A stretch of DNA of 64,000 nt. Origin: Daphnia pulex. Its lineage: Eukaryota; Arthropoda; Branchiopoda; Diplostraca; Daphniidae. A program made the position numbers and the translations under genes. The notes under the pieces were generated by a model. It had not been told where the DNA came from. It did no database searches and worked only from the letters and a program-made list of their open reading frames with translations. Below are positions 1-64,000 of this stretch, one piece after another. Position 1 is the first letter of the stretch, and every line of letters begins with the position of its first letter. The DNA is taken from positions 9,424,001 to 9,488,000 of the forward strand of contig NC_060025.1 of the NCBI RefSeq assembly GCF_021134715.1. Direction: 5' to 3'.

Positions 1-2883
1 AATGTCGGCAATCCAGGCAATCTCGTACTTTCTGAAGCGTATTAGCACTGATAGGAGATCCGGATTGAGATTTGGTCCGGTCTCCAACACGTCGTTCAGA
101 CTTGGGCCGAATTTCGTTTTTGCTGCTCCATCAAAGACGGGTCTGATTTTCGTCGTTGATTTGTCGCCTCTGAAGATCGGATGATGTGGGAGATAGGTGT
201 GAAGTTCTTCGTAGTCCATGTTCGCCTCCTCGACGAATTTGCTGTCGATGAGCTTTTGGATTTCTGCGTGGTAATTCACCAAGTCTCCTGGATTTTTTCT
301 CAATCTTGTTATTGTGCTTTCCACTCTTCCGGTGGCCAACGGGAGATTTTTCTGAAGTCTCCACTTGTCAGTTGTCCAAGGGATCGGTGTACAGTATCTT
401 CCATCTGGCCATCTCGTTATTTTTTCGTCAAAGAAATCGAAGCGATCATCCGATTCCACTGCATCAGCGCCTTCAAGGTTCGCAAAATTTTCTATTTTCC
501 AGAAAAGAGAAAGGTCGAAATTAGCAGCAACTTGTTCTTCCTTCTCAAACCATTTACTATCTTCTTCTCCGCTGGATCCGATTGGGGCATCTGAGAATGA
601 CGCTCCTATTGGCGTAGTTTGGGGACTGGCCGTTCCAGTCTCCTTTTCCATCGGAGTTTTGTTTGCTTGAGTTGAAAGGATTTTTCTTTTTTGGCTACTT
701 GTCGCGAATGTTGACGTAATCTGTGGAATCGGGTAACTTGATGTTAAAATTAAATTTTGGATTACTTGAGTTCCTGTCTTCGATTTTGCTTCTTGAGATG
801 GTCCAGCAATCATTCTTCCGAGTTTCGTTTGAAACGCGCGCAATCCGCATGGACTCTGTATGGCGGCTTCATTCGACATGATCTGGAACATCTGGTCCAT
901 TCCGACTAAAATTCCAATTGGCTGATCTTCGGTGTGTGCCATCTCGAATCTGTCGTCGGCCAATTTTTCGTTTTGGATCCAGAGGCTGTTTGCAAATTCG
1001 GATCCTACGTACGGGCCGGTATCTGAAATGTGATCCGATTCTAAAGCCATTAGTGTAACTTTTGGGGCGCCTTGCCAGGTGCCCCTTACTTGCATTTCGA
1101 CGTTTTTTGTCATTTCGGGCTTGTTGGGTTCCTTTTTCTTAAACACTCTTGTGCTGATGTTTTCCACCGCTACTGTCTTCATGTTAAGTTGCGATGAGAG
1201 TGATTTCAGCACCCAAGAACGATGACTTCCGTCGTCTGCAAATAAAATCGCTCTTGTTTCGTTACCGTTTTGGCCGCTGATGATGACTGTTGCCGTTTTC
1301 AGCATCAATTGTCCAAAGCTGCTTGCACAGGCTGTGGTTGTCAAAGTTGGATCGCTGGCCACGATTATTGCTGCTGTTGTGGGATTGGTGACTCTGACGT
1401 CTCCTTTGTCGCAGAGAGCGGTGTGGTGCCTCCCTCCGCACTTGTTGCAGTTCCGGGCGGATGTGCAATCCTTCAGCGCGTGTTTGTCTCCAAAACAGTT
1501 GACGCACCTTTTCAAATCAAAGATTATCTTTTTCCTTTCCGTCAGCCCTTTCGGACATTTTGTCGGCCAGTGAATTTGGCTGCAGAAGATGCAGGGCCTT
1601 TCGCACACAATCCAACTTGGGTTAAATTTAACGTTTTTATTTTTTAAGGCGGATTTAACCTGAGGAGCTGGACTTGCTTTGGCTCCTACTGCCAATTGTG
1701 ATGCTGTTGCCGGCTGTGGATTTGCCGGTTTGGGCTGTTTAGGAGCTGGAGACGATTTCTCCTTTTCCACACCTTTGATTCGGTTGAACCTTTCGGCCGC
1801 GTCGATTTGATCTCCAATGAATTTGATGACCATCTCGATGTCCGTTGATTTGTTTGTTGGCGATTTTGCCCATTCTTGTTGGAGCCTGGTAGGAATTAAT
1901 TTGATTAATCTTGCTCCGAGGAGTCCGCCAAAGGAACTTGTGGGGACTCCTAACGTTTCCAACGCGCTAATGTGCGATTGGAGATTCAGCTGGAAGCTCC
2001 TCAGAGCTGGAACGTCGTTCCCGTCCTTTACGGGCTGCAAGGCATCCAGTTTCTCAATGTGCGCGTCGATTAGAACGTCCGTCTTCCCGTACATCCTTTT
2101 CAGTTCGTCGATTGCGACTTGGTAATTCGCATCTGTTAATTCAAGATTGTTAACCAACAGGTACGCCTCACCTTTAAGATATTCCTTGAGGTAATCGAAT
2201 TTTTGGACGTTTGAAAGAGATGAAGAGTGGACAGCTGCGTTAAAGGATTCCCAGAATTGGGTCCATTCCAGTACGTCTCCTTTGAAGTGCTTAATTTGTC
2301 GCTGCGGCAATCGTATCGACTGTACGGCTGAAGCTGGGGCTGGTGCTGCCGTCACGTTGATTACTGGCGCGGGAGGTGCCGGAATGGCCGCCATGATTTG
2401 GGCAATAATTTGCGCCATCTGTGCTTGACTTGTTGCTGGATTTGCTGCTTGATTTGCTGCTTGATTTGCCGCTTGATTTGCTGCTTGGCTTGTTGCCTGT
2501 TGTTGGAAGAGCGCTAACAATCGTTTGTCTCTGTCCTCTTCTTTCTTTGCCTCTTGCTTTTCTTTCACGTCGTCCAACCATTCTTGCTTCTTCTGCTTGA
2601 TGATTGATCTTGCTCCAGACACTTCATCTTGAACTTGGAGAAAGGTGTCCAGATCCCCATCAATCTCCTCCTGCGCGGCCTTGGTCGCTATTAATTTCTC
2701 CTTGATTTCTTTTGTTGCGCTTTGGTAGCTTTCGAAGAGACTTTTCAATCTTGTTTCTAAGGTTTCTAGTTCTTTAACATCTTCTTGGGCCATTACTTGA
2801 TTTGCAAATCCGTTGATCCGGGTTATTGCTCTTGTTATGTGGCCTTTGGTGGCTGACCTTGTGTTTTTCATTGACTGAACCAT
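1..2883 (-). CDS. BEL/Pao Gag-Pol polyprotein (N-terminal 961 codons, partial)
   Basis: Start chosen at the ATG at 2883; the frame reads to base 1 without a stop in every part I translated, giving 961 codons. Order from the N-terminus: a coiled-coil-like charged region, an Ala/Asn/Gln repeat (AANQAANQ, near codons 130-150), a DUF1759-type Gag domain (FWESFNAAVHSS, near 2250), and two Cys/His clusters (CxxC...H...C near 1530-1590, then CFGDKHALKDC and CNKCGGRHHTALC near 1390-1440). A DUF1758-type aspartic protease follows near 1200-1250 (ILFADDGSHRSWV), then the beginning of the RT domain near 60-400. The protease loop reads D-D-G where D-S/T-G is usual in retropepsins. Known BEL elements continue with RT, RNase H and integrase, here off the edge. 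The element looks young because no breaks are visible. Confidence 0.85.
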   Translation of the reverse strand, partial: MVQSMKNTRSATKGHITRAITRINGFANQVMAQEDVKELETLETRLKSLFESYQSATKEIKEKLIATKAAQEEIDGDLDTFLQVQDEVSGARSIIKQKKQEWLDDVKEKQEAKKEEDRDKRLLALFQQQATSQAANQAANQAANQAANPATSQAQMAQIIAQIMAAIPAPPAPVINVTAAPAPASAVQSIRLPQRQIKHFKGDVLEWTQFWESFNAAVHSSSLSNVQKFDYLKEYLKGEAYLLVNNLELTDANYQVAIDELKRMYGKTDVLIDAHIEKLDALQPVKDGNDVPALRSFQLNLQSHISALETLGVPTSSFGGLLGARLIKLIPTRLQQEWAKSPTNKSTDIEMVIKFIGDQIDAAERFNRIKGVEKEKSSPAPKQPKPANPQPATASQLAVGAKASPAPQVKSALKNKNVKFNPSWIVCERPCIFCSQIHWPTKCPKGLTERKKIIFDLKRCVNCFGDKHALKDCTSARNCNKCGGRHHTALCDKGDVRVTNPTTAAIIVASDPTLTTTACASSFGQLMLKTATVIISGQNGNETRAILFADDGSHRSWVLKSLSSQLNMKTVAVENISTRVFKKKEPNKPEMTKNVEMQVRGTWQGAPKVTLMALESDHISDTGPYVGSEFANSLWIQNEKLADDRFEMAHTEDQPIGILVGMDQMFQIMSNEAAIQSPCGLRAFQTKLGRMIAGPSQEAKSKTGTQVIQNLILTSSYPIPQITSTFATSSQKRKILSTQANKTPMEKETGTASPQTTPIGASFSDAPIGSSGEEDSKWFEKEEQVAANFDLSLFWKIENFANLEGADAVESDDRFDFFDEKITRWPDGRYCTPIPWTTDKWRLQKNLPLATGRVESTITRLRKNPGDLVNYHAEIQKLIDSKFVEEANMDYEELHTYLPHHPIFRGDKSTTKIRPVFDGAAKTKFGPSLNDVLETGPNLNPDLLSVLIRFRKYEIAWIADI

Positions 2884-3185
2884 TCTTCCTGGTTGTGTAG
2901 CTCTTCAAGAGCTGTTGACTGGGGAAAAGGAGATGAAATAGAGAATTAATTTAATTTTTTTTTTTTTTTCGATCACTTATCGACTGATTTGCCCGTTTCC
3001 TTTTCCTGTTTTCCTTGGGGTTTCGTGGAACGGATGAGTTTCCGTTTTTTGTTTCCACTTTGTTTGAAATCCCTTGGATGTATCTGAAAAAGAATCGATT
3101 TAAATTTGGAGCTAGGGTAATACCCAGGCTCCTGCAAAAATCCGGGCTGGATGACTCAATTAAGTGAATCTGGTTTTTTTCTGTT

Positions 3186-3465
3186 GTTGGTGGCGCCACT
3201 TGCGGCGTGCCACTACACTTTGCGAGAGAGGAAATAAAGTTTTTTTTTTTTTTGGTGGCGCCCCTTGCGGCGTGCCACTACACTGAGCGTGAGCGAGAAA
3301 TAATTTTTTTTTTTTTTTTTGTTGGTGGCGCCCCTTGCGGCGTGCCACTACAGTGAGCGTGAGAGAGAAATAGTTTTTTTTTTTTTCGTTTTTTGTTGGT
3401 GGCGCCCCTTGCGGCGTGCCACTACAGTGAGCGTGAGAGAGAAATAGTTTTTTTTTTTTTCGTTT
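3186..3465. repeat. Four tandem ~70-bp repeats in the BEL leader
   Basis: Four copies of a unit containing GGTGGCGCCCCTTGCGG and a CGTGCCACTACA segment, each followed by a run of 13-17 T. The units begin near 3189, 3254, 3324 and 3398 (spacing 65, 70, 74). The two leftmost (later in element direction) are more diverged than the two rightmost. They lie between the LTR and the Gag start. GTGGC/GCCAC ends could pair within each unit. Function unknown; leader repeats in other LTR elements can bind regulatory proteins, but nothing here shows that. Confidence 0.9.
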
Positions 3466-3491
3466 GGATGCACCGATGTTTCGGGATCCTA

Positions 3492-4376
3492 TGTAAGAGG
3501 GTTTTTTTTCTTTTTTTTTTTAAGGAAGGACAGATGGACAGAGAATATTCATTCAATAATTGTATTTAGCGGTTGTTTTGGAGACCTTTCGGCTCCTCTG
3601 TGAATGTTGAGAGAAAGAGAAAGATTATTTCTGACTCGATACCATCAGCAAGCGAAGAATGGATACGGGAGGACACACGTGCAATGAAAAGAGGAGACGA
3701 AATCCCAGTAGTTTAGCCCAGGCCGATCTATGGGCCAGAGGTTGGGACGGCGTGTTCAATGGCCGCCCCCTCAGGCTAGCCCGACAACGAAAGGCACAAA
3801 AAAGTCGAAAGAAAAAAAATGGAATTTTTGGGCATAGGTTCCCCCCTTTTCTACGTCTTTTTTGTTTTTACAATTTAGTAGTTTTAGTTTGGGCAGATTT
3901 TAACCACCCAACAACAAAAGAAAGAAACAAAGATAAACGTTTGGGGGGTCTAGAATTGTGTAGCCCCAACCGGCTTCACAATTTTGAGTTTTGAGTGAGT
4001 TGATTTGAGTGATTTGAGAGGGAGGACACGGTTATGCACTGGGTTAAAAACCGTTCGAAGGACCATGTAGAAAATGTAATAGGGATGTTCGGCGTGTCGG
4101 GCCGTTTACTTACAGTTTCCAAGTTGAATAAATTAGACACGAACAAAACCGTGTCTTTTACCTCTCGTCTATTTTAACACACTGAATATTGTACAGTAAA
4201 TTGGGGGGGAATAAACAATAGGGGGGTAGGGAAACAACGACTGAATTTGGGGACCAACGACTGAATTTGGGGCCACCTATCGGGGGCCCCCAAGGCAATA
4301 GTCGCGTAGGTGCGCCGGTGTTGTTGTGCGGCGCCCTGATCTCGTCGTCGTCTGTTGGAATGGAATATTCCTAACA
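3492..4376 (-). repeat. Probable 5' LTR of the BEL/Pao element
   Basis: On the minus strand it starts TGTTAG at 4376 and I place its end at CTTACA (3492), giving short imperfect inverted termini of the TG...CA type and about 885 bp. The right boundary is supported by the dispersed-repeat alignment; the left boundary is inferred from the termini alone. No clear primer-binding site beginning TGG directly follows; a CGGTGCATCC stretch about 20 bases downstream resembles the complement of a glycine tRNA 3' end but is weak evidence. Confidence 0.5.
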
Positions 4377-4836
4377 ATGTCTGCCTCTGCCAGCTTTTTA
4401 CACTACAACATTCATTCTAACTCTGGTTTGCAAAATTCAGACCAACATACCTGTCCACATGGTAAATTGTCCATTGCCAAGTGCAAAAACTAATACCTTA
4501 TAGGTTTTATTTACGATTTCTAGCATTTTTTTCGTACTCTTTAAAATTTTCAAAAGAAAAAGAAATTTCACGTGACGTTGGCAAAATTGTAGTCTGCAAT
4601 CTGGGATTGTTTTTCTGAATTTGCATTTGCCAGATTGCCAAAATGAGCCAAAAATTGGCATGTTTTTTAAAATTATTATTTTCTAGTTCTTTTTATTAAA
4701 TTTGTCTTAATGTCAATAAAAATGATTTTAAAAAAAGAAAATAAAATAAAACTTAATTTAATTTAATCATAATCGAATAATACCTGGTAATACGATAAAA
4801 CTAGAAATTGGCAAAACTAGATTTGCAACGCCCACA
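4377..4836. repeat. Dispersed AT-rich repeat, copy 1
   Basis: About 460 bp that align over most of their length with 18009-18424 in the same orientation. Shared landmarks are CTGCCAGCTTTTTACA at the start, a segment around TTTCACGTGACGTT, CATTTGCCAGATTGCCAAAA, and TTTGCAACGC at the end. There is no coding frame conserved between the copies and no clear terminal inverted repeat, so I leave it unclassified. The motif TTTGCAAA/TTGCCAA recurs inside. The BEL element abuts its left edge. Confidence 0.75.
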
Positions 4837-6859
4837 GACTGAAGATTGATTTATAAACGAAATTGAAATCAATAAATATATATATTGGACAGCACCGGCA
4901 ATAATCGCAGGAGAACCACAGCGGTTGGCGGCACTGTTTTATTTCGTTCGCTGTCCGTGTGATTTAATCTGACAAAGTGCGCAGCTTCCCGCTAGTTTCT
5001 TCCAGCAGCAGCACAACTAAACAGTTGAATAACACAATCAACGCACACACTGCTGTGATCTATTAACTGCTCCCCGGGCGTCACCTTCCGTTGCGAGTCA
5101 ACTCGAAAAGAGAACAGAGCAGTAAGAATGAAAGAAACAAGTGGACGAGTGTATATAATAAAAGAGGTCGAACATTCTCAGCAGCTGCTCCGGGCGTCCA
5201 AAAGGAGCAGAGTCTTTTTTTCCAATCAACAGTGTTTCCAACCACTTTCTTTTGCTCTTATTTCGTCGAAAGAAAAAAAGAATTAATAAAATTTAAAAAA
5301 AATCATTTCACCAACAGGTTAGACGTGCCTAGTATATTCAGTTATTGGTTCTTTTTATTTTCAAGTTCAAATCTAAATGAAAAGTCAACCAGATTCAACT
5401 TGTTACATGTCGTTCGTTCCACATTTCGCTATCGAAATAATTTCAATGTTATAGACCTTGCCCGATTATTCCAAATGTCCTCTTATAGAAATGAGAAGTC
5501 AAACTCGTTTGTGTCGTAATTGTGTAACATGTTTCCATATTCTCATGTGTATTGGGCAGGTACAAAAGGTGTTGACGATCCAGTTTAACACACATCGACG
5601 TGAATTAGCTTCTTCGTACAGGCATGCGTAGACACCATTGATGGATTGCAGGTATAGGTCGGTAGCGATTTGATCAGAAACAATACAATTTAGAGTAGAA
5701 CATTGAGTACAGGGTGGAAGGAGAGAAACATGTTGATTATATAGTTTATAGAGTCTCTGTTTTTTGGCAAATTCACGAACCTTTGACATGAAAAAGAAAT
5801 GACTCGAGTTATAAATATACAAGGGGTCTATATAGTTTAGCTTTCAAGTTTGGATTGCCAGCCAATAGTTGAGAGAGAGAATCTTGTACATTCCTCCACG
5901 TTTGTGTAAAACCATTTGACTTAGACTGGGAGCCACGGGTGTAATATTACGCCGACACTGATATTATCATAATAGCCTCCTCCAAATCACAAAATTGGCG
6001 ATGAAACCAAACACGAAAAACAAAAAGAAGAAGAAGGTGAGAAATGAGGGCGAACGCTGTCTGATCTAATCAGGGCGTTAGACGACGACGACACTGTCGG
6101 TTCGAATCGTAAAAAGGAGAGACACAACCAAACAGGGTCAAGGGCACATTCTCTTTGACTTGGAGTCGGTCAAAAGTCCAACCGACGACGACGTGGTGGA
6201 GAGTAAGAAATAGAATCGCTCCTACATGTACATGACGGGGTCGCTCCGCAGTTGGTAGATAAACGGGTCAAGGGAAAGACGTCGAGAAAAAGTTGATCTT
6301 TCTCTTTTCATGCGCAGTTATTGGCCAAATAGTTTGGCCATTCTGTTTAACCATTTGGCTCATTGATTTTCAATCGCATTTACATACATTTGTACACACA
6401 GACGACGGATCTCTCTGTAATAATAATAATAGTTTCCTCACATGTTTGTAACAAGAATTAATTTCAAAGTTGTAGGAGGGATATTGCGCTGCCAAGTTGA
6501 GCGCTGCTGTCGTTATAAATTTCCTGGGAGACCTCGAAATGGATTTATCTAAGACTAGATGGGTCATTCACGCCTGACTGGATTGCAACTTTTTGACGCT
6601 GGGCAAAGAGAAGAGCCAGCCAATAATAATAGATAAACACACGACCTTTTGCTGCTATGAAAAATAGAAAAACAACAAGATGAGAAGAAGAACGGCTAAT
6701 TAGATTTTTAGACCCTGGAAGGGCGTGGTGGTGGTGGTTGCCACTGTGCTGACAGATCTCTTTTGTTCTTGCAATTGTTGCTGGGCCGGCCGCCACTGCT
6801 GATGAGGGACTTGCGTCTACTGCTGGCCTGCAGGTGGGCCCTGCTACTACCGCTGTCCT
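4837..6859. other. Non-coding stretch: receptor 3' UTR and downstream spacer
   Basis: No convincing gene. The right part should include the 3' UTR of the minus-strand receptor that stops at 6860. A TATA-like run (AAATATATATATTGG, about 4873-4888) followed by a possible donor near 5120 could mark a plus-strand transcript, but the open frame at 5091-5519 has no recognisable features and I do not call it. Confidence 0.4.
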
Positions 6860-9800
6860 TTAAATGTGCGATTCGGCCGTGGTGTTGCCGCCGGATGGGT
6901 TGAGGTTGATGGTGAGGCTCGTGGGCGAACCAGCCCCAGCACCAGATAGCAGCCGCTGCTGCTGGGCTGATTGGCACGACTGCTGCTGCTGCTGGGTCGG
7001 GAAATTGGTGCGGAAGACAAACTTCTGCGGGCGAATTGCTGAAGAAGCGGAGCGGCTGCTGTTCACGACAGCGCCGCAAACGGCCGGCGACGATGACGAC
7101 GGCGAGTAGCGGCGCTGCGCTGAGTTGGCACCGCTGCTGCTGTTGAATGAGGAGCAACACCTTGCGCGTGCTGGAGGAGGACCGCCGTTGCTGGCCGATT
7201 CCTGCTGATGCTGGAAACGGCCCGAGTAGCTGGACTTGTAGGCCGCTGGCCCGGTAAATGGCTGGTTGTTGTGGTGGTGGTTGCTGGGCAATAGAACGCG
7301 GCACGATGACAAGTTCTTGCTGTGCTGCGACTGCTGCTGTGGTTGAGTTAAATGGTTGTTGGGGCCGCCGGTGCAGGTCGTGTAGGTGTTGACCCGTTGG
7401 AGCGGGGCACAGCCGTGATCGCCATGGGCGCTCCCGTGAGTGCCGCTCAGACGGGCGCCGCAACAGTCGCAATCGCCCGCCGTTCGGTCGTTCCACTCCC
7501 GTTCGCTCTCCATCAAACAGCGACAGCCACAACGCACGGCCAACACTTGGAAACCCTGGGCGCAAAAAACGGCAGATAAAATCGAATTTTAGTCATTTCA
7601 TTTGATTTCATTCTATCTAATATAATTGCGCCAATCAAGCGGAAGTCAAACATGACTCCCTCGACGTCACAAAAAGCAAAAATGGCCACCGATAAAAAAT
7701 AAATAAAACATGAAAATACTCGATCCGTATCGACACACACACAGAGAAATAAAACAAAGGGCTCAAAATACTCGTGTCAATTTTGAGATGAAAGTTTGGA
7801 TTTTGTTTTGTGTTTGTTTTTGGAACACTAGACGACGTGAAACGACACCCAAAGCTGTGCAATGCTGTCACACTCGCCAGCTGTTTACAATAGAGATGAA
7901 CAAACGATTAGAAAATTATAACGACACACAACAAGATATAAAGAGACAAGGGGACTGATTTGATGTTTCAACAACAAATCTAATTTGGGAAATGCACACA
8001 AGAGGAGAAAGTTTAACGTGTACATTACAGGTTTATAAGCCTGGGTTATTGTTGGTCAATGTTGATTGTTATTTGGTAAATTACCCGAGGGATCGTTCTA
8101 CGATCCTGAAGGGTAATTGAAATTGTATAAGAAATAAATGTAGACGACGACCCTAAGGGTGTAGACCTACATTTATTCAGCTTTTTAAAGAACAAAAAGA
8201 GGGGGGTGTGCTGCCCTTTCCTCTTACCTGCACACGCCCTTTGCCATTCAGACTTATAGCTACAGATCCGTGTACAGGGTTTTAACCAAACACAATTACA
8301 TGTTATCAAACATAATCAGAGAGAATTTCACACATAACTTCCAAATAACAGTTTGAGGGGGATACGAGAAAAAACCTGAGGACTTCAGGGTAAAAAAACT
8401 CTATCCCAAGGTAACATATCATGAAACACAGAAACATGAACATAATGGTTGCAGCAAAAAATAGTGCGCTTCTTCTTCTGGACAGCTCTGCCAACTGCCG
8501 TAACTTGAACACGTAATGGGGCCTTCTTACTTTCTCGCCAGTCTAGTTATTCTTGCTTCTAGAATAACCTCCAGCTTTCCGGCCACGAAAGGTTTGATTT
8601 CTACGCGTTTTTTCCAAAATTGAATGAATCATAATTAAATAAATGATGACACAGGGTGGGTATGGGTGGGAGACAGACCCTTAGGGTCGTCGTCTACATT
8701 TATTTCTTATACAATTTCAATTACCCTTCAGGATCGTAGAACGATCCCTCGGGTAATTTACCAATTGTACTGCGAAATGCATTTCGCCTAGACCCTAAGG
8801 GTGATTTTAAAGCCCAATGATGAATTTTTAATTTTGAACAAACATCGTTTGTGTCGACGCTCGATTGTAAAATCGATTGAACGTCGTTTCTTTTGACCAA
8901 CTTCCGGCTCGCAAGATTGCCTCCACCGGTACGCCGTCACTGACCGCTTTCGAAGCGGCCGCTCCTCTTGTGGAATGCGCCCCAAAACACCGAGTGTTTA
9001 TGCCGGCCTTTTGCAAGAACGATTTAATCCAGCGACTCACTGTACTGGCTGAGACCGGCCTATGGGGCGCGATGAGTGCAACAAATAGTTTTCCTTCGTC
9101 TGTCTCGCGTCTAAACTGATTCGTACGTTCCACAAATTCTTTAAGCGCCAAGACTGGACATAAAATCGGATCCGGATCATTTAATATTGAAAAGGACTGC
9201 AGCGGACCGTTCCGCTGTGCTTTCCGTAACCTATCTAATGAGAATACTACCCCTCTTTCTGAGAAGACGACGGATCGGTAACCAATTGCCGCTATCTCCG
9301 ACGCTCGCATTAAGGTAGCTAACGCTATCATGGTGACCAATTTACTAGCTAAGACGCTCAGGGTAAGGTGTCGGTTTTCGCCCAACGAATTAATAAATTC
9401 TACAACTTGACTCGGGTCCCACATGTCGTTGTACTTGGGCTTGGGGGGATTCTTGTGATAGCAGCCTTTCATTAATCGGACGACAAGCGGATGCGCGCCT
9501 ATCTGAACGCCTTCGATGGACCCCAGGGTCCTGGACAACATAGACCGGTGAATGTTGATTGCGCTATACGACTTGCCCGAGGCCAGCAAGTCGGTGAGGA
9601 ACTGCAAAACCTCGGTTAAATCCGCCGACAAGGGATCCGTATCCCTTCGCACACACCAATGTGTCCAGTTCCGCCATGCGGAATCGTAAGTTGCGAGGGT
9701 GGTCGGTCGATTTCCGGCCACAAGAAGGTCGACCACGTTCGACGAAAAGCCTCTGTCACGCAACTGTCGCCGGACAGTCTCCAAACGGCCAAGTGAAGTG

Positions 9801-12800
9801 CGCTGGATGCTAATAACGGGTGCGGCTCGTTCAGTGCCGATGTCAGGAGGTCCGGCTCCTGCTGAAGAAGAAATACTACGTCGCACGCTAGCTCGAGTAG
9901 CACCGGGAACCAGGCCTGACCTGTCCATACGGGGCAAACGAAAACTACGTCAGCTTTCTCTCTTCTAATTTTTTCCAAACATTGAAAAATTAGCGCAAAA
10001 GGGGGAAAAAGATACCCCGAAAGGCCCTTCCAGTTAACTGAAAAGGCATTTGTGTTCAACGCTTGCGGTTGCGGCCGCCACGAAAAGAAAGAGGGGAGCT
10101 GCGCGTTCCAATGGGACGCAAAAAGGTCAACTTTTGATGGCCAGATCTTTTGAACGCGAGAAAAAACGGATGGATTTAATTTCCAATCGCTTGCATCCGG
10201 TCCGGCGCGAGACTCTTCGTCAGCAATTACATTCAGCTTGCCGCTCAAATGAACCGCTTCGATTGCAATATTCCGGCTCTCACACCAAGCTGTCAGAGTG
10301 GTTGATAATTGCGTCAACGCTTTGGACCTGGTACCCCCGCCGTGATTAATATAAGCCACTGCCGTGACGTTGTCTAAATAAATTTTTATCGCTATACTTT
10401 CCGATACCGCCGCGAATGATTGAATCGCGTATAACGCGCCTAACATCTCTAGTTCATTAATGTGCCTCTTGGTATCTTCCAAAGTCCATGAGCCCCTCGT
10501 CCTCACATTATTACAATACGCTCCCCAGCCTGTTAGAGAAGCGTCGGAGAAAATCTCCAGATCTGGCACGCTAGGAAAGAACAACTTTTCCCTTTTTAAG
10601 CCTAGATTGTTGGACCACCATTCTAAGTCGTCCCTGGTTTCCGCCGATAGCACGCATTCCGACTTCAAATTAAATCCCACTTTTCTAGCTTGCTTAATAT
10701 AGAATGCCTGCATCCTCCTGAAATGAGACTGCGCAAAAGGTATCGTAGGTATGGCCCAAGTAAAGTTGCCCATTATCGACGCAATCTCTCGCAATGAAAT
10801 TCTGCTCCTGGCAAGGGCCGCATCGCATTTGGCCTTAACGGTTGCAGCCTTGTCCGACGGCAGCGAAAAGGAAAGTTTTACCGAATTAATAACCAAGCCC
10901 AGATACTCTATTACTTGCGACGGTTCTACAATTGACTTCTCCCAATTGATCAAGAAACCCAGATTTTGTAATAATTCAACCACTTTATTTACATCGGCTT
11001 TGGTGCTATCTTTTGATGTATTAACTATTAATATATCATCCAGATACACGATGAGACGCATGCCCTGCCTTCTCAGAAAAGCCGCCACTACTTTTAGAAT
11101 TTTCGTAAAATACCGCGGGGCCGGAGCTAAACCAAAAGCCAGACAAGTAAATTGAAAAATACGCCCCTTCCAGGTGAAACGCAAATATTTCTGGTGGGAG
11201 GGGTGCACAGGGACCGTAAGATAAGCATCTTTTAAATCCAACTTTGCTAGCCAGTCCCCTTCTCTCAAAATGAAGCGTGCGGAATCAAGATTTTCCATCT
11301 TAAAGTGTTCATACCGGATGAATACATTAAGTGGTTTAAGATTTACAATCGGGCGAAAACCGCCCGATTTTTTTGGAATAACAAATAGAGAACAGACAAA
11401 CCCATCCTCCCCGCTATTCGAAATTTCTACAATGGCTTTCTTCTCAAGTAAATCTTTTACTTCCTGGTCGCAAACGCTTGCCATCTCTTTCGACATTGTT
11501 ATCGGACGCGGAAGTTTAGTTTGATTCGGGGTTTCTACAAAATCTAGCTTAACCCCGTTTGACACGCTGTCTAGGACCCAACGATCGTCCGTAACAGTCT
11601 CCCACATTTTAGCAAAATGTAAAATACGCCCGCCCACATTTTCACACACAACAGTATTGCGTAAAATTTGAATGGGATCAGAAGGAGGGACGAAAACATA
11701 CCTTTCACCTCCTCGAGTCCAAGCAGTTGCACCCGGCGGTCGTCCTCTTCCGACCCCACCACTCTGCCTCCCTTCAACGGGAAATTGGGCCGCTGCTTCT
11801 CTCCTTGGGCGCAACACCCGTTGAGATGGGCCTGGGTTCACTGCTACCTTTCTTCCACCTGCCTTAGCCCTCGCTCGAGCCGCCGATGAGCTTGCCAGTG
11901 TGGCGTCTTGAGACGCCTCCTTGAGCATCGTCTCTAAGAATTTGTCCGTGAAAAGGAGCTCAGTTGCCTCCTTTCCCGGTGCGAAAGCGTCAGGGTTTGA
12001 CAATATGAAGTCATATGTCGGTTCCACCAATGTCACAACCGCTCGCCTTCTTCTTTGGGTGATGTGGTAGTACGCTCTACCCCACTGTTGTAAAACGGCC
12101 CGCACCGTATTCTTGGCTTGCGTCACCGTTTCTCCCTCTCCAAGAGCACACACTTTAGCGTATAAATCAAACAGAGGTGGGGCAACGTCCATTATTTTAA
12201 GCTGAGTCTGTATAAGCGCTTCCTCCGAAGCATTAACCCCTTTCAATCGATCTTTGTCTTTAGCATGCCTCAACATAAAGCCGTCGAGCTTAGGCGGTTT
12301 AATCGAGAAAGTCGGGTCCTCAAACTCGAGCTCAAATTTCTTTGAGATTGCTTTTGAATCGTCGGTTGACAGGCCAGTCGTTAGCCAAACCCTAATCTCG
12401 TCTGAAATCGCTGTTGGGATGAACGCCGTCACTTCCCCTGATTCACTGGCTGCTTTGGATGAGCCTGCCGTGGCTGCCGCGGCTGCCGCGCGCGTTGGTT
12501 TTAGAGCCTTCCCTTTCGACTTAGATCCGGCGGCAGGGGCTTGGGGAGTACGCTCCTTTGGTAGCCATGGACGGTCCACTAGCTTTGGACCCCCCTCGTC
12601 TAACTCTTCTTCCTCTTCGTCCTCTACTTCAAGATACTCGCCATCTTCTTCGTCTTCCTCCTGTCTGCTCTCCCGCTTCTCTCTTTCTTCCAAGTCTCTT
12701 AGCTTGCTAAAACGAACGTAGGCTTCTTCTTCGATCCTATCATCTAACGGAAACTCGGCGCCATTCCCCCGTTCCTTCGCACGCCCCCTTGGTCGATCCC

Positions 12801-15800
12801 CCACATCATTTTGATAAAACCGGTCTCCGTGAAAAAACTGATCACGCGGAGGAACGTCAAAAGCCGGTGGTGGAATCACGGGTGGAATATTAAACAATGG
12901 CGGTTGAGCGTCAAAGGAGGGAGCCCACTCTCGATAGTTTCGAAGAGGAGACCTTTCTCTATCTGGATAATCAAAGTGAACAAAACGGTCGCGTGGCTGA
13001 CCATTCCAATCACGAGAACGATTTGCCCAATCTCTAGCTTCTTGTTCAGTACGAAAACCTACGGCCCGTGGGTCCATTCTCTGGTGCCTATGCCAACCAT
13101 AAAAATCACTAGGGCCTGCCATTCTGAAATTCTGACTGCACTGTACGCGAGCTGAAATAAGTCTGAATGGCAAAGGGCGTGTGCAGGTAAGAGGAAAGGG
13201 CAGCACACCCCCCTCTTTTTGTTCTTTAAAAAGCTGAATAAATGTAGGTCTACACCCTTAGGGTCTAGGCGAAATGCATTTCGCAGTACAATTCATAACC
13301 TGGCAACACAGCAGGGGGTTTTTGATTCGATTCATTTTGGTCGTCAACGGAAAAGGGAAATATAAGAATTCGACGGAAAACCGTGCGCACCTCATGCAGT
13401 TGGAACCATTAGTCCTTTATGTAGTTGCTCTTTGGGGATTTTGTGATGTATAGATATTATGTTTTAGATCAGCTCCTAGTATATAGACTCATCCGCCCTT
13501 TATATCCGAGTATATATAATACTGGAGGGTATACAGTTACGTCTGGAAGTTGTTTTGTTCTGCTGCTGTATTTGTTTTTGTTTGGGCCAGAATCCTAGAC
13601 AGATTGGCCGGCAATATAGGAAACAAGGAAAAAACCAACTTGTAATAGTACTTGATGCGTACACAACTTCCAGACGCGATTGTATCCACACACAGGAAGG
13701 GGTTCGATGATTTTATCTCGTCTAATTCGTATAGCTGTTGCCCAGCAAATGCAAGCGGGAGGGATGAACCAAATAAGAAGAAAAAAAGGACAAGGTATAT
13801 TGACTTAAGATTTTTTTTTTAAAAGAAGAAGAATAAAAATAAAGGCTAGAGATGATATATATTTGTCTTGAGTTGGCTTACCTTTCGTCTTTCGTCAACC
13901 GAGAGAGAGATAGAGACAGGGGAAGATTATATAAGAGAGAAAATATAAGAGAGAGAGAGAAGCGCATGGCCATTTTAAATGTAATGTTGAATGAGATTTG
14001 TCTTATCGTATTAAAAAGGGGGGCGTCTATAGCAGCCAGATGAGGACAACTTGACAAAAAAATAAACGGAGAATCGATTCGTTTCGAGGATCAGAGAGCA
14101 ACCTACGCTAATCCAAATATAGCCAATCCGAAAAGAAAGATTATACCTAGCATCTACTACATCTATGATGTCATTAATTTAAAGAGGAATAGATCGGGAG
14201 CCTGTCGACTATTAAGACTTATTTTTAAAAAACCCAAAAAGGTATAAAGCCACCAGGGCAGATTATATGCCTTCGTCTAGTTTTAATATCGGAGAGAGAG
14301 TAGACGACAGACGTCGGCGGCAATTAATAGCCAACATTTCGCACATCATCATGATTGAATTATATAGACTCAAAGAGACAGAGGCGTCGGTTGGGGGCTG
14401 GAGCCGGCGGGATTAAATAGAAAATGTCAAAAAAAAAATGAATTTTGCGTCTGGCTGGCGCTTTTACCTGTCTGAATTTCGAGTTGAAGCAGCAGTAGAT
14501 GATTGGATTGTAGGCCGAATGCGACATGGCCAGCCAATGGCAAGCGAAAGCCACAAAGTTGATTTTACTCCACGTCCAAATGCCCGGGTACTGATCTCCA
14601 ATGATCTGTATAAGCCATCGATCCAGCCCAAATCAATAATATTATTATTCGTTTCCTTTTATTAGACGTCTAGATTTGTTTGAGGTGCATATTCAAGTAA
14701 ATGTATATACAAGAAAAACGTACCTGCAAAAGGTTGAAAGGAAGCCAGCAAAAGGCGAAGAAGAAGACGACGATAATCATCATTTTGATCATCTGTAGAA
14801 GCCCAAAAACATTTAATTTAACCGGGTCATCTTTTATAATATTGGCAGGATAAGGATAAGGGCTACCAAAATGGAACCGAATTGATTTCAATTTCCATAT
14901 CAGCGTAAGTCAAATAGAATCAGCCGAAATGGACAGAATAATGACGAGCCGCTACTGCCCAATATCCCTATAGCCCTGGAGGAAATAGGGTATAAGAGAC
15001 GGAATCTTGTCAAGTGTCACGATCAATATAGATCGCAGTTGGATAGATATCGAAGCTGCTGGGAGACTTGATTATTATCCCGAGATGTATTGATTAGTTT
15101 TGGGAGATTCTCTTTTGTTGTTTCTTCTTCTTTTTTGGGCTGTCTGGCAGTAGCCATGCGTCGTTGCTCCCATAATGCAGCACCAGTTGATATCAGCACA
15201 AGAGGCTGCTGCTGCTGCCGCTCACTTGCGTGTCCTATTAGTAATATTATTAGCGTCTCTCTACTCTTGTCTTTTTTCTTTCTTTCAAAGGGGGTCGACG
15301 TAGTTGTTCTTTCCACCCTTTTATTTCTCGGTATCTAAGCTTTTTGTTGTAGCCATTACCGGGAACACAAAAGAGAGTCTTGTAATAAAATTTGCCAGCA
15401 GCAGCGCTTCCAGAAAAAAGACAAAAAAAGTCCATCATCAGTCGGCAATAACAACTTATCTTCGTTCGCATCTTATTAGAGATGATGGCAACTAATAACC
15501 ATTGCGACATGTATCAGGAGACTGTTGTGCCTATCGACAAACACTCGGCCTTCTTCTCTGTGTTTCGTATTCACATATTCGATATGTATCCTTTGTTTTG
15601 ATGGCCCCCCAACGGACCAATTTGCGTCCTGTTATTCCTGTCAATGTTATTGCCCTTGCCCCCTCGATAATAGCTTTTAGTGAGTGCCTAAGAATTTCTC
15701 CAGTTGCTTTTTCTCGGAATTTTTCACCAGCGCTTGTGAGGGGGGATAGGAGGAGATGATGACCGATGGAGACCAAATTAGCGTCTTCTGGCTCAGCTGC

Positions 15801-18800
15801 TGGACCTTTTTCCCCCACCCCTGGGCTACTTGGAATCGACACACACGCACATCATATATACACGTGTACACATATCCGAGCTGTCTAGTGAACACGCAGA
15901 CACACGCACGAATCTACTGTACGTTCCTAATAGCAACTATATGACGGGGGTCGGCAGTCTCACAGCAGCAGCAACGCAGTCAATGAACAAACAAACAACT
16001 GAAACTGTTGTTGTTAGCTGGCCTTGGTGCTGTCTATAATCAACTCCAGTTGTTGATCCGGAAGCATTGCTAGCACGCGCCCGTGTGTGTCTGTGTATAT
16101 ATACTTAATCTTTACTTGTTTGGATGAACTCTCTCTGAGAGGTGCTGTCCGGTGCACGTCGAGAGATTTGGCTGGGCCCGACAGGACTGGCACTTTCAAT
16201 CCGCCCACCCGCTGATAGCGCTACGTGCCAGAGTGTATAAACGAACGGAATACACAAACACACACATAAGACCTGGCAGTTCAAACGTGGATTCTATTAT
16301 TCCAACTGCCCGGAATAATCTCATCGCCATTTCTACTCTATATGCAAAATTGCAAAGAAAAGACGATCGAAAAAGAGTCATACCTTGCGTTTGGAGCGTG
16401 CCAATCGGAGATCGCGGTGCTGATGAGCTTCTCCTGGCGTCTTCTTGCCCCAGATTTCCAGTCCGATTCGGCCGTAAGTGAAGACAAGGACGGCCAGTGG
16501 GAAGCAGTACTGCAAAAGTAACAAGACGGTCGTGTATTGCGTCTGCTGGATGGGGTCGGCCCACACTTCAGTGCAAATGTAACGGTCGGAGCAAATGTGC
16601 CAATTGCTATTCTCCGGGATGATGAGCTTCGACATGAGGAGCAACGGCATGGCCGTCGCAAAGGCCGCCAGCCAAACGGCCACGATGATCCACTATAAAA
16701 TGAAAAATACCAAACAATTGTAAAATTAGAAACTCAACTTAAGGCGTTCTTCATTGTCATAAACATTGGAGGGAGCGGCGGATACCAAGAAAGAAGAAGC
16801 TGCTGCTCGTTTCGTTTGTTGATTGCACGAGGAGTTGGCTGGCTGTTGCAGCAATGTTGCACGTTTAAAAGCAACACAAGAACGAACTAGCGTGGATGGG
16901 AAAGCCGAAAGAAATAAAGAGAGAAAAAGACGAGCTCTGTTTTCATCACTTTCGTCTCTGGCCGCTTTCAAATATTTACCGGAATTTTATCAACGGAAGA
17001 AATGACGCGAGTATTTACACGTTTCATATGAAAAAGACGATACTTCCTGTCTGATGTCGGACCAGCTATTTTCTCATTTCAAGACGATGTAAACCCAAAC
17101 TTACGTATACACATCCAAGTGGCAACTTTTTGGTCCTAGTACAACTTTGGTTGAAATTTAAAATTCTTCATCTTTTCAGCATTTTCTCACATCAAATATT
17201 GTAATACGCTTCCCTTGCAGAGTGGAGGCATCGGATTTGGCTGGCTTTGCGGAGGCTTTGTTACGCAATTTGAGCCATATGACGCAAGTCTCACATTACA
17301 GGTGCACTAATTTGTGCACTGCCTTGATGCTGGACAAAGTTGCCAGCTTGCGTTAGCTCCTTATTAACTCGATAAACTTCCATTTCCATTGAAATGATGG
17401 ATAGAATTCAAGAGCCGGGGGGGCGTACCATCACGTGCATCGTATAATATTATCCTGCTCGAAAATGAGTCAATAGAATTTCCAATGCCTGGCTGATGAT
17501 GCTGACACGGTTCGAATTACATCAGCCTAGAATTAGTAACACGAGCCATTGGATAGTCATGAAGACGGAAGACTTGCTGGAAATGGCGTATAGTACCAAG
17601 CTCGATGAATTCACCTGTCAATTAGCGTCGAGCACATGCTAGCCTTGCAATAAAGTTTTAAAAAACTAAAATAAAATAAATTCAATAATCTGATTTTTCT
17701 AGAGTCTAACACGATGAAACAAAAATTGAGTTTTTGGTATTAAACAAGATCATAAACGAAATGATGTTACAGTTTTATCTTGTTGTCAAACTGAATTAAA
17801 AAACTCGCTAAACAAATTCCTAGAACTCGCTGCATAAAAAAAAAAAGACTTTGATTTAGTTCCGAGTGTTTCTTTGGCTTCACCAAAGAGAACCACCAAG
17901 TGACTTGTTCACATGGATGATGTTGGCCAAGAAGACTCTGTGAAGCCTGAAATGATCATCATTTTCTTCTAATTCGTCCCTGGCCTCTGTCAACAAAGAA
18001 AGTGTGCTATATGTCTGTGTCTGCCAGCTTTTTACATTAAAACTAACATTTATTCTCACTCTGGTTTGCAAAATGCAGACAAAGATACTTGCCAAAATGG
18101 TAGAATTTCCATTGTGAGGTGCACAAACTATTTACTTGTAAGTTGAATCTATGATTTTTACTATTTTTTCGTACTCTTAAAAATTTCAAAAGAAAAAGAA
18201 ATTTCACGTGACGTTTGCAAAATTGTAGTCTGCAATATCTGGGATTGTTTTTTCGAATTTGCATTTGCCAGATTGCCAAAATGAGTCGAAAATTAAATTG
18301 AAAGTTTTTTTTTAAATTATCGAGTTCTATTCACTGATTTTGTCTTAAAAAAACATAATTAAATAAAAAAAAAATTGATAATATGATAAAACTAGATATT
18401 GACAAAAGTAAATTTGCAACGCTAGCACATGCAAATTAATTTAAATAAATCGCTGGGGGGGAACAGCATTGGAGCCGTTGGCGCTTGCGGCTAAGAAATA
18501 ACAGAAATTTTAAAATCAGCCGATGGTTGATTGATATTATCGATTGAATTCAAATATATTCTATGTATTTAAAACATTTATATAATTTTGAGCAAGCGTC
18601 AATGGTCAATCGATGGAAATAGTCGTGCAGTTTGTTGTGGCTTATAATTTAACGGATACAAACACACACGCAGTTTACGGAGAAAAATAATCCGGGAGTA
18701 TGTAAATAACTGACAAATGACGTGACTTGTATACTCTGGCCTGTCCCGGGGGTGATTGTTAATGGTGACGAGCCATAAAAAAGATAAGATGTCACACAGC

Positions 18801-19864
18801 AGCGCACAAACTATATCGTAAATAATAAGGAGAACAAAACCAAACATGTGTAACAACACACACATTTCTCAACCTTGTTATCCTCGGATGAGACACGCGT
18901 GCCCCCGTGCCTTTCGTCATCTCTCTGGCCCAGTGTTATATGACGATTAGAGAATTGAGTCCGAACGTGAATCATGTTTTATTTTTTGAACAACACGGAT
19001 GTATGGCCTGCAGCCATTTTGATATCTGCTGATGTTGATTTAATAATATAAAAGATAAGAAATCCCGCATTGCTGGGCCATAATTCAAGTGTGTGAACAC
19101 GTACGTGCTCAATAGTAATGCACGTCTAAATAATTCCAACTGCTTACATGTTCACGCGATAAATATAAAACGTTTATGTTGGCAAATACCTTGGCCTGTT
19201 TACGTGTCATGCGTGGGCGGAGCGGGTAGACGATGGCCAGGTAGCGGTCGCTGCTGATGGCCACCATCGTGTAGGCAGAGACGAAGACGGACACGGCCTG
19301 GGAGAAGCTGACGATCCGGCACATGGTGGCCCCGAACGGCCAATAAAGTAAAACATAAGTGGGCAAGAAAGTGAATGGGATGCAGAAAAAGGCCATCAAA
19401 ATGTCGCCGGCCGCCATGTTGACGATGAAGAAATTGGTGACGGTCCACTTGCGGATGCTGGTGAAAACGACGGCGCAGACGACCATGTTGCCCACCAGGG
19501 CCAGCACGAACACGACACTGTACAAACTGTAGATGATGACCTGGAAAAAGGCTGACGGCGTGAATGCGTTGACGCTAAAGTCTTCCGTCTCGTTCCAGGG
19601 CGGGCACAGCCAGGAGCAATTCACGTTGTCGCCACCGTCCGTCAATGAGCTGCCGCTGCAGTAAGTGCTGCTATTCATCCAGCCGGAATAACTGCCATTG
19701 TCGTAATATTGAGAACTGGTATTATTGACTGACGGCATCACATCTGTCAGGAAATTCACATCACTTGCGTTATTTCCGCTGCTGATGCTAATGCTAGGAG
19801 CGGCACTTTGAACATCACCAATAGTCAAATCGACCGTGACGGCCCAATCGTCGTAAACGGCCAT
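6860..19864 (-). CDS. RYa-R: RYamide/luqin-type neuropeptide GPCR, 5 coding exons, 628 aa
   Basis: Class-A receptor at the plasma membrane, probably for an RYamide-like peptide. Exons: 19864-19190, 16692-16384, 14792-14724, 14605-14468, 7555-6860; all junctions are GT-AG and phase 0. Start chosen at 19864 because of its strong context (AAGGCCATGG) and the lack of an in-frame ATG upstream. Residues 1-105 form a Ser/Asn-rich ectodomain with about seven N-glycosylation sequons. TM1 is ~107-130 (GN 125-126), TM2 has D154, C182 can pair in the ECL2 disulfide, DRY is 206-208, TM6 carries CWLP (343-346), and TM7 NPIIY is 384-388. The TM3 stretch VSVFVSAYTMVAIS resembles RYamide receptors. The 231-residue tail starts with helix 8 and Cys-rich RCGCRC, is rich in Gln and Ser, and ends ESHI, a class I PDZ ligand form. 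The last intron carries a DIRS element. Another NPY-like receptor subtype is possible. Confidence 0.8.
7556..8074. other. Receptor last intron, 3' portion
   Basis: Intronic sequence between the final receptor exon (acceptor CCCAG, 7560-7556) and the DIRS element. I see no gene, repeat or RNA. Confidence 0.6.
8075..8256. repeat. DIRS 3' inverted terminal repeat
   Basis: 182 bp. The inner part (about 8159-8256) is the reverse complement of 13158-13255 in the 5' terminal repeat. The outer part (8075-8160) is the reverse complement of 8677-8762 in the ICR. The two parts meet at the palindrome ACCCTAAGGGT. Confidence 0.9.
8257..8676. other. Unique spacer inside the DIRS element between 3' ITR and ICR
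   Basis: About 420 bp with no counterpart elsewhere in the element. A 68-codon frame on the minus strand (8512-8306) encodes a hydrophobic stretch that could span a membrane once. I do not recognise it and do not claim it as a gene. Confidence 0.5.
8677..8802. repeat. DIRS internal complementary region (ICR)
   Basis: 126 bp that begin and end with ACCCTTAGGGT/ACCCTAAGGGT. 8677-8762 is complementary to the outer part of the 3' terminal repeat. 8763-8802, including the palindrome GCGAAATGCATTTCGC, is complementary to the outer 5' end (about 13252-13291). In known DIRS elements such a region templates the joining of the two ends during circular DNA synthesis. Confidence 0.9.
8828..9928 (-). CDS. 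DIRS-like tyrosine recombinase
   Basis: 366 residues from the ATG at 9928. It would catalyse integration of a circular DNA copy, the role that integrase plays in LTR elements. An N-terminal SAM-like/core-binding region (around TYDSAWRNWTHWC) is followed by the catalytic domain. The usual residues are visible: Arg in TLMRASEIA, the H-x-x-R box in GAHSTRGAA, and the nucleophile Tyr in FNRFYNRA near the C-terminus. It overlaps the upstream polymerase frame by about 313 bp in another phase, as is common in DIRS elements, so its real translation start may differ (re-initiation or frameshift). No stops or gaps. Confidence 0.9.
   Translation of the reverse strand: MDRSGLVPGATRASVRRSISSSAGAGPPDIGTERAAPVISIQRTSLGRLETVRRQLRDRGFSSNVVDLLVAGNRPTTLATYDSAWRNWTHWCVRRDTDPLSADLTEVLQFLTDLLASGKSYSAINIHRSMLSRTLGSIEGVQIGAHPLVVRLMKGCYHKNPPKPKYNDMWDPSQVVEFINSLGENRHLTLSVLASKLVTMIALATLMRASEIAAIGYRSVVFSERGVVFSLDRLRKAQRNGPLQSFSILNDPDPILCPVLALKEFVERTNQFRRETDEGKLFVALIAPHRPVSASTVSRWIKSFLQKAGINTRCFGAHSTRGAAASKAVSDGVPVEAILRAGSWSKETTFNRFYNRASTQTMFVQN
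9616..13122 (-). CDS. DIRS-like Gag / reverse transcriptase / RNase H polyprotein
   Basis: 1168 residues from the ATG at 13122. The open frame extends 84 bases further upstream but without an ATG. The first ~400 residues are Gag-like: Arg/Pro/Asp-rich, then an acidic stretch (EEDEEDGEYLEVEDEEEEE) and an Ala-rich linker. The RT domain lies in the middle, with KLDLKDAYLTVPV (first catalytic Asp) and VYLDDILIV (the YxDD box). RNase H follows with its acidic residues in FSDASLTGW, INELEMLG, YLDNVTA and ADEESR. The C-terminal part (VDLFASHWNAQLPSFFSW and onward) is the conserved DIRS region after RNase H that some authors describe as methyltransferase-like; I see no clear AdoMet motif. Intact frame. 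Confidence 0.92.
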   Translation of the reverse strand: MAGPSDFYGWHRHQRMDPRAVGFRTEQEARDWANRSRDWNGQPRDRFVHFDYPDRERSPLRNYREWAPSFDAQPPLFNIPPVIPPPAFDVPPRDQFFHGDRFYQNDVGDRPRGRAKERGNGAEFPLDDRIEEEAYVRFSKLRDLEEREKRESRQEEDEEDGEYLEVEDEEEEELDEGGPKLVDRPWLPKERTPQAPAAGSKSKGKALKPTRAAAAAATAGSSKAASESGEVTAFIPTAISDEIRVWLTTGLSTDDSKAISKKFELEFEDPTFSIKPPKLDGFMLRHAKDKDRLKGVNASEEALIQTQLKIMDVAPPLFDLYAKVCALGEGETVTQAKNTVRAVLQQWGRAYYHITQRRRRAVVTLVEPTYDFILSNPDAFAPGKEATELLFTDKFLETMLKEASQDATLASSSAARARAKAGGRKVAVNPGPSQRVLRPRREAAAQFPVEGRQSGGVGRGRPPGATAWTRGGERYVFVPPSDPIQILRNTVVCENVGGRILHFAKMWETVTDDRWVLDSVSNGVKLDFVETPNQTKLPRPITMSKEMASVCDQEVKDLLEKKAIVEISNSGEDGFVCSLFVIPKKSGGFRPIVNLKPLNVFIRYEHFKMENLDSARFILREGDWLAKLDLKDAYLTVPVHPSHQKYLRFTWKGRIFQFTCLAFGLAPAPRYFTKILKVVAAFLRRQGMRLIVYLDDILIVNTSKDSTKADVNKVVELLQNLGFLINWEKSIVEPSQVIEYLGLVINSVKLSFSLPSDKAATVKAKCDAALARSRISLREIASIMGNFTWAIPTIPFAQSHFRRMQAFYIKQARKVGFNLKSECVLSAETRDDLEWWSNNLGLKREKLFFPSVPDLEIFSDASLTGWGAYCNNVRTRGSWTLEDTKRHINELEMLGALYAIQSFAAVSESIAIKIYLDNVTAVAYINHGGGTRSKALTQLSTTLTAWCESRNIAIEAVHLSGKLNVIADEESRAGPDASDWKLNPSVFSRVQKIWPSKVDLFASHWNAQLPSFFSWRPQPQALNTNAFSVNWKGLSGYLFPPFALIFQCLEKIRREKADVVFVCPVWTGQAWFPVLLELACDVVFLLQQEPDLLTSALNEPHPLLASSALHLAVWRLSGDSCVTEAFRRTWSTFLWPEIDRPPSQLTIPHGGTGHIGVCEGIRIPCRRI
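13158..13291. repeat. DIRS 5' inverted terminal repeat
   Basis: 134 bp at the 5' end of the minus-strand element. 13158-13255 is the reverse complement of the inner 3' terminal repeat, and about 13252-13291 is complementary to the ICR. It contains the GCGAAATGCATTTCGC palindrome. The leader ends 36 bp before the polymerase ATG. Confidence 0.9.
13294..14467. other. Receptor last intron, 5' portion
   Basis: Intron sequence between the DIRS element and the TM7 exon (donor GTAAAAG at 14467-14461). It holds a GA-rich simple repeat around 13899-13965 (GAGAGAGATAGAGA-like). No gene seen. Confidence 0.6.
14793..19189. other. Receptor introns 1 and 2
   Basis: Two introns (19189-16693 and 16383-14793) separate the TM1-3, TM4-5 and TM6 exons. 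The first contains the second copy of the dispersed repeat at 18009-18424. Otherwise I see nothing coding. CT- and CA-rich patches occur around 15840-15910. Confidence 0.6.
18009..18424. repeat. Dispersed AT-rich repeat, copy 2
   Basis: Partner of 4377-4836, in the same orientation, inside receptor intron 1. Long segments match, for example TTTCACGTGACGTTTGCAAA versus TTTCACGTGACGTTGGCAAA, with small gaps elsewhere. Because this copy has no LTR element at its left edge, it helps to place the BEL insertion boundary. Confidence 0.75.
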
Positions 19865-22283
19865 GGCCTTTTTATTTCTTTTTCTCACTCGGACAATTAA
19901 TTCATGTGGGCTGGGCTGGAGGTGAGGAGTCAAAGATGAGCAGCAGCTGCCGACGCCAACAGAGAAATGTGTTCAATCGAACCCAATCCAACACGAGGAC
20001 ACGTTCAACTTTGATGTGCAGCAGCACAGTCGCCGTGAGAGATGACGCCGACGCACTGGATCACAATAGGGCGGAGACCTATACACCCCCAATGATGTCG
20101 TGCAGAATAGAAATAGACGAGAAAAACAGAGGTAATAATAATGAAATAGTCTGAGCGATGATGTGCTGACTGGGCCGATCGAATGAACGCAAGATGCTAC
20201 GATGCTGGCCTCTCTTAATCCGCCCACTTATCTCGACACAGCCAAAACCCCGACGAAAATATAGGCGGACGAAATAGAAGGAGGTGATATACCTTGGCGC
20301 TACTGGTGAACTTTAATCACGGGCTTTACTCGATAAGACTATAGCTCTCGGCCGTCCTTTTTTCAAACATTTCACAGCAGCCTGGGGGAAATTCCAGTTT
20401 GAAGCGACCAATTTGTGTGCGCACAATAAACGAACGAATGCGGTTCACAAGATAATCCACAACAGTCGAATTGTTGGCCTTAATTTTTAATGAGAATATA
20501 ATAACGTTCACTTTTTGTCGGTTTCTAGCGCTTCACGGTTCATATTGGCGTGCAGCCAATATGAATTGCTATTCACCCAGCAGCACTGAAACGAGCAAAT
20601 CAGTTGGGATGATATCAACCGCGCGTATTATTATCGTCGTTGATCCTAGCACACATCAGCATCAACTGGATATGGTATAGCGCCTTTTTGGCTCTAAAGC
20701 TAATCTCCGATAAGGGATGAAAAGCCCAAAGATAGTAAACGCAGCAATCGAAAAGCTGGATTAACCGTCGTCATTATACAGGCACTCTTGTCCTATAAGA
20801 AGTGATGGTGCACCCAAATTACAGTTGATGAGATTACGTGGGTAGGTTTTCTAAGAAAAAAGCTGGGCTATACAAGGAATGGGCAGCCCCTATCCAGTAT
20901 AGCTGTGTGAACTGACGTGGGGTGAGACGACGACTAAAGCCGAGCTGCAACTTGTCGGTGGTTTTTAGGGGCTCCTGGATTTTACACTTCTTGCTGCTGC
21001 CCATTGCGACGACGTCAACTACTGCTGCACCAGCAGCACATGTGCCCTGATGTATAGTTTTAGAGTGATGTGTGTCTACTATTCTATATAAGACCCAAGT
21101 CTGTTTTTGCAGGAATAAAGCTTCGGCTGTCGAGTGTCGACTGTGTATAATGGGTTAAAAAGACGAGAGCCTATTTGTGCCATATGCGAAAATCCGACCC
21201 CAAAAACCCCACCACCACCTTCCGCTTCGTTTGCCATTCTCTCTACGTTGCTGCTGAGTGCTCTTTGCTCTTTTAATGCTCTTCATTCCCCCCCCCCTTT
21301 TTTATTTATTTTCTGTTGAAGGGGGCCTTAACACCTAGTTGGTATTCGTCCAACATGTTTACAGTAGTCGAGTATCCTATAGGACTGATGTGAATGAACC
21401 AATCTCTGCTCTCTCGTCTATACATCGAATAAGAGAGTTTTTATTATTTTTATACGTGTGCTGTGAGGTGATTTTTCGAGTGTCTTTCGACTGGTTTATG
21501 GCTGTGCCCCCCAGAACGTGAGTGCCAGCAATTGAATTGATCTACAACAGCGACGAATCTAACAGTCTGAACCACTTCCCAGGAATGGCACGTGTGTCGT
21601 CAATCTGTCGCGGCCGGAAACAAGGAACAATAACGTTGTTGGATGATGGCAAATGAAAGCCCTATAGTTGATTTTGACTACATTTATCAAGTAAATTAAC
21701 CCCTCGTCAATGCATGGCAGTTTGTTTGCACTGTGTAACCGACATACATATTTTAATTTCAATTTTGTTTTTCGCCGTTTCCACTTGGAAAAGATTTCCC
21801 AAATTATATTTTTTTGACCAAGTTGCCATTTGCTTTCATTTCTGCGGAAACTTATCAATAGTTTAAGAGATGGTGGTGATAGATTGTTGGATGTGGCGCT
21901 ACTTATCAATAGTTGAGATGATAGTGGTGGTGGGCAAGCCGTCAGCACCAGCAAATTGCTATTCCCTGAATTGAGAATTGATAGAGACAGAAGCAAAGTT
22001 GTACGGCCAACCTAATCATGTAATCAACTGAATATAACCCGGAGCCACTATACTGACAACTTGGTGGCGACAATTGCATGGGGACAAATTAAACACAAGC
22101 ATTTGCTATACACGTTTGCGCAATGGTCGTCTATTGGGGTTCAACCACTTTTCAAGTGTATCACAGAATGTAATAACTGATGAGGTGATCTAAAATTGAA
22201 ATATTTAAATTCTTATGAACGGGACATTGAAACCCAATTTAGCTCTCATGTCTACATTAGTCTATATATACACATCGCCGTGT
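19865..22283. other. Receptor 5' UTR / upstream region
   Basis: Upstream of the receptor ATG (minus strand). A short upstream ORF (ATG AAT TAA) lies about 40 bp before the start codon, which could damp translation. No TATA-type promoter could be fixed for this gene. No protein gene recognised. Confidence 0.4.
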
Positions 22284-23187
22284 TACACTCTCGTCCTTTT
22301 TTAGGCTACATATTTGTAGCTGGTGTACAAATTCGTCTTTGTACACCTTTTGTACACCTTTTGTATATACTGTAAAGGAAAAAACGATTTGTACGCCTCC
22401 TTTACAAGTATGCAAATTAGGTTTTTTCGAGTTTTTCACTCTTTAAGCGAAAGGAAGAGACCCAAAAATATTTTTTTCTCTCTTCGTTTCTTCGTTTCTC
22501 TCCCATCCCTAACCGCCCTAATCTCAAGTTCTTTCTTGAAAAGCCGCGCGATGGAAATCCATAATGGCGGCTAAAAACGAAAAATGTTTCTAAGTCCCAT
22601 CACCGAAATTCAATGGTGCTTTTAGATGAAAACTCGATAAGTTGTTGGCTTAATATATTGTTAGCAAGCTCTTTAATTCAACAATGATTGCAATCAATTG
22701 AAATCTTGAAATTAGAAGTTTCTTTCTCTGCCCTAAGAATTAATTGGTATTACAAGCTTCCCAACTTGATATCAATAGCTGGTGGCACAGCGGATAAATA
22801 CTGGCTTGTAAATCTGAGGTTCCGGGTTCGACTCCCGACAAAAGCAAATACGTTAATGGCAATTGGTGAAAGACATTAGAAAGCCATAAATTACAGATTG
22901 AGAAGTAGGAAAATATGAGATTAAATGAAGTAAAGGTTAATAGAGATAAAATAGAGGGAAGCAAAAATTTTTTCCTTTCATTCTTGAAAGTGGGGGATGG
23001 GTGAGAAAAACGGTGGTCGCGCGAATTTGATAAAACAAAGACGTTATGACCTCGTGCCAGGGTATACAAAAGGTGTACAAAAAAAATATGTACACCTTAT
23101 GTACACCCGGGTGTACAAGCTTGTACCCACTTTCATTTAACACCAAGTATGTACACCCTTTGTACGCCCAAAAAGGACGAGAGTGTA
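22284..23187. mobile_element. 904-bp non-autonomous DNA element with TIRs and TGTACACC subterminal repeats
   Basis: The left end TACACTCTCGTCC is followed by a T run; the right end is its reverse complement (GGACGAGAGTGTA, preceded by an A run). Just inside both ends are clusters of TGTACACC/GGTGTACA motifs: about three on the left (22322-22360) and at least six on the right (23060-23165). TA at the outermost position of each end may be a target duplication. No transposase frame exists inside, so it would depend on a helper. The clustered subterminal motif is the type of feature transposases bind in several DNA transposon families. Family not assigned. Confidence 0.6.
22774..22850 (+). repeat. 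tRNA-like sequence (tRNA-Thr-like), SINE or tRNA relic
   Basis: Contains an A-box-like TGGCACAGCGG, an anticodon-arm-like CTGGCTTGTAAATCTG (loop with TGT, as in threonine tRNA) and a B box GGTTCGACTCC. The acceptor ends do not pair well, so a functional tRNA is unlikely. It lies inside the 904-bp TIR element. Confidence 0.55.
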
Positions 23188-26100
23188 TCTCGAACTATAC
23201 ATGCAATCTGTGCTGCTGTATGTACACAGTTGCAAGTGACGAAACGATTCGTTTCCCAAAATAATATTAGACGCCTATAGTATATGACATGGTTGGTGAT
23301 GGGGTCGATCAGGACACGACAATGCGAATGGAATCGAATCAATCTGATGGCATGTCCAGCTGAAACTGAAAATGATGGTTTTTCATCTTACTTATATAGA
23401 ATAGATAGTCGTCCTCTCTTTCACCGCGGACACGCCAAATCAGTTTATGTATGGGGAATTTATCGGGAATTGAATTGGACCCAGCGCAGCGACCTATATA
23501 CAACCGCAGCAGCAACATAATAATAATAATATTCTTTCTTTCCTCTCGTCCATTCTATTCCATTAGAGCGTCGGCTGACGCAGCAGCAATGGACTGGAAA
23601 TGAATCAGTGATGCTGTCGCCCCTTTTGAATAGGCACAGTATAGAGAGAAAGATTGTCGTCGCTTTGAAAAGGAAAAAGGTCGTCGAGACCCATAAAAGA
23701 AAAAGTATTAGTACATAGGCTACTCTGCTGCTGCTGTTGACGGTGTGTAGCCATCGCACAAGATCTCCCACAGTTGGGAAATGCAACAAGAAATCTGATA
23801 GACCAGAGAGCTGCTGTACAGCACGCAATATCAAAGCGAAATAAACTAAAAGAAAAATCTGTAGTATATATAGCTTCGGTATATATACGCTCTTTGCTGC
23901 TATAGGTTGTTGTTGGCCTGCTGACATGCCACCGTCGAGATGTGTCTATCTATACATATAATAAAGAAATTGGAATCTATATAGTGGATGTTGGGGGTTG
24001 AAAGAAACAGCCGCCGCGGTTGGACCGAATCAAAGTGCGACACAAATTCAAATGCTTTTTTTGTATAGCGCTGGCTGGAAAAAAAATGAAATCGAAATAG
24101 ACACACACAGGTATATACGTCATTCAAGTGTGCAGATTGAAATAGACTTTATAAGCTACTTTGCCTGTATATATACGTTCAATCCAATTTCTCGATAAAT
24201 GCACAGAGCCAGCAGAGTGAAATGGAAATTGAATTAGGAGAGGATGAATAAGGGCGCGGTCGTGTATTACTTGACGTATCGTATACATTTCCGCTTTACA
24301 TGCTGATGGGTGTGCATTATGTAACAGCATATCATCTAGCGCAGATTCTTCCTCGTCGGTGGATGCACTCTCGACATTCATATAGCAGACGCCACTCGAT
24401 TAAAACACATCACCAAACTATTAGAGAGTCGACCGTGTGTATCAACGTTCTTCCAATACAGCTCGTACAATCTTGGCCGACTGCGTCTTCCAGTGCAGCA
24501 CCCATGTCAGCAGCTGAAATCAGTCGCCATGGCAACACGACACACATATAGTCCAAAGTGACAGCCCAATCAGCGGACGACCCATCTGATGTGTATACGT
24601 ACAACATAAACGTCTGGCATGATGAGGACCTGTAGGACGTGATATGATGGATGCCATCAACCGTATTCTATTTGCTGCAGCGGTTGATGGTTGGAATGCG
24701 CGTCAGCATCGTATCTATACTCGTGTGAAGATGTCATATCCGCTCACGACACGTCCGCGTCTAAATTATATAGCGGCCGGCCAGCCACACTATGGCTTCT
24801 AATAGCAGAAATGACGTCAGACGGATAATGTCTAACCGACTTGCGATATATAGTTACTAGTCCTATAAAGAATGTACTATGCCCTATCAAGGTAATACGA
24901 CAGAGAACACATTATATTATACATGCGCCGCGAGTCAATTAACAATTTCATAAATACAATTAATTGATATACGAAATATAAGGACGTTGACGTGATTAGG
25001 GCCTTGATAATATCCATCAGCAGCTTGAACCTTTCCAATTAGTTTTCATTTGGGACCCACCGCGATATTCGTCAGTTCTCCAACAGCAAATTTTCATTAT
25101 AAGCATATTATTTTGTTGTTTAATTTTCAATTAATTGTGGTTTTCATTAAGAGGCTCTTATTATTTAAAAAAAAGAAAATGCTGGCAAAGTATATTTATT
25201 AGGCTTTGCCATTTTTCTAAAACAAATATAAAAGCGCCGAATATAGATTTAATTATTCAAACTGAAGTTTAAGCTGACATGTGTGTTGCGGATGGCTGGT
25301 GAAAAATTTGGACAACTATATAAGGAATGAAAACAGATCTAGTTTATAGAGTCCGTTGGGACTTGCTGAAATCTAATTAAGTCTTGGCGCGTGTAATCCC
25401 ATCCTAATAATCACCCTCATCCTCTATAGACTATGTCTACTCATCTCTATAGGTTACCTACTAGCATGCAATGCTGTTCCTTGTGAACCCACAAGTTGGC
25501 TGCTTTTCTTCCGGCGACAGCAAGTTATTAATTCCGCGTCTTTGTCATTCAAACTCGTACTAGTTCGCCAAGAGTCTTCACATCAGCACAGATGAGCAAA
25601 GAGACATGCGTAGTCATAATCAGCAGAAAGTGTCATTAGGTTGAATCATCATCAGACTGGAATAAGGCAAATCATCAACTGATGCTATAGGCCTACTTAT
25701 AAGCTATTAGAAGATGCAGAGTGACTGAACACCATTTTGGCTAACATTTTAGCCATTTAACCATTTCGTTACATCATTGTCTGGAAAACAACTTGATCAG
25801 GCGTCTCTTGATTATTGCACCTCGTCGTCGACGTCGAGAGTCTCACGCGGGAGTTGCATTTTTATGGCGCGCGTTTCAAATTGGGGAATTGAGGTGGACA
25901 TTGTTGAGGAGACAAATAACTCGACAGCAGCAGCCAAACAATGAGGAGGACGAGACATATACGGAGCGGAGCTCGTTAAAAATAAAACAATAGACACGCG
26001 TGTACTGTCCGGCATCAACTCCCGCGAGGGGGTCGAAAAAAGAAAATGAGACGTCGCTCGTTTGCGCTTCACGCTCGACAGCAGTCGACGTCCACCACCA

Positions 26101-28070
26101 CCGGGATGGAGCGCGGTGGCAATGTAAAGAAAGAAGAAAAAAAGGTCCTACTATTTATTTATTTGTAATAATACTCTTGGCCTCTTCCGTCGATCCCATT
26201 GGGTTCATCAACAAGCGCACGCCAAAAGAAAAGAGAGTCGAAATTGCCCAGCAGTATATACGCCATTAAATTGGCATGCCAAACTAATAACATTATAGCC
26301 CGATAATCCCTCATTAGTCCTATTCCAACTGGAATGTACTATACAAGGCCATAAAAACATATTATGATTCGCCCATCAAACATTTCTAGAAAAAGAAGAA
26401 ACAACCATTTTCTGTTGTCCGCAACTCATTATAAATGTCGTATAGTATCAACTAATATACATAAAAGTCAATATAGTATTAGTGTACTATAGCTGTATGT
26501 GTAGATTATATACATGAGCCGTCACGTCGTTGGCCTTCTAGCAGCAGCAATCAACAACTAAATAGGCGTGGCCTCGCTCGTTTCCGGCTCCTTATCCTGG
26601 GGAAAAGGCTTGAAATAACAAGCAAACGGAATATAACAAGTCTGTACCGTAACAATCTAGTATATTGAAGCTCGTCGTCGCCATCTTATCCGCCACGCAC
26701 GTTTTCTTTTATCTCTTTCGCAGCATCTAAGAAAGAAAAAACAAGCCAACATCTTCTCTCTCGGCTGCTGTTTTCATGTTATAGCTGAAGTTGTGTTTTT
26801 CTGCTGAAATAGGCAAGACCGCCAGCAGAGGACATGGCTAATAACACATTTCTTTTATTGATAGAAATAACAAGATCTATGATATTAACAGCACAAAGTT
26901 TCTCTTTGATTAGAACCACCATCAGAAAGATAGTTTTGGTCGTTTGACAGCACGCGTGTCGTAATTTCTCGTTTCGCCAGAACTAGCTGGACTTAATTAA
27001 TGAAACCGCGCTATCAAAACACATTCGATAAACGTATTAATCGCTCACACATAGGTTCCCCCACGCGCCCGAGCGATGTTGGGCGTTTTGTTATTTCCAG
27101 CAGATGTTGTTGTTGTTGTTATAAATGTTGTCCTGGTACTCCTGGACTCTCTCCGAGAAAAATGCTGAACTGCCGCTCGTTGTGTATACGCGTGTATATA
27201 CATTCCGAGAGATTGCGCAAATGTTTTCGTTTGCTATATACTGCATTCTGTAACGAACACATCAGCTGGGCGCAACTATTTCAGCTATTTTTACATTTTC
27301 TCAAAACACTAATAACTCGACATGAATTCACTTTGTTTTTAATTAATTTCGATCCCTTCGACCTGTTTGAATATTTTGAGTTTTAACGGAAAGTTGCTAG
27401 AGATACTCTCGTTTTGTCAACCAGCACGAACGCACGGACACACAGGTATAATTCAGAGAACTGTTGCTGTTCAAACAATCAGGACATTCATTAAAAATTG
27501 TCCTATAGCGACAGTGTAGGTATGTGTGTGTGTACAAATAAGCAAATGACTATAGAAGCACGATTCCGACATTTGCAAATAAAATACTATCCAAGAAGCC
27601 TCCGAGTCTAATTGAATGTATTTATTATATAAGTAGGATTACATTTTACATCAATTAATTCATTCCTGGAGTCAGAATCAATTTTCAATTTTATTTGTTT
27701 TTTTTTTTTTTGCTGTTGTTTTTCCACGAAAGTTGGAGGGATTGATAAAGTGAGTTTTGACATAATATTAGCTATGCAACCTTATTTCCCTACACCCACT
27801 CAAACTGGCGAAAAATCCAGCAAATGACGTCATTGCGAATTCTCTGCCACCTACGCACCCGCGGGAGCTCATTTACCCCACCCACGGAAAGAATAAAATT
27901 TTAATTGCAATCAAGATCCAAGAAAATGTGGTTCAAAGTTACACAATAGTTTGATTTTGGCGTAGTTAGTGATAATCGTGCAAATTCTTACTTTTATTGG
28001 TTTTTTATCTTGACTGTCGTTGGTGTAATAATTTGCCGAGTCGCCGAACGATTTATAATAAAATAATCCC
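23188..28070. other. Gene-poor stretch
   Basis: Nearly 4.9 kb without a convincing coding region. I see scattered TATATA runs (for example around 23860-23890), CTG/CAG-rich patches and AT-rich blocks. A 155-codon hydrophobic frame on the minus strand (23927-23460) has no recognisable domain and is not called. Confidence 0.5.
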
Positions 28071-28077
28071 GATCGGT

Positions 28078-30111
28078 TCAGTCACGACGTCGAGCAGGGG
28101 TGAGAAAACTTTTTTAATCGTTTATTGATTGGTTTGTTTGTTTGTTTGTTTTAATTACGAGAGGGGTCGATTTTTATCATTTCTATCGATAATCGATATC
28201 TTAGATTGGAAGAAAAGTGTCGTCTGCTTAACTTTCGTTGACAAGAAAAAAGCACAGGAAAAAGAGACGTAGTTTTATCAGTTTTATAAAGGTTAAAAAT
28301 GAAACGGAACCAACGAAACGATCACTTTTTTGGAAACCTGTGTGCACGAAATAAAACAAGTAACATTACAAACATGTGGTCTCTTTATGTCAACTCTTGA
28401 TGGAATCACAGACTAAGAGGGGTGGAATCGATTCATGCACACTCCATGCTGTTTGGCAGGTAAATTAATGCTCAGATTGTGAATCGAATGATAATGGGAG
28501 CAGAAATAGAAACCCTGTTCCAAATTTGTAACTATTAGTTTATGACTAGCATTCAACTGCATACAACTAGCATGTATGCTGTATGCCCCCTGCCGATGCA
28601 TGTTGGTTTCCATTATGTAACCTTTTCGTTTGTGCAGATTTTACACCCCTCATAACCACAAGATTATTTGCAAGTTTTGCTTGTGATGGATCATCAGCAG
28701 CAATCTGAACATCATCACTTGGGTAATTCAATTTTGTTACTTTTTTTAAACCTGTGTCCTGCTTGTTATATAATGTCATTAATTTTTGTAATCAACTTCT
28801 TTATTTTGATTTAGATTACCAACATCTTCTTTGATGGGCAAAAACTACCAGCCGAGTGACGGATCTCTTCTTATTCCCCCTTTCTTTGAATGTCCTTGTG
28901 TACACCCATGTGAGTGTGGGTGTATTCACGAGGACCCCCTTTTCTCACTATTCTGACGTGTGGATTTAACTTTTTCACCGGATGGATGGAAGCACTTGTA
29001 GATGGATGCCTGGCTGTGGATTTCCCAGGCTTAAAGGTAGGACAAATTTATGTCTATTCTTTCTTTTTTTTAACTGTTTGGTGGCGTTGACATTATAAAT
29101 CGTTAACATTGTGCGGAGTACGATTATTCCTGAGCTATAGGCCCTTGACTGGAACTTTTCCCTCTTTTATTTTGTCTACTCAGTTAGCAGTTAGGGTTCA
29201 TTAAATAATCAATGTAAACTTAAAATTGAAATTATTGAAAAAACCAAACTCATTTTGTAGAACGACTGCAGATCAGGTCCTGTTTTTGTGCCTCGCAACT
29301 TTGTCTGTAGGTAAACAATCAATTTCAAAATGTTTTGAACTTTTAACTAGTTCATATCCTCGTGTGGAATGAACGAACATTGAAATGCCAATCGTAACTT
29401 TCGGTATACGAAGGCAATCAGACTTTTTTTTCGGTTGACTTTTGACACGTGTAGGTATAATTATATTTTAGGCCAAAGTGGATTCACTAGAAATTCCAAA
29501 CACTTTCACAAGGCAATTCGAAAATTAACTATAGCCAAAATCGAGTTATATGTATGATTGTAAATCAAATGAACATGTTGCGTCTTTGAATTTTGATGCT
29601 GCTGGCTCAAGTAGTATTGGATGTTGTAGTTTTGTTACGTGAATGATTTGTTTGATTTCCCTAAAAAATTCATGCCCAGCACGTACAATATTTATGATTC
29701 CCGCAAAACGTGCTGATTGTCCCAATTTAAAATTCAAACACTGCAGATTGCAAAAGATAAGGGCATGTACAGCATCTGCGAAAATCAATATTTACGCGGG
29801 CTTTGAAAATGAAGAGAAAAAGAGATATGTGTATTGCATTACCGCTTAAAAATGAAGTACGCTCGGATGGTTAAATTCATTTGAAAATAAATGAGATGAC
29901 GGAAGTAAACAAGAAACGTTTCTTTATGAAGTTCATGTGCGAGTTCGTCAAGTTCCATTTTCCATGAACTGAAAGTGAAATCAAGTCGCTGAAAGTAACA
30001 AATTTGCTCTCATTTACGCTGTAATTCCAAGTTGATTTTCTGTCTGTGCATGTCAAGCGATTTCCTATCTTCTATTTCAGTCGAAATGGAGTGTTTGTCG
30101 AGCAAGAGAAG
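28078..30111 (+). ncRNA. Possible spliced non-coding (or 5' UTR) transcript
   Basis: Speculative. An initiator-like TCAGTC at about 28079 is followed by a donor-like GTGAG near 28100. Further exon-like pieces with splice signals lie near 28818-29035 (donor GTAGGA), 29261-29309 and 30076-30111 (polypyrimidine tract and CAG before, GTGAGT after). The longest frame across the middle junction is only about 34 codons (MDGSTCRWMPGC...), Cys-rich. Nothing shows a protein product. Confidence 0.2.
28893..28943 (+). other. Short imperfect hairpin
   Basis: GTCCTTGTGTACACCCA pairs with TGGGTGTATTCACGAGGAC across an 8-base loop, with two unpaired bases and one mismatch. The stem is short for a miRNA precursor. 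It lies in an exon-like piece of the speculative plus-strand transcript. Confidence 0.4.
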
Positions 30112-33100
30112 TGAGTTTATATATGTCCGTCTTAGTAATCGGGATACCTATACATGATCATCCATCATTCACTTTTATTTAGTGAATTATTTATTATTCC
30201 GCTAGAGTCATCTTTTTTCTAGACGACAAAGTCAAAGCAAGTTTTTGATCACTGTTTCAAACTTTTTCCCCTTCGTTATTATCGCATAAGAGAATAATAA
30301 TTTAAATGACTTGTTTTCCATGTCGAACGAAGATTGAACCCATTTCAAGATCGGAAATAAAGAAAGGCTTGACTGGGAGAAAGAATAGGGACAAGGGAAG
30401 CCGTTTGTAGTGTTATTCTCTCCAATACAAGGTACACACTTATGTAAACTCCTAGATTAGATGCCAGAGGAATACGAAAGTGGAACCGAGTGCCTCAGAC
30501 TTTATATGTTCAAGAACAGCCCGTCCCTTCAAGTTGTGATCTTCTTATTCAAACTTATTACAGGTCCTTTATTTCTTGCAGAGGGGAAATTTAAAAGACT
30601 TTGACTTCAAAGCACTAGACATGTAAACCTTTAGAGATGGTGATGGCGACTTATTACGACGGTTGCCTGATTTGAAACTTGTTACGTAATGGGATCCTTT
30701 GATTCGGTCGTCTGTATAATAACTATAGCAACTTCTCATCCGCCAGGCCGTTTTTTTCTTGTGGTTCAGGAGGGATTTGATGGCTCCTTGACACTCGCTA
30801 AGTTTTGTTGTTTGCTACTTGTTCTCTCGCTTATCCCCACTCCGCATGATCAAGTTTGTGACACAGTTGTCACGAGATGGCTTTTTGTGAGCCGAGCCAT
30901 TTAAGATGTAGCACAGACTGATAAGACTCTTTCGTACCAAACTTGATATTTCGTGTATAATCAACAGGTTTATGCTTCCAGGGAAACCCTGTACACACAC
31001 AAGCTCAAGAAACTAAGATGTACTAACCGACCTGGATTGTGCGGTACTCTGTCGAGTATTTTTTTTTAGTATCTATGTAATTTCTTAGCGACTGTTGCCT
31101 ATAAGTAAAGAAGAAAATAGCGGAAATTATGTACCTGTTGCATTTAAATGCTTACGTAGAAACATACAGACATGTCCATCAATAGAACCGAAATAGATGG
31201 CCTTTTAAAAGAAAAAATTGTATTTTAAATGACTAAATCTTATTTAATCAAATGTTAACTGGGGTAGATTTAAAAAAAAAAAATAATAATAATTTTTCGT
31301 TCATCTAGTCGATTTACTGTTGATCTTGACTTGAGTGAAAATCATTTCTTCCAAGTATCCGGGATCCGAGATTTCCCAGTAAAATTTTCCCAACTGTCAG
31401 ACCAGCACAATGGATCAGTTTGCTGAGACATGTAATGCGCACATTAATAATATGATGCGTTAGATGAGTAACGGGGATGAGTAGCTGATGTCTGATAGTG
31501 AGAGAAAACGGGGGCGTGTTAATCTAAAAAAATTCAGTCAATTTGCTTTTTTCCGTTTCGCTTGCAGTGCCACATTACCCTAATTGGTTTTCCTTCGCCA
31601 TGGCTGGATTTCTTGTTTCCCCCTGGTGGGTTTTTATTTATCTTGTATTTCATACGCTGTGATTCGAAGAATCGTCGTGCGACTTTGATTCCAGTCTAAA
31701 CGCCGTAAAAGCCACCCAACCACTCTCGAGCTCTGCCTATACTACTTATTTCTTTCATAATGAATGGTGATGTATAAGAACGGTGTAAAAAGACGGGCAG
31801 ATTAAAACTTTAATCCTTCACAGCAAACGAAGCGAGCCAAAAGACAGCCGCGTTGCCTCGCGACCTTAAAGAAGGAGAAAATCAACACATTATTTAAGTC
31901 TGGTGAACCAGAAAGAGCATCAGCCATTATAAAGGGCAGCGCAGCAAGATGCGAGATCAAAAGAGTCGGCAGCAACTTCCGTGGCTCAGCTATATCTATA
32001 GGTATAGAACTTGTTCCACTCGTTGATCCTTTTTTAGTATTGGCCTTGTGATCTCAACACGCGGATATTTCTAGTTTTATACTACCAACTCCCACATCTT
32101 CGACGTTATCGACATCAAAGCCTTCGAAGCCATTGGGTTCCAAACTTAAAATATCTTTTGATGTCTTTTTAATAAGTCGAAATTCTGTTGGGATCGTCAT
32201 AAATCTCGAAAATTTCGACAGTTAATAACCGCGTTATTGTATATAGGGTGTATAATAATAAAAGCCGCTCATAAATCAAGTGACGATCACAAAGTCGGTC
32301 GCCAAATTCGAGCTCATTAGCTTTTGAATATTATTGAATAAAACCTATAGTCCTGAAAGCTATTTTGCGAGAAAATGTCTAGCCTTATTACCCCTTTTTC
32401 TACACTTGACGCACCCATTGAATTGGATAACTTGTTACTTAATAGTTTATGACTCTGAAACATTGAAAAAAATAACAACTTGACTTTCCCATTGTGCAAG
32501 AGTTGATGGCCCACCATGTTGAAAGGCTTCGCCATACATTTGGCTGAATTGAAAAATACAGTCGAGACCCAAGTCTTTAAAGAATTGAATCAAAGTCTAA
32601 AGATTTTCGGCCTACTCGCAGGTATATTAGTTGCCTACTGATATAAGAAGTTTGTCATTTCTAGGAATCACGTTGGGTGCTGCTGCAGGCTAATGTATTA
32701 AGAGTGCTTATCAGATATGAAAAATTCTCTTTGCTGAAACAAATTTAAACGTGCATCAGCAACCTTTGACATTTTGTCATTATTTAAACTGTTTCTTCAC
32801 ACCCACATCACGGTTCTTCTATATGCCCTTTTAGAGTAGTGCATTAATATGCACCCGGCTGTAATTGAACGCATTTTCTCGTAGCCAATAATTGACAAGC
32901 TGCTCAATCTGGTGGCAAAAGATTCCGCTCATATCTGTGCCGTGCCGTTCTTTATGGCAAAGAATCCATCCGCCTTTTGTTCCGTGAACGATTTAGGGCA
33001 AGTCATATTACCGACCAAGAAAGGCAATTGGCTTCAGTGCTGTTTCCCCGGCAATAATATAATATCGGCGGCAAATCCAGTCTTTGTTTTTTCTCTTTGG

Positions 33101-34620
33101 CACGCTCGAGCTCCTCCAATTATTTCATATGTCCTCCATAACCGAATCTGAATGCGTAGACAATCGACGTCGTGGTTGAGTCTGAACTCGTCGCTTTTTT
33201 TCAATATCCCAAAAATGTCGCTCAGTGCTTTTTATTTCTCATTAAATTTTTCCCTTTTTGGGGCCAGTATCAATGCGGCACGTGCATAATTTATTGGCAC
33301 CAGACGCTTGATGGCGATCGATCCACAGCAGACTTGGCTGATATATTGTCAATCGCATTTTATTTGTTAATGTATACAGGGGAATCAAATATCATCAGAC
33401 GGTTCAGAAATGTATAGGTTATTGCCGTCCGATGAAGAAAAGCTGCCAGATGCTGCGTTTCCACAAGAATCGATATTAGACCTATTAATATGTAACCATA
33501 TACCTCGTCACTCTGCTGGGCATTCATTAATAACCCAGCCAGAAAAGGCAATATAGATGAGCGCCCAGCAGCGATGGGTTGGTGCTGGCTATAGAGAATT
33601 CCAGTGGGTACTTTGTCTTCCTTCCGTCTGGCTCACGACAATTGATGAGCAACAGAAAAGAGCAAAACCGGAAACATAATAGCATTTCCCCAATATCCGG
33701 ATTGATTGTTTTGTGGCAGTAGAAACTGAATAATAATGCTTGTGTTGTTGTAAAATTGAAATTGGCGACCGTGTATACTTTCAAGTCTGACTTTAAGTTG
33801 TTGTTTGAAAAGTTCTTTAAGGTCATACGGAAAAGTCAACCAAGAAAAATACGGAATTACCGCAGGCGGGTTTGATTTCGTCTTATACATATCGTAACCA
33901 AAAATGTGAGTGGAATTATCTTTTCCGTTGAAATATTCCAAGCATAATTTAAATTTTAGACAATCAGAGTGTTCCTGAGTGATGTATCAAAATATGTACT
34001 ACTACGAATAATTGACGCTGAGTGCTTTGGCAAATGCAAAAGCCTTTGAATTTAAGACATTTACGTGTGACGTAAGAATGTAGTCGCATCTGTTACGCAA
34101 TACATATTTTTATGCAAAGGTTTATGCTCCGATGTTTTGAAAAAGAGGAAGTAAACTTCGCGCGGGAGTTTCAAAAAAAAACTTTAAATGTGCAAGTTTG
34201 CAAGATGATGTAGGCGTGTCCGTATCAATCGGGTCCCAGCGGATATTAAGTAACATTGTATGAAAACCGGGAAACCCAGTTAAGCAAACCAATCATCCCC
34301 CTCCGTATTTTTCGTTTATGTTTATCAATGTTAGTGGTTGGAAAAACCTTTCACGCGTGCGGTAGTCATCTGTTTTGTGCCGTTGGAATCAAATACGAAA
34401 CACGCAAGAATATATGGGCACCGGTGAAAAAATTGTCAGTTACCTGCGCTGCGTTAGCAAGATAACCGAAGGGATGTTAAGTAACTTTTTTTCCATTAAA
34501 AAATAAATCTAAAAAGAAGGTGACCTATTCTGCTGCAACCAGATTTAAAAATTAAGCTGAATACTTATTCGAATTCTCTTATTTTTATCTCAGACATTTA
34601 GCAGATACCGAATAATTGGA
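30112..34620. other. Gene-poor stretch
   Basis: AT-rich, with only short frames of low-complexity composition. I see no conserved domain, tRNA or transposon terminus here. Confidence 0.5.
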
Positions 34621-34621
34621 T

Positions 34622-34691
34622 GTCATCGATGGGATTTGAACCCGGGACTCCGGCGTTTCAGTTGAAGATTATACCATTAAGCCATTAGATG
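34622..34691 (-). repeat. tRNA-like sequence on the minus strand
   Basis: Read on the minus strand it has an A box TGGCTTAATGG and a B box GGTTCAAATCC. Its 5' and 3' ends (TCATCTA / TCGATGA) pair at six of seven positions. The T stem has a mismatch and the anticodon arm does not fold convincingly, so I treat it as a tRNA pseudogene or SINE head. Confidence 0.5.
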
Positions 34692-34782
34692 ATGTTTTGA
34701 TAAAATGTTATATTGTTAGAATTTCTCAGCCAATACTTTTTTAGGATATGATTTACTTCCGGAAATAGTTTGGTCAGGACAT

Positions 34783-34856
34783 GCGACCATGGTGTAATGG
34801 TATAGCATCTAGCGTTGTATCCAAATGTCCCGGGTTCGATTCCCACTTCCGCCATA
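34783..34856 (+). repeat. tRNA-like sequence on the plus strand
   Basis: Contains an A-box-like TGGTGTAATGG and a perfect B box GGTTCGATTCC. The acceptor ends pair poorly and the anticodon arm is irregular. It lies about 160 bp from the oppositely oriented tRNA-like sequence at 34622-34691, and is followed at once by a simple repeat, as a SINE tail would be. Confidence 0.55.
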
Positions 34857-34898
34857 ATGTCCCCCATTGTTGTTCCCCATATCGCCCTGTATAATATA

Positions 34899-35028
34899 AC
34901 CATGCATGTACTAACCCTTACTAATACCAACTACCAACACTACTACTAACTACTAACTAAAACCAACTACTGACACCACTACTAACTACAAATTACTAAT
35001 TAACACCAACTACTAACAACTTATATGC
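34899..35028. repeat. Degenerate (ACTACTAACTACCAACA)n simple repeat
   Basis: About 130 bp of variants of ACTAC/TAACT/CCAAC in tandem, ending with an A-rich run at 35040-35055. It lies directly downstream of the tRNA-like head at 34783-34856 and could be its tail. Confidence 0.8.
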
Positions 35029-35109
35029 GCTGTAGCATATTAAAAAAAAAAAAAACTTGAGATAAATTCGTTGGGGCAAGTCAGATCGATTATCATCGTA
35101 AGACGTGGG

Positions 35110-35204
35110 ACACTCTTGTACGCCGTAGTACTCGAGGGTTGGCTACTGCTGTAATAGACCGGTATGAGAGATGGCGAACCCTGAACGAAAAAACCTTTTG
35201 AATT
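35110..35204 (-). repeat. Dispersed repeat fragment, copy 1 (inverted)
   Basis: The minus strand reads GTTCAGGGTTC, then CCATCTCTCATACCGGTCT, ATTACAGCAGTAG and ACGGCGTACA. The same landmarks in the same order occur on the plus strand at 48722-48797. Family unknown. Confidence 0.7.
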
Positions 35205-35222
35205 CAATTTTTTTGAAAACAT

Positions 35223-36324
35223 CTCATCATATTCTATATATAATTTCTCCTCTGGCTTTCATCTAGAAGATAACAAATAGGGGAAAAGAGCCAGAGAATA
35301 AAAACTACGTCCATGTCTAAGAATGTATAAGGGGAAAGACGAACAAGATACATATTTCGGACGCAAAAGACTAGAAAAAGCAACAAGTTATGCTTATTGC
35401 AATTGTGACTGCTAAAACACTGAAGACATTTTATTTTATTTTTGCTTGAATGACCAATTTTAGCGCTAGATGGCTACAGCTGTTATGGCCATCTAGTGAG
35501 ACAATCAACAACTAACCCATACCAGTAAAAAAAACGTGATTAGAAACCCTTCGGGTAATTCAAATGATTTTTAGGGCGCCCAAAGTTTTTAATATGCTAG
35601 CATCAATTTTTGTTTCATATTACGGGACACAGTATTATTCTTTAATTTTTAATCATTGTTTTATTTTATTAATGCAAATGTGTGTTTTGCAGTTTACGTC
35701 GTTGTTATTACAAGCTAAAAATAAAATTATATTCTGGAGGTGGTTCAAACTAGAAAAAAATAGGGAGGGAAATAAAAACGTAATAGGGCATAAGAATATA
35801 AAAATATTTTAATGATAACTTATTAAGAAAAAAATTTAAGTTAAGTAGAAAAAAAAATTCAGATAAGGTCGGACCTAGAGGGAAACTCGCGAGCGAAGCG
35901 AGGGGTCGGATTAGAAGACTTTCAAACTGAAGGTAAAAACGCGCGTGGATACCAATACCAATATATTCTGTAGGAGAAAATGTAAATTATTTAAAAAATC
36001 AGGTGTCATTGTGCCAGATGAAGATTGAAAAAAAATATATAATTTTAAGAAACACATTTTTAAATATTCGAGTGGTCTTAACAATTTACATATTCCAATT
36101 TTGACCATGTGCTTCCTGCATAAAAAGAATTACGTAGCTAAAAAAAAATTCAGTTATGTCGTCTGCTCGATAAATTGTAAAACAGTTACCACGCGGCCAG
36201 ATCGTGTATGGATGAACAAAAACACATAGGCTGACAGACATTTTAGAACTGCTTCTGTATAACCAAATATTTCATTCTTATTCCTGAATTTGTATTAATA
36301 ATGTTGTGATTGGAAAATAGTCAC
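35223..36324. other. Intergenic stretch with a palindromic CTAGATGGC pair
   Basis: AT-rich. At about 35463-35497 GCGCTAGATGGC is followed by its inverted partner GGCCATCTAGTG. No gene found. The end of this stretch must hold the promoter of the gene starting at 36325, but I see no TATA box. Confidence 0.5.
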
Positions 36325-38005
36325 ATGTCAAAAATGAATAGAGAGCCCCCTAAAAATGTGTACAGCAACAACAGACTTAGGAAAATTGCACCTGCTGCAG
36401 ATCATGGCACTACAAGTCGATCGTCTCATCATCAGCATACTTCTGCTCCCGACAACAGCGTTGTGAGGGTACTACAAAATAAATAAAACATTTCTTTGTG
36501 TAGTTGGTTGTTCTAGAATGATCTCCTAAACATTTTAGATCAGCAACAAACCTCGGGAAACAAAAGTGGACAGATCTCTACATTTCAACAAAAGCCAATC
36601 GAAATATCAAAAACATTTTGAGCCCAATTCACCAACTAAAACTTTGGTGAGTTTCGTCACTTAACAGTTCAAGTTGTAAACAAATTCAACATTGTGTTTT
36701 GTTTCATTAAAGAGTGAGGTAAAGGCGCCCAAAAGGTTAAATGAAGGTCCTGTTATGAGACAGTCTCTACTCAACTTGAAACATCCATCTCGTCCAGTAA
36801 CTTTTAAATGTTCACAATAATAATTCCAACTACTAACTTTAATTCTACAGGGAGATTTGGGTATTCCACTTGCACACAGTTATGTCCAAAGAAAGGTTTC
36901 CAATAATACACAATCCCTTCATCAACCAATTGACAAAAAGCCAAGGAAAAATTTTGACTATTTAGAACAACAAAGTTCCTCCTTTGGCGTGAAACGTGGT
37001 CGACTGCATTCAGATAATCTCCCCGTTTGGAGTCCGTTTCAAGGTAAATAAAAAAATTTTTGACGTTTTTTTTTAAATCATTTAATCTTTTTAAAATGGG
37101 AATACTAAAATTCGTTTAAAATAATTTTTAATCGTTTCATGTATCATGCTAGATTCTCCTAAGCAATTGCCTGACGAGGTTTCCCGCAGTGAACTGTTGA
37201 GTGTGAATGAACATGTCCAAGGTTTTAAGACAGCTCTTGCAGATACCTTTGAGGAAGTTGTCAAGGACAATCCTGAATTTGTGACGGCTACTTTGAGTAA
37301 GCCTATAAGCAACTAATCGATGAGTGATTTTGCTTTCAACTTATAGAATGATTGTATTATTGCAGGAGCCAAAGAAGAATTGCTTAAGAAACTACGATCG
37401 TACGCACAAAGACAGCACGAGCCAGAGGTTGACGAGGATCATATCGACGACATGGACGAGGTTATCGGCGAATCGGCAATCTCAGTCCCTGAGCAGCTGA
37501 AGGATTCTTACCGTGTACCGTTTGATTCCATGTCCAATCGGTCACAGGATACTAGTGTATTCTCTGGAGAGTCGAGCCAACTGAAAACACCGCTACCTTT
37601 GACCTCGAACTTTGTGGCGACAGCACACTCATCAGCGGCACCTGCTGCTCATCGTTTCAAATCTAATTTTACACCTCGCCAATTCCTGCCCCGTTTTCAA
37701 CGAGGATTAGGAATGAGCAGTAACGGCAGTGTCCCATTGGCATCCGATACAGTTTCGTCTAAAGGTAACCGTTTTAGATTTCATTTAGCTTATTTGCCCT
37801 GAGTGATTTGTTTTCGATTCCGAATGAAGGGTCATTGGAGGGAAATCTTTCTTTGAGCCAACATCACTATAAGGACTACCCAGAAGATAAATCCGAGTCA
37901 TTTGATTCCCGTCTACCTACATCCAATCGAGATAAGCAGCCTTATTACCCTCAGTACTATTCTTTGTCGCATTTTCAAGATCATTCAAACAATAGGCCTT
38001 ACTAA
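36325..38005 (+). CDS. Uncharacterised Ser-rich protein, 7 exons, 415 aa
   Basis: Exons: 36325-36468, 36539-36646, 36713-36796, 36851-37043, 37153-37296, 37366-37764, 37830-38005. All introns are GT-AG and about 55-110 bp, and the phases agree throughout, which is the main support for a real gene. I do not recognise the family. The N-terminal half is basic, polar and probably disordered (KMNREPPKNVYSNNRLRK). A helical segment near residues 175-205 contains FKTALADTFEEVVKDNPEF and EELLKKLRSYAQRQ. It is followed by an acidic patch (DEDHIDDMDEV), then Ser/Pro-rich sequence with PRQFLPRFQRGLG. The C-terminus is His/Tyr-rich. No signal peptide or membrane segment. The composition would suit a nuclear or cytoskeletal adaptor, but this is a guess. 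It lies 0.7 kb upstream of NCAPD3 on the same strand. Confidence 0.75.
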
Positions 38006-38727
38006 AGTCCATAGAAGATTTTTTTTAAAACGAAACGCGTCTAAATTTGAAGTACATTTTCCTTTTTTTCCTTTTTTTTGCAGTATATAATGTAACATGA
38101 GAATGAGCAGTGTCGATACTCAAATTCATTTTAGGGACAGTTTTCATGTTTTAAACCTTGTTTGACATTAGGGTGGAGAACGTTTCGAATTTTATTTTTT
38201 TGTTGAAATCAGCACAATACAAACCGCCGGTCGATTGCAATCCAAATTTTAAAATTCCGGCCGGAAGCATTCCGCACAAAAATAAATTGAGCAACAGCCG
38301 TTGTTCTCTGAGACTGGACTCTGTACTTCATGATTTAGTCGTCACTCGTTCATGACTTGTTCTTAGGTGTCTACATGTGATGTCGTACCACCAATAATAA
38401 ATTAAATCAACACTTACCACTAACCAGGTAGCAGGTAATTTTCAATGAAACGTGAAATCTTGGTGAATGCTGGTGATGTGGCTAATCAAATGCATTAGAT
38501 TTGAACTCATCGGCTGCTATCGGGCTGATTATAGCAAACGTCAATATATTTTTTGGTTAACTTCGATATTGATCCTTAAATTTCAATGTCCTTTTTTTAA
38601 TTTTGTTATACTTAAAAAATAAAAAATGATTAATCTAGAATACTTTTTTGTTTAAATTTTAATAAAGGAAACCTGGTGACGCTGCGTCTGTGTTTTGAAA
38701 ATCTGATTCGGTAGAGTCGTAATAAAA
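38006..38727 (+). promoter_or_regulatory. 3' UTR of the upstream gene and NCAPD3 promoter region
   Basis: A polyadenylation signal AATAAA at 38396-38401 suits the upstream gene. The rest should contain the NCAPD3 promoter and 5' UTR; no TATA box is evident near the ATG at 38728. Confidence 0.5.
38396..38401 (+). terminator. Polyadenylation signal AATAAA
   Basis: Canonical hexamer about 390 bp past the stop codon of the uncharacterised plus-strand gene. Confidence 0.4.
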
Positions 38728-41700
38728 ATGGAAGATAACGTTGAAATTTACCAACAAACTGTAGCTTCAGAATTGGATTGTTTACAATTGGATAAACTTG
38801 AAACAGAATGGATAAAGGAAGTGATCGACAACGACTTTTTGCAGTTTCAAGACATTCCACTGCTTTATGATGAAATTCTGGAAGAATGCCATATCACTTC
38901 ACGATTAATTCATTTACAGAAAGCTTTTTTGCTGTGGTTAGAATCAAATAAGGGATCATCTGAGGATAGTGATGAGGTTTCTACAGCTACAAGACAGTCA
39001 CTAGGTGGTTCACTGATGCCAGAAAATACCTCCGCTGCTGTCAACATCAACCTTACAAACAATGGGTCCCGCTTCTGGAGTTTTCTGTTTCAAGAGAAGA
39101 AAGTGAATATCCAAAGTCTTTTAGCTCTCATTGGTTTCTTTATTGACAGAGGTTCAACACTTTCCAGCACCCATGAAGAACGCCAAAGATGTTTTGAAGC
39201 TGCCCAAATGTATTTCACAATGATATGCATACCCGCGAGCATGGCTTTCAGAGTCTTTCATCAAATGCTCTATATGAAGGCATTGCAACTTGTCCAACTA
39301 TATGTGCAGACTAGAAAATATGCACAGAAAAGTGCACTTCAATCTCAACAAGCTAAGAAAGGTCACAAGCAAACACAGCCTGAAGCAGAATTTGAAGATG
39401 AAGAAGAAGGAGAAGCTCCGATTGGACCAGAGGAAATAGCTGCTGTTGAAAAAGCCATGTCAAGGTTTTTGGATGCTTTATTTTTGGTTGCTCAGCATCT
39501 CTCCTTCAAACGATATCCTAACATTTTAAAAGAAACTGTTGAATGCATACTACCAGCAATTATCAACCTAGATAGGGGAGCAGTGAGTTTGAAGGCTCTT
39601 GAAATCATACACAACTTCTGCAATCCACTTCATGGTGATGCTGTCCAAACTGTCCATCACGTCTTTGTACATATTTTACCGTACCTGGTGCTTGATCCAA
39701 GTGAAAAAGACTTAAATAACAAGAATTTGGTGGCCTTAAAAGATATCAGCTTCAATTTAGTCAACAGCTTCATCTCCAAGTTCGGAGAGATCATTTACCC
39801 TCTCTTGCATGGACTTATTAAACACGTTTGTGTCGAAGTCGTCGATAGAGCAGAGTATCGTCATAAAACAGCCCAAACAGCTCTAGATTTGCTCCAACTT
39901 ATTCCAGAAGAGCACCGACAAGGTATTTAATTATTCTATCATTTTAAATTGTATATATTGAAAATAACTTGATTTTGTTTTTTAACTATTGTTATTATTA
40001 TTTTCTAGGGACTATCCGTTGGTTCCTATTACTTGCTCACACGGAGCAAGCCTTCCTTCGTCTGTTTTCTTTGGAAATACTGTCAATTCTATTGCAAAAC
40101 GGCCAAATTGACATGCTCACTTTTGCTGTTATCTTTGGCCAATGCTCCGATCAGTCAGCAACTGTTAGAGCCAAAGCACTTTCCATACTGGGTGAATGTA
40201 TCGAGTCGAGCGATCGCTCTGTTGTTGAAATATTCGACATAATTTTTAGTGAAGAAGTAGATAGACAAACAACTGGCGCCGAAGAATTAGAGGAAGAAAC
40301 TGACATTGTGGAACTTTTGCAAGGAGAGGAGCCCATCAACATTACTGCTGCGCTTTTGCCTAAAGCATCTGTTATTATGAATCTTCTCAAGGAGCGTGCC
40401 GTCGACGAAAAAGTCCATGTGCGTAAGAATGCCCTGCAATTGCTGCTCTCGGTCACTCGACGACATAGACGCTATCTTACTCAAGATTTTGTTAAACTCC
40501 TTGGAAATGCGTGCCGTGACGTCGCTATGCTCATTCGTCGCAATTCAGCTCAAATGATGACAGATCTTTTGTGCGAACACTCAGAAAATGAAGCCGTTCA
40601 AAAATTATGGGCTCGATCGGTACTACCCTTGGTAATCGATGGTGAGACGCGTGTGCAAGAGAAAGCACTTGAATGTATATCGCGATCATTGGTCGGGAAT
40701 GACAGCCAGAAAGGTTGGATTCTTTTAGAAGTCATCATCGAACTAGGTTTGGACATCTATTTGAGCAAAGCCGTCGAAATGTGGTCTCGTCAACAACAAA
40801 TTCCAGCTCAGCTTTTACGAACTCTACTTTCAAACTCCGAGCAGCGTCCCCGAGCTGCACTAACTCTCGTCGCAATTTTCGCTCGCCATGCGATCATTGA
40901 CAACAACGTCAAGGTATTCAAATATATAGTCTATCATTCTACAAACACGCCAAAACAGTCCTACACATTTGCTTTACATGTTTACAGAAATTTGCCCTTG
41001 ATTATTTGCAAGAAAACATTGGATCAACAAATTCGGTGAATATTTATTGTATACAGCAAGTATACAAAGTGATTGGAGCAACTCTACCTAGCATGAGCAA
41101 GGAAAATGTACAAACAATACGGTATATGAAGATTCTCTGCAATAGAATATTCATTTTTTAATTTATAACATTTTATCCTTCCAGTGAAATTTCAAGCCGC
41201 TTCGTTGCCAATTCGCAATTATCTACAAACGTGATTACCACTGCTTGCGACATGGTCGTGTTTTGTATTCAGCAGCAAGTAGCCGATGAAGACAAAGCAC
41301 GCAAAGAAGCTGCTGAATGGGCAGGTGAAATTATATCCAGTTCCGGTGAATTTCTTAGCATCCATCTCAGAAAACAAGTATGCACCATTTAGTATTTTTT
41401 ACTGGATAAAAATACTAAAGATGTTTACAATGTAACTTTTTCAGGAAAATGTTTCGCCAGAAGAGGAAGAACAATTGGCACGACGGATTCTCACTCTAGG
41501 CTGTGTTGGCCTGCACTGTCCGCAACAAGTAAACAAACGACACTTCTTGCTGTTGCAACACGCTGCTTTTCAACCAGACGAGAGTGGAGTCGATGCTCCG
41601 ATTCCTTTATCACAGCCGCAGTCACAACCCAAACGAAAACTTCCTCCACGTTTACAAGCAGCCGCTGTCATTTCGCTGGGTAAACTCAGCGTTCAACATG

Positions 41701-43013
41701 AAGAGATGGCTAAGCGGGTATACGTTTTTAGAATTGATCCATTTTATGTGGCTTGACTTATTCATCTCCTAAAACGTTTCTCTCAGCTCATTCCTGGTTT
41801 GGGTCGTTTACTCGAGACGACGCCACATGAGGCTGTCCGCAACAATATCGTATGCTGTTTGTGCGATTGGGTTATCCGTTACGCGACAGCCATCGATCCT
41901 GTTATGCCTCAAGTAACGGCCTGTTTACGTGACCCAACTCCCGCTGTGAGGAAACAAACTCTTGTCTTACTGATTCACCTCCTCCAAGAAGACTATCTGA
42001 AGATCCGGGGCACATTCTTTTTCCGCATCCTGCAGCTGGCATGCGATGACGATGAAAGTTTACGGGACCTGGCTCTTTTTTATGTTACCCAGCGTTTACT
42101 CCATAGACGACCTACCATTATCCAGCAACACTTCATTGAATGTGTATTCCATTTTAATGACTACAAGGGTCACCCAACGTACAACCGACATGCTTTAACG
42201 GATCGAGAGAACAAACTATTTTCCATTGCTGGTCTGTATACATTTTTCCTTTGCTCACTTTAGATTCCGAAATAATTTACCAAATTTGCTTATGTAAATT
42301 CCAGGACAACAGCATAGCCGTCGTCGATTTCAGATCTATCAGTTTATGCTTCAGAATTTAGACGACGAGGCGAGATTTCAGCTTACATTCCGACTTACAC
42401 GCGATGTGCTCCATGGTGTTGTTGAAGAAGTTATGTCTCTCAAAAACGCTTCCACTGAGGCTGTGTTGAAAGATGCCCTGGCTGTACTATCCTGCGACGA
42501 CATCAAACTAGCCTCTCTGTCAGCTTCAACGGATGACGATCCCGTAGAGAATGAAGATATAGCTCAAGCTATCGTTCAGTCCACAAAAAAGGCTATTATC
42601 GCGCAGGTTAGTACTCAGATATTTCGTCTTTTTCGATTTACTAAGTCAACACTTTTCGTTGGATTTGGCGATAGGTCGTAAAACGGAATGTTATCGAAAA
42701 CATTGTACCGATTGTTGTAGCTTTGAAGCGCAAGCTAGCTGCTAATAAATCCTCACTGATGGGCAACTTAATGCTTTTTCTACGAGAGTTAATGAAGGAC
42801 TATAAAGATGAGATCCAAGAAATCTTAGCAGGAGATCGACAGCTAATGGTTGAAATTGATTTGGACATGAAACGATTTGAACAACAAGAGAGGATGGAAG
42901 CCGAATCGCCAACACCCCGAGTAGATCGAACCATACCACCCCCAGAATTAGTTAATCCACGTGAGGATGAGCAAGTAAGAGTTCAATCGAAAGACAGGCA
43001 ATGCCAAGGGTGA
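38728..43013 (+). CDS. NCAPD3: Condensin-II complex subunit D3 (NCAPD3), 8 exons
   Basis: HEAT-repeat subunit of condensin II, which shapes and compacts mitotic chromosomes. Exons: 38728-39922, 40009-40913, 40988-41121, 41185-41377, 41445-41717, 41787-42231, 42305-42606, 42675-43013; total 1261 aa. Every junction is GT-AG and phases agree. Recognised from long HEAT-like stretches, especially LLQEDYLKIRGTFFFRIL and DPTPAVRKQTLVLLIHLL in exon 6, typical of the condensin subunit C-terminal region. An acidic linker (EFEDEEEGEAPIGPEE) lies near residue 230. The ATG at 38728 follows AAAA, a good arthropod context. It is shorter than human NCAPD3 (about 1500 aa), mostly at the C-terminus. A GTAAGA donor at 42974 inside the last exon may splice to another frame, so the C-terminal ~13 residues are uncertain. 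Confidence 0.9.
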
Positions 43014-43777
43014 CAGAAGAGGAATTTCCACCAACGTTCTGCTCCATCCTTATCTTCAAGACTCATCCAGCTTCACAGCTTCAGACCTTCAGTGCTTCTT
43101 ATGCTGCTGGTAGTCCTGCTACAGAACTTTTCTTGCTTCGCTGGCGAGTTGGATCACTTCAGTTGCTGTGTGACACACCTGCAGTCACTCAACACCGGAT
43201 TATGGCCAGGTACCGGACAATTGACTTATTTTCGTAGATTATCTAATAGTAATCTGCGTTTATCAGCGTTAAACTCTCTGTGTATTGTGTAATGATTCCA
43301 AAATCAGGCCCTTCATGCGCGCAAAAGAAGTGTTACTTAGACTAAGACGTGTTTCTTTCTTATAACGCTAGATGGCTTTTCGATAATTTTCAGCTGTCAA
43401 AACAGTTAAGTTTCAGTTACTTTAAAATCTCTTTAACCATTAATCGGCAGCTATTGTCTGGAAATTTTTTAGTGAAACTGACGATAACTATTCCACCAAC
43501 AAAGCTCACTTGTTAGATTTTGAAATAATGTGTTTTTACGCTTCCTAAATTTTTAAGCAAAATTTTAAGCGCCTGTAAAGTTTTGAGCCAAAAAACCTGA
43601 CTATTGTTTCTATCTGTATTATGTAACTTTTATTGGCATTTCACTTAATAACAACTGTTTTTTCTTTATTCAGGTAATGCAGAGGAGACGTCGAGAAGAT
43701 GGACACCAAAACATCTCCGGTATCTCCAAAATGTCAGCGCGGATCATCATTTATTGTTGGTAATATTTGTGTTTGTG
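43014..43777. other. NCAPD3 3' region and spacer
   Basis: 43014-43290 keeps open frames that could be alternative C-terminal coding sequence of NCAPD3. Further on there is a CGCTAGATGGC motif at about 43369-43379 and a fragment (43436-43520) resembling 49715-49805. No other gene. Confidence 0.4.
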
Positions 43778-43996
43778 TTAGTTAATCCGTTGTCTGCCAC
43801 GCCTTTGTTCTCCCCTACCTCCTTAGCACGGGCCTCCTAGAGGCCTCCTAAATGCGTGCATTCCATCTTCCCCTGTCACCCCGGACTTGTCAGTAATGGC
43901 AAGTCCCACCTTGGTCATGGATCCTTCAGACATGGCGCGTAGAGAGTAGAGAACAACCTACGGGTTGTGTGGCGTGGCAGCCAACGGGTTAACTAA
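43778..43996. mobile_element. 219-bp GC-rich MITE-like element with 26-bp TIRs
   Basis: The left terminus TTAGTTAATCCGTTGTCTGC continues CACGCC; the right terminus is its reverse complement with two or three mismatches (43971-43996). The body is clearly more GC-rich than its AT-rich surroundings and has no coding frame. TTA at the outer edge of both ends could be target sequence. No second copy in this window. Confidence 0.7.
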
Positions 43997-44924
43997 AGTG
44001 TATGTATGTATGTGTGTTATTGTAAAAAGTGGTGGAATTGTGGGTGGAAGTGGGACAATAAAGCAATTCCTTTTCATGTTTTTGTTCATTGTGTCTGAGT
44101 AATTATATAACAAAGTTATGTTTAGAAAATAAAACAGTGTATTTGTTACAACTCCGACATGAAGACACCTGGCTGTTATTATATAGTCATGTACTCTTTC
44201 AATAAATTTCTGTGAAAGGGCCAAACACGATGTCTACCATGAACTGTTTTGTTACGCCAGCCTAAAAGTTAACAACAGAACTGTTGTTATTAAACATTTG
44301 AATAAACATAACAGTACGTCTCTTTGGTAACTTACCCTGAAAAAGAATTTCGTATTCGTACAAATACCAGGATATGTCCGTATGAAGAGCGACTAGAGTC
44401 TAAGCATGGTCTAAGTAGTTATCTCCAAAATAGGAACATCTGTCGCAATTTCGAAAGATATTAAGGGAAGTCTTACAAGATGGTTAATTGGTTATTCATA
44501 CGTATTCAAATTTATATAGTTCAATCGGTACGAGAAATCTTAAATTTCGTCATGAAAACAAACAAACCAAGCGTGCGCAGGAACGGCAAAATGTTTCGAA
44601 CTGACGAAAGGTAGGTGGCGTTGCTGAGCTCAGCCTAGTCGGCCATATTGGAATAAATAGCGAAGAGCAGTTTACGCGTCTCGTTTTTCCCGTTAGTTTT
44701 GTTTCTGGAATATTTAATTGAAAGATTGATCTTGTTTTTTTCTGGAATAATCGTCAGCTTTGTTTACTTCACTGGTTAATTTGTCGAAAGAAGGTGTTTG
44801 ACTTGTCCGTTTGTTTCACTGTTAAAACCAGACAAAGGAAAAAGGTTTAGCATGACTTCTGAATTTCATACAACTTCATTCTTTTTATCGTGCTTTTCTA
44901 CATAAATAGGTCGCATTTCCAGCC
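43997..44924. other. BTB gene upstream region with 5' UTR
   Basis: Contains a TG/TA-rich run at 43999-44017 and, near 44640-44720, a likely promoter/5' UTR (GGAATAAATAGCG, then a pyrimidine-rich leader). An acceptor ATAAATAG at 44902-44909 just before the BTB start codon shows that a 5' UTR intron exists; I could not fix its donor. Confidence 0.5.
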
Positions 44925-47900
44925 ATGGATGCAGAAGAATTCTGTTTGCGGTGGAATAACCATCACCATGTTTTAGTTAGTGTTCTTGACAAATTGTTGG
45001 AGAAGGAATCTATGTGTGATGTGACTCTTGCCGCTGACCATCAATTTGTTAGAGTTCACCGATTAGTATTGTGTGCTTGTAGCAACTACTTTGAGGTAAG
45101 CTGAACATTAGTTTTGTAGATGCTGATGGTAATTTGTATTCAAATGCTTTTATTTTCTTTCCAGGAAATGCTGAGCAAGCAAGTCGACAAACAGGCATTC
45201 ATATTCTTAAAAGACGTCAGTTTTCCAGAACTCAGAGCACTTGTAGATTACATGTATAAAGGAGAAGTAAATGTTTCTCAGGAACAACTTGCTAGTTTTT
45301 TGCAAACAGCTGAAGCCCTTGATATCAAAGGTGAGTTATTTTTTTAACATTTATCCTACCACATAGATCCAATTTTGTGCTCTTACAGGATTGGCATATA
45401 AAGAAGGTGACCAGTCTAAATTCAAATCTGGTCAAAATGCAAGGACTAATGCTGCCAAAAGAACACTAAGTGAATCAACATCAACTCCGTCAGTTGTATC
45501 GACTCCCAGCAATTCTCAACGACCCGAAAATGACAACATTTCACACACTCCTTCTCAGAACCAATCATCCTCTAGACCAAAACCGCCTCCTCCCAAGAAA
45601 GCTCATGTTGTACCATCAGAATCTCCTACACATCCAGCGAACACAGACTCAGATGACCTCTTTGTTGTCGATACGAAAATGGAATCGGAATTAGACTCTG
45701 ACCACATGGAAGACCAACTAGATAATAACGGACCAGAATGGGCATCACGGGTATGTGTTAAAGAGTGGCAGAACTTTTCTTATTAATGTTAATTTCAATT
45801 TTAAAAAATCCCAGGACTGTGACGACGACTGTAGCACATCTGACAACGGCATGATATCCATTGTACCCAACTCGACCCGCGATATTACCTTTGGTAATAA
45901 ACTACCAGTCATAGTTTATAACACACCCCTATTTTTAAAAACTTATTATTTTTTTATACCAAGGCCCCTCTACATCAGACACGCGAATGGGAGATAATGT
46001 TGCCGGTCCCTCAGGAACACAACCCCAGGCTAACAATTCATCTAGCGTCGCTGCATCTCGAGGTAGGCATTCCTCTTCAATATTAATCCTCTACTTAGTG
46101 CTAGATTCTCTCTCGTACCGTAGTCTGCTCTCTTTTTGATCCGCCTTCCTTCTGCCCCTTTTGAAAAACGCTCTGGTGTCGTTGTTCACGACATTCACGT
46201 GGATGAACCTGCATTAGCGACCCGAATCAGGTTTCTTTTTCTTGTTTTAATTCCCTCAGTCGTGCAACATTGCTTTTATAAGCAGACACGCTGAAGATGT
46301 CTAGTTTTTATTGAACCCGGAAGAGGAAGAAATAAGGGGAGATAGACAGAAATTAGGTTTCATAGCTAAAGACAAAACCAAATATTCCGAACTTGACGGG
46401 TGACTTTCTCCGAATTAATGTATAGGTGACTCTTTGGACGTACCCGTGGACGACAGTCACGAATCGAATCGAATGATTGCCCCGGCAGTCTGGGCAAGGG
46501 GTCCTGCAACCGTTTGTCCGCGATGTTCGGTCAGGTTCTTTCGGGTTAGTGCCCTGGTCGCCCACTTGCATTCGAACAAATGCGACTTGGTGATCGGTGA
46601 CTATGTCGGTGACTATGTTTAAGTGTCCTTTAGCCTCGTGCACTTTCACCACACGCCACCAAGGAAATCTCAAACGACACTTTTTGAAGAGGCACCCTTT
46701 ATGAATCAAATGCAAATTCAATTCACTCGTCAATTCTTATTTTTGTCCCTCCATTACCTGTGCTGTTTCTCTTCAATAAACAGAACTCAGATTGATTTTT
46801 TTGTAGACACAAAATCTGTCAAATCAAACGACCATGCGAAAATTGAATACAGGTCCAGCGAATCTTTTTGAAGCTTGACCAATTAATTTTGAGTGAAGTT
46901 ATTTTGACTTTTTTTTTTCTCTCATTGGTCCCTTGTAGGTCCCTTATAGGCCAACGGACCTATAAGTCCAACAGATTTTTGTACCGTCATCTGCGACAGG
47001 GTTGTGGCGAAATAGCGTCCGGCTACCGAGAAGAGAAGTTTCTGTCAAATTCTCGATGGACAGTAGGTGATCAAGATCAATCGAGGGTGTCTTGCCCGGC
47101 TTGCCGTCGGACTTACAAGGATAGGCGAAATTTGTTAAAGCATATACGTTACAGCGGAACGTGTGATCGACCGAAAATCTTGCAACTCCTCGGACTTTGG
47201 CCGAGAAACAACCTCGTCTGAACGAAAAATTGTAGGAGACGAAATCGAGTCGGAAAATCGGCTCCCAATCAATTTGATTTCCCCGTCATTCCACGACGTT
47301 CTTCTCTGTGCACGCATTAGGCCATTTTGAAAAAAAAATCCCCTTTCTCTGGATTGTAATTTGTTTTTTCGGTTATTAGCTCAGAATGATAAAGATTGGG
47401 AAGTCTCTAGTTCAGTTACTTTGATTTGATGATCCTGTTTTTATCTTAATGGTTCTCTTTCTCCGTTTTTTTTTCCCATCTTCTGAACCCACAGGTGATG
47501 ACGGGAAGGACAATCGAGTCATTTGCCGGGTCTGCCATCGGACTTATAAGTCGTGGAAAAATTTGTTGCAACATTTGCGCCGGGACAACACGGGCTGCGC
47601 ACAACCCAACCTCATCTCGCTCATCCAAGAAAATCGCAGAGTCTCGTATAGGAACTATGCGCGAACCCTGGCCATCGAGGCCGACCCTGAAGCTCACCAA
47701 CCCCTGATCAAATGTCCCAATTGCCATTTCAGTTACAAGTTTAAGAAGGATCTGTACCGCCACTTGCGCATGGGCTGCGACGAGATGACGACGGCGACGA
47801 CCGTCGGCTCCCGCGACGGCCAGTTGTGCGACTTGCCCGTCTTCCGTTGCAATTTTTGCCCTTACGTCACTTTCGTCAAGTCGTCCGTGCTCAGACACGT

Positions 47901-48433
47901 TCAAAGCGTCCACAGCAATTGATCCCACAATGCGACTCTTTAAAGAAATCCGCTTTTTTTGTTTTTGTTTTCTATTTGATGTCCACTTTCACAGAGGCCG
48001 ATCCTAATTGATTTGATTCCTTGTTTGTCTTTTTGTCGCCCCATTGCCGCCGACAGGTGCCCAAGTGGACGAGCAAACTCGAGTTGTTTACCCCAATTGC
48101 CACCGGACTTATAAGTACCGAAAACTATTGTATCACCACCTGCGACAAGGATGCGGAGAAATAGCTTCCGGTTACAGCCAAGACCAGCCATTCCCTCTGC
48201 CCGTCCACCGTTGTCCCTTGTGCCCTTACATCACATTCATAAGGGGATTCCTAAACCGACACGCCGTCACCGCTCACGGCCAAACCTCCGTGCATATTCG
48301 TAACCCCTCAGCTGAATTTTTCAGTGTCGTACCAAATGAGATCGTTGTCCACCAATCAACAACGGATGCCACTGCTTCCAGTCAATCTGCTGGACCGTAT
48401 TCCGGCTTAAAAAATTCATTTCAGATTTTTTGA
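44925..48433 (+). CDS. lola/TTK-type BTB zinc-finger transcription factor with alternative 3' exons
   Basis: Nuclear transcription regulator of the arthropod TTK/lola BTB group. Constitutive exons: 44925-45095, 45165-45330, 45389-45750, 45815-45893, 45964-46062. The BTB domain is residues ~1-112 ([20 protein letters not shown] ... [16 protein letters not shown] ... [17 protein letters not shown]), followed by a Ser/Pro/Asn-rich linker with PPPPKK and an acidic stretch. The shared part ends after one base of a codon (G|). Four downstream exons each start in the matching phase and end in their own stop: 46426-46622, 46950-47221, 47495-47922, 48057-48433. Each would add a different Cys/His finger set to the same BTB module, as in Drosophila lola. 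Start context GCCATGG is good. The isoforms are inferred from phase and splice sites only. Confidence 0.88.
46426..46622 (+). CDS. Alternative 3' exon A: single C2HC finger
   Basis: Acceptor TATAG at 46421-46425 and entry phase compatible with exon 46062 (CGA G|GT GAC). It encodes about 65 residues including one finger, [17 protein letters not shown] followed by LHSNKC, then a short acidic/hydrophobic tail and TAA. The last ligand is Cys, as in exons B-D. Could also be a minor or unused exon. Confidence 0.6.
46950..47221 (+). CDS. Alternative 3' exon B: damaged first finger plus intact second
   Basis: The usable acceptor (CTTATAG) is at 46943-46949; the one 10 bp upstream would bring in an early stop. 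The first finger keeps only its second half ([17 protein letters not shown]) and has lost the leading Cys pair. The next segment, [10 protein letters not shown], is shared with exon D. The second finger [17 protein letters not shown] ... GTC is complete. Ends TGA at 47219-47221. Confidence 0.55.
47495..47922 (+). CDS. Alternative 3' exon C: three intact fingers
   Basis: Acceptor CCCACAG before 47495, entry phase matches. Fingers: [17 protein letters not shown] ... [19 protein letters not shown] ... GC, and [17 protein letters not shown] ... H. This is the best-preserved exon of the four and probably the source or least decayed copy. Ends TGA at 47920-47922. Confidence 0.75.
48057..48433 (+). 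CDS. Alternative 3' exon D: first finger lacks its first Cys
   Basis: Acceptor CGACAG before 48057, entry phase matches. The first finger reads [22 protein letters not shown]: the first ligand is Tyr (TAC) where Cys (TGC) is expected, one base away. The second finger [17 protein letters not shown] ... H is complete. A 40-residue tail rich in Ser/Thr/Gln follows. Shares GEIASGY with exon B. Ends TGA at 48431-48433. Confidence 0.7.
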
Positions 48434-48721
48434 TTGTTTGAAATTGCCGTGAACTAGTATGTTTGTTTTTTGTTTGTTTACTGCAATTCGTCTTGTTGTG
48501 GAGCGCCTAGAGTAGCATATCCATATCTGAGTAAGTGTCAAACAGTTTGCGTATTGGCACAGTCGAAGGTACTGGAGAAAGTCTTGATTGGCGGCGCTCG
48601 TGTGCCCATGGCCAGTTTTAGTGATGGTAAGTCAGAGAACGCTGCCGTAGTTGTTGTCATAAAAGTGGTGATTTATAATTCCGGCCCCTCTAGTTACATT
48701 TCGTCGTCAGGAGGTCAGGTT

Positions 48722-48797
48722 TTCCATTCAGGGTTCACCTGTTCCCCATCTCTCATACCGGTCTGTTACAGCAGTAGTCAACGGCGTACAGCGAATT
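48722..48797 (+). repeat. Dispersed repeat fragment, copy 2
   Basis: ATTCAGGGTTC, CCATCTCTCATACCGGTCT, TTACAGCAGTAG and ACGGCGTACA in the same order as on the minus strand at 35204-35110, with a 9-base insertion and a roughly 12-base gap relative to that copy. Confidence 0.7.
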
Positions 48798-49405
48798 TTT
48801 TATATCAAGGTTTTTTTTTCATTTAAATGCTTCAGTGCGTTAATGTTTATCGTTTGTGAGTAAGAGTCGATTAGGGAAGTATTGGGTTAGTACATGCATA
48901 GTTTTGTATATTATAAGAACAGACATGGGAAACATTGGGAGGGAATAGAAGGAAGGGGTATGTGGAAGGAGTAGGGAATGAACCTGGGGCCTTTCTTATC
49001 ATCACTAGGGGCCGCAACCATGACACAGTGGTCCAACAACAATTTGCAAAATCTCGGAAATTTTATCAGATCCTTTAAAGGGCTGGCTAAGAATGCTGTG
49101 GAATGTTTCAATTTAGGCTCCACAGTAGGTAGCTATTATAAGCATGATTCCATTTGTAATTGCGTATCTAAGAGGACGTTGCATAGAGAGTGTTTAAGGA
49201 TTGATCTACAGTAGTGTTAGTAGTTTTAAGGGGTACTCGTGACTATTTCTTTCAGTTTTCATTCTGCAGTGTTGTGTTGGCAATGGAGGAGTATGTTTGT
49301 CGAATTTGTGTTCTGGTCATCCGTGTGGACAATCGGTTTGACTGAATGTGTGCTTGTCAAGGTTGTTTTAACTCTTACTTTTATACGGCAGTATAAAACT
49401 AAATC

Positions 49406-49411
49406 AATAAA
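49406..49411 (+). terminator. Polyadenylation signal AATAAA
   Basis: Hexamer about 1 kb past the last BTB exon; assignment to that gene is inference. Confidence 0.3.
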
Positions 49412-49781
49412 TGTGTAATTGAAAACAACTTGTGCCTAGTTTGTGTTTTGTTTTTACTTCGGGTGTTGCAAGATGCAAAAATTGTGGATTGATTACCGTT
49501 TGGAGTTACTTATTTGGCAGTTGCTGATGTGTTGGCGGTTTTTTTATGGTGAGAAGATGATTATTTAGTGACTACATTACGTAGGTATCGATTTCTCGTA
49601 TTTCTTTGTTATTTTAATGAGTGTCGATTACTTAAAGCGGGAATTATTTCCAATTATTATTTAAACCTTGCCTTTGCCTTATTTTCTGCAGTTATTTTGA
49701 TTTACTTTACACGTCTCTGAAACATTTATCGGCAGTTGCTGAGATGCGATTTTTAGTGATGACTAACATTTATTGAATCAG

Positions 49782-50290
49782 CAACAAAGCTCACTTGTTC
49801 GATTTTTGAAAAATTGATTTTTTTTATTCATCGCCACATCCGCGGACATGGGGACGACCAGGAAGCCAGTACTCCAGCTCCGTAATGGTTTTGCATGTGA
49901 TTATATGACATGTATCGCATGAATTTGTTCTCCATCGTTGCATCGTAGTGTATTATATCTCGTTTTTCATCGCTCTGTATACTATTTCCATTGTTCCATC
50001 TCTCGTCTAACTTCGCCTAGTCAATTGAAATTCCTCATCGTACATCTACTAATCTTTTATAATGATATGTCTTTGTCACGCCGTCGTGAAATACAGCTCT
50101 ATGTCTCAGGAAAATTCTCGATTTTGACAAAATTTTGGATTTCGTTCAAATTACACCTAATCGACCCCAAATTTCATGGAGATCACGAATATTTGGTTTA
50201 TTTTGTCAGCAGCTCAACGGTTAAGGTGCTATCGCTTACTTCCGGTCTACTTCCGGAAAATTTGCATAAAACTAGCAAGTGAGCTTTGTT
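49782..50290. repeat. Region bounded by inverted AACAAAGCTCACTTG
   Basis: The 16-mer CAACAAAGCTCACTTG at 49782-49797 faces its complement at 50276-50290. The same 16-mer occurs once more at 43497-43512, there inside a longer stretch (43436-43520) similar to 49715-49805. It may be a non-autonomous element with short TIRs; the interior has no gene. Confidence 0.4.
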
Positions 50291-50817
50291 CTCAATACTG
50301 CTCTCAAGATTGATTGCTAGGTTTTGGCGAACAAAAATGCGCTTTTCAAGTTATGTGAGTATGTTAAACCAGCCCTTCAAATACTGAGTTTTTAGACGTG
50401 TCTAATAGATGGCGTGTCGATTATTGTGTCAGTTATGGGCTTATGGCGTTTTGCTGTCAGAAGTTTAGTTATCTTTTCTTCGAAAATTACCAATGAATTC
50501 ATAGGTAAATACGAGTGATTTCGTCTGTAACTTGTCGGTGATGTGTTCTATTTCGTGTATATGTTGGATAACCTTAATGTTTTTCATCAACTTACAGTCT
50601 GATAACTGAAAACTTACAGTCTGAATGTCGTGCAGCCGGCCGTCAACTATTTTGTTCAAACTCATTGTATTCTACTGAATGTGCCATCGAAATGATACAG
50701 GTGACAACCAACACTAGCTTTATAACATGCTGAAACCTTAATTCTTCTCATGTTTTATTAGGATTCATCATAATTATCGGCTGTTTCTATTGGACTTGCT
50801 AGATCACCAACCCCAGC

Positions 50818-51370
50818 ATGGACCAATCTCTCATTCCAGCTTCTAGAGAATCTTGGATAACTGATTGGCGGTTTCATTGTGTAAGTTCACTTGTCATGTC
50901 AGTCGTATATGTTTCAAAAGTATTGATCTACACTTACATCTATCTAATGTTTAACAGACAATTTGAGTGTGTAATGATAACTGTTTAATTATTCTTTTAG
51001 ATCATAGACGCACATTGATGACACAAATTATAAACAAGGTGACTTATTTTTCTTTTTTTATTTACAGGATCTAAACTCCAGGTTTCTAAATTTGCACGGC
51101 AGACTTTATGAGAATTCATGTCCTTTCAAGTAAGTCAACAAGGTCACTTGTTTACTAACCTTTTGGCTGCTACCCTTGAATCTCCATTTTTACTTTCTAA
51201 AGCGGCCATCTTAATTTGAGGTATTGCTTATTCTGTCGTTACAATCTTGTTTGAATATTATTGATATCCTAATAAATGTTCATTCTGCTTACAGGGTAAT
51301 CCTTCGCTACTTGTCATGGACTTCATCGACTGGTGAAAACCGACGAGAGAATGCTGTAATCCAAGACTGA
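50818..51370 (+). CDS. Candidate small protein, 3 exons, 66 aa
   Basis: Exons 50818-50880, 51068-51129, 51295-51370. Both introns have good donors (GTAAGTTC, GTAAGTC) and acceptors (TTTACAG, CTTACAG), and the frame is open across both joins, ending TGA at 51368-51370. The product starts MDQSLIPASRESWITDW, has a Cys/His/Arg-containing middle and a polar tail (STGENRRENAVIQD); no signal peptide, membrane helix or known domain. A possible extra exon at 51001-51038 (AG before, GTGACT after) would break the frame. It may be a lineage-specific gene or a spliced non-coding RNA. Confidence 0.4.
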
Positions 51371-51504
51371 TAAATTGTTTAGTCGTTAGATTAAATTATA
51401 AGTGCATATCTGGGCTCCCTTCTTTTCTGTGGCCCCGTTTCCCTAACTAACCACTAACCAACGCCCGCCGGTGGTCACTCACCCGCTGTGAAACCAGGAG
51501 GAGG

Positions 51505-51582
51505 GGAGGGCTCTGGTCGAACGGGGACTTGGAAGGCGCATGATCTGAGGGTCATGAGTCTAACCCGGAAGCCTAGTAGTGA
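51505..51582 (+). repeat. tRNA-Met-like sequence in a GC-rich SINE-like block
   Basis: The A-box-like TGGTCGAACGG is followed by GCGCATGATCTGAGGGTCATGAGT, which resembles the anticodon and variable arms of elongator Met tRNA with a CAT anticodon. The B box is degenerate (GAGTCTAACCC). The surrounding GC-rich block (about 51415-51640) contrasts with its AT-rich flanks. Confidence 0.5.
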
Positions 51583-51669
51583 CTAATCGCTCCCCAGTAA
51601 AACTTGCCTCGCACTCTTCTCTCCTCTTCCATTTCCAGGTAATCTCCCTGGATCTACGCCGACACTGCA

Positions 51670-52193
51670 TGTGCGAGTTTTAGAAAGCAATCTGCCACCT
51701 AATTTGACAAAAAGTGATAGTTTGTTTTCACGGAAATTGCGTCAGACGGTTGAAAAATTTCTAGTTCAACAATCTCATGTAGAAATTAGCATCTAGTCTA
51801 CTGGTGCAAATTGCGATTCTTTAAGCTTGATTAATTTAGTTGATGTGTTAAAAGCTATTGTGGGTAGCTACAAAATGGAACTAATTCGCTTTTTCAGAAT
51901 ATTTTGAAGAGAGATCACAAGAAAATCTAAAAACAACAAAGTGATCTAAAACCAAAATATTCAGAAAAAGCGAATTAGTTAAATTTTTTAGCTACCCACA
52001 ATAGCTTTTAACACATCATCTAAATTAATCAAGCTTAAAGAATCGCAATTTGCACCAGTAGACTAGATGCTAATTTCTACATGAGATTTTTGAACTAGAA
52101 ATTTTTCAACCGTCTGACGCAATTTCCGTGAAAACAAACGTATCATTTTTTGTCAAATTGGGTGGCGGATTGCTTTCTAAAAAGCCTCGCACA
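51670..52193. repeat. 524-bp long inverted repeat (foldback/MITE-like)
   Basis: A left arm (about 51670-51907) and right arm (about 51957-52193) are near-perfect reverse complements, starting TGTGCGAG and ending CTCGCACA, with a loop of about 50 bp. Only a few mismatches and indels are seen in roughly 235 bp. No coding frame. It could be a foldback transposon or MITE; if transcribed it would form a long double-stranded RNA. Confidence 0.9.
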
Positions 52194-52701
52194 AAAAAAA
52201 TTGTCTTGAACCGGACGCTCTGTTTAATGAATTGTTTATTTTGCATGTGTTCCAGAATAATTATAGTTTACACAATTTATATACGATGGTATTTTATTTA
52301 TTTAAATATAATTGTGATTACAGATATACAACAATTGTGTGAATTTTATGTTGGAGATTGTGAGGTTTTAGGAATGGATGTGAGAGGATGTGGGTTTGAT
52401 GTTGGTGCTTATGGGGTTTGGGGAATGGAAGTGTAAGTGAAAGTGGGGAAGGTATAGTTTGACAGGAATGTATAGGTTAACAACTGTTTTACCACCAAGT
52501 ACTGCATATTCATTAAAAATATACCTCACTTTTTTTAGTAAATCATAACCAAATACCCCACCCCAACTTCCTCCTCATTCCCCCATCATGGACATGTTTA
52601 TTATTTGTTTGACATAAACCTCCCCGTATTACTTTTTTTTTTGTTCTTCTCAATATATAAACTGCAAAGACACAAATAGCAATTAAACACGATATTGGAT
52701 G
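52194..52701. other. Spacer downstream of the inverted repeat
   Basis: AT-rich on the left, then a GT/GA-rich patch at 52340-52460 (GGATGTGAGAGGATGTGGG-like). It may include the 3' UTR of the candidate minus-strand gene ending at 52702. No gene seen on the plus strand. Confidence 0.4.
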
Positions 52702-54632
52702 TCACTTCTGTAGCACAAAACCAGCACCTTGGAAGCTTGGATGCACAAGGAACAGCAACTTGATGCAGATTTCTTTCACCACCATAGGCTGCAACAACAC
52801 GCCACATTGGACAGCAACACCACTGCTACGTAAACATGAACCTATAACCAAAGTAAAATTATTCTTCAGCATCATTGGAAATGCTGTATGAAATTAAAAA
52901 AAATATGCTACATTTCACTTCAAATATTCAACCCAAATATTAAATGGCAAAATTATCTTATAGCTATCGTGGAAACTTAAATTAATAAATTTACATGAAA
53001 CTAGATGACTCATTTAAGATTTAAATACAAATTCATTTAAACTTTAAAAGGATACTCTACAGTGGAACAAATAAACAAAACTTCTTTCAGAATCTGCCTG
53101 TCTTGCATACAACAAACTCAGCTTTAAATAATCCATAACAGAACACAGCCCTGAAGGAAATAGCTGTTGACTTGACGAAATCCCAAAATGTTAAAACTAA
53201 CCAATGAATGCAAAGCTTAATCACATTTTAATTGTAAAATCTATAACTGGATAAGATTGTCACCTTCAAATAGTGTGTGTTCATGATGTTCACAGCAAAG
53301 GTAAATGTGACTTCCATGCAGCCTGCACGATTTGATGGAAGCCCTAGATTGGATGGCTTAATAAGTTCCTTTTATTAAGAGGTGCCTGCAATAAAAAATT
53401 ACAAATGTTATGATCCACGTATGTTTCAATCAGTTTAATTATTAATTTTACCATTGTAAAAGCAGAATGTTACTCAGCTTCTCGACGTGGTCGACAGCAT
53501 GGTTTCCAAGTCTTTCAGCATAAAAATTAGTCTACAAATAAAAAATGAAATTAAACACTTTCAGGCCACTTTCACTGCCCATGCAATAGAATTTAATCGA
53601 ATCAATTATACCAAGAATAATAGCAAGCTCACGAACCGCCAAGCCGAACCAACTAAAACCCATCACATTCTAAGAAATGCCTCACAAGTGGCAATCCAGC
53701 TAATTAAGCCAACATTAAAATTCAAAACTTCAAAAATAGAAAGGTCTAAAAATGGCGACTCTTTCTCTCAGAACCTCATGATTCAACTAACAATGAACCA
53801 AGAAGGTAGGGGGCGTTAAAGGGCTAGCCTACGCCCAATAACTGAAGACAAACCTGGCCACAAGATGTCATGTCTCAGCCAACAACATGGTGGCAAACTG
53901 CCAACAACAATAACAATTTTTTAAAAAATTATTACGACTAAATCCATCAAGGGAACTTTACACTTTGATGGGTGGACCAATTTACCAAATTCGTCAATCA
54001 CTTCAATCAGGCTCTGAAAAGAGCGACGAGCTGCAAACTGATATGGGGCTTGGTGGCAATTATGCCATAGCCACAAACTGTTTTCATTGATATCATGATA
54101 TGTTTATAGGCAAGAACTAATATAGCAGCACAGTTTTACCTCTGTTTGCATCTGGAAGTTTGCTCCATGCTTTGCGTTGGGAAGGCACTGATGGTAGATC
54201 ACTACTTGATAACCAACTGCTTCAAAAACTGCTTCGGAAGTACCAATACTCAAGAGAGAACCTGTAAAATAATAGACATTTAATCACCTTTTTTGCAACT
54301 TATTGTCAGTTATGTCATGTCAAATTGTCAAGGTACCCTCCCACACCTTGTCATAGTTGTCAATGTGCTTAACACTGTGAAGGAGTAAAAGAATAAAATT
54401 AATCATGTCATGTTTACTTGTTGCTCACAATTACTTGTTTACTTGATCACCAATTTTTGGGTGTTGGGTAGTTGATGGAGTTGTGGTTTAAATGAAACAT
54501 TCAGAACCTTGCTGTTAAACTATAAATTTATGCCATTGATCCACGAATATTACCTGTCAGATGGGACAACAGACGCGATAGTCGAATACAAACATGTATG
54601 TAAGAATAATCTCTGGAGATCAGTCTACATTT
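52702..54632 (-). CDS. Candidate unrecognised multi-exon gene (5' end not found)
   Basis: On the minus strand, exon-like segments with GT-AG signals and matching phases: up to 54632-54554 (ends CTG ACA G|), 54261-54140, 54037-53986, an optional symmetric exon 53356-53264, and 52841-52702 with its stop. The joined frame includes GTSEAVFEAVGYQVV, YHQCLPNAKHGANFQMQTE, AARRSFQSLIEVIDEF and QPMVVKEICIKLLFLVHP. Composition looks protein-like, but I do not recognise the family. The first exon has no ATG, so an upstream exon is needed. A further open segment at about 53519-53463 (NFYAERLGNHAVDHVEKL) fits a different phase. Introns are AT-rich. Moderate-to-low confidence. Confidence 0.4.
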
Positions 54633-54639
54633 TCAGACT

Positions 54640-56615
54640 TGCTTACATATCAAAGTATAATTGAATTTGCTTCTTAAAAACCGGTAAAAACACTCGGAAC
54701 ACGTAGGAAACAAACACAACTTTCTACTCCATTTGTACGCCATGAGAAAAACAAACAATATCGTTCGCCATCTAGCGTCAAAATTTACAACATTTTGTGT
54801 TTGTGCTGGCCGCACCCTCCGCTCTATTACGCATGCATACAGAAAACAAAATGGAAAATGAGAAATAGTCTAGCGTGCAATGAACTAATGAAATACTAAA
54901 GAATCAAAAGGTGTAAAATTTTAAAAAAAAATGAATCTAAATTCGGTTTGGTGCGGTGCGAGCCCGTGCCGTAGCATAAATAGTACCGGGGTTGATGTGG
55001 TTATGGCCGTATACAAAAGCGATCGAACGAAATAACCACTAATCTGGTCCCAATGGCGTGATGTTATACCGCCGTCGGCAACCGTTTTGGCGTTACAAAT
55101 TTTCTATTTTTCTTTGGCTTTTATCGATCCACACCTTTGCCTTTGGCTCTTTTCTTTCTCGTCGATCGTTTTGGACCCAAACGAACCTAATAATAGTTAA
55201 CACTGGACAAGTGTACCTAGAAACCGGATTTCTGACTGGGTTATTCGTCCTTGATTGATTCCGTGGAAAATACAACAAGGGCCGAGTTATACCGTCCTCC
55301 CCCCATTGTGCAATCAAATTCTAAAAACAATTGACAGCGAAAAATAAAAAACAAGTCAAACAAATGAATACACGCGTGAATTTTCGTATGTCTTTGATTT
55401 TTCTTTTCCATTTTGCTTTTATGACATTCCTCTTTTCGTTTCCTTCCGATCAGATCGAGGTACTGTATAGTTATCATCATATAACACGTGTGTTAGTTAA
55501 TGGGGGGGTGGTGGGTGGTGAGTGAGTAGAATAGTGTGTCGTGGAGTTTGGGGAAAATGATTAAAAAAAAAAAGAAAAAAGGAATTGGCAAATGATCAGA
55601 GAGACGGGCGGTGTACAGTAAATGTGATAGGATTATAAAGGTAGTTCCGGGAGTATAAGATCTAGAGCCATTTGAGCGAAACCGAGTTCAATTCTTGCCC
55701 GTCGTACATGTATATACATATACGAGACGGGCCAGAATAAATGGGAAACAATTAAATTGGGATAAGAATAATAGGGAATATGAATAGAGATATTCAATAA
55801 TTGTGTTGTTGTTGTCGGCAGAAATCAGCGACTGATGATCGTTCCGCCATTGATGACATGTGGGATCGCAGTGCAGACAATTGGGAGGGGCCAATCATTG
55901 AAATAAGACGAGCAGCAGCGGGAACATCAACTTATTGGGAGACTTTGGAACAAAACAGCGGATAAATGACATCAATTGGCTCATTTCTTTGCAGCTATTT
56001 TGCGACCGCGCAAATCAACACTTGAACTAAACTTGAACCCACGTGATTGGATCAATTCATGTTTATACAAAACGTAAGAAAATCAGATGAAAAATGAGAA
56101 GAAAAATTATTGTAACGGCGGATTGTGTGATGTAAGCAAAAGTAAAGGGGGAAGAAACATGCACAGTCGGCTTCCATCGCATAGCAATCAGCCCATCAGA
56201 ATTAAGAGCGTGCAAAGAGAGCACCACAACATTTTGTATATGTAGGCCTATGATAGAGGGAAGGAAAAAAAAATAAAAGGTAAATAATAAATGATACACG
56301 AAAAAAAAAGACAATCAATTTCCTCCTGTTGGAAAAAATCCCCTTATTAATCTGCTAATCTAATTTGTTTTTTTGATAAAGACTATAAAACCAACACGAG
56401 TTGAAAGGACGACCAGCTCCATGTGCATCCCCTTTACAATCTCTTTTTTTTTTATCATCATTTTTTCTTTCTTTTCATTTTGGAATTGTTTTATTTTTTA
56501 ATCAGGAATGTTTTTTTCGCCATTTTTTTTCCCCCGTTCTTTCCCGAAGAAGCTCAGTGATTTTTTCCATTTTGTCGCTGGCCAAGCGTTTCTGTTTTTT
56601 CTCGGCGGCTGGACT
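54640..56615. other. Intergenic stretch before the elongase 3' end
   Basis: Contains a CGCCATCTAGCG motif at 54770-54781 (about the likely 5' side of the candidate minus-strand gene), AT-rich sequence and short frames only. The elongase 3' UTR (minus strand) should extend left from 56616. Confidence 0.5.
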
Positions 56616-59600
56616 CTACTGGACTTTCTTGGCCGTTCCGTTGCTGCTGTGATCGATGCTGGCCGTCCCCGACGACCCCCTGGTGTCGACTAGCCCCTTG
56701 CGCGGAGCCCGTCGGTCGACGTACGCCTTGTAGAAGAAGCGGGCGAAAAGGACAAAGTACGAAAAGTACATGAGCAGCGACATCTTGATGTTGTGTTCGC
56801 TGACGTTGCACGCCTCGCCGTTCTGCTTCAACTGTGGCAAAAGAGATAAAAAGAGAAATAAATGAATAATAATTCTGGTTTAAAGGTCGTCATTTAGAGA
56901 TTCATATTTCCAGTCACGACGGATAGACTTTGATTTAGGGCGATGTCTAATATGGCGTGATGAGTCTATCGCTTTAACGGGCTGACCTTTTTACTTGGTT
57001 AAAAGAAAATAAATAACTAAAAATTATCGTCCGATGAGAGTCCAATAGTTCAAAGTCGTTTTCCCCCCATCAACCCATATCCTATTCGAGGTCGCTGGCA
57101 CACTCCCGTGTGTAAGTCAATGCGCATCTGAACTTGACGACCATTTTTCTTTTCAAGTTCCGTCGAATCGATTCAAAACTTTCTACTTTCCCACTCCACA
57201 CCCAAAAATGGGGAATTTTCAATCCATCGTGATCCGTCAATCGCTTCCGCTGTTTATATCGCCCGTCATTTGCAAAATAATTGCACGTCACTAAAAATAA
57301 AGTCGGTGCGTTTTCTCCAAAATAAAAAACGTTGGCGTTTCCTATGTCAATAATAAACGTCAATTGTTGCTGCCTCATCTTTCCTGTACGACTTTTCACT
57401 CGTTCAAACATGGCGCCATATTGTCGGGATGTAGGCCAGGACGTATATAGGGACGTGCTAAAAGACATAAAGACTCTTCGTTTTTAATAGTATAGAATCG
57501 CCATTTTCTTGTCTCAAGTGGAACACGGGACCAAACAGGACCAAATTGAGGCCCATTTTAACCTAGCGGGAAAATGGCCGTCGTAATGGCGTGTGTCAGG
57601 AGAAGATGTCGTTTTTGAAATGAAACTCTTGATCGAGAAAGAAAGAAAAACGAGCCACTCACTTGGTAAGCCCAGAGGTTGACGGCGCATCCGCCCACCA
57701 TCTGCGAGAGCTGGGCGACCGTGATGGCCATGGAGACGAAGCGCGGGACCCGATAGTTCATAGCCTTGAGGGCGTAATACGAGTACATGAACGCGTGAAC
57801 GGTAAAGTTCATCACGATGAACCAACGCGCTGGCGCAGTGTACTCTTTGAATGCGTACCTAATTTAAAGAAATGAATTAATTTTGATAATAAAAATAAAC
57901 TTTTTAGATGGGAAATTACCAACAGTAAACCAAGACGGTGGCGTGGTGATACCAGTGAAGGAAAATGAGCGGCTGCTTGCGCAAAACGATAAACATGGTG
58001 TCGCCCAACTCGGGCACTTTTGACAGCACAAACATGGTCGCCCAAAAACCAGAAACTTTGTCATCTTCGATGTAACTGTCACACAAATGAAATAATAAAA
58101 TGAATAGAATTAAATACGACGCTTCAATCAACCGGATATTAATTCAGTTAATAATAAGGAAACTATGCGTGTCCGTTCAATTACCGGTGTAGTAGTCGGT
58201 ACTACACACGTGCCTTACACTCTCTCTCGAAAGAAGAAAAGCTGCGCTGCCCAGGTGTCGTATTTTTGGAACTGGAACTACCTCATTTCCAGTCCCTCCC
58301 CCCTCCACACACTGGAAAACATCCGCAAGAAAGCCGAAAGAAGAAGAAAAAAAGGGAAGGACAGGTGGAAAAAGACCAAAATGGTGAGGTAGCTCCAATG
58401 CGGCAGGGAAAATAAAATGTAGGTTTCTAGCGCTCAACTATCCCAAGGGCAATTTTCGCTCTCTCTCTCCTTCTGTCTATCCCGATCATCATTCGATTTT
58501 CCTTCTGCCTATACCTTTTCTCTTTTTCTCTTTCTCTTTCGTCTACAGGTATTTATTCGGGCACTGGCAGCAGCAGACAGGGTCATCTTTTTTTCGGGGT
58601 GTGTCGGGAGGGCGTTTATCTCTCGTCCAGGTCGCAGACTAGACTGATTTTTAAATAAATTCCAATGGCTTTCAACTGGGAATGAGCGCTGCGAAGCTGG
58701 ACAAGTAGCCAATTGTGTTACGTAACATCCTGGCCGTACCAGTCCCCGGAGACAAATGAAACCGGTCGTCAATTCAAACAAGTTTGAAATCCGGCGAGAT
58801 TAGCGGAAAGATTTGGAAAAAATGGTTTTCAATGTTGCAAGTGACGTCAGTACTAGAACGATTCTATTTCAGGTTCAAATCCTCCCGCCCTGCTGCCCCT
58901 CCTGGGTTAACAAAAATGATCAATGGGGGCCGGAGGAAAAATCCATAAGTTGTTGTCTCATTTCTAGGGCTACACGCGTACTCGCTCTCCCGGTGCAGGC
59001 GCACTGAAGGGCAGGAAAAAAAGAGAAAGAGAAAAACAAAAGAAGCTCGGCATCAACTTTCTCTTTCCGTTGAAGGCTGCAGACAACATTTATTCCCAGC
59101 TTGTAATATAACGTATAGAGTAGAGAGCTGGGAATCAACTTTGAGGCCGGCCATTCAAAAAGATGGGCTCTCCCCCCCTTTATTTTTCGCAGTTATGAAA
59201 TTCGACGCCCAGGAGAGAAAATAAAACGAAAGTTGTTTTTTGAATTTTGGGGGGGACTTCTCACCTGGGAACGCAGATGGAGTGGTAGAGTCCGAAATGG
59301 CGGGTGACGTAAACTAATTCGGGGATGGTGCGACACGCTCCGATGATGCTAAACGTGGCCAGCAAAATGTTCCAGCAAATGAGTGGCCCTCGCAGTTCGT
59401 AGCGCGGCCTATTTAAAATATAAAAGACGAATAAATAGATAAATGAATAGATTAAAATGAGATAGTCAATTTACCGATTGGCCATGAGCTGCTGTCCAGT
59501 GAAGATGACGAGCATGTAGATGCCAACGTAATAGAAACAGCCCGTCCAGTAGCGGTTGAACCAAATCTTGGCGTCCGTGTGCTCGAATTCGTCCTCGAAC

Positions 59601-59719
59601 TTGAAAATGTACGAATAGTTGGGCATCGTCATCAGGTGGTCCATGGTGTTGCTGCTGGATGAAGCGGCGGAAGCCGTCGTCGCTCCAATCGCCTCTGTCG
59701 CGTTACTACCGGCAGACAT
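56616..59719 (-). CDS. ELOVL6: ELOVL6-type very-long-chain fatty acid elongase, 5 coding exons, 318 aa
   Basis: ER membrane enzyme that condenses an acyl-CoA with malonyl-CoA in the rate-limiting step of fatty-acid elongation. Exons: 59719-59475, 59408-59265, 58075-57920, 57858-57663, 56831-56616; GT-AG, phases agree. Start taken at 59719; the frame extends upstream without an ATG. The catalytic histidine box HWYHH is residues 170-174, followed by VNF-type ELO motifs ([13 protein letters not shown], 198-210). ELOVL6/Baldspot-like pieces include [20 protein letters not shown] and the PRYELRGPL segment. Several membrane helices are evident. The C-terminus is KKVQ, a KKxx ER-retrieval signal. 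About 318 aa against ~265 in vertebrate ELOVL6, the excess being a Ser/Ala/Thr-rich N-terminus and a longer tail. Confidence 0.93.
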
Positions 59720-62154
59720 GTCCAATTGAATTATTCGTTATTGAATAATCAATCAATCAATCGATTGGTGATTTAATTTTCCAACTCGATGACAACCACA
59801 CACACGCACACACAAGATGTAGTAACCCAGGAAATGGGGAATAGACAAGTTGAAAATAGCCAAAAGAGAATTGGAAAAAGAGAGGTTGATTAAAAATAAA
59901 CTTTTGATCGAAATCTCTTTCGTCGACAAGAAGCAGAGACCCTCACTAGAGTCCCCCCTTAACCCTGGACACGCACAAATCACTCGTAGGAAAACTGGCG
60001 AGGTTTAAATAATCGGAAGAAACAAGACGAAAGAGAGAATAGTCGAGGGGTGTAAACGGCAGAGCAGAAGAATTCCAACTGACTGTCGTCCGGCACAGGT
60101 GGTTCGACTACTAGCCCTTAAGTGGTTCTCCTCCAGGTGAACAAGGAGGAGGAGGAGGTAGGTAGAGAGGAGCTTTCGGGTATTCCATACCACAAGCCAA
60201 AACGAAAGGAGAGAGAAAAAAAGAGAATACAGGTCACTTCCAGCCCTGAAGGCTTCCAAGAAAAATGAGAAGGCAGAGAAGCGTCTACCTGGCCAGCAGC
60301 AGTGTTGATACACACAGAGACAGAAGAGGAACAATATAATTTAACGAATCAACCACAAATTAAATCGCATCCATATAAAAATTGTGACTCAAATCCGCAT
60401 CTGTCAAAATGATTCGAAATTTAAAATGTCATGGGATCAAAAAATTTAACGTAAAATGTTTTGGATGAATGCGCATGTGCAATATAGCCAGCCTAAACTT
60501 TTCTCTATTTCTATATCTTGTTTGATGTTGCTGGCCATCTCTTCCATTCATGAAATTGACCAACAAGTAAAAAAAAATTCTTGTTGGCGAAAACAGTTGG
60601 AAAAATTTCAGTTGCAACTCCTGGTTTCGTGTTATCCCCACATCTAGAAAAGGTACACCATCCACTAGCAGACGATAAGAAAAAAGGAGGTGGGTGGGAG
60701 GGAGAGGGACCAGCAGAGTGGGTCGATGGCGGGATAACCAACCAGCAGTCGACCACCAAGTGGCGTGATCGTCGAGAAAACGGCCAAAGAAGAAGAAGAG
60801 AAAGCCGATCAGAAAATAAATAAAAGTTGAGGTTCAAACACCATGACAGCAACCACACAACAACAACAACAACAACATTTGCATCCATTTTTCTGATTGT
60901 TCTTGACATGGACAAAGTCAAATGGGAGAAAAAACAATCGACTGATGTTTTGGACTATCTCTCTCGTATGGCTTTTGTGTCTTTTGTCATTTGTTCCGTC
61001 ATCGTGTCGACCGAAAAAAGGCGAGACGGAACTGCCCTCCCCTACGTCTACCAAACGGGAAAGAAAAATAACCGACTCTTCCCCCAACCAAACGAGCGTG
61101 AACGACCCGAAATAGTTGCCATGGCAACGCCGATCGTCGTCGTCGGTCGCGATCAATCTGCAAGTCGACTCGTTTGTTGACGTCTCCCACCCCTTTTATA
61201 TTTTCCGCCATCGACTCTCGTCGTCGTCCATTAACCGGCGGCATGATCAAAAAAAGCCTCGACGCACGAACGACAAAAGACAATCGAATCGAAGCCGCTC
61301 CCCATCAAGTTAGTCCCGACCCGACAATCCATTTCCCGTTACATTTCGCCACCGAATTTTCTTGTTATTAATTCTTTTTAGAGCGAAAAAAAGTTGGAAA
61401 AATGACCACAAAATAACCGCTGGATGATTTTTGGGCTCTTCTTCTTCTTTAAAAAAATTGCGTGTTTGATGCGTCTGGAAATAATCGATTGAATGCGTCT
61501 GCTGGGGCGACGCGTCTGCGTGTTGTGTGTGCACTTGGCTAGCCGTCGCCCACCCGCTACACCAAAGATGCCAAAGGCCATCGACTTCTTCTTCTTCTTC
61601 CCCGTACAAGAAAATAAACAAAATTTCAAAGAAATTTTCAAAAAAGGAAACAAAATATTAGCGAAAATGCCTCAAGGGCCGGGATAAACCCCCGACCAAA
61701 AAAAAAAAAGTTGTTCACGCCGGAGCGGCCAGGTCGATGTACACACACTCATAAGACACACACTCGGGCGTATATATCCCGGGGACTTTGGGATTTCGAT
61801 AAAGCACCGTTACTCCTACTACTCTAACAAACTCACGACGCCTTGCAACGTGAATTTTTCCTCCCGCAGCCCCCTTCCCCAGAGAGAGAAAGAAAAAGAG
61901 ACGAAAGGGAAAATGGACGATCAAACGAAATGGAAAGGCCCTTGTAAACTGGATTTCGTCGGCCTTTGATACCAGCTACATTCTTCTCCCCTTCCAATCA
62001 AATCAAATTGAATTATAAAAACAGCACACTGGGTGTTGTAATAAGAGATAATGGCAATCCAATCCACATGGGCACACGACGCGTGTGTCTAATCTTTCCA
62101 CCACATTTTATAATTTTTCCAAGAATCATTAAAAATTGAAATGTTGAAACTTAC
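59720..62154. other. Elongase 5' UTR intron and 5' flank
   Basis: Probably the first intron of the elongase gene: a strong donor (CAA|GTAAGT, minus strand) at 62155/62154 has no other gene to serve. The acceptor before 59719 is not clear. A few 100-130-codon frames here look like chance; none has a domain. Confidence 0.45.
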
Positions 62155-62242
62155 TTGATTGTGCAATAAATGTGCAATGCGGGGAGGTGTTGTCTGGCAA
62201 AGGTGATGTAGACCGAATGAACACTGAAAATCAACTTTTATA
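62155..62242 (-). promoter_or_regulatory. Putative elongase TATA promoter and first non-coding exon
   Basis: On the minus strand TATAAAAG (62242-62235) is followed about 24 bases later by an initiator-like TCATTC (62220-62215), then about 60 bases to the donor CAATCAA|GTAAGT. TATA box, initiator and donor in the right order fit a first exon for the elongase gene to its left. The spacing is slightly short. Confidence 0.45.
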
Positions 62243-64000
62243 TTTTTGTGTTCGGGGGTGTTGTCGGCTGTTGTCGGGAGAGTTTAAGTGAGCGGTTGTG
62301 GCCGCGTGGGGACGGCAACGGTCGCGGGATCAATGAAGAATTCTTCTGTGCTGAATAGCTGGCCCCGGCGTTCGTTTTTCTTCTTCTTCTCTTTTGCAGC
62401 TGTGGCCACTGTCTTCCGCCTCCCGTCTCTCTCGGTCCCCTGTCTCTCGACGTGTGACTGGCCGATCTGCGTTCGCGTTCAGACTTCCTTCTCCTCCTTA
62501 TTCTCCATTTTGGCCGGGCGTATATATATTTTTCTTTGTCGGGTTTTCTCTCCCATCTACTCACATTCATCAGGCCATCTTGGCCCTTTCTCTCGCCATT
62601 CTAGTCACGCCCAGTCGCCCGTCCTCCTCCTCTCCCCCCCTTCTGGACTGCGCCCGCGCACCGCTCGGCTCCTGACGGCAACTTGGCCGTTAACCTGGCA
62701 CAGCACACAGCCACCGGCAAACTTTCGGTCCGTCTTTTCTCCTATTTTCTTCTTCTTCTTTTGATTCATCCATTTAGAATTATTATTAGACCTGAAAATA
62801 GAAAAATGAAAATGGTTAGGCACGTCAGTTCCTGACCGTTGCGATGGATATTGCGGGGGCAGCAGTAATCAAGGTGCCGATTCTATGGGGGATGTGGGCG
62901 ATTGGATCCATTCAGAAATAGGAGATGAAATAGGAGATGAATGAATCCCGTACATTTCTTATTGCCTGGTCCCGTTTTCGTCTCTCGCCTTTTGATTGGG
63001 ATGACGGACGAACTGGATGGATGGATCAGAGATTGAATGGAATTCTTATTGGCACGGATGCGCCCATATAATCCTGTGTGACTCACAGTTGAGCAAGTGA
63101 TCAAAAAAGAGGCCCAAAAGAAGAAGAAGAAATGGCGCCCTTTTGATTATTTGATTTTTGTGTTTCTTTTCTATTTTCTCTTTTGGCTCGTCCCAGAAGA
63201 AGAGTGACGGCCAGCTGAATCTCTCCGGCACGTCTCTCCCTCCACCATATCGATCCGATTCATCCCCTTGCTCTCTTTTGTGTGTGTTGCATCCCGTTTT
63301 TTAAGTCTGCGTGCAAATGGGGAAAGAAAAAAGCGGCGGATTCAAAAAATATCCGAGTCGATAGGAGAAAGAAAATTTCGTTTTGCATTTAGAGAAGGCA
63401 CATGACGTTAGCCAACTGAGATCTACGTCGTCGGTAATGATCAGTTCAATATGCGGATGAGAAAAGAAAAGAAGAAGATTGGGAAATGGATGATGGCGGC
63501 GGCGGCCAGCAGGTGAAAGGGCCAGATTCAGAATGAATGAATGAACATTTTCGCTTACACCTTTTTTTTCTTTCTGATTTCAACAACATTCTCTCTTTTT
63601 TCGATGGCCAAACTTTGATTTTTTTCGTGGGGGGGAATGCGAGTCGATTTGAATATGAGGACAGAGACGCCACACAACCCAAAACGAAACGGCCAAAAAA
63701 CGAAACGGTCGACTAAGAGAAAGTTGTGTCGGTAGACTCTAAGGTTTTGGATGTGATGGCCAACGGCTGCGTGATCGCCAAACGAAAGAGAAAAGCTACA
63801 AACAACTACAACAGCAGCGCATAAGATTATTAGACACACATCTGATGTGATCCATACTACACACAGAGAGAGAGAGAGTGTACAACATTCCACAGACTTG
63901 GCCATCATCGCATCCGCCTGCATCTTCCGACCCAACCACTTTCGATTCCATCAACAACACCTCCAGATAAGATAAGAAACAACAAAAAAGTGAACTCGAC
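62243..64000. other. Upstream flank of the elongase
   Basis: CT-rich and GA-rich patches (for example 62370-62480 and a GA repeat at 63863-63879). No gene, RNA or transposon end recognised. Confidence 0.5.

Follow-up and report, generated by a model that had tools for sequence, protein, structure and literature searches.

A DIRS1-like element in a receptor intron of Daphnia pulex, its near-identical copies and a hairpin beside the crossover

Models of the rebuilding of DIRS element ends and of their integration date back to 1985; the portion of PMC5633606 available describes the process as not fully proven. In the same portion, DIRS-1 of Dictyostelium has inverted terminal repeats (ITRs), an internal complementary region (ICR), a tyrosine recombinase (YR), a proposed circular intermediate and templating by the ICR, and in all of these it resembles the Daphnia pulex element described here. 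The two differ in that DIRS-1 has three partly overlapping frames, whereas gag and pol lie in a single frame here, and in that DIRS-1 is said there to prefer its own copies and to have no apparent sequence preference, while all 10 copies found here lie at ATT-type sites. For D. pulex itself, the accessible text of PMC2996953 counts 19 intact DIRS elements, which fall into 16 families, and the available sections of PMC3266345 describe the same DIRS architecture. The closest match in those sections is DpuDIRS3, which, compared by description and not by sequence, is like the element studied here in its length (5195 bp), its ATT ends and AAT circular junction, its ICRs of 38 and 89 nt and its extension on the right side only. 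However, its conserved ITR is 170 nt rather than 109 nt long, and it is without the long ORF overlap found here (322 nt). The present family may be one of those described in the two D. pulex papers.

The element and its place in a receptor gene

The window is the whole stretch of D. pulex DNA that was analysed, 64 kb in length. The original prediction placed a structurally complete DIRS-like element at 8075–13291, within the last intron of a neuropeptide receptor gene and oriented in sense with it. Those coordinates proved correct to within 1 nt (8074–13292 with the terminal A of each end counted), and the structure is indeed complete, with ITRs, an ICR, an intact RT/RNase H frame with YLDD and a YR frame.

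8074..13292, minus strand: whole DIRS1-like element, left (5') end at 13292 and right (3') end at 8074
13253..13292, minus strand: left terminus, exactly complementary to the ICR segment that copies it (8763–8803)
13157..13265, minus strand: left conserved ITR, 109 nt, with 100% complementarity to its right counterpart
8149..8257, minus strand: right conserved ITR, 109 nt, with a sense CAG/GTAAG and a sense AATAAA
8074..8160, minus strand: right terminus including the right extension, exact complement of ICR 8677–8764
8677..8803, minus strand: ICR, with 8677–8764 copying the right terminus and 8763–8803 the left terminus
9616..13122, minus strand: gag-RT-RNaseH ORF with a candidate MT segment, from the ATG, 1168 aa
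11884..12429, minus strand: conserved gag domain, 182 aa, predicted all-helical
10891..11379, minus strand: reverse transcriptase domain (Pfam RVT_1, E 7e-22), YLDD at 11035–11046
9868..10185, minus strand: Dam-like methyltransferase-type stretch, Pfam Dam 16.6 bits, below the 28.1-bit cut-off
8828..9937, minus strand: tyrosine recombinase frame, 369 codons, Phage_integrase E 7e-12

Three pairs of inverted-repeat arms, each 100% matched, define the ends: 8149–8257 with 13157–13265 (109 nt), 8073–8160 with 8677–8764 (88 nt) and 13253–13293 with 8763–8803 (41 nt). Perfect arms of these lengths far exceed chance. The two parts of the ICR overlap at 8763–8764, and their meeting point is the junction sequence A-ATT. 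Assignment to the PAT or Ngaro elements, which needs split direct repeats and no ITRs or ICR, was rejected as the terminal repeats are inverted.

The open frame around gag-RT-RNaseH extends over 9616–13206 on the minus strand (1196 codons) and overlaps the recombinase frame. The coordinates of the RT and Dam-like domains were computed by hand from residue numbers. An AlphaFold model of the gag domain was of low confidence (mean pLDDT 61, pTM 0.48), and the Dam-like region, though a sub-threshold match, is conserved between elements. YLDD and four acidic RNase H residues showed no variation in 8 aligned elements, nor did the YR residues R211, H321, R324, W347 and Y357 in 9 elements; we take the invariant residues of both proteins to have catalytic roles. 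Going by the RVT_1 match and the invariant acidic residues, the RT and RNase H appear to be of the Ty3-like kind, and the predicted tyrosine recombinase has its catalytic residues R, HxxR, W and Y in place. Such completeness had been thought exceptional. It is not unusual in the D. pulex genome: all ten copies found are full length, and in each of seven other elements (L019, L021, L026, L027, L028, L030 and L034) the YR frame is open and gag-pol forms one long frame, of 943 to 1158 codons.

The surrounding gene comprises five exons, all on the minus strand like the element, and the predicted sense orientation in its last intron was borne out.

3' end at 19190, minus strand: receptor exon 1
16692–16384, minus strand: receptor exon 2
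14792–14724, minus strand: receptor exon 3
14605–14468, minus strand: receptor exon 4 (14605 counted by hand on the sequence)
7555–6860, minus strand: receptor exon 5
7556..14467, minus strand: intron 4 of the peptide GPCR gene, containing the element in sense orientation

The conceptual receptor protein matched Pfam 7tm_1 (E 1e-57), and its best PDB matches were the neuromedin-K and neuropeptide FF receptors. In the right ITR, the sense CAG/GTAAG at 8223–8230 is a consensus splice donor, and sense AATAAA motifs are present in the element as TTTATT on the plus strand at 8172, 8699 and 10984. An influence of the element on receptor splicing is possible but unsupported. The sense orientation, the donor and the AATAAA motifs could be read as signs of a host role in splicing or polyadenylation of the receptor tail that retains the element in the intron. 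We regard such a role as extremely improbable, since the donor belongs to the ITR, the identical sequence is present at nine other places and the insertion seems too young for a selected function.

Elsewhere in the window, a HEAT-repeat protein with a Cnd1 match (condensin-like) is encoded at 38707–42263 on the plus strand, and a C2H2/BED-type zinc-finger frame was found at 47425–47922 on the same strand. A 74-bp tandem repeat, T-rich at its start, occupies 3174–3460 in about four copies. Two similar minus-strand frames (LILAIWQMQI...KNNPR), at 4510–4692 and 18046–18330, may both derive from a single dispersed repeat. Scans of the 64 kb for Rfam families and tRNAs gave no matches.

Copies, age and relatives in the genome

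Near-identical copies were sought throughout the genome (133.19 Mb, 13 contigs, one assembly), and at least ten full-length copies were found on seven contigs when the best 40 of 80 candidates were scored. Eight of these ten are identical across 5217 bp. L012 differs from the identical copies by one substitution, while L016, the most diverged, differs in nine scattered alignment columns. Among the matches listed, the next were at most about 88% identical, apart from short terminal ones (95% over 39 nt and 91% over 85 nt), and so no old remnant of the family was seen among them. The nine closest copies together show 1 difference in 46,953 bp. Per site and generation, Daphnia mutation rates are a few in 10^9, which would put the age of these nine copies between thousands and a few tens of thousands of generations.

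There are signs of the recent activity that had been suggested, the activity being read from the identity of copies in one assembly. We are close to certain that a DIRS1-like family has very recently multiplied in D. pulex by way of the end templating and integration at ATT considered below. Ectopic gene conversion, or an artefact of the single assembly behind the comparison, might also make copies identical with no recent burst. This is very unlikely, as the ten copies have distinct flanks on seven contigs, the differences in L016 are scattered, and no half-converted or fragmentary copy was present among the matches listed.

For two other DIRS families of the same species, Dpul_D16 and Dpul_D5, the accessible part of PMC2996953 reports putative somatic gains in mutation-accumulation lines. 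Their primers match other elements, for example at C5:6988040 and C10:7199844, and had no match in the window element with up to 3 mismatches. Of the primers in Table 5 of that paper, the D16 primary primer matches exactly at 4 places in the genome, the D5 primary primer at one place and the D16 secondary primer in L034; the D5 secondary primer had no match among the element loci fetched. With one mismatch, the D16 primer was found at 30 places in the genome.

A short derivative of Dpul_D16, 2.76–2.82 kb in length, is present in at least 28 near full-length copies (best 40 of 43 candidates scored). One copy (L043, 518–3335) retains the ITRs, the ICR and the hairpin described below and is missing large parts of pol and YR. 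In another (L044, minus strand) a 276-codon gag frame is open and pol is in pieces in different frames. Comparison of gag in L044 and L034 gave a dN/dS of 0.16 over 263 codons, which suggests that the gag of the short derivative remained under selection. Between L043, in which the gag start is altered, and L044 the value was 0.42 over 211 codons. The derivative resembles an element that keeps gag alone and is otherwise dependent. The distance to a contig end is no more than 60 kb for three of its copies (C7:11398, C6:23890 and C11:6543024).

End templating, junctions and empty sites

L016 carries a one-base insertion and a substitution that are both present in both of its ITRs, as expected if one template yields both repeats. 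The right terminus was also compared with the ICR of the same element and with those of other elements. In 10 of 12 elements the match to its own ICR was 100%, the exceptions being L022 (90%) and L031 (97.5%), while the match to the ICRs of other elements averaged 66% with a maximum of 87% (132 comparisons). This count leaves out 7 of 19 rows: L018, which belongs to the same family as L019 (own end and ICR 100% over 77 nt), L025, with only 33 nt, L027, where no end was found, and L023, L032, L033 and L035, in which the script did not recognise the YR frame. In these last four, the end matched the ICR at 93% over 96 nt, 99% over 80 nt, 83% over 35 nt and 91% over 87 nt, respectively. The match is imperfect in the older elements (L022, L031, L023 and L035).

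The junctions of the ten copies with their flanks were then read.

13290..13292, minus strand: left junction trinucleotide, ATT in 10 of 10 copies
8071..8073, minus strand: right junction trinucleotide, AAT in the window copy and ATT in 8 of 10 copies

The background frequency of ATT in the rest of the window is 0.028. In 9 of 10 copies an A precedes the ATT of the left junction, and AAT is found on the right in two copies, that in the window and L015. The joined flanks of the ten copies were searched against the genome for uninterrupted sites. Those of L013 gave seven matches (three at 100% and one each at 99% and 97%, with two at 93%), and the three 100% sites, when read, had one junction trinucleotide against two in the filled site. 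Four of the seven lie with L013 on contig 6 at a spacing of about 4.6 kb. The region C6:2067310–2091233 (L039–L042) consists of units at this spacing that contain gene-like frames with cysteines, one unit being interrupted by an element copy. L012 had one uninterrupted paralogue, at 86%, and none was found in the genome for the other eight copies, including that in the window. Insertion was at the circular-junction sequence with no further target-site duplication, as seen at the junctions of ten copies, two of which have a right-hand AAT, and at the empty sites of one copy.

The end and insertion comparisons, drawn from sequence, fit the published circle model. Under that model, the element RNA would lack the outermost ends. 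Reverse transcription would rebuild these from the ICR and copy both ITRs off one template, as the comparison of copies supports, and the ends would be joined into a circle with the junction A-ATT. The tyrosine recombinase would then recombine this junction with a chromosomal ATT-type site, to leave an insert flanked by ATT on both sides with zero target bases lost, as the uninterrupted paralogous sites of one copy indicate. One such event would have put the window copy into the receptor intron.

A hairpin beside the crossover

8079..8118, minus strand: bipartite hairpin beside the crossover, with covariation across 13 elements
8719..8758, plus strand: copy of the right-end hairpin within the ICR

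In 14 of 17 rows, among which L032 repeats L031, the terminal 62 nt on the right fold into an outer and an inner helix, which are separated by an internal loop and closed by a loop of 3–4 nt. The exceptions were L028, with a single uninterrupted helix, and L025 and L033, which have none and whose right ends are doubtful. The energy of the hairpin was 3.2 to 6.4 SD below that of dinucleotide shuffles (14 rows, with L028 and without L032). Raw folding energy does not set it apart, as equally stable stretches were found in the last 4400 nt of all 14 elements, the sole such stretch in L021 being at its own ICR copy of the hairpin. Where that end is clear, the hairpin lies 3–7 nt from the ATT.

Because the MAFFT alignment misplaced the loops of short-stemmed elements, pairs were counted according to their distance from the loop, with arms typed by hand from the fold outputs. 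In 13 rows (L028 dropped), 97% of pairs were standard and both sides change at 9 of 12 positions. Neither the pairing score nor the covariation score was reached by any of 2000 shuffles, and the double-change count was reached by 3 of 2000, while the count of extra pair types, which 583 of 2000 reached, was not above the shuffles. This test ignores relatedness and the 13 rows include close kin, the similarity of right ends being 92% among L019, L020 and L022 and 89% between L029 and L031. With L020, L022 and L031 dropped, the result holds in the remaining 10 rows: 115 of 118 cells were paired, both sides change at 9 of 12 positions, and no shuffle in 2000 attained the observed value for any of the three measures used. 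In every one of the 13 rows, the 5' side of the internal loop has one nucleotide more than the other side.

The position close to the ATT would suit a double-stranded palindromic binding site for the recombinase, with no folded single strand, and such a site would also give the covariation of the arms. That explanation is plausible, if somewhat short of probable; the 5' loop asymmetry, constant while the arms vary, is a better fit to a folded strand. We suggest, tentatively and as the less expected outcome, that the bipartite hairpin with its constant one-nucleotide asymmetry and covarying arms, beside the crossover and in the ICR, is a folded-strand signal of DIRS elements that would be read as structure, either by the recombinase or in ICR-templated end formation, somewhat like the recombination sites of integrons, which act as folded strands. 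In the circle model, it would probably aid one of these two steps, end formation or recombinase recognition.

A hairpin at the left end was dropped as a general feature, being clear in only 5 of 11 rows (the window element, L019, L020, L022 and L028); L026 has a different one. A 16-bp perfect palindrome at 13269–13284, with its ICR copy at 8772–8787, occupies that place in the window element.

Scans of viral contigs and genome contigs found no relatives outside the D. pulex genome, and the hairpin rows are all from that genome. The words hairpin and palindrom are absent from the main text of PMC3266345, PMC2685390, PMC9210276, PMC4157794, PMC5941688 and PMC6681497; in the available portion of PMC5633606 they refer to other things and in PMC4482531 hairpin refers to knock-down constructs. 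No published description of the right-end hairpin was found in the literature covered, outside which most primary DIRS papers lie, and none of the listed titles or opening lines of abstracts concerned a structure of this sort.

The ten near-identical copies, the exact empty site and the intact sister elements provide comparative support for end templating and recombination at ATT sites, and the family marks recent transposition in a species that serves as an ecological model. The hairpin is a concrete structure that is open to testing with purified recombinase.
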